DNA of 38,436 nucleotides, taken from Tannerella sp. Its GTDB lineage: Bacteria > Bacteroidota > Bacteroidia > Bacteroidales > Tannerellaceae. The position numbers and the translations under genes were made by a program. How positions within the stretch are numbered: position 1 is the first letter of the stretch; every line of letters begins with the position of its first letter. Location of the stretch: assembly GCA_031285685.1 (NCBI GenBank), contig JAITVS010000378.1, positions 1-38,436 of the forward strand, given 5' to 3'. Shown here one piece after another: positions 1 through 38,436 of this stretch. The notes beneath the pieces were generated by a model that saw nothing but the letters and a program-made list of their open reading frames with translations, had not been told where the DNA came from and ran no database searches.

Positions 1-714
1 TATTCCTCCCTTCACTTTAGATTTTACCCGCGCCTCCAGTTCAACCCTCCCGCTTTGCTTTTCATGTGCCGGCGTTATTCCGGTAAGAACGAGCTGGTCG
101 TCTTCTACGCTTCTGTTGACTTTTTCCTGTGGAGTTGTCAGAAAGACGTTGCAGGTTATACTTTGCGGTTTATCCGCCGTCAGCTTTACAATGACGGCCT
201 GATCGGTAAACGACGTAAAAATTTCACGTTTATAAGTAACATCTCCTACTTTATACGATACGCCGGCCACCGCATTACTGATATCCAGATCGCGGTAATA
301 ATCCGTATATTTGTTGTGTCCCGGAAAAGAAATATACAAATCTCCCATCAGCATATAAGGCATTCCATGATTTGTCGGGGACATAATTTTTGCTGTCGCA
401 AGATCTTGTGCCTCCACATATTTTCCTTCAAATATAAGCCGGCGAACTTCTTCCAGGACACCTTCTTCCAGTTTATGGGCGTTACTGTTAGGCGAACCCG
501 CCCAAATCGTTTCTTCGTTTAATTGCAAACGTTCTATCGAAGGAGTTCCGAAAACCATTGTACCCAAACGGCCATTACCCAAGGGTAAAGCCTGATTCCA
601 GTCCAGAGCAGGTTTATCATACCACAATTTCATATTTTCCTGCGCTGCAGGATACTGAGCAAAACAAACGATCAGCAAAACCAATAATAAAGTCCTTTTT
701 ATCATAAAGCTCAT
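1..714 (-). CDS. GH95 glycosidase (alpha-L-fucosidase or alpha-L-galactosidase), N-terminal part
   Basis: Reading frame open from ATG at 714 to the window edge (238 codons), so the C-terminal part is missing. A signal peptide (hydrophobic stretch around residues 8-20) suggests export to the periplasm. The mature N-terminus has the GH95 beta-sandwich signature: W-Y-D-K-P-A, then LPLGNGRLG, MVFG and LQLNEETIWAG. The (alpha/alpha)6 catalytic domain lies outside the window. GH95 enzymes remove alpha-L-fucose or alpha-L-galactose; in the Bacteroides thetaiotaomicron RG-II system a GH95 acts as alpha-L-galactosidase, which fits this locus, but specificity cannot be read from this part. The start lies 3 bp after the stop of the upstream esterase gene, so the two are surely co-transcribed. 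A second ATG at 705 is possible. Confidence 0.9.
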   Translation of the reverse strand, partial: MSFMIKRTLLLVLLIVCFAQYPAAQENMKLWYDKPALDWNQALPLGNGRLGTMVFGTPSIERLQLNEETIWAGSPNSNAHKLEEGVLEEVRRLIFEGKYVEAQDLATAKIMSPTNHGMPYMLMGDLYISFPGHNKYTDYYRDLDISNAVAGVSYKVGDVTYKREIFTSFTDQAVIVKLTADKPQSITCNVFLTTPQEKVNRSVEDDQLVLTGITPAHEKQSGRVELEARVKSKVKGGI

Positions 715-717
715 AAT

Positions 718-2127
718 TTAATCCATAATTGATACTTCTTTCAGAACCCGCAGCAACGCCTCTTTTCCCCTGATAGCATCCGAAGGTAATTTTTCTCCGT
801 TTTCGCCAAAAACATACAGATCGGATTCCTTTTCAACAGTAACTTTTGACTCATCAAATTCTCCATTTTTATCCAGAATACGGCTGACATCCAGATTAAA
901 ATGTTCGGACACAAAACGATACATCGCTTTTCGTTTTGACAATCCGTAATCATGTCCTTCTTCCTGAAAATGGTCGTTTTCAACGTTATTTTCAGCGTTA
1001 TAAAATCCATATGTCCTCTTTACGAAAGGATATTCCAACTCCGGAACAGTACTGCTCCAATCCTTTCCATCCGTAATTATCAACTGAGGCCTGGGAGCGA
1101 ACATAGCGGCCAGCTCCGCATTATTGGTCCTGTTTCCGCATAAATGAGCAGGCATACCACTCTCACACGGACATCCGCCTGAAAAATGAGAGGAAAGCAT
1201 AACCACGGGAATACTGAGTGTGATGCGGTCATCAATAGCAGCAATCATCATAGTCATACTTCCACCGCCGGAGCCGCCTGTTATTCCGACTCTTGTACTA
1301 TCAGCTTCTTTCTGTGACAACAAATAATCCAGGATGCGTAATGTATTAAGAGTCTGTATGGTATTCGCCGCACTCAGATGATGTAGTTCTCCATCAAACT
1401 GCAAAAGGCTTTCACCCCAGGCAAAAATATCCCAACTGGCAGAAATAATTCCCATACGGGCCTGCATCGCACACCTTATCTGCTGGGATTCACGGTATCG
1501 CCCGTCTGCAAAATGTCCGTTCGGATTCAGCATCACCGGACATTTTCCTTTTGTTTTCAACGGTTTATAAATTGATCCGGCAACATAAATACCGGGAAGC
1601 GTTTCTATTGCGAAATTTTCAACCGTGTAGCCGTTATACTTTCTTTTCTTTGTAAGTATTACTTTTGAAGCCGGCCTGTCGGGAATAACAGACAATCTCA
1701 AGGCTTCCGGCAAACACCGGCGAATTTCAGACTTCCGTTTTTCCCATTCGGCCTTATTGGAACAGAGGGTTTCAAGATAATTCAGGAATTCCCCCCCCTC
1801 CTCTTCGGTTGTCCGGTAATACTCGAATTCTTTTACCTTATACTTGCCGTTGTCCATCACAAACTTATAATCAAAAGGCGCCAGCACGGCATTCAGTGTT
1901 TCTTCCACACTCCATGGTTTTATGCGCCAGTCCGCATATTTCAATACTTTTCCTTCCATTAACTTTTGATCATACTTAATCTGTATACCGAATTGCTTTT
2001 CGATATCTGTCAACACATCCGATAATGGACGTACATATGCATGATCCGCAGTCTGCCGGTTTTGAGCAGTCACAGCAAACAGAAATAACATTCCGATAAA
2101 AATAAAAAATACCCGCTTCATAAACAA
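718..2127 (-). CDS. Exported alpha/beta-hydrolase carbohydrate esterase with N-terminal STN-like domain
   Basis: 469 residues. A signal peptide (about 1-21) is followed by a segment at about 33-100 that resembles the STN domain of secretins and TonB receptors (SDVLTDIEKQFGIQIKYD, then SVEETLNAVL and a terminal YKV strand). Residues about 160-410 form an alpha/beta hydrolase. The nucleophile elbow is GGSGGG with Ser286; acid candidates are Asp353 and Asp356 in TDGKDW, and the histidine is His392 in EGHDY. This resembles acetyl-xylan-esterase-like carbohydrate esterases; the RG-II locus of B. thetaiotaomicron contains a pectin methylesterase (CE19) of broadly this kind. Whether it removes methyl or acetyl groups is unknown. 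It lies between GH28 (39 bp upstream) and GH95 (3 bp downstream). ATG codons at 2127 and 2121 are both possible starts. Confidence 0.8.
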   Translation of the reverse strand: MFMKRVFFIFIGMLFLFAVTAQNRQTADHAYVRPLSDVLTDIEKQFGIQIKYDQKLMEGKVLKYADWRIKPWSVEETLNAVLAPFDYKFVMDNGKYKVKEFEYYRTTEEEGGEFLNYLETLCSNKAEWEKRKSEIRRCLPEALRLSVIPDRPASKVILTKKRKYNGYTVENFAIETLPGIYVAGSIYKPLKTKGKCPVMLNPNGHFADGRYRESQQIRCAMQARMGIISASWDIFAWGESLLQFDGELHHLSAANTIQTLNTLRILDYLLSQKEADSTRVGITGGSGGGSMTMMIAAIDDRITLSIPVVMLSSHFSGGCPCESGMPAHLCGNRTNNAELAAMFAPRPQLIITDGKDWSSTVPELEYPFVKRTYGFYNAENNVENDHFQEEGHDYGLSKRKAMYRFVSEHFNLDVSRILDKNGEFDESKVTVEKESDLYVFGENGEKLPSDAIRGKEALLRVLKEVSIMD

Positions 2128-2166
2128 TCAATTTAAATAACCATATATCAATTCATTTAGAACATA

Positions 2167-3756
2167 TCATGGCACAATAACCGACGACTTCTTCAGATTA
2201 CCTCCTTTTTCAATCGGAGAAGAGAGTCGTTCCAGGTAATTATTCCGCAAAATAACGGTTTCGGTTCTCGTTCCGTCGATCTTCATAAAAGAAACGCTTC
2301 CTTTTTTCGGAAAACATCCGTGCACAAACAAATCTTTCACATCTGTTACTTCCAATACCGTTTCCGAAGCCAATGGAGACGGATTGCTTATGTTATTGAT
2401 ATGGATGTTTTCGGAGTTTGTAATCTTGAATGCAGCGCCTTCTTTTGTGCTGATCCTAACATTCTCCAATGTAACATCTTTTGCTTTATCGATAATCAAT
2501 CCCGTTTTAGCCTCAATATTCATGTCGGTAAATGAAATATCCGAGATCATCGCCTCTTCAATTCCGAGAACAGCACATGCCGCATTCACTTCCGATCCGG
2601 TCAGCCCCGAGATATGTATGTTTCTGAAGACAGGAGTCCGTTCCGACAAGGCTTCAGCAGGCACATTCGAATAGAATAAATTCAGGATAACAGCCTCTTT
2701 CGGTATATTTTTCATCACAATATTACTGACGCGTATCTCTTCGACAATGCCACCGCGGCCACGTGTCGATTTCAGGCGAATCCCTCTGTCCGTGCCGTCA
2801 AACACGCAATTAGAGATTGTTACTTTCCGGACATCGCCCGACATCTCACTGCCTATCACAACGCCCCCGTGTCCGGCCAACATCACACAATTGGTGATCG
2901 TTATATTTTCGCAGGGAGTCGCATATTCGCGCCCCTGTAAATCGCGTCCGGACTTTAACGTGATGCAGTCATCCCCTACGTTTATGTGGCAGTCGGAAAT
3001 GATCACATTCCGGCAGGAAGACGGATTTATCCCGTCGGTATTCGGCGCATCCGGATTATTGATCGTAACGCCCCGCACGATAATATTCTCACAAAACTCC
3101 GGATTGATTGTCCAGAAAGGAGAATTGATAATCGTTATACCTTCCACTTTAAAATGCTTGCACTTATAGGGTTGCATTAACGACGGACGAAAATATCTTT
3201 TTGCCAGCGTACGCTTCCAGTCCGATTGTTCTTCGATCTTAAATCCCGGATTTTCTTTTTCCCACATCGCCTGATAATGAGTCAGCTCTTTTGCCAACGC
3301 TTCATTTTCATGCGCTCCTTCCAGAATGAAGGTTCCGTACCACCATTTCTCTCCGTTTCCATCAATCGTACCTTCCCCTTTGATTGTTATATTCTCCTGT
3401 TCATAGGCGTAAATCATCGGACAGAAACTTTTCATCACAACACCTTCGTATCGCATTTCAACAAAAGGCGTATATTCCGAAAAATCATCGGAAAAGCGGA
3501 TAGTCGCTCCGGCTTCGATATCTAACGTGATGTTGCTTTTCATCACAATCGGTCCCGTCAGGTATGTTCCCGCCGGGAAAAACAACGTACCTCCTCCTTC
3601 GGAAGAGAGTTTCTCTATCGCTTTCCTGATAACTGCGGTATTGGATGTTTTTCCATCGCTGCTTCCTCCGAAATCCCGGATATTAATGGTTTCCGCTTTG
3701 ACTAACAAACAACACAACAACCCTATATGTATCAGTATTTTCTTTTTTATATTCAT
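2167..3756 (-). CDS. GH28 polygalacturonase-type hydrolase
   Basis: 529 residues with a signal peptide (about 1-21) and a right-handed beta-helix starting at INIRDFGGSSDGKT. All four GH28 signatures are present: NTD at 239-241, DD at 262-263 in GDDCITLKSG, GHG at 295-297 and a RLK variant of the RIK motif at 327-329. The Asp residues of NTD and DD are the catalytic set, so the enzyme is predicted to be active with inversion. GH28 enzymes hydrolyse alpha-galacturonosyl bonds in homogalacturonan or rhamnogalacturonan; exo-acting and RG-II-backbone versions are common in Bacteroidota. The gene is 44 bp downstream of the DapA-type aldolase gene and 39 bp upstream of the esterase, in the same minus-strand operon. 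Endo or exo action cannot be told from sequence alone. Confidence 0.92.
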   Translation of the reverse strand: MNIKKKILIHIGLLCCLLVKAETINIRDFGGSSDGKTSNTAVIRKAIEKLSSEGGGTLFFPAGTYLTGPIVMKSNITLDIEAGATIRFSDDFSEYTPFVEMRYEGVVMKSFCPMIYAYEQENITIKGEGTIDGNGEKWWYGTFILEGAHENEALAKELTHYQAMWEKENPGFKIEEQSDWKRTLAKRYFRPSLMQPYKCKHFKVEGITIINSPFWTINPEFCENIIVRGVTINNPDAPNTDGINPSSCRNVIISDCHINVGDDCITLKSGRDLQGREYATPCENITITNCVMLAGHGGVVIGSEMSGDVRKVTISNCVFDGTDRGIRLKSTRGRGGIVEEIRVSNIVMKNIPKEAVILNLFYSNVPAEALSERTPVFRNIHISGLTGSEVNAACAVLGIEEAMISDISFTDMNIEAKTGLIIDKAKDVTLENVRISTKEGAAFKITNSENIHINNISNPSPLASETVLEVTDVKDLFVHGCFPKKGSVSFMKIDGTRTETVILRNNYLERLSSPIEKGGNLKKSSVIVP

Positions 3757-3800
3757 TATCTATCAGCATTTCTATTCGATAATACTACAATTGCATCACT

Positions 3801-4715
3801 TTATTTCAACCACTTATCTAACTTTTCAACCGCAATTTTCACTTTTTCTTTTTCCGGATCCCGGAACAGATTAAACGGTTGCGCCAGATAACCGCTACAA
3901 ATACCTTTCAATGACAAAGCGGTCTTTATTCCTTTGATATAACTGGAACCAAAGCGGCCGATGCTATACAATTCATTGCTTACACACAACATTTTGCTTT
4001 GGAGTTCAATCGTTTTTTCCACATTTTTCTCCGCAGCAGCGTTATAAACTTCCACAAAGATTTCCGGATAAACATTCGCACCTCCCGAAACACCTCCGTG
4101 GGCTCCCATCAAAGCAACAGACGCCATCATTTCTTCGGGTCCGACAAACAGTTCGAAATCAGGCCTGTCTTTGAACATATCCAGCAATTTACAGAAATAA
4201 ACACCGTTGGACGAACTGTCTTTCAAACCAATGATATTTTTATGTTGCGATAATGTTTTCACTGTATCATATTCGATCATCGTTTTCGTATGCGACGGCA
4301 TATTATAAAGATAAAGCGGTAACGGACTTTTATCTGCCAGCAATTCGTAATACTCGATCAATTCGGGCTGTCCCAATGTAAAATAATAAGGAGGCGCCGC
4401 GACTACCGCATCCGCACCGCATCCGGCCGCAATCTCAGCAAGCTTTATGCTTTCATGCACGGAAGTGTCTGTAATACCGACCAACACAGGAATGTGTCCG
4501 TTCACACAAGCGATCGTCAGACGGATCAGATCCTCTTTTACCTTAAAACTCAAATGTTGCGCTTCACCGGTAGTACCCAGTATAAAAATGCCGCTCACCC
4601 CACCTTTTATCAGATGAGCGACAAGGTTTGCAACTCCTTTTTCATCCAGATGGTCCGTATCCAACAACGGAGTAATCATTGGGGGAACAATGCCCCGTAA
4701 TATTCCTTTTTTCAT
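3801..4715 (-). CDS. DapA/NanA-family class I aldolase, copy 1
   Basis: 304 residues, no signal peptide, cytoplasmic. A complete (beta/alpha)8 aldolase of the DHDPS/N-acetylneuraminate lyase family: pyruvate-carboxylate motif GTTGE at 47-51, Tyr137 in LYNMP and Schiff-base Lys165 in IIGLKDSS. Members cleave or form 2-keto-3-deoxy acids with pyruvate as one partner. Placement beside an SSS-type acid-sugar symporter and among pectin glycosidases argues for breakdown of a 2-keto-3-deoxy sugar acid rather than lysine biosynthesis. In an RG-II context the candidates are Kdo (giving pyruvate and D-arabinose) and Dha; copy 2 at 25503-26399 sits with the enzymes expected for Dha, so I favour Kdo here, weakly. 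The gene follows the symporter gene after a 188-bp gap and precedes GH28 by 44 bp. Confidence 0.9.
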   Translation of the reverse strand: MKKGILRGIVPPMITPLLDTDHLDEKGVANLVAHLIKGGVSGIFILGTTGEAQHLSFKVKEDLIRLTIACVNGHIPVLVGITDTSVHESIKLAEIAAGCGADAVVAAPPYYFTLGQPELIEYYELLADKSPLPLYLYNMPSHTKTMIEYDTVKTLSQHKNIIGLKDSSSNGVYFCKLLDMFKDRPDFELFVGPEEMMASVALMGAHGGVSGGANVYPEIFVEVYNAAAEKNVEKTIELQSKMLCVSNELYSIGRFGSSYIKGIKTALSLKGICSGYLAQPFNLFRDPEKEKVKIAVEKLDKWLK

Positions 4716-4769
4716 ATGTACAAAAATATATTTTTAACACTAAGGTAATATAGAACTCACTCATTTGTT

Positions 4770-4786
4770 CATCGCCAAAGGCGATG
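4770..4786. repeat. Perfect 7-bp hairpin in the symporter-aldolase gap
   Basis: CATCGCC, loop AAA, GGCGATG. It lies in the 188-bp gap between the minus-strand symporter gene and aldolase gene. No T-run follows on either strand, so it is not a standard intrinsic terminator. It could be an mRNA processing or stability element that sets different levels for the two genes. Nothing else recognisable was seen in this gap. Confidence 0.5.
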
Positions 4787-4903
4787 CATTTATCATGTTC
4801 GTTTCATTTATTTTCGTTCTAATCAATTATAATTCTATTCAAAAAATCAACAATAAGTTTCGGTACATGATCGTCAGGCCCGGCGTCTCTGTTTATTCAC
4901 AGC

Positions 4904-6361
4904 TCACTTTGCCGCGTTTTTCTTCGATATTTTAGAAAACAACAAACTAAGCAAAAGCCCGACACAGAAAATGGTAAGCGTTCCAAATACAATTGTCAGG
5001 TAACTGTGAAACATGGTTTGTCCGCTGAATGTCATCCAGGAAATCAAAGCCACTCCGCAGACCGTGCCGACCAATGCGTATGTCCCTTTTACATTCTTTG
5101 AAATATATCCGAGCAGGAACAATCCCAGCATTCCTCCACTAAAAATACCGGCCAGACTCCACCATGCATCCAACGCGCTTTTGACGGATATCATCGCCAG
5201 TCCGACACACATACCCAACAATCCCAGCACAAAAGAAGTAATATAAAGTATTTTCATGTTCTTCTTTTCGTCTCCCTCTTTTTTCCCTCTCTGAAAAAAG
5301 TCGGTCAGAATAACAGTTGCACCGCTATTGATGCTGGTCGAAATCGTACTCATTCCCGCTGCAAAAATAGCCGCAACCAGCAAGCCGGTTACTCCGGTCG
5401 GAAGCTCCTGAACGATAAAATAAGGAAAAACCTTATCCCCGCTGATCCCCTCGGGAAGCAAGCCCGGTTGCACCTGATAATAGACAAACAGAGCGGTGCC
5501 GATGATGAAAAACAAAAGGCTGACCGGCACATAGAGCAAACCTCCGAACAAAGCCGAAAAGCGGGCGCTTTTATCATCTTTTGCGCTTTTATATCGCTGC
5601 ACATAATTCTGATCAATTCCGTAATTCTGCAGGTTAATGAAAATGCCATAAACAAGTGTTACCCAAAAGGTCGAAACATTCAATTCCGGCCCGAAACTAC
5701 CCAACGAAAATTTATTGTATTCCGCACCGACTTCAAAAAACTGTTCCACACCTCCGGGAAAAGAAACAAAAAGTACAATTACACAAGCCAATGCTCCGAA
5801 TATGAGAATCGTTCCCTGAATGGCATCTGTCCATATAACCGCTTTAATTCCCCCAAGAACAGAATATATGATCACACATAAACTTGTTACAACAATGATG
5901 GATGGTACACTCCAGCCCAACATCGAATGAAGCGGGAGAGCCAGTAAAAAAAGCACCGAACCTATGCGGGATATTTGTGTCAGCAAATAACAAGCGGCGG
6001 CATACGCTCTTGCCCAGTAGCCAAAGCGTTCTTCCAAAAAACTATAAGCCGAAATACTACTGATACTCCGGTAAAAGGGAACAAAAAATCTTGCGGCAAA
6101 AATAGACGCAATAGGAATCGACAAACTAAAAACGTATGAATTCCAGTTACCTGAAAAAGCATTTCCCGGAAGCGCCAGAAAGCTAATGCTGCTGACGTAA
6201 GTAGCAAATATAGACATCCCCACGACAATACCCGGCAAATTTCCTCCTCCGCGCGTATAGTCGCTCGCATTCTTATTTTTACCTGCGAAAGAACTGCCGA
6301 ACAGAACAGTTCCTATCGTAAAAACCAGAAATACAACTAAATCTAATGTTTCAATCTGCAT
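4904..6361 (-). CDS. Sodium:solute symporter (SSS family), copy 1
   Basis: About 485 residues from the preferred start, with 12-14 hydrophobic transmembrane segments: an inner-membrane sodium-coupled transporter. Family landmarks are the ASDYTRGGG loop after the first helix, SSISFLALPGNAFSGNW in the next helix pair, and SVLGGIKAVIWTDAIQ, as in sialic-acid and glucose-type SSS carriers. The frame stays open to an ATG at 6412, but the extra 17 residues have no counterpart in copy 2 (26428-27987), so ATG 6361 is preferred. It is the next gene after GH2 and is followed by a DapA-family aldolase; the same symporter-aldolase pairing recurs on the plus strand. The likely substrate is a monosaccharide acid released in the periplasm; Kdo is one candidate. 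Substrate is inferred from context only. Confidence 0.9.
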   Translation of the reverse strand: MQIETLDLVVFLVFTIGTVLFGSSFAGKNKNASDYTRGGGNLPGIVVGMSIFATYVSSISFLALPGNAFSGNWNSYVFSLSIPIASIFAARFFVPFYRSISSISAYSFLEERFGYWARAYAAACYLLTQISRIGSVLFLLALPLHSMLGWSVPSIIVVTSLCVIIYSVLGGIKAVIWTDAIQGTILIFGALACVIVLFVSFPGGVEQFFEVGAEYNKFSLGSFGPELNVSTFWVTLVYGIFINLQNYGIDQNYVQRYKSAKDDKSARFSALFGGLLYVPVSLLFFIIGTALFVYYQVQPGLLPEGISGDKVFPYFIVQELPTGVTGLLVAAIFAAGMSTISTSINSGATVILTDFFQRGKKEGDEKKNMKILYITSFVLGLLGMCVGLAMISVKSALDAWWSLAGIFSGGMLGLFLLGYISKNVKGTYALVGTVCGVALISWMTFSGQTMFHSYLTIVFGTLTIFCVGLLLSLLFSKISKKNAAK

Positions 6362-6425
6362 CGTTTTAAATTCTTTTACCGGAAAAATTTCTTTTGCCGG
6401 AAATATTCTCAATCATTCGTATTTT

Positions 6426-9038
6426 TCACTTCTGCGACTCCGTCTTCTTCTCTCCGAACTCTGTTTGCTGAAGTTCGACTTCATCAAGCAACCGTTGCTT
6501 CTCATCTTCACCTAACCGTCTTTTATACAAACCGATAGAGGCGTCGCTTTGAATTACCTGAGGTCTTTCAGTATAAACTAACTTATGCTTCGGCGTTATG
6601 CTTTCAAACTCGACGGATGCCGGAGTCGGTGCATGTTCACCTTCAAACAATACGCGCGCATATACTTTTATTTTTCCCGGCGTTAATGTCGAACGAATCA
6701 AAACCGGCGCCGAGCCGAATTCCACATCCCTCGGATTTGCTCCGATGATGTCATCTCCGATGATTTCTCCTTCTCCCTCGACCGAAAACAGAATACGTTC
6801 CTTTGCCAACCTTCTGACATTTCCGTCGTCATCCGTTACTTCACAGATAACCGGAATGAAATCAGATCCGTCGGCAATCAGTTGCTGTCCTGTATTATCA
6901 ACTTTCAGGCGAAGTTTCGTCGATCTCCTCGACGGCATCTTTGTCGTTGAACAAACTACTTTTCCGTCGATCAGCCCTTCTGCAACAAAAGAGACTTTCT
7001 GCCATTGTTTTTCCACGTACGGATAAACCCGCATTTCGTTGAAAGAATAGACATCCTTAAATGTTACGGGTGGATTGGGCATACCGGATTTTTCTCCCGG
7101 TACTTTCTGTGTAAGCGTATCTTTTCCGTAAACAATCAGACGAACCTCATCACAATTTGTAAATACGGTCACATCCGGACTTGAAAACGGGGATATTTCA
7201 TGTGCGATAAACACCATTGGCCCGGTCTCCATCAACGGATGTTTCAAATCCGCAGGCACCTGACTTTTAAACATATAGTAAGCATATTTCGGCTGACGAA
7301 AAGCATCCATGATCCCTCCCCAGTACGGATCGGGATGATAACCACGCTGGTGATCAAAAGGATGCCATAAAGCGGCGCCGATAAACTGACGACTTTCAGG
7401 ACACATCTCGTTGTACGTCTTTGCCAGTTGCAATGATTGAACCAATAAAGCATTTTCGCCCCAGCTTCGTGAAGCGCGGTTATTCGTATTATGTGCGTAC
7501 CAATCATCTACATTTTCGCCGAATTCACGTGTAAAAATGCATTGCTTAAAATGACCGACATCTTCCGGCCATCCGTACACCACTTCATAATGATCAGCCA
7601 CTCCCAATGAATGGTGATCTCCAACACAAGCAGAACCGGGATACTCTTCATGTGTGATTTGCTGCGCCTTCAAAGAAAACTCCAAAGGAAAAGGCGTTTC
7701 ATTCAAAATCGGCTCCCACATCAAAACCGACACATGATTCCGGTCACGGCGTATCATGTTACGAATATCATCATAAACCAATTCTGCAAACTCCGGTGCT
7801 TTATTAAAATACTGCCAACCCGGGGTCGCCACAATCACAAAAATGCCCAATTCATCGCAAGCATTCATAAATGAGGGATCCTGCGGATAATGCGCCACAC
7901 GAACGATGCGACATCCGGCATCCCTTAGTTTTTTAGCATCCTTCCAATGCTGACTGTTAGGCACGGCATTGCCCACGTACGCAAAGTCCTGATGCCGGTT
8001 TCCTCCGATCAGCTTATCAGCAGGCTCATCATTCAACCACAATCCGTCCTCCCCTTTAAACTCAACCTTTCTGATACCTATACGTGTAATACCTCCGTCA
8101 AACGACGCCCCGTTCTTTGACAAAATCTTCGTTTCCAGGTTATACAGGCAAGGAGCGTCCGGATGCCACAAAACAGGATTAGTCAACATCATTTTCTGTT
8201 TAACCTGTTTTGATTCACCGGCACTTAGTGAAATATTATTTCTGACGACCTTTAAAACCTTACCTTCCTTGTCTGTTATCTTATTCTCAACAACGATTTG
8301 CTGTATTACTCCCGATCGATTTGCTACATCCGTCGAAACTGTCAACTCTGCTTTTTTACGGTCGATGTCTCCGTATTGTACAAAAACACCTCCCCCGGCT
8401 GTTTTATCGGCCTTGTTCGGATCCGTAATATAAACCTGTGAAGTCACAATCATCCATACATCACGATAGATACCACCATGATAAGCAAAATCAAGCATAT
8501 CCTGTCTTTTTCCGGGAGGATAGTTTTTATCGTCGGAATTATCGACAAGAACTGCAATCAGGCATTGATCACCCGGTTTAACACCATACTCCGTCAGTTC
8601 CAGGCTAAACGGCAGATAGCCCCCCAAATGTTCCATGATTTTCCGGCCATTCAGAAAAACGGTCGATTTCCCCATGGCAGCTTCAAAATAAATATTAATC
8701 AACTTCCCTTTGAATGCCTCATCCACCGTAAAATGTTTCCGGTACCAAGCCGGCCCCTGATAATTACGATTGCCGCTCGCCTCTGCGGGCATCAACCGAA
8801 CCGCATGGGGAGTAGATACCACATCCCATGCGGAATCATCAAAGCCAACTGCTTCCGCCCCTTTGATGTCTCCCCGGTAAAACCGCCAGCCCACATTAAA
8901 ATTATAAACCTCACGTCCGGAATCTTTCAAATCAAAAAATCCGGCAACAGAAAAATTCGGCTGATAATCGTTTGCACTTACCGGCTGAATACAAAACACT
9001 ATATAAATCAAGAAAACAACAAAAGATATATTTTTCAT
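6426..9038 (-). CDS. GH2 family glycosidase
   Basis: 870 residues with a signal peptide (about 1-22). The order is an N-terminal jelly-roll sugar-binding domain (about 44-200, with FDDSAWD and AWYRKHF), an immunoglobulin-like domain (about 215-325), a TIM barrel (about 328-610) and C-terminal beta-sandwich domains. The acid/base is Glu447 in ILNETP, and the likely nucleophile is Glu505 in TREFGE, so this is a retaining enzyme with both residues in place. GH2 covers beta-galactosidases, beta-glucuronidases and beta-galacturonidases. RG-II carries beta-linked uronic acids and galactose, so an RG-II side-chain role is plausible but not assigned. The stop is 64 bp before the preferred symporter start. 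Confidence 0.9.
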   Translation of the reverse strand: MKNISFVVFLIYIVFCIQPVSANDYQPNFSVAGFFDLKDSGREVYNFNVGWRFYRGDIKGAEAVGFDDSAWDVVSTPHAVRLMPAEASGNRNYQGPAWYRKHFTVDEAFKGKLINIYFEAAMGKSTVFLNGRKIMEHLGGYLPFSLELTEYGVKPGDQCLIAVLVDNSDDKNYPPGKRQDMLDFAYHGGIYRDVWMIVTSQVYITDPNKADKTAGGGVFVQYGDIDRKKAELTVSTDVANRSGVIQQIVVENKITDKEGKVLKVVRNNISLSAGESKQVKQKMMLTNPVLWHPDAPCLYNLETKILSKNGASFDGGITRIGIRKVEFKGEDGLWLNDEPADKLIGGNRHQDFAYVGNAVPNSQHWKDAKKLRDAGCRIVRVAHYPQDPSFMNACDELGIFVIVATPGWQYFNKAPEFAELVYDDIRNMIRRDRNHVSVLMWEPILNETPFPLEFSLKAQQITHEEYPGSACVGDHHSLGVADHYEVVYGWPEDVGHFKQCIFTREFGENVDDWYAHNTNNRASRSWGENALLVQSLQLAKTYNEMCPESRQFIGAALWHPFDHQRGYHPDPYWGGIMDAFRQPKYAYYMFKSQVPADLKHPLMETGPMVFIAHEISPFSSPDVTVFTNCDEVRLIVYGKDTLTQKVPGEKSGMPNPPVTFKDVYSFNEMRVYPYVEKQWQKVSFVAEGLIDGKVVCSTTKMPSRRSTKLRLKVDNTGQQLIADGSDFIPVICEVTDDDGNVRRLAKERILFSVEGEGEIIGDDIIGANPRDVEFGSAPVLIRSTLTPGKIKVYARVLFEGEHAPTPASVEFESITPKHKLVYTERPQVIQSDASIGLYKRRLGEDEKQRLLDEVELQQTEFGEKKTESQK

Positions 9039-9098
9039 ACGATATTTATTTTCACTTTAAGGCTGAAATATATTCCCCGGTCCGTTCCGAGCCTATAC

Positions 9099-9124
9099 TT
9101 CCGCGGATTCAGGCAATCCCGGAA
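9099..9124. repeat. Imperfect inverted repeat between the regulator and GH2 genes
   Basis: Arms TTCCGCGGATT and AATCCCGGAA around a 5-base centre, pairing fully except for one bulged base. It lies in the 103-bp gap between the GntR stop and the GH2 start on the minus strand. It lacks a T-run after it, so it may act as an attenuator or RNA processing signal rather than a full terminator. No TAnnTTTG box was found in this gap, which suggests GH2 is read from the regulator promoter. Confidence 0.45.
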
Positions 9125-9141
9125 ATACAACCTTATGTCAT

Positions 9142-10125
9142 CTAAAGAGATCCTCTCATTATCAGAACGGTAGGTATATATATCTGAACTTTACTTCTTG
9201 TTTTAATATATTCGGCTGCCATTTTACCCATTTCCTTAAAATTCGTAGAAATAGCACAAATACCGTTTTCTATCACTTCCAGCATAGGAGCATCGTTAAA
9301 TGTAACAAGCCCGACATCCTTTCCCAGTTGATAATTCTGCAAACGGCAGACTTTCACAATTTGTATCATATCAATATGACGTACGGCAAGATAGGCAACT
9401 CCCGGCAAAATATCAAACGGGGTAATATCCCGTGTAATGATACTGTATTTGATTTTATTATCCTTGCAGAACTTCTCAAAATAAAGAATACAACCTTTCG
9501 GATGTTCGGATTTATGATTAAAGACAAAACACAATTCATCGTATTTTTTAAACTGTTCCAGGCCGGAAGTCAGGCAAGCATATAGAGTCGTATCAAAACC
9601 CTGGCATACATACGAAAATTTATCTTTCTTGAAATTACCCAGGTCCATCAACATTACTTTACTGTTATCCAACCGGTCAAGCACTTCCGAGTATATATCA
9701 TTCTGCAGATTTGTAATCAGATAAAGATCATATCTTCCGATACTATCGAGAATAATATTATTAAAGGAATGCTTGTTGTAATGATGAAAATATAAATCCA
9801 GCCGGTAGTTCAACGGCAGATTTGCCGTAAGTTCACGGTAAAGCTCTTCCTTATAAGGACTGAATATATCAAACAAAACAAATATATTATTGACGGCATT
9901 AGAAACAAAATAGCCTTTTGTAGGCGCTGCCTCTATAATACCCTTTCCTTTCAAATCCTGAAAAGCCTTGTAAACCGTATCACGGGCAAGGCCATACTCC
10001 GCACTTATTTTGTTTATAGAAGGAAGCCTGTCTCCTTCTTTAAACTCATCATTGGAAATAGCCACTCTTATCGCATCCGATAATTGTCTGACTTTACTTT
10101 TATTATCGTCAAATATTAGTATCAT
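9142..10125 (-). CDS. GntR-family regulator with LacI-type ligand-binding domain
   Basis: 327 residues, cytoplasmic. Residues about 9-76 form a GntR winged helix: RLPSINKISAEYGLARDTVYKAFQDL is typical, with the wing ending in TKGYFVSN. Residues about 80-327 match a periplasmic-binding-protein-like sugar sensor of the LacI/GalR kind (FVLFDIFSPY near its start, DVGLVTFNDAP near the end). Such GntR-LacI hybrids control monosaccharide regulons in Bacteroides, for example fucose. It is divergently transcribed from the PL1 gene. Its own promoter and three others in the window carry the same ACAG repeats, so it is the best candidate for the local regulator, probably released by a free sugar or sugar acid from the polymer. 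Ligand unknown. Confidence 0.9.
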   Translation of the reverse strand: MILIFDDNKSKVRQLSDAIRVAISNDEFKEGDRLPSINKISAEYGLARDTVYKAFQDLKGKGIIEAAPTKGYFVSNAVNNIFVLFDIFSPYKEELYRELTANLPLNYRLDLYFHHYNKHSFNNIILDSIGRYDLYLITNLQNDIYSEVLDRLDNSKVMLMDLGNFKKDKFSYVCQGFDTTLYACLTSGLEQFKKYDELCFVFNHKSEHPKGCILYFEKFCKDNKIKYSIITRDITPFDILPGVAYLAVRHIDMIQIVKVCRLQNYQLGKDVGLVTFNDAPMLEVIENGICAISTNFKEMGKMAAEYIKTRSKVQIYIPTVLIMRGSL

Positions 10126-10164
10126 AATAAATATTTAAAATAAATCCCGCATCACAGAAAAAAA

Positions 10165-10195
10165 CTGTCCTGTGCTATCCTGTAGTGCAAAGGAA
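10165..10195 (-). promoter_or_regulatory. Promoter -7 box and ACAG-repeat operator of the GntR gene
   Basis: Read on the minus strand, TTCCTTTG (10195-10188) is a near match to the Bacteroidota -7 consensus TAnnTTTG. It is followed at once by ACAGGATAGCACAGGACAG (10183-10165), containing three ACAG units spaced 10 and 5 bp apart. The same ACAG repeats follow the -7 box at three other promoters in the window. This suggests autoregulation by the GntR protein. Confidence 0.6.
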
Positions 10196-10253
10196 AATAT
10201 TTTTTTCAATCTACACATCAACTCTTCATATGTTATTAAACATAGATATTATA

Positions 10254-10309
10254 TTTCATATATCTGATCTTTATTCATACTTTTGCACCATCGGCACAGC
10301 ACAGCATAG
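10254..10309 (+). promoter_or_regulatory. Promoter and ACAG-repeat operator upstream of the PL1 operon
   Basis: TTTC at 10254-10257, a 20-bp spacer, then a perfect TAnnTTTG -7 box (TACTTTTG, 10278-10285). The operator CACAGCACAGCA (10295-10306) overlaps the expected start of transcription, a position suited to repression. Spacing and layout are the same as at 34474-34528. It probably drives the plus-strand genes from PL1 to at least GH127. Confidence 0.65.
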
Positions 10310-10460
10310 TCTATATTATCTGATAATAAAAAACTATACGAGTGATTATACTTTGTATTGGTGAAGAATAAAAGCAATGTATTTGCGGAATTTTTCGCGA
10401 ATACTATGTATTTCAAGAAACACATTCATTTGAATATTCATAAAAATAACACAAAGAACA

Positions 10461-12143
10461 ATGAAAAAAAAACTAATTTCAGGAATTCTATTTATGGTAG
10501 AACTTGTTGGCATTCAGGCTTTCGCTCAATATCCGGATGTGCCGGATGATGTAAAAAAAGCAACCGATAAAATGATGGAAGAGACACAACGTCTCTCGGA
10601 TATTGCATGGGAAAAGGCGCTTCCCGTTATTGATAAAGAAGCAAGGACCGGTAAGCCCTACGTTCCGTGGGCTGCCCGCCCGTCAGACCTGCCTCAGGCT
10701 GACATTCCGGTATTTCCCGGGGCACAGGGAGGAGGCGCATACAGCTTCGGCGGACGCGGAGGAAAGGTGATTATTGTAACGAATCTGAACGATAGCGGAC
10801 CTGGTAGCTTTCGTGACGCGTGTGAACAGGGAGGAGCACGTATCATCGTTTTTAATGTGGCCGGTATTATCCATCTTAAATCGCCTGTTATCATCCGTGC
10901 ACCATATATTACAATTGCAGGACAGACAGCTCCCGGTGACGGGATCTGCATCGCCGGCGAAAGCGTATGGATTAATACGCATGATTTCGTTATACGCCAT
11001 ATGCGCTTCCGCAGAGGTGAAACGAATGTCGGACGTCGTGACGATGCACTCGGCGGTAATCCCATCGGGAATATCATGATTGACCACTGCTCTACGAGCT
11101 GGGGATTAGATGAAAATATATCCTTTTACCGCCATATGTTTGATCCCGAAGACGGCTCAACGCCGAAAAAGCTGGGAACGGTCAATGTAACCATTCAGAA
11201 TACGATTTCATCCCAGGCATTGGATACATACAATCACGCGTTCGGCAGTACGATCGGAGGTGAAAACTGTACTTTCATGCGTAATATCTGGGCTAATAAC
11301 GCCGGCAGAAATCCGTCTATCGGCTGGAACGGACAGTTTAACTTTGTTAACAATCTGATCTATAACTGGGTACATCGTTCGGTAGACGGAGGCGACTACA
11401 CGGCTACGTATAATTTCATCAACAACTACTACAAACCCGGTCCCTTTACCCCAAAAGACACGAACGTCGGACACAGAATATTAAAGCCCGAATCGGGAAG
11501 AAGTAAATTGGAACGCAAAGTCTATGGCAGGGTATATGCCGACGGCAACATCATGGAAGGCTATCCGGCAATAACAAAAGATAACTGGGCAGGCGGTATT
11601 CAGGTAGAAGACCAGAATAATACGGATGGATATTATATAAAATGGAACAAGCCGCTCCCTATAACCAATCCGTTTCCGATCATGTCGGCTAAGGAAGCGT
11701 ATGATTTTGTTCTTGAGAATGCCGGCGCTACCCTCCCTAGGCGTGATATCGTAGACACAAGAGTCATTGAACAAATAAAGACCGGAAAAGTTCATTATGT
11801 AAAGGATGTTGATCCTGAAAGTTTTTACCAATTTGAACACCGTCGTTTGCCAGCTGATTCTTACAAACACGGAATCATTACAGATATCGCCCAGGTCGGC
11901 GGTTATCCGGAATATAAAGGAAAACCGTACAAAGATAGTGATAACGACGGAATGCCGGACGAATGGGAAATCAAATACGGTTTAAACCCGCATGATCTTT
12001 CCGATGCAAACGGAGATTTAAATGGTGACGGATATACGAATATTGAAAAATACATAAACGGTATAGACCCAACCACAAAAACAGACTGGAAGAATCCGGA
12101 AAATAATTACGATACGCTGGCAGGAAAGAATAATCCCTTTTGA
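10461..12143 (+). CDS. PL1-family pectate lyase with C-terminal calcium-binding repeat
   Basis: 560 residues; signal peptide (about 1-22). A helical lead-in (25-65) is followed by the PL1 parallel beta-helix (about 80-430): FPGAQGGGAYSFGGRGGKV, then TIAGQTAPGDG, IRHMRFRRGE and IMIDHCSTSWGLDENIS, a pattern typical of PL1 members common in Bacteroidota. The C-terminal 65 residues carry DSDNDGMPDEWE and DANGDLNGDGYTNIEKYING, a calcium-binding thrombospondin-3/dockerin-like repeat often found at the end of these lyases. The enzyme is expected to cleave polygalacturonate by beta-elimination with calcium. It is the first gene of the plus-strand operon and is followed 42 bp later by DUF3826, its usual partner. 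The start codon is chosen for the signal peptide and the AT-rich upstream sequence. Confidence 0.92.
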   Translation: MKKKLISGILFMVELVGIQAFAQYPDVPDDVKKATDKMMEETQRLSDIAWEKALPVIDKEARTGKPYVPWAARPSDLPQADIPVFPGAQGGGAYSFGGRGGKVIIVTNLNDSGPGSFRDACEQGGARIIVFNVAGIIHLKSPVIIRAPYITIAGQTAPGDGICIAGESVWINTHDFVIRHMRFRRGETNVGRRDDALGGNPIGNIMIDHCSTSWGLDENISFYRHMFDPEDGSTPKKLGTVNVTIQNTISSQALDTYNHAFGSTIGGENCTFMRNIWANNAGRNPSIGWNGQFNFVNNLIYNWVHRSVDGGDYTATYNFINNYYKPGPFTPKDTNVGHRILKPESGRSKLERKVYGRVYADGNIMEGYPAITKDNWAGGIQVEDQNNTDGYYIKWNKPLPITNPFPIMSAKEAYDFVLENAGATLPRRDIVDTRVIEQIKTGKVHYVKDVDPESFYQFEHRRLPADSYKHGIITDIAQVGGYPEYKGKPYKDSDNDGMPDEWEIKYGLNPHDLSDANGDLNGDGYTNIEKYINGIDPTTKTDWKNPENNYDTLAGKNNPF

Positions 12144-12185
12144 ATAGCAAACTATTTTTACAACAGAATTACAAAATTACAAAAA

Positions 12186-12836
12186 ATGAAACACATAATA
12201 GGTATTATATTACTGGTCGCCTTTGGTTGTTCCGTATCCTCACAAAATGAAGATACGGAATACCTGAAGGTCTTGGCAGAAAGATCAGAAAAAATAGTAA
12301 AAACACTGAACATTACAGATTCGGAAAAGCATAACCGGATTACAAAAACATTAACGAATCAGTACAAATTGTTAGGTGAAATAAATGACGATTTTAATCA
12401 TAAAATAAAAGTTGCAAAGGAGGAAATAAAAGACAACACAAAACTGGAGCAAAAAAACAAAGAACTTTACGAGGAAAAAAATGCAAAACTGTACAACTTA
12501 CAGTGTGAATTTATTGGAAACCTGTCGGCGAATCTAACCAATGATCAGATTGAATCAGTTAAAGACGGCATGACTTACGGCGTGCGGATGGTGACATACA
12601 AATCGTACAATGAGATGATTCCTGCATTAAAAGAGGATGAGAAAAGACAAATATATGCATGGCTCACCGAAGCGCGTGAACATGCAATGAACGCATCCTC
12701 ATCGAAAGATAAGCACGGCTGGTTTAACAAATATAAAGGACGAATCAATAACTACCTTTCCAGGCAAGGGTATGATATTCAAAAAGAACGGAAATTATGG
12801 GAAGAAAGGGTAAAGGCTGCAGGCGGAACATTATAA
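12186..12836 (+). CDS. DUF3826 protein, exported
   Basis: 216 residues. A short signal peptide (about 1-20, ending near CSVSSQ) is followed by an almost wholly alpha-helical, highly charged protein with Lys/Glu-rich heptad-like stretches (about 55-110) and the motif EAREHAMNASSSKDKHGWFNKYKGRINNYL (written in the family as a conserved C-terminal block; here at about residues 158-187). This matches the DUF3826 family, which recurs next to pectate lyases in Bacteroidota pectin loci. The function is unknown. A chaperone, binding or accessory role for PL1 is only inferred from co-occurrence. The Cys in GCSV is not in a good lipobox, so a soluble periplasmic form is favoured. It ends 35 bp before the next gene. 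Confidence 0.8.
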   Translation: MKHIIGIILLVAFGCSVSSQNEDTEYLKVLAERSEKIVKTLNITDSEKHNRITKTLTNQYKLLGEINDDFNHKIKVAKEEIKDNTKLEQKNKELYEEKNAKLYNLQCEFIGNLSANLTNDQIESVKDGMTYGVRMVTYKSYNEMIPALKEDEKRQIYAWLTEAREHAMNASSSKDKHGWFNKYKGRINNYLSRQGYDIQKERKLWEERVKAAGGTL

Positions 12837-12871
12837 AATAAGACCAATTATCGCAACATACATTTATATTT

Positions 12872-15800
12872 ATGAAAATACAAACTTATTTTCTCTTGTT
12901 TTTCCTTGCAGGAATAAATATTTGTTCCTTAAGGGGGGATGATTTCAAACCCATTCCTCCTATTGAATTTCTGGACGGTAAGCTTTTTTACAATCCGGAC
13001 AGCCTGGGAAATCGTATTCCGGATTTTTCTTATGCAGGATACATGGCGGGAGAAAAAGACATCCCGGATGTCGGGATAAAAGCCGTTGTTCCTCTGACTG
13101 AAGGAGATGCTACGGAAATAATTCAGAAAGCCATTGATTATGTCGGTGCCATGACACCCGATACCAATGGTTTCAGAGGAACCGTCCTGTTGCTGGCCGG
13201 AGATTACAATGTATCAGGAAGCATATTCATTAAAAATTCAGGGATCATCCTAAGAGGTTGTGGTACGGGAGATAAAGGAACCAAAGTCATCGCCACGGGA
13301 AAAGACCGCAGAACGCTTATACAAATTCTCGGTAATAATAATAAAAAAAACGGAGATTCGATTCCTGTCCGCAATGCCTATGTGCCGGTTAATGCGATAA
13401 CTCTCGATCTGCCGGACAATCATGGATTAAATAAGGGAGACAACATCACGGTTTTCAGACCTTCCGTTAACGAATGGATCGAAAAAACAGGAACCGGGAA
13501 TTTCGGAGGAGGAATTTCTTATCTGGGATGGAAGCCCGGAGATATTGATCTTTTCTGGGACAGAACCGTTACATCTGTGAACAAGAATAGAATAACCATT
13601 GATGCTCCGATAACGACTGCACTCGATAAACAATACGGTGGTGGATATGTAATCCCGTATACATGGTTGGGGCGGATTTCAAATACAGGCGTCGAAAACC
13701 TGACATGTATATCGGAATATGATGTCCGAAATCCGAAAGATGAGGCACATTCGTGGGTAGCGATTCATATTGAAAATGCTTACGACGCATGGGTTCGATG
13801 CATTACGTTCAAACATTTCGCAGGTTCGGCCGTGATGATTGCCGAAACATCCAGACGAATCACCGTTGAAAATTGCAAATCATTACAACCGGTATCGGAA
13901 ATAGGCGGTCAACGCCGTCATACGTTTTTTACGATGGGGCAACAATGCCTCTTTAACCGGATCTATTCCGAACAGGGTTATCATGATTTTGCAACAGGAT
14001 ACTGTGCTACCGGCCCGAATGCATTTGTTCAGTGTCAGGCCGAACGGCCTCACAGTTTCAGTGGCGCTACGGATTGCTGGGCTTCGGGAGTATTATTTGA
14101 TGTTGTTAACATCGACGGCAATGCACTGAGTTTCAAAAACAAAATGCAAAGCGGACAGGGAGCCGGATGGTGTGCCGCGAACAGTGTATTCTGGCAATGT
14201 ACCGCTTCGTTGATCGAATGCTTCTCCCCCCCTACCGCACAAAACTGGTCATTCGGCTCCTGGGCCGAATTTTCAGGTGACGGATACTGGGAAAACAGTA
14301 ACAACCATATAAATCCCAGAAGTTTATACTTTCGTCAATTATCGGAACGGTTAGAAGACAAAAATGTAGAAACGATGAATATAGTGCCTTATGATAAAGA
14401 GGCGTCTACCTCCCCCAGCATAGAGAATGCTGCGGAATGGACAGAAAAAACATATCATCCGTTACCTACCCTATCGGAATGGATTGATAAGCTACAGTCG
14501 GAGAATAATATCAATATATCGTTCGACCCGTCGCTTATCTATAACGAAAAAAACAAACACAAAAAAAAACAATCAGCTGAAACACATCCGCTCACTATAA
14601 AAAACGGATTGTTGGTAAGAAATACGGAAATACAATCCGGAGGAAAACATGAGATCCGATGGTGGAGCGGTTCGGTCAGACCGAATTACCTGAAAAATCA
14701 GGCGATTCCCCACATTACCCGTTTTGTTCCCGGAAGAAATGGAACAGGACTAACCGATTGCATAGATTCCGTCATCCGGATATTAAAAAGAAATAATACC
14801 ATAGCATTGGATCATAATTACGGATTATGGTACGATCGCCGCCGTGATGACCATGAACGGATCCGCAGAATGGACGGAGATGTATGGAGTCCGTTTTATG
14901 AGCAGCCTTTTGCCCGCAGCGGACAGGGAGTCGCCTACGACGGACTAAGCAAATACGATCTGACGAAATACAATCCGTGGTATTGGAACCGGCTTCGCCA
15001 ATTTGTCGACCAGGCAGATAAAGAAGGATTAATATTGGTGCATCAGCATTATTTTCAGCACAACATTCTGGAAGCAGGGGCGCATTGGACGGACAGTCCA
15101 TGGAGACCGGCCAATAATATCAATGATACCGGATTTCCGGAGCCGGCTCCTTATGCCGGTGACAAACGCGTCTTTATTGCAGAACAATTTTATGACATAT
15201 CGCATCCGGTAAGGAAAATACTTCATGAAAAATACATTCGTCAATGCCTGGATAATTTCAAAGGGCAAAACAATGTTATTCAACTGATCAGTGCGGAGTA
15301 TACAGGCCCTCTGCACTTTGTAGAATTCTGGATTGATGTCATCACCGAATGGGAAAGGGAAACCGGAGAGAAACAATTAATCGCGCTCAGTACAACAAAG
15401 GATGTACAGGATGCGATACTGGCAGACCCGGATCGTTCGAAAATCATTGATATCATTGATATCCGTTACTGGTTTTATCGTAACGATAATACAACATACG
15501 AACCGAAAGGCGGTCAGAATCTGGCACCGAGACAACACGCACGTCTGGTAAATCCGGGAAAAGCATCTTTTGCATCGGTCTACCGGGCAGTCCATGAATA
15601 CCGGCAGAAATATCCGGATAAAGCGGTTGTTTATTATGCAGATTCATATACCCAACAGGCATGGGCATCGTTTATGGCGGGGGGGTCCTTGTCCTGTCTG
15701 CCGCCAATAGAAGATAAGCGATTCCTGCAACATGCCTCTTCTATGTCTGCTATCAACGAAATGAATACCGATACGCAATATGTAACCGGAAACCCGGAAA

Positions 15801-15988
15801 AAGGATATATCATTTATTCGGTAAACGGAAACATTACGCTAAACATGGAAAATAAACACAGATATAAGCTGGTATGGATTAATCCGGAAACCGGTGAAAT
15901 AACAAACACCGGACAACAGGTGAATGGAAAAACAGAAATAAAAAATCCGTTAAAACAGGCTGTTGTTGTGTGGTTAATCAAACTATAA
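12872..15988 (+). CDS. Large exported protein: beta-helix plus (beta/alpha)8-like domain, probable pectin enzyme
   Basis: 1038 residues; signal peptide about 1-21. Residues about 60-490 look like a right-handed beta-helix of the pectate-lyase superfamily: ATEIIQKAIDYVG, FRGTVLLLAGDYNVSGSIFI, then repeated strands with RITVENCKS and NRIYSEQGYHDF. Residues about 600-960 look like a barrel glycosidase: NTIALDHNYGLWYDRRRDDHE, LILVHQHYFQHN near 720, and ISAEYTG with Glu809 at a strand end, then IDIIDIRYWFYR. A short beta-sandwich ends the protein. I recall similar proteins annotated as pectate-lyase-like or DUF6298 but cannot confirm it. It may be bifunctional, or one domain may be a binding platform. 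It sits between DUF3826 (35 bp) and GH43 (22 bp) in a tight operon. No biochemical function is assigned. Confidence 0.75.
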   Translation: MKIQTYFLLFFLAGINICSLRGDDFKPIPPIEFLDGKLFYNPDSLGNRIPDFSYAGYMAGEKDIPDVGIKAVVPLTEGDATEIIQKAIDYVGAMTPDTNGFRGTVLLLAGDYNVSGSIFIKNSGIILRGCGTGDKGTKVIATGKDRRTLIQILGNNNKKNGDSIPVRNAYVPVNAITLDLPDNHGLNKGDNITVFRPSVNEWIEKTGTGNFGGGISYLGWKPGDIDLFWDRTVTSVNKNRITIDAPITTALDKQYGGGYVIPYTWLGRISNTGVENLTCISEYDVRNPKDEAHSWVAIHIENAYDAWVRCITFKHFAGSAVMIAETSRRITVENCKSLQPVSEIGGQRRHTFFTMGQQCLFNRIYSEQGYHDFATGYCATGPNAFVQCQAERPHSFSGATDCWASGVLFDVVNIDGNALSFKNKMQSGQGAGWCAANSVFWQCTASLIECFSPPTAQNWSFGSWAEFSGDGYWENSNNHINPRSLYFRQLSERLEDKNVETMNIVPYDKEASTSPSIENAAEWTEKTYHPLPTLSEWIDKLQSENNINISFDPSLIYNEKNKHKKKQSAETHPLTIKNGLLVRNTEIQSGGKHEIRWWSGSVRPNYLKNQAIPHITRFVPGRNGTGLTDCIDSVIRILKRNNTIALDHNYGLWYDRRRDDHERIRRMDGDVWSPFYEQPFARSGQGVAYDGLSKYDLTKYNPWYWNRLRQFVDQADKEGLILVHQHYFQHNILEAGAHWTDSPWRPANNINDTGFPEPAPYAGDKRVFIAEQFYDISHPVRKILHEKYIRQCLDNFKGQNNVIQLISAEYTGPLHFVEFWIDVITEWERETGEKQLIALSTTKDVQDAILADPDRSKIIDIIDIRYWFYRNDNTTYEPKGGQNLAPRQHARLVNPGKASFASVYRAVHEYRQKYPDKAVVYYADSYTQQAWASFMAGGSLSCLPPIEDKRFLQHASSMSAINEMNTDTQYVTGNPEKGYIIYSVNGNITLNMENKHRYKLVWINPETGEITNTGQQVNGKTEIKNPLKQAVVVWLIKL

Positions 15989-16010
15989 ACCAGTCAAAAT
16001 CATATCGGCC

Positions 16011-16964
16011 ATGAAACAAAAAATTTTATTATTACTTCTTGCCGGCTTCATTTTATCAGCCTGCAATTCAAACAAAAAGGAAAATAACGCTCAGGAGGAA
16101 AAAGAGGTATGGATCTCCACTTCTTTCAGAGAGCCCGCCGGCGAAGGTTTGAAATTCATATACAGTTACGACGGTTACAAATGGGACAGCATTCCGGGCG
16201 TCTTTCTGAAACCGGAAACAGGAATACAGAAAGTAATGCGCGACCCCAGTATTGTTCAGGGACCGGACGGTACGTTCCATCTGGTATGGACCTGCAGTTG
16301 GAAACATGATCCGGGATTCGGGTATGCTTCATCCAAAGACCTGATAAACTGGTCGGAACAAAAATATATTCCGGTCATGGCTTTTGACACTACTACGGTA
16401 AACGTATGGGCGCCGGAACTTTTTTATGATGATGCAAGCGATGAATTTATCGTTGTCTGGGCATCTACGATCCCCTACAAATTCGATAAAGGAATCGAAG
16501 AAGAACTGAACAACCACCGCTTGTATTATACGAAAACCAAAGACTTCAACGACTTCACAAAAGCCGAGTTACTTTATGACCCGGGATACAGCTCGATCGA
16601 CGCGGTAATCGTTAAAAAAGGACCTTCCGATTATGTACTGATATTCAAGGACAATACCCGCCCGGAAAGAAATATCCTGGCGGCATTCGGCGAAACGGCC
16701 ACCGGTCCATACCACGACCCGGCGGAAAAATTTACGGAAAGCTTTACCGAAGGGCCATCCGTATTAAAAACAGACGATGAATGGTTAATTTATTACGATG
16801 CCTATCGTAATTATACATATGAAGCCGTATCAACAAAAGACTTCACAACATATACCGGTATAAATGATAAAATATCCGTACCGAAAGGGCATAAACACGG
16901 AACCATCTTTAAAGCGAAAGAAAGTATTTTAAAGGGTATTATCGCAGAAAAAAGCAAACTATGA
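16011..16964 (+). CDS. GH43-type lipoprotein (arabinofuranosidase-like)
   Basis: 317 residues. The lipobox LSAC places the lipidated Cys at residue 18, followed by an Asn/Lys/Glu-rich tether, so it is membrane anchored. The rest is a five-bladed beta-propeller with the three GH43 acidic residues in standard contexts: base Asp78 in MRDPSIV, pKa modulator Asp197 in SSIDAVI, and acid Glu248 in TEGPSV. Other family marks are WAPELFYD and repeated SKDLINW-like blades. GH43 acts on alpha-L-arabinofuranosides, beta-xylosides or galactans; an RG-II-associated GH43 arabinofuranosidase is known in B. thetaiotaomicron, which fits here. The stop codon overlaps the start of the next gene by 4 bp (ATGA), showing translational coupling. 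Confidence 0.85.
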   Translation: MKQKILLLLLAGFILSACNSNKKENNAQEEKEVWISTSFREPAGEGLKFIYSYDGYKWDSIPGVFLKPETGIQKVMRDPSIVQGPDGTFHLVWTCSWKHDPGFGYASSKDLINWSEQKYIPVMAFDTTTVNVWAPELFYDDASDEFIVVWASTIPYKFDKGIEEELNNHRLYYTKTKDFNDFTKAELLYDPGYSSIDAVIVKKGPSDYVLIFKDNTRPERNILAAFGETATGPYHDPAEKFTESFTEGPSVLKTDDEWLIYYDAYRNYTYEAVSTKDFTTYTGINDKISVPKGHKHGTIFKAKESILKGIIAEKSKL

Positions 16965-19900
16965 AACAACTATTTTTCTTATCAACCATCAGCTTACTGG
17001 GCTTATTACCGGTAAATGCACAAGACGGTATTCATTATACCGGAAAAACCTTGTCGAATGTAGATTACCACCACGGACAGCTAAGCCCGGCAGTCGGTAC
17101 GCACAACATACAGACATTCCGCGCCAACCGCGAGTATCCTGAAAAAGCCGAAGGACTTGGGTGGACCTACAACCACGCGCCGATGCTCGCATACCGAAAC
17201 GGCACGTTTTATCTTGAATATCTGAACAATCCTGTCGGTGAACATATCCCTCCGGGAAGAACGATGCTGCAAACATCAAAAGACGGATATAACTGGTCCG
17301 AACCCGTAACACTATTTCCGGAATATAAGGTACCGGATGGTTTTACCAAACCTGATCATCCCGGAGTGGCCAAAGATTTAATGGCGGTAACACACCAACG
17401 GGTTGGTTTTTTTACCTCTTCGAAAGGACGGCTACTGGCTATTACATACTATGGTATATGTCTTGATAAGAAAGACAGTCCGAACGATGGAAACGGCATA
17501 GGGCGTGTTGTTCGCGAAATCAAAGAAGACGGATCATTCGGTGAAATCTATTTTGTCCGCTACAGCCATGCTTTCAATGAAAAAAATACGGATTACAAGT
17601 TCTACAAAAGAAGTAAGGACAAAGGCTTTGTGGCGGCGTGTGATGAGCTGTTGGCCAATCCTTTATACATGATGCAGTGGGTAGAAGAAGCCGACCGGAA
17701 CGATCCGCTTATTCCATGGGATAGAATGTATAAGGCATTCAGTTACTACCATTTGCCTGACGGACGTGTGGCCGCATTGTGGAAACATGCGCTGACGGCA
17801 ATCAGCGAAGACGGCGGAAAAACCTGGCCGGAAGGGGCTTATCGGGCGCCGGGCTTTGTAAACAGCAATGCAAAAATATGGGGCCAGAAAATATCCGACG
17901 GCAATTATGCGACGGTCTATAATCCATCGGAATTTCGCTGGCCATTAGCTGTTTCCACCAGTGAGGACGGATTGGAATATACCACGCTTTACCTCATACA
18001 TGGCGACATGACGGACCAGCGGTATGGCGGGAACTACAAGTCAAGAGGTCCGCAGTACGTAAGAGGTATCCTTGAAAATAACGGAACGCCCCCCGACAGT
18101 AATTTGTGGGTTACTTACAGCGTCAACAAAGAAGATATTTGGATATCCCGCATTCCCGTGCCCGTAACGGATAAAGTATTGGAACACGCGGATGAAACAT
18201 TCGACCGGATGCCGGAAGGCAAAGAGCTGGATATGTGGAACATTTACAGTCCATTGTGGGCGCCCGTAAAAATTGAAAGACGCGACGACGGAAAACGCTG
18301 GTTATCATTGAAAGACAAAGATTTGTTCGACTATGCGAAAGCCGAAAGAGTTATTCCGGAATCCAAAACGCTGAACGCGTCGTTTTCCGTTTTACCGCTA
18401 CAGAATGATAAAGGTAATTTGCAGATTGAACTTCAAAATGCAAAAGGACAGACTTGTACGCGAATTCGTTTTGACAGCGACGGAATCATCCGGATCAAAG
18501 TCGGATACCGCGACAATGAGCTGGCGCCTTATGATAAAAACACGGCTTACAATATTTCCCTTTCTGCTTCCGTAGCAACAAGAAGTCTGACACTGCGTAT
18601 CAACGACAAAGAGCTATCAACCAAACTGTTTTTTAATCCGGTGGAATCCATCACCCGTGTCGTTTTCCGCACAGGCAACCTGCCATTGGAACCAACGGCA
18701 AATACGCCAACCGACCGCATGACTGATCTGGAAAAAGCCGGCGAAGAAGCGCCTCTTGCGGAATTTTTCATATCGCATCTCAAAACATCCGATCCTTCAA
18801 CGACTGCCGCCTTGTTAAATGCTGACGATTTCAAACACCATGTCGATTATTTCAACACGATGGAAGATGAAAACATCATACAGGCCATATCCAACGCGCA
18901 ATCATGGGAATGGATAAAACAGAACGTTCCCTTATTTGAATGTCCGCAGGCGAATTTCGAACAAATGTATTATTTCAGATGGTGGTCGTTGAGAAAACAC
19001 ATCAAAGAGACACCTATTGGATACGTTATGACGGAATTTCTGGTCGATCGGGGATATGCGGATAAATACAACATGATCGCATGCGCGCTGGGACATCATA
19101 TCTATGAAGGACGCTGGCTACGCAATCAGGATTATGTTAATCAGTATGTACATGCCTGGTTCAGGGGAAATGACGGAAAACCGATGGAAAGGCTACGCAA
19201 ATTCAGCAGCTGGACACCGAATGCACTGTATGAAAAATACCTGGTTGACGGAGACAGGGAATTCCTGCTCAACATGTTTCCCGATCTGGAATGGGAATAT
19301 GCCGGATGGGAAAGTGACCACCGTCTGCCGGGCGGATTATACTGGCAGGAAGACGTACGCGACGGCATGGAGGAAAGCGTCAGCGGCGGACGGAAAAAAC
19401 AATACGCCCGTCCGACCATCAACTCGTATATGTACGGCAATGCAAAAGCATTGGCAGCCATCGCACGGATAAAAGGCGATGAGCAAACAGCCCAAAAATA
19501 CGACGAAAAAGCCGCTGAAATAAAGAAACTTGTACAATCACAATTATGGAACGCCGACAGTTTATTTTTCGAAACATTGAGAGAACCCGGACAATTTGCT
19601 CAGGCACGTGAAGCGATCGGATATATTCCGTGGTACTTCAACCTGCCGGACGAAAGAAATGACTATACGGAGGCATGGAAACAGGTCACGGATGAGAACG
19701 GTTTCCTGGCCCCGTACGGATTGACAACGGCCGAACGCCGGCATCCCGAATTCCGCTCGCACGGATGTTGCAACTGCGAATGGGATGGCGCGATATGGCC
19801 TTTTGCTTCTTCGCAGACGCTTACAGCCATGGCAAACTTCATCAACAACTACAAACAGGATATGATCAATGACAGCATCTACTTCCTCCACATGGAATTA

Positions 19901-20278
19901 TACGTAGAAAGCCAGTATCATCGCGGAAGACCGTATATCGGCGAATACGCGGACGAAGTAACCGGTTATTGGCTGAAAGGCGATCAGGAACGGAGCCGTT
20001 ATTACAATCACTCAACATTCAACGACCTGATTATTTCAGGCTTAATCGGCCTCAGGCCCCGACCGGATAATGTATTGGAAATATCCCCTCTGATTCCGCA
20101 GAATCAATGGGACTGGTTCTGTCTTGATAACGTACCGTACAAAGGAAAGATCGTAACGGTTATCTGGGATAAAACCGGAGATAAATACAAGCGGGGAAAA
20201 GGTTTCCAGATTCTGCTTGACGGACGTGTCGTCGCAAAATCCGACTCTCTGCAACGTATAACGTATAACATGCAATAA
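16961..20278 (+). CDS. GH143-GH142 two-domain enzyme (Dha hydrolase plus beta-L-arabinofuranosidase)
   Basis: 1105 residues; signal peptide about 1-21. Residues about 25-420 form a sialidase-like beta-propeller with Asp-box-like blades (SKDGYNW, SEDGGKTW, STSEDGLEY). Residues about 430-640 form a beta-sandwich. Residues about 650-1095 form an (alpha/alpha)6 toroid with RKFSSWTPNALYEKYLVDGDREFL, then GGLYWQEDVRDGMEESVSGG and INSYMYGNAKALA. This order and length match B. thetaiotaomicron BT1020, whose N-terminal half (GH143) releases 3-deoxy-D-lyxo-heptulosaric acid (Dha) and C-terminal half (GH142) removes beta-L-arabinofuranose from RG-II chain D. Both activities are inferred from architecture; catalytic residues were not identified. 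It overlaps GH43 by 4 bp and precedes GH78 by 8 bp. It is the strongest RG-II marker in the window. Confidence 0.82.
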   Translation: MKQLFFLSTISLLGLLPVNAQDGIHYTGKTLSNVDYHHGQLSPAVGTHNIQTFRANREYPEKAEGLGWTYNHAPMLAYRNGTFYLEYLNNPVGEHIPPGRTMLQTSKDGYNWSEPVTLFPEYKVPDGFTKPDHPGVAKDLMAVTHQRVGFFTSSKGRLLAITYYGICLDKKDSPNDGNGIGRVVREIKEDGSFGEIYFVRYSHAFNEKNTDYKFYKRSKDKGFVAACDELLANPLYMMQWVEEADRNDPLIPWDRMYKAFSYYHLPDGRVAALWKHALTAISEDGGKTWPEGAYRAPGFVNSNAKIWGQKISDGNYATVYNPSEFRWPLAVSTSEDGLEYTTLYLIHGDMTDQRYGGNYKSRGPQYVRGILENNGTPPDSNLWVTYSVNKEDIWISRIPVPVTDKVLEHADETFDRMPEGKELDMWNIYSPLWAPVKIERRDDGKRWLSLKDKDLFDYAKAERVIPESKTLNASFSVLPLQNDKGNLQIELQNAKGQTCTRIRFDSDGIIRIKVGYRDNELAPYDKNTAYNISLSASVATRSLTLRINDKELSTKLFFNPVESITRVVFRTGNLPLEPTANTPTDRMTDLEKAGEEAPLAEFFISHLKTSDPSTTAALLNADDFKHHVDYFNTMEDENIIQAISNAQSWEWIKQNVPLFECPQANFEQMYYFRWWSLRKHIKETPIGYVMTEFLVDRGYADKYNMIACALGHHIYEGRWLRNQDYVNQYVHAWFRGNDGKPMERLRKFSSWTPNALYEKYLVDGDREFLLNMFPDLEWEYAGWESDHRLPGGLYWQEDVRDGMEESVSGGRKKQYARPTINSYMYGNAKALAAIARIKGDEQTAQKYDEKAAEIKKLVQSQLWNADSLFFETLREPGQFAQAREAIGYIPWYFNLPDERNDYTEAWKQVTDENGFLAPYGLTTAERRHPEFRSHGCCNCEWDGAIWPFASSQTLTAMANFINNYKQDMINDSIYFLHMELYVESQYHRGRPYIGEYADEVTGYWLKGDQERSRYYNHSTFNDLIISGLIGLRPRPDNVLEISPLIPQNQWDWFCLDNVPYKGKIVTVIWDKTGDKYKRGKGFQILLDGRVVAKSDSLQRITYNMQ

Positions 20279-20286
20279 AAGATCGT

Positions 20287-22974
20287 ATGAAAGGAGCGCT
20301 TATTATCTTATCGCTATTCTTGTGTACAGTAAATATGTTTTCCGTTAAGCTGCAGGAACTGACATGTGAAATACGGCAAATGCCACTGGATGTCGACAAC
20401 CGGAACCCGCGCTTCGGATGGAAGTTAACGCCTGAGTACAATGGGGATATTCAAGCGTTTTATCAGATAGAAGTCCGGTCTGACGGACAGTCTGTATGGA
20501 ATACCGGAAAAGTCAGATCCGACCGTAGTCAGCTTGTTTCGTACAACGGAAAACCTCTTCAGAAAGGTCAAAAATATTCATGGACAGTGAAGGTATGGAA
20601 TACCAAAGGTCATCTGTCGGATGAATTATCTTCTTTTTTCCATACGGCGCCGGAACTCCCCTCATCAGGTGCAAAATGGATCGGAGCTATTACCCGGAAA
20701 GACGCCCGGCTGCCTGTCGGACGACGCGATTTTCACAATCCGTCGTTTAAAAATGCAGAATTCAAAGAAATCTATGACAACATCAATCCCCTGGCTCTGA
20801 GAAGTATCATGCTCCGGAAATCGTTTGACAATTCAAAAGAAATAGAAAGGGCGATCGTCTATGTTTCCGGTCTCGGACATTACAATCTGTCGATCAACGG
20901 GAAAAAGGTGAGCGACGATATTTTTACGCCGGTGTGGAGCGACTACGATCAAACGGTTTATTACAACACATATTATGTTGATTCGCTGATGAACAAAGGC
21001 GAAAACATAATCGGAGCGACACTCGGAAACGGTTTTTACAATACGGTAGGAAACCGCTATCGCAAACTTTGGGTAACATTCGGGCCGCCTACCTTGTTTT
21101 TCGAAATGCATTTACACTATAAAGACGGCAGTTCGGAAATCCTGACTTCCGATACATCGTGGAAATATGCGGAAAGCCCGGTTATATTCAATGATATCTT
21201 CGGCGGAGAAGATTATGACGCCCGGCTGGAGCAAACAAATTGGAACAGGCCCGGGTTTAACGATTCCGGATGGAAACCGGTTGTTTTGCAGGAAGCGCCG
21301 GCCGGAACCCTTCGTCCGCAACAGATCACAAGCGTCCGGAAAATGAAAGAGTACGGAATAGTTTCTGCTGAAAGAATCGGCGCCGGCTACGTTTTTGACA
21401 TGGGACAAAACCTGTCCGGATATCCGGCCGTAAAAGTAAAAGGCAAGAAAGGGCAAACCATCAAAATAACGGTCGGCGAACAACTCGATCCGGAAACAGG
21501 GGCCGTCTCCCAGAAACAATCAGGAGGACCTCATACCTATTCCTATACGTTGAAAGGTGACGGCATAGAAACGTGGCATCCCGGATTTTCATATTACGGC
21601 TTCCAATATATACAGATCGACAGTGCAGACATCCTTGTTTCCGAAAGCAACAAACCGGTCCTTGTAGATCTGAAATCTCATTTTATCTACAATTCGACAT
21701 CGGCAAGAGGGCATTTTGAATGTTCCAACGAACTATTCAACAAAACGCACGAAATCATTAAAAATGCGGTAAGAAGCAACATGCAATCGGTATTTACCGA
21801 CTGTCCCCATCGTGAAAAATTAGGATGGCTGGAAGAAACACACCTGAACGGCCCGGGCCTGCTCTACAATTGGGATATGACACAGTTCTTTCCCAAAATC
21901 ATGCAAGATATGAAGGATCGTCAACAGCCGGGAGGATTTATTCCGACCATCGTGCCGGAATATGTCGTATTCGATGAAAGTCTTGATGTATTCAGGGATT
22001 CGCCCGAATGGGGAATCGCCTCCGCAATGCTACCGTGGCTCTACTATAAATTTTATGGCGACAACTCTCTGATAAAAAATTACTTCGATGTAATGAAAAA
22101 CTATGTCGATCATATGACTTCACGTTCAACCGGTTACATCATCTCACACGGATTAGGCGATTGGTATGATTACGGTGAACACCGGGCGGGTTTTTCCAAA
22201 AACAGTCCCGTGGAACTATCCGCTACAGCGCATTATTACTATGGCGCCCATTTAGTTGCCGAAGCGGCGAAAATGTTGCACAAAACCGATGATGAAAAGA
22301 AGTATCGCACATTGGCCACAAACATTAAAAAGGCTTTTAACAACAAATTTTTCGACACACAAACAAAACAATACGGTACAGGCAGCCAGTTTTGCAATGC
22401 GGTCGCCCTATTTATGGGAATCGTCAGTCCGCAAGACAAACCGGCCGTTATGGAAAATCTGAAAGCTGATATCCACAAACATGGAGACCGGCTCACAACC
22501 GGTGATGTCGGCAACCGTTACCTGTTTATGGCATTGGCGTTAAACGAAGAAAATGAACTGATGTACCGGATGCATAACCATACGGACGCACCCGGATACG
22601 GATTTCAGGTACAATACGGCGTAACGACTTTAACAGAACAATGGGACCCGCGCAAAGGTGCATCCTGGAATCACTTCATGATGGGACAAATAGACGAATG
22701 GTTTTTCAGAAACCTCGCAGGTATAGAACCTGGCAGGCAGGGATTCAAGGAATTCACCATTCAGCCTCAGCCTGTCGGCGACCTTGAATGGGTGAAAACA
22801 GAACATGAAACAATCTACGGAAACATATGCGTATACTGGAAACGGAAAAACGGAAAATTTCACTTATCATTAGAAATACCCGGAAACACCAAAGCCAATG
22901 TAATCCTTCCGGACGGTAGCAAAAAAAAAGCTGTTTCCGGCAAATATGAATTTGAATGCAAGTCCATCAATTAA
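20287..22974 (+). CDS. GH78 alpha-L-rhamnosidase
   Basis: 895 residues; signal peptide about 1-19. An N-terminal fibronectin-like domain opens with CEIRQMPLDVDNRNPRFGWKL, the usual GH78 start. Carbohydrate-binding beta-domains (about 130-460) follow, with the (alpha/alpha)6 barrel at about 475-810. Signature blocks are FTDCPHREKLGW (503-514, with Glu510), PEWG, LGDWYDYG, and VTTLTEQWDP with the expected base Glu784. It is predicted to be an inverting alpha-L-rhamnosidase acting in the periplasm. RG-II offers rhamnose in chain C (Rha linked to Kdo) and elsewhere, so release of Rha from Kdo is one possible job. It lies 8 bp after GH143-GH142 and 74 bp before GH127. Confidence 0.92.
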   Translation: MKGALIILSLFLCTVNMFSVKLQELTCEIRQMPLDVDNRNPRFGWKLTPEYNGDIQAFYQIEVRSDGQSVWNTGKVRSDRSQLVSYNGKPLQKGQKYSWTVKVWNTKGHLSDELSSFFHTAPELPSSGAKWIGAITRKDARLPVGRRDFHNPSFKNAEFKEIYDNINPLALRSIMLRKSFDNSKEIERAIVYVSGLGHYNLSINGKKVSDDIFTPVWSDYDQTVYYNTYYVDSLMNKGENIIGATLGNGFYNTVGNRYRKLWVTFGPPTLFFEMHLHYKDGSSEILTSDTSWKYAESPVIFNDIFGGEDYDARLEQTNWNRPGFNDSGWKPVVLQEAPAGTLRPQQITSVRKMKEYGIVSAERIGAGYVFDMGQNLSGYPAVKVKGKKGQTIKITVGEQLDPETGAVSQKQSGGPHTYSYTLKGDGIETWHPGFSYYGFQYIQIDSADILVSESNKPVLVDLKSHFIYNSTSARGHFECSNELFNKTHEIIKNAVRSNMQSVFTDCPHREKLGWLEETHLNGPGLLYNWDMTQFFPKIMQDMKDRQQPGGFIPTIVPEYVVFDESLDVFRDSPEWGIASAMLPWLYYKFYGDNSLIKNYFDVMKNYVDHMTSRSTGYIISHGLGDWYDYGEHRAGFSKNSPVELSATAHYYYGAHLVAEAAKMLHKTDDEKKYRTLATNIKKAFNNKFFDTQTKQYGTGSQFCNAVALFMGIVSPQDKPAVMENLKADIHKHGDRLTTGDVGNRYLFMALALNEENELMYRMHNHTDAPGYGFQVQYGVTTLTEQWDPRKGASWNHFMMGQIDEWFFRNLAGIEPGRQGFKEFTIQPQPVGDLEWVKTEHETIYGNICVYWKRKNGKFHLSLEIPGNTKANVILPDGSKKKAVSGKYEFECKSIN

Positions 22975-23048
22975 TGGCTTGTAATTAATAGTTCATATTG
23001 AAATTGAATGTCGAATAAAATAGAATCCGGTAACTAAAAAAGAATGCA

Positions 23049-25073
23049 ATGAAAGGCACTATTATTTCAATTTTACTTTGCGTAGCCGCCTTAACGATAA
23101 ACGCTCAGACAAAAGGACTGACAAACACGTTAAGAAGTCCGCATGCGAAAATGCATAGCGTCAATATACACGATGTGACGTGGACAAAAGGCTTTTGGGC
23201 CGAACGGTTTGATGTCTGCAAAGACACGATGCTGTTGAATATGTGGCGTATTTTTGACGATCCGGAGCTAAGCCACGCCTATCACAACTTCGAAATTGCA
23301 GCAGGTTACAAAAGCGGCGAACATAAAGACCCGCCGTTTTTCGATGGCGATATGTACAAATGGCTGGAAGGCGTAGCCGCCGTATATGCCATCACAAAAA
23401 ATCCGGAATTGGATAAACTGATGGATAAATTTATAGAAACCGTCCGCCTCTCACAACGCGAAGACGGATATATCCATACGGCAACCATTGTGGCCGATAA
23501 AAATAATCCCGGGGCCAAGAAAGGATTTGAAGAAAGACTTCATTTCGAAACATACAACATGGGGCATCTGATGACTGCAGCATGCGTACATTATCGTGTA
23601 ACCGGAAAGAAAAGTTTTCTGGATATAGCCGTAAAAACCACGGACTTTCTGTATAATTTTTACAAAACAGCGACAAATGAACTGGCACGAAGCGCCATCT
23701 GTCCGTCTCACTACATGGGCGTTGTGGAGATGTACCGCACCACACGCGACCCCAAATACCTCGAACTATCCAAAAGCCTGATCGATATCCGGGGTATGGT
23801 GGAAAACGGAACGGACGATAATCAGGACCGTATTCCGTTCCGTGAACAGAAAACAGCCATGGGCCATGCGGTAAGATCCAACTATCTGTATGCAGGCGTA
23901 GCCGATGTTTATATGGAAACGGGAGATAAAACATTGCTGGAATGTCTTCATCCTATCTGGGACGATGTGACATACAGGAAAATGTATATCACCGGCGGAT
24001 GCGGTGCGTTATATGACGGCACATCACCCGACGGCACGGCTTACGAACCGGATAGCATTCAGAAAGTACACCAATCATACGGCCGAGCCTATCAGTTACC
24101 TCAGGAAACCGCACATAACGAAACGTGCGCCAATATCGGGAATATGTTATGGAATTTCCGGATGATGCAATTATCGGAAAATCCGAAGTATGCCGACATC
24201 ATCGAACTGACCTACTACAACAGCATCCTTTCGGGGATCAGCCTCGACGGCAAGAAATACCTCTACACCAACCCGTTGAGCCAGACAGCCAACTTCCCCT
24301 ACTCTTTGCGTTGGGGAGATTTCCGCCAGGAATACATCACCTGCTTCTGTTGTCCTCCCAATACGGTCCGTACGATAGCTGAGGTCAGCAACTACGCTTA
24401 CGCGATCTCGGACAAAGGTATTTATTGTAATATCTACGGAAGCAATAACCTCAACACCAAAGATACCGACGGAAAGGACATCAGCATCACGCAGGAAACG
24501 GATTATCCATGGGACGGAACAATCAAACTGACGATAAATAAAACGCTGAAAAAAGACCTCTCCCTATTCCTGAGAATACCCGGATGGAGTAATGATGCGA
24601 CAATTACGGTAAACGGAAGCGACGCCGGCATAAATATTTCCTCAGGCGCTTACGCGGAAGTGAAAAGAGTTTGGAAAAAGGGAGATGAAATCGTACTCAG
24701 CATTCCTTTGCGTCCACGCCTGATCGAATCGAACCCGTTGGTTGAAGAAACACGCAATCAGGTCGCAGTCATGTACGGCCCAATGGTTTATTGTGTAGAA
24801 TCAATTGATCTACCGGATAATACTCCGATCTACGACATCGTCATACCCGGGGATATCCAACTTCAACCGAAAGCGGTCAACATCGAAGGGAATAAAATAA
24901 TCGCACTACAAGGCATTGCCAAAAAGAAATCAAACAGCGGATGGGACAAACAACTATATCGTGAGATTCATCCCGAAACAAAAAACATAAACATCTCGTT
25001 TATACCCTATTACGCATGGAACAATCGCGGAAATCACGATATGTCGGTATGGCTCAGATTAGGAAACAGATAA
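23049..25073 (+). CDS. GH127 (DUF1680) glycosidase, candidate acerate or beta-L-arabinofuranose hydrolase
   Basis: 674 residues; signal peptide about 1-20. The (alpha/alpha)6 catalytic domain (about 35-450) carries the zinc-thiolate set: Glu358 and Cys360 in HNETC, and Cys434-Cys435 in CFCCPPNTVRT. One of the paired Cys is the nucleophile in this family. Two beta-sandwich domains follow. Known GH127 activities are beta-L-arabinofuranosidase and, in the RG-II system, aceric-acid hydrolase (BT1003), so either is possible. The position sixteen residues before Glu358, where I recall the acid/base Glu of the Bifidobacterium enzyme, is Gln342 here; see findings. An ATG at 23044 is in another frame; 23049 is used. 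It is the last intact gene before the SusC remnant. Confidence 0.9.
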   Translation: MKGTIISILLCVAALTINAQTKGLTNTLRSPHAKMHSVNIHDVTWTKGFWAERFDVCKDTMLLNMWRIFDDPELSHAYHNFEIAAGYKSGEHKDPPFFDGDMYKWLEGVAAVYAITKNPELDKLMDKFIETVRLSQREDGYIHTATIVADKNNPGAKKGFEERLHFETYNMGHLMTAACVHYRVTGKKSFLDIAVKTTDFLYNFYKTATNELARSAICPSHYMGVVEMYRTTRDPKYLELSKSLIDIRGMVENGTDDNQDRIPFREQKTAMGHAVRSNYLYAGVADVYMETGDKTLLECLHPIWDDVTYRKMYITGGCGALYDGTSPDGTAYEPDSIQKVHQSYGRAYQLPQETAHNETCANIGNMLWNFRMMQLSENPKYADIIELTYYNSILSGISLDGKKYLYTNPLSQTANFPYSLRWGDFRQEYITCFCCPPNTVRTIAEVSNYAYAISDKGIYCNIYGSNNLNTKDTDGKDISITQETDYPWDGTIKLTINKTLKKDLSLFLRIPGWSNDATITVNGSDAGINISSGAYAEVKRVWKKGDEIVLSIPLRPRLIESNPLVEETRNQVAVMYGPMVYCVESIDLPDNTPIYDIVIPGDIQLQPKAVNIEGNKIIALQGIAKKKSNSGWDKQLYREIHPETKNINISFIPYYAWNNRGNHDMSVWLRLGNR

Positions 25074-25097
25074 ATATTCATAAATATATAAATAAAA

Positions 25098-25423
25098 ATG
25101 AGAAAGAGTAATTACATTTTTAAAAAAAAATCAAAGTTAATGCATTATGAAGTTAAATGAAAATCATAATGGACTACAACAAGTGCGCTTTGGCAATCAC
25201 CGGCAGACGATGAGGCCATCTTCGGCAGTCAGAGATATGCATTGTATCAGGAAGGACAATGGACCGATGGGCGGATCTGTTCTTGCAGAAAAGTGCCGCA
25301 ACACAGAACTATAGTTTGAGTGTATCCGGAGGAAACGATAAAACAATACTCTTTTTTTATAGAGATACAGCAGGTTTTTTAATAAAGACGGGGTGTTCCT
25401 TCCGGGGAGCGGCCCTCTTTTAA
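25098..25423 (+). pseudogene. SusC-type TonB receptor remnant 1 (N-terminus plus middle fragment)
   Basis: A 20-codon start at 25098-25160 encodes MRKSNYIFKKKSKLMHYEVK; the FKKKSKLM block is typical of SusC N-termini, but a stop comes at once. From about 25185 the phase reads ALWQSPADDEAIFGSQRYA and YQEGQWTD, then shifts frame at about 25265 to WADLFLQKSAATQNYSLSVSGGNDKT, a standard SusC barrel segment, ending at TAA 25423. The carboxypeptidase-like domain, plug and C-terminal barrel are missing. At least one large deletion and one single-base indel are needed to explain it. It cannot make a receptor. It fills the 429-bp gap between GH127 and the aldolase gene; no clear promoter for the aldolase was seen downstream of it. 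Confidence 0.8.
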
Positions 25424-25502
25424 ACTCAGATTGAGAGCCCCTGCCCTCTTATACATATAATGCATTGATATACAAGACTAATCATAAAATACTGATAAAG
25501 CT

Positions 25503-26399
25503 ATGAAAAATAAATACAAAGGCGTCGTTATCCCTATGGTAACCCCTGTAAAAAAAGACGGATCGGTTAATTCGGAAGCTGTAAAACGTATCATCGCAAG
25601 CTTTGTGGCAAACGAAGCTTCTCCTCTACTCATGGGTACTACCGGCGAAGGCAACTCAGTCGCACCCGATCAGGCGTTGATTTTAGTAAAAGCCGCAGTC
25701 GAAGAAGCCGCCGGAAAGATAACAATCTATGCAGGACTCAGTGGCTGCAGCATACGTCAGCACATACAAGCTGCCAGTGATTTCCGTAAATTGGGCGTGG
25801 ATGTCATCGTTGCAACTCTGCCAAGTTATTACATGCTGACAGACGAACAAATGTTTCTTTATTACAAAACACTGGCAGACAATATTTCCGCTCCGTTGAT
25901 GCTCTATAATATTAAAGCGACCACACATATGTCGATACCATTGGATGTAGTCGAAAAACTCAGCAAACATCCGAATATCGTCGGATTAAAGGATTCGGAA
26001 CGGGATGTCGAACGGATGAAAGAATGCATCGGGATCGCTTCAAACGAAGCGTCTTTTTCCTACTTTTCCGGATGGGCGGCACAATCAGCCAACAGCCTGA
26101 CACTCGGTGCCGACGGTATTGTTCCGAGTACCGGAAATTTTGTTCCGGAAATGTTCCGGGAATTATATTCGGCTGCGATAAACGGAAACATCGCACACGC
26201 CAACCATTTACAGAATGAAACAGACAGAATCGCTAAAATATACCAGGAAGGACGTACATTGGGACAATCCCTGGCTGCCCTCAAAATCATGATGAAAACG
26301 AAAAATCTTTGCGATACATATATGCTCCCTCCGTTAACCGGATTATCGCCGGAAGAAACGGAAGAAATCATCGCAAAGACAAAAAACATCAATAACTGA
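25503..26399 (+). CDS. DapA/NanA-family class I aldolase, copy 2 (candidate Dha aldolase)
   Basis: 298 residues, cytoplasmic. All catalytic marks of the DHDPS/NAL family are present: GTTGEG at 45-50, Tyr135 in LYNI and Schiff-base Lys163 in IVGLKDSE. It differs widely from copy 1 in the substrate-side loops (CSIRQHIQ here against TSVHESIK), so the two are unlikely to be recent duplicates and may act on different substrates. It heads a five-gene cassette with symporter, Fe-type dehydrogenase, PdxA2-like dehydrogenase and DUF1537 kinase. Proposed reaction: cleavage of imported 3-deoxy-D-lyxo-heptulosarate into pyruvate and a four-carbon aldehyde acid. This is inference from context. Lysine biosynthesis is unlikely since no other lysine gene is near. 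Confidence 0.9.
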   Translation: MKNKYKGVVIPMVTPVKKDGSVNSEAVKRIIASFVANEASPLLMGTTGEGNSVAPDQALILVKAAVEEAAGKITIYAGLSGCSIRQHIQAASDFRKLGVDVIVATLPSYYMLTDEQMFLYYKTLADNISAPLMLYNIKATTHMSIPLDVVEKLSKHPNIVGLKDSERDVERMKECIGIASNEASFSYFSGWAAQSANSLTLGADGIVPSTGNFVPEMFRELYSAAINGNIAHANHLQNETDRIAKIYQEGRTLGQSLAALKIMMKTKNLCDTYMLPPLTGLSPEETEEIIAKTKNINN

Positions 26400-26427
26400 A
26401 AATCATCTAAACCAAACTAAAACAACC

Positions 26428-27987
26428 ATGAATGAATCTTTAATCCACTGGATCGATTACATCATCGTCTTCTTGTCTGTGGCATTAGCCATCGGCATGG
26501 GATTATATTTTACCAACAGACAAAAAAGTTCCGATAAATATTTCACCGGAGGAAGAAATATTCCGGCCTGGGCTGTCGGCATATCCATTTTTGCGACACT
26601 GATCAGTAGTGTTACTTTTCTGGCATATCCGGGGGCGGCTTATGCCGGCAACTGGATCTTGCTCGTACAAGGCTTAATGGTTCCGGTCGTACTCCTGGCT
26701 ATGATCGGCATTATCGTTCCTCTCTTCCGCAAAGTAGTGAAAATAAGCACGTATGAATATTTTGAAAAACGATTTGGTTTTTTTGCCCGTCTATACGGCT
26801 CACTGGCATTCGGATTAGGGCATTTCTCTAAAATGGGAACCGTCTTCTATCTCGTAAGTCTCGCCATCTCAGCATTCATGGGTATTGATATCTTTTCCAT
26901 CATCATCGTATTGGGCATCGCAATCATTCTGCTGACTTTCCTGGGAGGAATGGAAGCGGTGATATGGATGGATGTGATTCAGGGACTTCTGCTAATCGTC
27001 GGTGGCTTGATCTGCGCCGTCATGCTCCTGTTTCTTCCTGAAGGAGGACCGTCTACCGTATTCTCCGTTGCAAAAGACTTTAATAAAATCAGCTTCGGTC
27101 CTTACAACTGGGATTTTAAACAACTCACATTCATCGTCATGGCGCTGAACGGTGTTTTTTATGCAATACAAAAATACGGAACCGACCAGACGATCGTGCA
27201 ACGCTACCTGACGGCCAAAGATGATAAAAGCGCAAAGAAAGCGGCATACATCGGGGTATTCCTGAGTGTTCCGATCTGGACGCTGTTTATGTTTATAGGA
27301 ACAGGACTATTTGTCTTTTACCAGACTGGAGGAGGCATCTTGCCCGAAGACATAAAAGCAGATGCCGTTTTCCCACATTTCATTGCCGCAGAAATACCTG
27401 TTGGACTGACCGGACTGATTGTCGCGGCGTTAGTCGCCGCTGCCATATCCAGTCTCGATTCGGATCTCAACAGTCTGGCGGCCATCACGGTCGAAGATTA
27501 TTATGTGAGACTCAAACCAAAAAGTACCGATAAGCAACGTCTTCGTATGGGAAGAATTGTGGTCGCCATATCGGGAATTGCAGCGATCTCCGTCGCCTTA
27601 CTCTATGCCCATTGGGGAGGAGAAGGCGTACTCGGCGTCATTTTCGGCCTATATGCAATTTTTTCAGCCGGAATTGTAGGTCTTTTCCTGCTTGGCCTTC
27701 TCAGCCGGCGGGCAAACAAACAAGGACTATACATTGGTATAGCCGCATGTGTCCTGTTCACGGCTTACGCACTACTGACTTCGACTCCCTATTCTATCGG
27801 AGAAGAAAAACGACTTCTGCTTGATATGGGAAACCTGAATTTCACGCACCACAAATATATGCTGGGGGTCTATAGCCATGTTATTGTCTTTGTGGTTGGT
27901 TACGTAGCCAGTCTTTTCTTCAAAACACCACTGGCCGACAAAGAACTGACTATTTACGGTTATCTTGAAAACAAAAAGAAAAAATAA
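26428..27987 (+). CDS. Sodium:solute symporter (SSS family), copy 2
   Basis: 519 residues with about 13 hydrophobic helices; inner membrane. Landmarks parallel copy 1: SSDKYFTGGRNIPAWAVG after helix 1, SSVTFLAYPGAAYAGNW, TFLGGMEAVIWMDVIQG, and AAISSLDSDLNSLAAI in the later sodium-site helix. It starts 28 bp after the aldolase gene and ends 8 bp before the dehydrogenase gene, so it is part of one transcript. The SSS family includes sialic-acid carriers, and pairing with a NAL-like aldolase suggests import of a related keto-acid sugar. Dha is the favoured substrate because the downstream enzymes fit its C4 product. There is a charged C-terminal tail (ENKKKK). Confidence 0.9.
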   Translation: MNESLIHWIDYIIVFLSVALAIGMGLYFTNRQKSSDKYFTGGRNIPAWAVGISIFATLISSVTFLAYPGAAYAGNWILLVQGLMVPVVLLAMIGIIVPLFRKVVKISTYEYFEKRFGFFARLYGSLAFGLGHFSKMGTVFYLVSLAISAFMGIDIFSIIIVLGIAIILLTFLGGMEAVIWMDVIQGLLLIVGGLICAVMLLFLPEGGPSTVFSVAKDFNKISFGPYNWDFKQLTFIVMALNGVFYAIQKYGTDQTIVQRYLTAKDDKSAKKAAYIGVFLSVPIWTLFMFIGTGLFVFYQTGGGILPEDIKADAVFPHFIAAEIPVGLTGLIVAALVAAAISSLDSDLNSLAAITVEDYYVRLKPKSTDKQRLRMGRIVVAISGIAAISVALLYAHWGGEGVLGVIFGLYAIFSAGIVGLFLLGLLSRRANKQGLYIGIAACVLFTAYALLTSTPYSIGEEKRLLLDMGNLNFTHHKYMLGVYSHVIVFVVGYVASLFFKTPLADKELTIYGYLENKKKK

Positions 27988-27995
27988 ATTATCGT

Positions 27996-29141
27996 ATGAA
28001 ATCCATTACCTTACTACAACCTCCCAAAATCGTTTTCGGAACGGGATGCCTCTCACAATTTGCAGAGGATTACCTCAAACTGGGATTAAAAAAACTGTTT
28101 ATTCTTACAGCTCCACCGATCCGACCATTGATAGAGCCGGTCATAAATACGTTGGAAAACAACGGAACGGATGTCTGTATCTACGACAAGATTATTCAGG
28201 AGCCGACCGTTGACGATTTCAATCATATTCTGACAACAGCGCGTAACTTTCAGGCTGACAGCATTGCCGGTATCGGAGGAGGCAGCGTACTTGATGTCGC
28301 CAAATTAGTGGCGGTGCTTCTCGAAAGCGATCAACAGGTTGAAGACCTGTTCGGTACCGGGCTGGTAAAATCGCGTAATCGCTGGATCGCCTGTATACCG
28401 ACAACAGCAGGAACCGGAAGCGAAGTATCTCCGAATGCAATCCTGCTGAATGAAAAGGATAAACTCAAAAAAGGGATCGTCAGCCCATATCTTGTAGCCG
28501 ACGCTGTCTATGCCGACCCACAGCTGACGGCCACCGTTCCGCCTAAGATAACTGCAGAAACGGGAATAGACGCGCTGACACATTGTATCGAAGCTTACAC
28601 AAATAAACACGTCCATCCGGTCATCGATCTGTATGCACTGGAAGGCATCAGGCTTATCGCGTCTCATCTTCTGAACGCCGTACAAAACGGGAACAATATG
28701 GAAGCGCGCGAAGCGTTATTATTAGGAAGTTTGTATGGCGGAATGTGTCTGGGTCCGGTCAACACGGCTGCCGTTCATGCGCTCTCCTACCCGCTTGGCG
28801 GAGAGTTTCATATTTCTCACGGGTTGGCAAACTCGATCCTGTTACCCCCGGTTATGCGGTTTAACGTAAGCGCCAATGTCGAAAAATATGCGCAAGTCGC
28901 ACTCGCTTGCGGTGTTACAGCGGGAGCCAACAAATTGGAAACAGCCGAAAAAGGGGTTCGCTTTATCGAAAAACTGGCGGCCGATTGCGGAATCCCGTCC
29001 AAACTATCGGCCATCGGCATTCCGCGTGAGACCATCGAAAATCTGGCAAAAGCAGGTATCGGCGTCACACGCCTGCTGAATAACAACCCACGTGAAGTAA
29101 CTTACGAAGACGCTAAAAATATATACGAAAGCTTATTTTAA
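27996..29141 (+). CDS. Iron-type alcohol dehydrogenase / aldehyde reductase
   Basis: 381 residues, cytoplasmic, full length for group III (iron-containing) alcohol dehydrogenases. The nucleotide-binding motif GIGGGSVLDVAK is at 92-103. The metal ligands are all present: Asp192 and His196 in GIDALTHCIEA, His261 in HALSYPLGG, and His275 in HISHGLAN. These enzymes interconvert aldehydes and primary alcohols with NAD(P)H; lactaldehyde reductase is a close functional relative. In this cassette, I propose that it reduces the aldehyde end of the C4 acid formed by the aldolase, giving D-threonate. A lactaldehyde reductase role in rhamnose or fucose use is the main alternative, but no other gene of those pathways is in the cassette. 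The next gene starts 1 bp after its stop. Confidence 0.9.
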   Translation: MKSITLLQPPKIVFGTGCLSQFAEDYLKLGLKKLFILTAPPIRPLIEPVINTLENNGTDVCIYDKIIQEPTVDDFNHILTTARNFQADSIAGIGGGSVLDVAKLVAVLLESDQQVEDLFGTGLVKSRNRWIACIPTTAGTGSEVSPNAILLNEKDKLKKGIVSPYLVADAVYADPQLTATVPPKITAETGIDALTHCIEAYTNKHVHPVIDLYALEGIRLIASHLLNAVQNGNNMEAREALLLGSLYGGMCLGPVNTAAVHALSYPLGGEFHISHGLANSILLPPVMRFNVSANVEKYAQVALACGVTAGANKLETAEKGVRFIEKLAADCGIPSKLSAIGIPRETIENLAKAGIGVTRLLNNNPREVTYEDAKNIYESLF

Positions 29142-29142
29142 A

Positions 29143-30186
29143 ATGCAAATGATACCGACTATAGCAATCACAATGGGCGACCCTGCAGGGATAGGCCCTG
29201 AAATCGTAGCCAAAGCGCTCAGTCACGAAGAGATATATCACAAATGCAATCCTTTGGTTTGCGGCGATGCCGGTGTAATGAAACAAATCGTAGAACATGA
29301 GGGCTTCCCACTTCGTATAAATCCGGTCAATGATGTATCACAAGCGGAATTTAAACCGGGGGTAATCGACGTATATGATCTAAAGTGTGTCAGTCTCAAT
29401 GATTTTCGCTTCGGAGAAGTTTCTGCACAGGCCGGTAATGCCGCATTCGTTTCCATACGGAAAGCAATCGAACTGGCGATGAATGGTGAAGTCGATGCAA
29501 CCGTAACCGCACCGATCAACAAAACGGCGCTAAATCTGGCCGGACACCATTTTTCAGGTCATACCGAGATTTATGCCCATTTCACCGATACGAAAAAATA
29601 TGCCATGCTGCTTGCAGACGAATTTTTACGGGTCATTCATGTATCAACTCATGTTTCATTAAGGGAAGCGTGCGATCTGGTAAAAAAAGACCGCATCATT
29701 GCGGTAACCCAATTATTAGACGACGCATGCAGGCAATTCGGGATCAAAAATCCGAAAATAGGCATTGCCGGACTGAACCCCCATTCAGGCGATAACGGTT
29801 TATTCGGCTGGGAAGAAGAAAAAGAAATCATCCCTGCGATAAACGAACTTGCGGAAAAAGGTTTCCGCGTAGAAGGTCCTGTGCCGCCCGACACCTTATT
29901 TGCCAAAGCCAAATGCGGATTCTATGATGGTTGCGTGGCGATGTATCATGACCAGGGACATATCCCGTTCAAAGTGGTCGGTTTCAACTGGAATATGGAA
30001 ACAAAAAAAATGGAAAGCGTGCAAGGTGTGAATATCACATTGGGATTACCCATCATCCGCGTGTCGGTTGACCACGGAACAGCATTCGATGTGGCAGGAA
30101 AAAGTGTAGCAAGTCCCGACGCACTGTTACTATCCATCGATTATGCCGCCCGTATGGCCGAGAACAAAATGAAACAAAACGTATAA
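29143..30186 (+). CDS. pdxA2: PdxA2-like 4-phospho-tetronate dehydrogenase (decarboxylating)
   Basis: 347 residues, cytoplasmic. It has the PdxA fold signatures: ITMGDPAGIGPEI at 9-21, metal ligands His170 in HVSTHVSL, His214 in NPHSGD, and His269 in YHDQGH, and VDHGTAFDVAG near the C-terminus. PdxA itself makes vitamin B6, but PdxA2 members encoded next to DUF1537 kinases oxidise D-threonate or D-erythronate 4-phosphate, and the keto acid loses CO2 to give dihydroxyacetone phosphate. The neighbouring kinase gene (57 bp downstream) makes this reading much more likely than B6 synthesis. It follows the dehydrogenase with 1 bp between stop and start; the ATG at 29149 is an equally good start. 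The assignment to D-threonate 4-phosphate is inferred. Confidence 0.88.
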   Translation: MQMIPTIAITMGDPAGIGPEIVAKALSHEEIYHKCNPLVCGDAGVMKQIVEHEGFPLRINPVNDVSQAEFKPGVIDVYDLKCVSLNDFRFGEVSAQAGNAAFVSIRKAIELAMNGEVDATVTAPINKTALNLAGHHFSGHTEIYAHFTDTKKYAMLLADEFLRVIHVSTHVSLREACDLVKKDRIIAVTQLLDDACRQFGIKNPKIGIAGLNPHSGDNGLFGWEEEKEIIPAINELAEKGFRVEGPVPPDTLFAKAKCGFYDGCVAMYHDQGHIPFKVVGFNWNMETKKMESVQGVNITLGLPIIRVSVDHGTAFDVAGKSVASPDALLLSIDYAARMAENKMKQNV

Positions 30187-30243
30187 TGACCGGTCTTATC
30201 CGGAACCTATGCAAGTATCGTATTACTTAATATAAAAAATCAA

Positions 30244-31587
30244 ATGCTTGCCGTTATTGCCGACGATATTACCGGAGCCGCCGAAATGGCGGGAATTGCT
30301 TTTCGCTTCGGATTAAGCGTATGTCTGGAAATATATTCCGACAAACGACTTCCGGGCTTTCGAAATGCGTCATCCGAAAACAATGTCCTTTCGGATGAAA
30401 CATTCGCCGGACAAATAAATAAAACACAACATTCTTCTACTCCGGAACGATTATCCGATTGCGATATGTTGGTTTTAGCGACCAACACCCGTTCTCTTTC
30501 GGAAAATACAGCCGTAGAGCAAACCGGAAAAATAATGGAATTATTAAAAAATGCCGGCTGTCCTTTAATTTATAAAAAAACAGACTCGGTTCTCAGGGGA
30601 CATATCGTTCCGGAACTTCAGGTCTTGATCGAAAAAGGAGGATACGAAAAAGCATTGCTCATCGCTCAAAATCCTTCCCGGGGACGCATCATCCGCAATG
30701 GCATTTATAGAGTGAACGAAACACCGCTTTCCGAAACCGACTTTGCACACGATCCGGAATTTCCCGCATACACTTCCGATGTAAAAAAACGGTTGGGAAA
30801 CATTTCTGTCATCCGGTCGTTCAAAGGTACAGATGGCTTATCCGGCGCAAACAACAACATAAACAACGGCTCTTGCATAAACAAAGACACCGGCAAAGTA
30901 AGCCATGATGCCGGCACGAGTAGAAACAACGACAACGCCAATGACAACCATACGAACAAAATATTCGTCGCCAACGCAGAAAGCCGGGATGAGATTCGTC
31001 AAATCCTGAATGATGTCCCGCTGAAAACATTATTAGCCGGCGGAGCCGACCTCTTTACGGAATATCTCCTTTCCACAGGAAACCGGGAAAGAAAGACGAA
31101 CCCGTTTAAAGGATTCGACGACCGAAAAGCAGTTGTTGTCTGCGGAAGCACAGCGACACATAAACTGACCGACTATGAATATTTTAAACGAAATACCGTC
31201 GCATTCTGTAATATGCCACAAGATGTATTCGAAGGAGCATCACCCCGAAAATGGATTGAACAAATAATTAAACAATATGAATCCGGTTCATCCGTCGTCA
31301 TAACAATCAATCACCCACCCCAAAAAGGAAAAGATGTTGCTTTACGACTAAAAAATATAATGACGGAAGCGACAAACACGCTTCTTCAAATCAAACCGCC
31401 TCAGGAGCTGGTTATCGAAGGCGGAGCGACCGCTTTTTCTATTTTGGAATCGATAAATTGGTATGACTTCCGGGTAACAAACGAAATAGCTCCCGGCATC
31501 GTCAGAATGTCTCTCCGCCTAAATCCTCAAACATATATCACCCTTAAGCCGGGAAGCTACCCGTGGGAAAAAACTCTTTTTTGTTAA
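30244..31587 (+). CDS. DUF1537 four-carbon acid-sugar kinase (D-threonate kinase-like)
   Basis: 447 residues, cytoplasmic. The N-terminal substrate-binding domain opens with IADDITGAAEMAG (5-17) and has YKKTDSVLRGHIVPEL (110-125). The C-terminal nucleotide-binding domain has VVVCGSTATHK, then LVIEGGATAFSIL and EIAPGIVRM. This is the full two-domain DUF1537 layout, a family shown to phosphorylate D-threonate, L-threonate, D-erythronate and related acids. Residues about 200-239, between the two domains, are a low-complexity Asn-rich linker (ANNNINNGSCIN, NNDNANDNHTNK), and residues 40-70 carry another polar insertion; both are unusual. It is the last gene of the cassette. D-threonate is the predicted substrate from stereochemistry; see findings. 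Confidence 0.9.
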   Translation: MLAVIADDITGAAEMAGIAFRFGLSVCLEIYSDKRLPGFRNASSENNVLSDETFAGQINKTQHSSTPERLSDCDMLVLATNTRSLSENTAVEQTGKIMELLKNAGCPLIYKKTDSVLRGHIVPELQVLIEKGGYEKALLIAQNPSRGRIIRNGIYRVNETPLSETDFAHDPEFPAYTSDVKKRLGNISVIRSFKGTDGLSGANNNINNGSCINKDTGKVSHDAGTSRNNDNANDNHTNKIFVANAESRDEIRQILNDVPLKTLLAGGADLFTEYLLSTGNRERKTNPFKGFDDRKAVVVCGSTATHKLTDYEYFKRNTVAFCNMPQDVFEGASPRKWIEQIIKQYESGSSVVITINHPPQKGKDVALRLKNIMTEATNTLLQIKPPQELVIEGGATAFSILESINWYDFRVTNEIAPGIVRMSLRLNPQTYITLKPGSYPWEKTLFC

Positions 31588-31644
31588 AAAATAGTTTTTT
31601 ATTCATCTTTTTACAATTTTGTGTTATACAACATGCACCTTTGC

Positions 31645-31697
31645 TTTCATTCACAAAGTAAATTCATTACTTTTACAACATTATAAGCAGCACAGCA
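31645..31697 (+). promoter_or_regulatory. Promoter-like site with ACAG operator before the SusC remnant
   Basis: TTTC (31645-31648), a 19-bp spacer, TACTTTTA (31668-31675; one mismatch to TAnnTTTG), then CAGCACAGCA (31688-31697). The layout is that of the PL1 and GH138 promoters, so it is probably the old susC promoter. The operator now abuts, and by 4 bases overlaps, coding sequence of the SusC plug, meaning the leader and 5' end of the gene were removed by a deletion. Confidence 0.5.
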
Positions 31698-32879
31698 TCG
31701 AAGTATTAAAAGATGCTGCATTTGCTGTTATTTACGGTTCGCGCGGAGCCAACGGGATTATCCTGATTAGCAATCGGATTATTGGGGTATAATACATATG
31801 TACTCCAGGGAAACTTACTCAGCGGAATATATTCGACAAACTTTGCAGACAAAGACCTGGGATGGGAAAAAACCGGACAGGTAAATCTTGGGCTTGACGC
31901 CTCTTTCTTCAATAACCGCATCAATCTGACATTTGATTATTATCACTCAAAAACAAAAGACCTGTTACTCAATGTTCCTATTCCGGCTATCACCGGTTTC
32001 ACCAGCACCCTGACAAATATCGGCGAATTGGAAAATAAAGGATTGGAATTACAGGTATCGACACGCAACCTGACCGGCGAATTCAAATGGAACTCTGATT
32101 TCAACATATCCGGCAACCGGAACAAAGTCCTGGAACTCGGAAATAACAATGCGCCGATCATCATGAGCAATAACAGTTGTAACATCCGGATCGAAGTGGG
32201 ACAACCTTTAGGTAACTACTACGGATATGTATATGATGGTGTGATCATGAGCGAAGCCGAATTAACACAATATCCGGTCTTCAAAGGCAGTGAAGCCGGC
32301 GACCCGAAAATTGCGGATGTCAATAAAGACGGAAAAGTAGACGCAGACGACCGGACGACGATCGGAAATTATCAGCCGGACTTCACGTGGGGATTCACCA
32401 ATACATTCATGTACAAAGGCTTTGATCTGAATGTCATGTTAACAGGTTCGCACGGTGGGGAAATCATGAACCAGCAAGCTCGTTTCACGTTGATCGGACG
32501 CGCTAACCGGGGCGTATATCAACGAGCTTCCAACTTCTGGAAATCAGAAGCAGACCCGGGTGACGGATGGCATTGCAAGCCACGCGGCGAACAAAATACG
32601 ATGCAAAACCAATGTTCTTCTTATTGGGTAGAAGACGGATCATTCGTACGGATCAAAAACATTCGCTTAGGCTACACCTTACCGAATCATTTGACACAAA
32701 AAGCAGGCCTCTCATCCGTAAAAATCTATCTGAATGTCGAAAACGTACATGTATTTTTAGATTACACCAACTACGACCCGGAAGCCAGTTCTTTCCAGAC
32801 AGGAGTCTTCGCCGGATTCGATTATGCGGCATATCCGAACCCGAGAGTATGGACGATGGGGCTTAATTTCAATTTTTAA
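31694..32879 (+). pseudogene. SusC-type TonB receptor remnant 2 (plug fragment fused to C-terminal barrel)
   Basis: 31694-31792 encodes SIEVLKDAAFAVIYGSRGANG then IILIS, the hallmark of the SusC plug domain, and ends at TAA 31792. From about 31765 another frame is open to TAA 32879 and encodes the last 365 residues or so of a SusC barrel: YVLQGNLLSGIYSTN, DLGWEKTGQVNLGLD, then GQPLGNYYGYVYDG and a C-terminal LNFNF ending in Phe. The signal peptide, the carboxypeptidase-like domain and the first two-thirds of the barrel are absent, and the two parts are out of frame. The barrel part itself is well preserved, suggesting recent loss. It is followed by SusD after 27 bp, the normal SusC-SusD order. 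It cannot work as a receptor. Confidence 0.88.
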
Positions 32880-32906
32880 GACACAACCGATTAACAAGAT
32901 AAAATT

Positions 32907-34345
32907 ATGAAACGATTCAAATATATAACAATAGTAGTTACGTTATCCGTAATAATGGGATCCTGCGGAGAAGATTTTCTGAATCTGACCCCACATTCAA
33001 ACGCGAACGAAGAAGATTTCTTCCGGACACAATCGGAAATCGAAACCGCCATGGTCGGAGCCTACAATTCTTTGTATACGGTCTACGGTTCATTAGGAGT
33101 GATGTATTATTTCGGAGCCCTCAGTTCCGACGATGCATACACGGACGACCGGGGAACCGGGGCGTTCGAAGAATTTGAGATCGCTCAGACAAAAGCTAAT
33201 AATACGGAAATTCTGAATGCATGGAATTCGTTCTATGCCGCGATCGCCCGGATAAACAAAATCATAGAAAGTACGGAAAGCCTCACTTTCGAAAGAAAAG
33301 ATAGCTATATCGCTGAAATGAAATTTCTAAGGGCGCTCTACTACTTCAATATGACACAGATATGGGGTGGAGTACCGTTGCTAACGAAAAATATCTCAAT
33401 CAGTGAGGCATATAGTACCGGACGCGCATCCATCGATCAGATGTATGAACAGATCATCAGCGATCTGAAAGATGCAACACAGCACTTGTCGGCAAAAGGT
33501 AGTGAACGGTCGGTCGGTGTGCCGACCAAAGGAGCCGCCTATGCCCTACTCGGCAAAGTTTATCTGACCAAAGGTAATAAATCCGAAGCGGCCGCTACAC
33601 TGATGAACATTTACAATAACTCGTACCAATTAGCCACTGACTATGCCGACCTATGGGATTTGAAAAAAAAGAATGGTGTCGAGTCTATCTTCGAAATACA
33701 ATATATGGGAGGGGCGAGTAATGCGCCAAGTACTATTGGGCACTGTATTCACCGGCAAATAATCTTGGGGCTGTCACGTTACAAGGAGGCGGACATAATC
33801 AGGTAACCGATGATTTGTGGAATGACTACGAAGCGGATGATCCGCGACGGGATATATCCATCCAGGACGGCTGGGTCAATCTACAGGGAACATTGAACCC
33901 GACCCGCTTTCCGATCAAATGGGTTGACCCTACAAAGTCTTATTCCGGAAAACGTGAGGCCAGTGACAACAACTTCATCGTGCTGCGTTACGCGGATGTA
34001 TTACTGATGCTTGCCGAAGCAACCGATGATGCAAAATACCTGAACGAAGTGCGAAACCGCGTAGGTCTGCCGGCATGGGGGTCCCCCGATTATCCGGCAG
34101 CTGAATACCCGACGCTGGCATTGGCGATCGAACATGAGCGCCGGGTTGAATTGGCCATGGAGTTTCACCGGATGTTCGACCTGAAGCGCACAGGACGCGC
34201 GCTTGAATTGCTCAAAAACTCGTCAAAAAACAGTAGCTGACAGCTAAATAGCCTGACAGAAAACAAGTTATCATGGCCTATTCCGGAAACGGTTATCGAT
34301 CAGAATCCGAACTTGTGGAAACCGTTACAGAATCCGGGGTATTAA
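32907..34345 (+). pseudogene. SusD-type starch-binding-like lipoprotein, frameshifted and with an internal stop
   Basis: The start encodes a lipoprotein signal with Cys in IMGSCGEDFLNL and a clear SusD N-terminal half (SEIETAMVGAYNSLY, AEMKFLRALYYFNM, WGGVPL). At about 33730 the frame is lost: inserting one base would restore YWALYSPANNLGAV and then VTDDLWNDY, which continues in the other frame to NEVRNRVGLPAWG and EHERRVELAMEFHRMFDLKRTG. An in-frame TGA at 34238-34240 comes next, after which the same frame reads on as ENKLSWPIPETVIDQNPNLW to TAA 34345, the normal SusD C-terminus. So one single-base deletion and one nonsense codon separate this from an intact gene of about 480 residues. Sequencing or assembly error is possible for either. 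Confidence 0.88.
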
Positions 34346-34405
34346 TAAAACAATATTTCAACATATTTTTCCGGTTTAAAATAGTCTCTTAGTTGTAGCA
34401 AGTGC

Positions 34406-34438
34406 AGAGGCCGTGTCATCTCCGACATGGCCTCTTTT
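34406..34438 (+). terminator. Intrinsic terminator after SusD
   Basis: Stem AGAGGCCGTGTC paired with GACATGGCCTCT (12 bp with one G-U pair), loop ATCTCC, then TTT. It lies 61 bp after the SusD C-terminal stop and before the GH138 promoter, so it closes the cassette/SusCD transcript. Confidence 0.8.
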
Positions 34439-34473
34439 GATTCGTCTTTATGCTATATAACATATTACCCCGT

Positions 34474-34528
34474 TTTCTTTCTGTCACACAAATAAGTTAT
34501 CTTTGTCAGCACAGTACAGCACAGCACT
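34474..34528 (+). promoter_or_regulatory. Promoter and ACAG-repeat operator of the GH138 gene
   Basis: TTTC (34474-34477), a 20-bp spacer, a perfect -7 box TATCTTTG (34498-34505), and then the best operator of the window, CAGCACAGTACAGCACAGCA (from 34507), with three ACAG units at 5-bp period. The spacing is identical to that of the PL1 promoter. The GH138 start lies about 66 bp beyond the expected transcription start. Confidence 0.7.
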
Positions 34529-34577
34529 TTAATCCGATTTAAATTTTACCGGATGGACAAGGCGTAATATATTAGTT

Positions 34578-37256
34578 ATGAAACACAAACACCTATTTTT
34601 TATTTTCAACATTTTTTTGTTGATCTCCTGCTCGAAGGAGAAAATAAATATTTTCGTGGAAGAAAACGATTCCGCACGTATTGATTTTGGCGTGGAAAAA
34701 CTGAAAGCGGCGCTCGAAAATGCCGAATATGAAGTCTATCTCATCACATCCGCAGAAAACGTACAAGGTTTGACGATAAGTGTTGGCATAAACACAGACA
34801 AATCGCTCGAAAAGGAAGGATTCCGTATCATATCCGAAAACAACGTGACAAAAATATCCGGAAACGACGAATCCGGTGCTTTGTATGGATGTATCGAGTT
34901 AAGCCAAATCATTAAAAAAGAGAAAAAGCTCCCGAAAAAACTGAACATCGCGGAAAAACCGGAGATGGTGCTTCGCGGAACATGTTTGGGAATACAATTA
35001 CCTTATTATCTGCCGGGCAGAACGGTTTACGAATATCCATATACACCGGAAGTATTTCCATGGTTTTATGATAAAGACTTATGGGTCGAATATCTGGATA
35101 TGCTGGTCGAAAACAAAATGAACTCATTATACCTCTGGAATGGGCACCCGTTTGCTTCGTTAGTCAAACTGGAAGATTATCCTTATGCGGTTGAAGTGGA
35201 TGACGAAACTTTTCGTAAAAACGAAGAAATGTTCGCATTTCTCACAGAAGAAGCAGACAAAAGAGGCATCTGGATCATTCAGATGTTTTATAATATCCTT
35301 GTATCCAAACCTTTTGCCGAATATCACAACATCAAAACACAGGACCGACAACGCCCAATAACGCCGCTACTGGCTGATTACACCCGAAAATCAATTGCGG
35401 CATTTATAGAAAAATACCCGAATGTCGGATTACTTGTCTGTTTGGGAGAAGCGATGGACACTTATGAAGATGATGTTGAATGGTTTACAAAAACAATCAT
35501 CCCGGGTGTACAAGACGGATTGAAAACGCTGGGCATAGAAAAAGAGCCGCCGATTGTACTTCGTGCACACGATACGGATGCCAAAATGGTCATTGACGCT
35601 TCTCTACCCCTTTATAAAAACTTATATACAATGCATAAATACAATGGCGAATCACTCACAACTTACCAGCCGCGCGGTCCATGGACAAAAACACATCAGG
35701 ACCTCAGCGCATTAGGCTCTGTGCATATCTCCAATGTCCATATACTCGCCAACTTGGAGCCGTTCCGTTACGGTTCACCGGACTTCATACAGAAAACCGT
35801 ACATGCCATGCACGACATACATGGTGCAAATGCATTGCATTTGTTCCCGCAGGCGTCTTACTGGGACTGGCCCTATTCGGCTGATAAAACAGAACCCCGT
35901 TTAAAAGAAATAGAGCGGGATTGGATATGGTATGAAGCATGGGCCAGGTATGCCTGGAATGTAAACAGGGACAGAGACGATGAAATAAAATACTGGTCGG
36001 ATTTACTCGGAGAAACATACGGATGCGGAGAAAACGGCAAATTTATCCTCGAAGCATATGAACAGTCCGGTGAAATAGCGCCCAAACTGCTACGAAAATT
36101 CGGTATTACCGAAGGTAACAGACAAACATTACTTTTAGGAATGTTCCTCAGTCAGTTAGTCAATCCTGCTAAATGGAGAGTCTATCCGGGTTTTCATGAA
36201 TCATGCGGACCGGAAGGCGAACTGCTTATCGAATATATGAATAAAGAATGGAACAAACAACCTCATGTCGGAGAAACACCTCCGCAACTCATATCCGAAG
36301 CCGTTAACCACGGCAATGCGGCTGTTGCCGCAATAGAAGCGGCAACTCCTTTTGTGAAGAAAAACAACGATGAATTCAATCGCCTCAAAAATGATATGTA
36401 CTGCTATCAGGCTTTTGCCGATTTCTTCGCCGAAAAAGTCAAAGCTGCCATGTCGATTCTGAAATATACACACTCCAATGATATTTCCGATCTGGAAAAT
36501 GCAATTCCGCATGTAGAAAAAAGCCTCGAATACTATAAGCAGCTTGTTGATTTAACAAAAGATACATACCTGTACGCAAACAGTATGCAAACCGCTCAAC
36601 GCCGCATACCAATCGGGGGTGACGACGGAAACAACAAAACATGGGAAGAATTATTAGTTCATTATGAAACAGAATTTGCCAATCTTAAAAAGAACGTTGA
36701 TTTCCTGAAAAAAAACAACGAAGGAGACAATCAATTTTTTGAGGTTTTAACACCGGTAGACATTAAATTAGAAAATATAAACGCACCACGTTATCAGATA
36801 AAAAAAGGCGAAAAAATATTTTCCGACAGTGAATTCATCATTCGTGACTTTTCGGATGAACTGAAAAATATGCATCCGGTACGTTTCAACCTGAATGAAC
36901 AGGTAAACAACGGAACAACACTCTCCTTCGAGGCCAGACAGCCAGTAAGCCTCCTGGTAGGCTATGTAAACAGCGAACGTAAAGAATACGCCAAAGCGCC
37001 GACTCTTGAAACCGACGCCAGTGCAAACCAATACGGGCAAGGCGATGTTAAAATCGTAAATGCGCTGGATATCCCCGACAGAGGTTCTGTAAATATTCAT
37101 GTATATACGTTCGAAGCCGGTAAACATACGTTAAACCTCGGCAAAGGCGCACTTATTGTATTCGGTTTCATTGATGCGGACCAACAAATAAAATCTCACA
37201 ATGCCGGTTTCGGTGGAAATGATCCGTCAAGCCGTATAGATTGGCTGTTTTATTAG
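34578..37256 (+). CDS. GH138-like alpha-galacturonidase, lipoprotein
   Basis: 892 residues. The lipobox LISC puts the lipidated Cys at residue 18. Residues about 22-125 resemble the N-terminal alpha/beta domain of GH67, GH20 and GH115 enzymes (GFRIISENN, ALYGCIELSQI). The TIM barrel follows (about 130-440: LRGTCLGIQLPYYLPGR, WVEYLDMLVENKMNSLYLW, HDTDAKMVID, HLFPQASYWDWPYS), then a helical region and a C-terminal beta-sandwich. Catalytic candidates are Glu291 in CLGEAMD and Glu358 in YNGESLT, 67 residues apart, which agrees with my recollection of the catalytic pair of GH138. GH138 removes a galacturonic acid from RG-II chain A. It has its own promoter and operator. If not GH138, it is another member of the alpha-uronidase-like barrel group. 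Confidence 0.75.
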   Translation: MKHKHLFFIFNIFLLISCSKEKINIFVEENDSARIDFGVEKLKAALENAEYEVYLITSAENVQGLTISVGINTDKSLEKEGFRIISENNVTKISGNDESGALYGCIELSQIIKKEKKLPKKLNIAEKPEMVLRGTCLGIQLPYYLPGRTVYEYPYTPEVFPWFYDKDLWVEYLDMLVENKMNSLYLWNGHPFASLVKLEDYPYAVEVDDETFRKNEEMFAFLTEEADKRGIWIIQMFYNILVSKPFAEYHNIKTQDRQRPITPLLADYTRKSIAAFIEKYPNVGLLVCLGEAMDTYEDDVEWFTKTIIPGVQDGLKTLGIEKEPPIVLRAHDTDAKMVIDASLPLYKNLYTMHKYNGESLTTYQPRGPWTKTHQDLSALGSVHISNVHILANLEPFRYGSPDFIQKTVHAMHDIHGANALHLFPQASYWDWPYSADKTEPRLKEIERDWIWYEAWARYAWNVNRDRDDEIKYWSDLLGETYGCGENGKFILEAYEQSGEIAPKLLRKFGITEGNRQTLLLGMFLSQLVNPAKWRVYPGFHESCGPEGELLIEYMNKEWNKQPHVGETPPQLISEAVNHGNAAVAAIEAATPFVKKNNDEFNRLKNDMYCYQAFADFFAEKVKAAMSILKYTHSNDISDLENAIPHVEKSLEYYKQLVDLTKDTYLYANSMQTAQRRIPIGGDDGNNKTWEELLVHYETEFANLKKNVDFLKKNNEGDNQFFEVLTPVDIKLENINAPRYQIKKGEKIFSDSEFIIRDFSDELKNMHPVRFNLNEQVNNGTTLSFEARQPVSLLVGYVNSERKEYAKAPTLETDASANQYGQGDVKIVNALDIPDRGSVNIHVYTFEAGKHTLNLGKGALIVFGFIDADQQIKSHNAGFGGNDPSSRIDWLFY

Positions 37257-37302
37257 TGACAAAAAGACACATAAAACATTGATTAACAAACAATAAAAGA
37301 TA

Positions 37303-38436
37303 ATGAAAAAAATATATTTCATCATCGCAATTTTTTCATTTATCATACACACTTCCGCACAAAAAACGGTTTCGGAAGAAGTCATGCAAAAAATATACGA
37401 AGAGGTGAAAACACCCTATAAGTATGGCCTGATATTAGCTCCCGGCGATAATCATCACAAAATCGATTGTCCTACTGTTTTCCGGGAAAACGGTAAATGG
37501 TATATGTCTTACATCGTTTATGACGGAAAAACAGGTAAAGACGGACGCGGATACGAAACCTGGCTGGCCGAAAGCGAAAACCTGCTCGAATGGAAAACGC
37601 TCGGACGGATATTATCCTTCCCGGATGCAGAAAGCGGAAGATGGGACGAAAACCAACGCGCCGGATATGTCTCACTTGTCGATTATGAATGGGGAGGAAG
37701 CTACGAGGCACAGAAGTTCAGAAACAAATACTGGTTATCGTATTTCGGAGGCACCGGCTGCGGATACGAACAGGGCAGACTTGAAATCGGCGTCGCCTGG
37801 ACGGAAGATGATATTACGAAAGCGCACGAATGGAAGACTTTTGACAAACCACGTCTTTCTCCTCTTGATAAAAATAAAGGCTGGTGGGAAAACATCACGC
37901 AATACAAATCGTCCGTTATATGGGACAAAAATAAAACCCTCGGTTATCCGTTCGTCATGTACTACAACGCAGGGGGCATCAATCCGGATAATAATGTCAA
38001 AGCGGAACGTATCGGCATCGCACTGTCGAAAGATATGGTCAACTGGAAACGCTATAAGGACAATCCGATTATAAACCATGAGGAAGGCATCACCGGTGAC
38101 GGAGTGATTCAAAAAATCGGCGATGTCTACGTAATGTTCTATTTCGGTGCATTCCGTCAGAACCGCGAATACAAAGCATTCAATACTTTTGCCTGTTCAT
38201 ATGACCTGATCAACTGGACGGATTGGGATGGTGACGATATCATCATTCCAACTGAAAAGTACGATAATCTCTTCGCGCACAAATCATACGTTGTTAAATG
38301 GAACGGCGTCGTTTATCATTTTTATTGTGCGGTAAACGAACATGACCAGCGCGGGCTTGCCGTGGCGACATCCAAAGACATGGGGAAGAGCCTGATACGT
38401 TTCCCAAAACCCGATAAAGTGACTTTCCGGAAAGAA
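37303..38436 (+). CDS. Exported five-bladed beta-propeller glycosidase (GH43/GH130-like), N-terminal part
   Basis: Open from ATG 37303 to the right edge (378 codons); the C-terminus is missing. A signal peptide (about 1-19, ending HTSAQ) precedes a beta-propeller with repeated blade motifs: KIDCPTVFRENGKWYMSY, then ALSKDMVNWKRY, GDGVIQKIGDVYVMFYFG and KSYVVKWNGVVYHFYCAV. This matches the superfamily of GH43, GH117 and GH130 enzymes; I cannot choose the family, and an Asp in IDCPTV and Glu/Asp in GITGDGV are possible active-site acids. It follows GH138 by 46 bp with no promoter between, so it belongs to the same transcript. An RG-II side-chain role is likely only by context. Confidence 0.75.
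   Translation, partial: MKKIYFIIAIFSFIIHTSAQKTVSEEVMQKIYEEVKTPYKYGLILAPGDNHHKIDCPTVFRENGKWYMSYIVYDGKTGKDGRGYETWLAESENLLEWKTLGRILSFPDAESGRWDENQRAGYVSLVDYEWGGSYEAQKFRNKYWLSYFGGTGCGYEQGRLEIGVAWTEDDITKAHEWKTFDKPRLSPLDKNKGWWENITQYKSSVIWDKNKTLGYPFVMYYNAGGINPDNNVKAERIGIALSKDMVNWKRYKDNPIINHEEGITGDGVIQKIGDVYVMFYFGAFRQNREYKAFNTFACSYDLINWTDWDGDDIIIPTEKYDNLFAHKSYVVKWNGVVYHFYCAVNEHDQRGLAVATSKDMGKSLIRFPKPDKVTFRKE

What the first reader, a model, noticed from the sequence alone, without database searches (positions are those of the whole stretch)
25503..31587. Candidate catabolic pathway for Dha, the C7 keto-aldaric acid of rhamnogalacturonan II
Seen: an aldolase of the DapA/NanA family, SSS symporter, Fe-type dehydrogenase, PdxA2 and DUF1537 kinase in one tight cassette, 5 kb downstream of a GH143-GH142 gene whose family releases Dha. 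Known: DUF1537 kinases plus PdxA2 convert D-threonate to DHAP and CO2. Inference: aldol cleavage of 3-deoxy-D-lyxo-heptulosarate between C3 and C4 gives pyruvate and a C4 aldehyde acid. In Fischer terms Dha has OH left, left, right at C4, C5, C6; after reduction of C4 and renumbering from the old C7 carboxylate, the product has OH left at C2 and right at C3, which is D-threonate. So C7 would give pyruvate, DHAP and CO2, and the otherwise odd dehydrogenase gets a defined role. I know of no published Dha catabolic pathway.
Basis: partly seen in the sequence, partly recalled or inferred. Interest (0 to 1): 0.93.

Follow-up and report, generated by a model that had tools for sequence, protein, structure and literature searches.

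The report
Operon for eating pectin sugar Dha
In a bacterial gene cluster for digesting the pectin rhamnogalacturonan II, five adjacent genes that recur beside relatives of the Dha-releasing enzyme are predicted to break the seven-carbon sugar acid Dha into pyruvate and the glycolysis intermediate DHAP, a use of Dha for which my literature searches found no described pathway.

Summary
The cassette is real: five co-directional genes (25503-31587) encode a DHDPS/NAL-family aldolase, SSS symporter, Fe-type alcohol dehydrogenase, PdxA2-like dehydrogenase and DUF1537 kinase, 5.2 kb downstream of a GH143-GH142 gene in an RG-II locus. In 344 genomes of the order, all 10 genomes with the cassette carry GH143, against 8 of the other 334. 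Of 79 genomes reached through the aldolase, 75 carry GH143, and GH143 or GH142 lies within 10 kb in 9 of 80 loci, in Bacteroidales and Cytophagales. The stereochemistry holds: Dha minus pyruvate, reduced, is D-threonate. A related aldolase (3801-4715) sits in 4 of 16 genomes with fucose isomerase, as a Kdo aldolase would. Against: three distant genomes carry the aldolase without GH143, 18 of 21 GH143 genomes in a phylum sample lack it, and 9 of 57 loci lack the dehydrogenase. No enzyme has been assayed. I judge the Dha pathway likely, built from known enzyme families and apparently undescribed.

The parts
25503..26399 (+). ALD1: DHDPS/NAL-family pyruvate aldolase, predicted Dha aldolase (Dha -> pyruvate + D-threuronate)
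26428..27987 (+). SSS1: sodium:solute symporter, predicted Dha importer
   Evidence: PF00474 148.1 bits, TIGR00813 228.8 over cut-off 184; present in 75 of 80 ALD1 loci
27996..29141 (+). Fe-type alcohol dehydrogenase, predicted D-threuronate reductase giving D-threonate
   Evidence: PF00465/PF25137; Asp192, His196, His261, His275 invariant in 27 rows; absent from 9 of 57 loci with enough flank
29143..30186 (+). PdxA2-like dehydrogenase, predicted D-threonate-4-phosphate oxidative decarboxylase (to DHAP + CO2)
   Evidence: PF04166 349 bits; 292-306 bits to 4jqp, 2hi1, 6e85 versus 203 to 1ps7; second PdxA of the genome on C206 clusters apart
30244..31587 (+). DUF1537 four-carbon acid kinase, predicted D-threonate 4-kinase
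16961..20278 (+). GH143-GH142 protein: predicted to release L-arabinofuranose and then Dha from RG-II chain D (source of the substrate)
   Evidence: PF24067 397.5 bits, PF22422 300 bits; activity of the B. thetaiotaomicron founding member from a passage of PMC6811678
3801..4715 (-). ALD2: second DHDPS-family aldolase, predicted Kdo aldolase (Kdo -> pyruvate + D-arabinose)
   Evidence: PF00701 199.8 bits; clade of 16 rows next to ALD1; in 4 of 16 genomes beside L-fucose isomerase
4904..6412 (-). SSS2: sodium:solute symporter paired with ALD2, predicted Kdo importer
   Evidence: PF00474 140.8 bits; adjacent to ALD2 in other genomes
23049..25073 (+). aceric acid hydrolase (GH127), RG-II marker directly upstream
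   Evidence: NF049879 1111.7 bits, cut-off 950
34578..37256 (+). alpha-D-galacturonidase (GH138-type, family number recalled), RG-II marker downstream
   Evidence: NF049878 1510.3 bits, cut-off 1300

Best explanation
Five co-directional genes at 25503-31587 encode a DapA-family aldolase, a sodium symporter, an iron-type alcohol dehydrogenase, a PdxA2-like dehydrogenase and a DUF1537 kinase, and together they are predicted to import and catabolise Dha: the aldolase would split it into pyruvate and D-threuronate, the dehydrogenase would reduce this to D-threonate, and the kinase and PdxA2 would turn D-threonate into DHAP and CO2. Shown here: gene content, order, conservation of the expected catalytic residues, and genomic association with GH143, the family that frees Dha. 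Inferred: each substrate, the direction of the dehydrogenase, and the importer's cargo. Dha would come from RG-II chain D after GH142 and GH143 act. The NADH spent on the reduction would be returned by PdxA2, so the route would be redox-neutral: C7 -> C3 (pyruvate) + C3 (DHAP) + CO2 for one ATP. The second aldolase-symporter pair in the same window would do the first step for the other keto acid of RG-II, Kdo, which has the same configuration at C4-C6 and would yield D-arabinose.
For: (1) Presence: in 344 genomes of the order, 10 genomes of 7 families have the cassette (kinase beside aldolase and/or PdxA) and all 10 have strong GH143; 8 of the other 334 do (Fisher p 8e-15; genomes not independent). 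Counting any PF07005 hit, chosen without looking at context: 11 of 16 versus 7 of 328 (p 7e-13). The six genomes whose only DUF1537 is of the other, higher-scoring type (or split) have strong GH143 in 1 of 6, and no aldolase was found beside it. (2) 75 of 79 genomes carrying ALD1 have PF24067. (3) GH143 or GH142 lies within 10 kb of ALD1 in 9 of 80 loci, including Echinicola pacifica and Anditalea andensis, order Cytophagales; directly upstream in L009 and one LacI-type gene away in L011. (4) All 10 cassette genomes have exactly two PdxA genes; the seven strong-GH143 genomes without any DUF1537 have one. (5) PdxA2-like rather than biosynthetic. (6) Stereochemistry gives D-threonate uniquely. 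(7) A pyruvate aldolase plus C4-acid enzymes implies a C7 keto acid with a terminal carboxylate; Dha is the C7 keto-aldarate of RG-II (passages of PMC12168206 and PMC6811678). (8) Kdo and apiose have their own gene sets: ALD2 with FucI in 4 of 16 genomes, and split transketolase, FGGY kinase and fucose-isomerase-like genes upstream of ALD1 in 5 of 80 loci and near it in G455 (reading as the apiose route is recalled).
Against: No activity is measured. Curated equivalog cut-offs for D-threonate kinase (92.7 of 450) and D-threonate-4-phosphate dehydrogenase (338 of 583) are not reached, and the PdxA passes the general TIGR00557 pdxA cut-off; its best PDB hit, 4jqp, is not named as a threonate enzyme. 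The kinase is only 29-39% identical to its counterparts in the nine other cassettes. In a phylum sample of 395, 3 of 6 genomes with strong ALD1 (family f135) lack GH143, and 18 of 21 strong GH143 genomes lack ALD1. In the order, 6 of 16 genomes whose GH143 is 46% or more identical to the window's lack the cassette. The dehydrogenase is missing in 9 of 57 loci with enough flank. In 6 of 10 cassette genomes of the order GH143 is on another contig; in G219, G111 and G211 fragmentation hardly explains this, and in G455 the two are about 650 kb apart. FucI, used here as a Kdo marker, also lies 1.4 kb beyond an ALD1 cassette in L109, near a further DHDPS-like gene.
Confidence: 0.8

Rival explanations
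1. The two aldolases are swapped: ALD1 would cleave Kdo and ALD2 (3801-4715) would cleave Dha.
For: Both are DHDPS-family, form neighbouring clades, and both occur in RG-II loci close to GH143. FucI lies near an ALD1 cassette in L109, and FucI was not seen near ALD2 in 12 of the 16 genomes looked at, the window's included.
Against: ALD2-SSS2 adjoins or lies close to L-fucose isomerase in G019, G111, G541 and G625 (1080 and 1077.5 bits for G019 and G541, cut-off 775), with an FGGY kinase and BNR protein in the latter two, fitting D-arabinose from Kdo. ALD1 sits with the C4-acid kinase and PdxA2, which have no role after Kdo cleavage.
Confidence: 0.05
2. The cassette serves another rare RG-II sugar, aceric acid or apiose, whose hydrolases are also in these loci.
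For: In the window the cassette directly follows the aceric acid hydrolase; RG-II genes tend to co-occur, so presence alone cannot separate the sugars.
Against: Neither is a 2-keto-3-deoxy acid suited to a pyruvate aldolase. No aceric acid hydrolase was found in the flanks of the 80 named loci, whereas GH143 or GH142 was in 9. An apiose-like gene set lies beside the complete cassette in L039, L040, L080, L082 and G455, so apiose does not need it. The cassette persists in two f135 genomes where GH143 was not found.
Confidence: 0.05
3. The cassette acts on some other C7 keto-aldarate or related keto acid, and the RG-II link is only frequent co-location.
For: Three f135 genomes with strong ALD1 and no PF24067 match; in L170 the cassette is beside a sulfatase, a BNR protein and a TonB receptor, not an evident RG-II locus.
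Against: 10 of 10 and 75 of 79 co-occurrence with GH143. Dha also occurs in prasinophyte scales and the Tetraselmis theca (PMC10762512 passages), which could feed these exceptions.
Confidence: 0.07
4. PdxA here is the vitamin B6 enzyme and the neighbours are unrelated.
For: TIGR00557 pdxA score 348 over the cut-off 290.
Against: The genome has another PdxA on C206 that clusters with the second PdxA of four other cassette genomes; the gene set is conserved across families.
Confidence: 0.01

Closest known systems
D-threonate catabolism by DUF1537 kinase DtnK and PdxA2 (Zhang et al. 2016, recalled; paper not held)
   Same: Same two enzyme families, predicted to act in the same order on the same C4 acid to give DHAP and CO2
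   Different: Here D-threonate would be made inside the cell from a C7 sugar by an aldolase and a dehydrogenase encoded in the same operon; the kinase and PdxA do not reach the curated D-threonate equivalog cut-offs
N-acetylneuraminate lyase / KDG aldolase branch of the DHDPS superfamily
   Same: Fold, Schiff-base lysine, tyrosine and GTTGE motif (roles recalled); pyruvate-type aldol cleavage of a 2-keto-3-deoxy acid
   Different: Separate clade from DapA; below the cut-off for each of the seven NCBIfam families listed; predicted substrate is a C7 keto-aldarate
Bacteroides thetaiotaomicron RG-II degradation loci (Ndeh et al. 2017, recalled; paper not held)
   Same: Same kinds of extracellular enzyme: GH143-GH142, aceric acid hydrolase, alpha-galacturonidase, GH78, GH28
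   Different: Adds an intracellular route for the freed Dha; the Bacteroides ihuae control genome has GH143 but no DUF1537
Galactarate/glucarate route via 5-keto-4-deoxyglucarate aldolase (recalled)
   Same: Keto-deoxy-aldarate split to pyruvate plus a semialdehyde acid that is then reduced and phosphorylated
   Different: Here one carbon longer; C4 instead of C3 acid; kinase and dehydrogenase families differ

Membership tests
DHDPS/NAL superfamily aldolase | PF00701 domain over the curated cut-off with Schiff-base Lys, Tyr and GTTGE | tested here: met
   173.3 bits, cut-off 22.1; G45-T46-T47-G48-E49, Y135, K163 invariant in 42 rows; residue roles recalled
DapA (HTPA synthase) proper | TIGR00674 equivalog cut-off 206 bits | tested here: not met
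   158 bits; a DapA-like copy of the same genome is on C150, 270.6 bits to PF00701
N-acetylneuraminate lyase | PRK04147 or nanA equivalog cut-off | tested here: not met
   114 of 281 and 98 of 382 bits
Dha aldolase | cleaves Dha to pyruvate | not testable with these tools
   no assay; no family model of that name was returned
DUF1537 four-carbon acid kinase | PF07005 plus PF17042 and DUF1537 fold | tested here: met
D-threonate kinase (NF047819) | equivalog cut-off 450 bits | tested here: not met
   92.7 bits
PdxA2 / D-threonate-4-phosphate dehydrogenase | closer to PdxA2 than to biosynthetic PdxA; extra paralog | tested here: met
   294 and 292 bits to 2hi1 and 6e85 versus 203 to 1ps7; the other paralog shows 179 and 167 versus 160; separate clades
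PdxA2 / D-threonate-4-phosphate dehydrogenase | NF002891 equivalog cut-off 583 bits | tested here: not met
   338 bits
Fe-dependent alcohol dehydrogenase | PF00465 domain and Asp/His/His/His metal site | tested here: met
   144.5 bits; D192, H196, H261, H275 invariant in 27 rows; ligand roles by analogy with FucO, recalled
GH143 Dha hydrolase (16961-20278) | BT_1020-like propeller fused to GH142-type domain | tested here: met
   PF24067 397.5, PF22422 300.1 bits
Kdo aldolase (3801-4715) | cleaves Kdo to pyruvate and D-arabinose | not testable with these tools
   context only: FucI beside relatives in 4 of 16 genomes, FGGY kinase and BNR proteins in some

The most novel reading that the evidence does not exclude
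This is the complete, redox-neutral catabolic pathway for Dha, and RG-II specialists of the phylum Bacteroidota run two related pyruvate aldolases that share out the polymer's two keto acids: ALD1 takes the C7 keto-aldarate Dha to pyruvate, DHAP and CO2, and ALD2 takes the C8 Kdo to pyruvate and D-arabinose. The same Dha cassette, without GH143, lets a distant bacterial family use Dha from the scales of green algae.
Probability: 0.45. Interest if true: 0.88.

Novelty: new variant of a known kind. Interest (0 to 1): 0.8.

Why it matters
Bacterial removal of Dha from RG-II is described (passage of PMC6811678), but I found no account of what bacteria then do with it. If the pathway holds, every step has a named candidate gene, a defined stereochemical product and a simple coupled assay. 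It would also give a genomic marker for which bacteria can use Dha rather than only release it (GH143 genomes without the cassette), give a function to genes that sources call only 'dihydrodipicolinate synthase family protein' or '4-hydroxy-tetrahydrodipicolinate synthase', and add a natural source of D-threonate.

Tried and rejected
Literature: ten searches in open-licence PMC papers only. Queries pairing PdxA, rhamnogalacturonan and aldolase, or D-threonate and pectin, gave zero papers; apulose with transketolase gave zero. No Dha catabolic pathway appeared in the listings or in the passages read from PMC6353982, PMC10762512, PMC12168206, PMC7939467 and PMC6811678; no paper was read whole, and most subscription papers are not held, so this is not proof of absence.

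Rejected: ALD1 as DapA or sialic lyase (below the cut-offs; clade apart from DapA). PdxA as B6 enzyme (second copy). ALD1 locus L050 as an alternative downstream pathway: the neighbours are a pectate lyase and restriction genes. Loci lacking an adjacent kinase: 15 of 18 such genomes have a DUF1537 elsewhere, 3 do not.

Led nowhere: Bacteroidetes-type promoter pattern (4 matches, 2.2 expected by chance), Rfam (0 matches at gathering scores), tRNA (0). The aldolase model was not used to map the substrate pocket because no coordinates were returned. The tree is midpoint-rooted and warns that long branches meet, so the ALD1-ALD2 sister relation is tentative. The split of PF07005 hits into two score classes was made after seeing the scores. 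A first count of cassette completeness (56 of 68) counted short loci only when the kinase had been seen, which favours completeness; I replaced it (48 of 57).

Rows dropped: alignments used thinned sets: 41 of 43 ALD1, 49 of 56 kinase, 26 of 30 dehydrogenase and 17 of 20 PdxA rows plus the window's.

Full report
WHAT IS THERE. The window is an RG-II locus: esterase-like, GH28, aldolase, symporter, GH2 and GntR genes on the minus strand (718-10125), then a pectate-lyase-like protein (weak, below cut-off), DUF3826, DUF6298, a BT_3657-N-like protein, GH143-GH142, GH78, aceric acid hydrolase, the five-gene cassette, a broken SusC/SusD pair and an alpha-D-galacturonidase.

ASSOCIATION WITH GH143. 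In 344 genomes drawn from the order, PF24067 is strong (E < 1e-80) in 18 and PF07005 is present in 16; 11 of these 16 have strong GH143, against 7 of the other 328 (p 7e-13). PF07005 hits fall in two score classes. The lower class (102-129 bits, 11 hits) lies in 10 genomes; neighbourhoods fetched for the nine besides the window's show the cassette in each, complete in G006, G064, G108, G111, G208, G211 and G219, and cut by contig ends in G282 (no dehydrogenase seen) and G300 (no symporter or aldolase seen). One of the 11 hits, a second copy in G211 on C27, is not in a cassette. All 10 genomes have strong GH143; of the other 334, 8 do (Fisher p 8e-15; genomes share ancestry, so this is not an exact probability; the 10 lie in 7 families). 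Two of those 8 (G022, G176) have only a more distant, about 40% identical GH143 relative. The higher class (162-176 bits, or split in G223) is the only one in 6 genomes, of which 1 (G176) has strong GH143 and 1 (G014) a weak match under the cut-off. GH143 and cassette share a contig within 20 kb in 4 of 10 (window, G064, G108, G208); in G006, G282 and G300 small contigs hide the answer; in G219, G111 and G211 they are on separate larger contigs.

NAMED GENOMES. These are mostly Prevotella-like, so the sample is skewed. Of the 57 loci with at least 8 kb downstream of ALD1, 48 have all five genes; the dehydrogenase is missing in 9, PdxA in 5, kinase in 5, symporter in 2. Six loci in all (L070, L076, L086, L089, L095, L114) have the other four genes without the dehydrogenase. 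Of 18 genomes whose ALD1 locus shows no kinase, 15 have PF07005 elsewhere. PF24067 is present in 75 of the 79 genomes; one hit is a fragment at a contig start (G380). The four misses (L077, L114, L116, L117) are MAGs, and L116 itself shows GH143-GH142 matches beside ALD1. GH143 or GH142 is within 10 kb of ALD1 in 9 of 80 loci, among them Echinicola pacifica DSM 19836 and Anditalea andensis, both order Cytophagales, where the order is GH143, GH78, ALD1, SSS1, FeADH, PdxA, DUF1537.

WHERE IT FAILS. In 395 genomes drawn from the phylum, ALD1 at 340 bits or more is in 6; GH143 is in 3 of these and not found in 3, all of family f135; and 18 of 21 strong GH143 genomes lack ALD1 (Fisher p 0.002). Two of the three exceptions have kinase, PdxA, dehydrogenase and aldolase together (L169, L170); the third has ALD1 alone in the stretch read (L171). 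L170 lies beside a sulfatase, a protein with FGE and BNR domains and a TonB receptor. A fourth genome of that family, G453, has the cassette 9 kb from a GH143 relative. Dha also occurs in prasinophyte scales and the Tetraselmis theca (PMC10762512, passages), a possible source; this is inference. So within the order the cassette predicts GH143 well, but GH143 does not predict the cassette: many GH143 carriers, including the Bacteroides ihuae control, either leave Dha or use another route.

WHY DHA. A pyruvate-type aldolase followed by enzymes for a C4 aldonate implies a C7 keto acid ending in a carboxylate. [quoted passage not shown] thetaiotaomicron GH143 enzyme releases it after arabinofuranose is removed (PMC6811678, passage). 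From D-lyxo (C4 left, C5 left, C6 right), cleavage between C3 and C4, reduction of C4 and renumbering from C7 give C2 left, C3 right: D-threonate, not the other three tetronates (the configurations of the tetronates are recalled). D-threonate kinase and PdxA2 chemistry is recalled from Zhang et al. 2016 (not held).

THE OTHER RG-II SUGARS HAVE THEIR OWN GENES. ALD2 (3801-4715) with SSS2 forms a clade beside ALD1 (16 rows 100/99; joint clade 98/93, tentative root). In G019 the collinear operon is GntR, GH2, FucI, SSS2, ALD2, GH28, esterase-like: the window's order plus L-fucose isomerase. In G111 FucI, SSS2 and ALD2 are consecutive. In G541 and G625 ALD2, SSS2, a BNR protein, an FGGY kinase and FucI lie in one run (the kinase of G541 is TIGR01315 at 680 bits). 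In G498 and G022 ALD2-SSS2 is beside a BNR protein. FucI was thus near ALD2 in 4 of 16 genomes looked at (13 of the order, 3 of the phylum sample; some flanks short) and not in the window. It also lies near an ALD1 cassette in L109, beside a further DHDPS-like gene. The pattern fits Kdo -> D-arabinose -> D-ribulose -> phosphate. In Prevotella-type loci (all four of transketolase halves, FGGY kinase and fucose-isomerase-like gene in 5 of 80; the isomerase-like gene in 8 of 80) and in G455, such genes adjoin the cassette; I read this as the D-apiose route from memory of Carter et al. 2018, which I could not check. Its presence argues that the cassette is not for apiose.

VERDICT. Observation confirmed; interpretation well supported by comparative genomics and stereochemistry, with all activities untested. 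The dehydrogenase is the least secure part.

Noticed in passing
window 3801-6412 (-): Second DHDPS-family aldolase plus SSS symporter; relatives lie with FucI in 4 of 16 genomes and with BNR proteins or an FGGY kinase in some, so predicted Kdo catabolism.
   Followed up: yes
window 31782-32879 and 32907-34240: The SusC ORF matches only model positions 633-981, with stops upstream in frame, and the SusD matches are split over two ORFs; a decayed pair or an assembly fault. Not mended.
   Followed up: partly
L039, L040, L073, L080, L082 upstream of ALD1; L173 (G455): Split transketolase, FGGY kinase and fucose-isomerase-like gene beside the Dha cassette, probably an apiose route.
   Followed up: partly
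L070, L076, L086, L089, L095, L114: ALD1-SSS1-PdxA-DUF1537 without the Fe-dehydrogenase; the reductase must be elsewhere or of another kind.
   Followed up: no
G133, G165, G315, G327 (order) and 18 genomes of the phylum sample: GH143 carriers with no ALD1; G133, G165, G315 and G327 have one DHDPS-family gene each, DapA-like, so the fate of Dha is open there.
   Followed up: partly
L169, L170 (family f135): Cassette without GH143, in L170 beside a sulfatase, BNR protein and TonB receptor: maybe algal Dha.
   Followed up: partly
L058 and L075: Records titled Paenibacillus sp. and Bacillota carry cassettes like those of Prevotella and probably are mislabelled MAGs.
   Followed up: no
G359, G370, G373, G378, G392, G401, G408: Two DUF1537 hits each; the role of the second is unknown.
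   Followed up: no
window 12186-15988: DUF3826 and DUF6298 genes recur near GH143 in several genomes and may be further RG-II functions.
   Followed up: no
L109:17201-20884: FucI and a further, distant DHDPS-like gene just beyond an ALD1 cassette on the opposite strand.
   Followed up: partly
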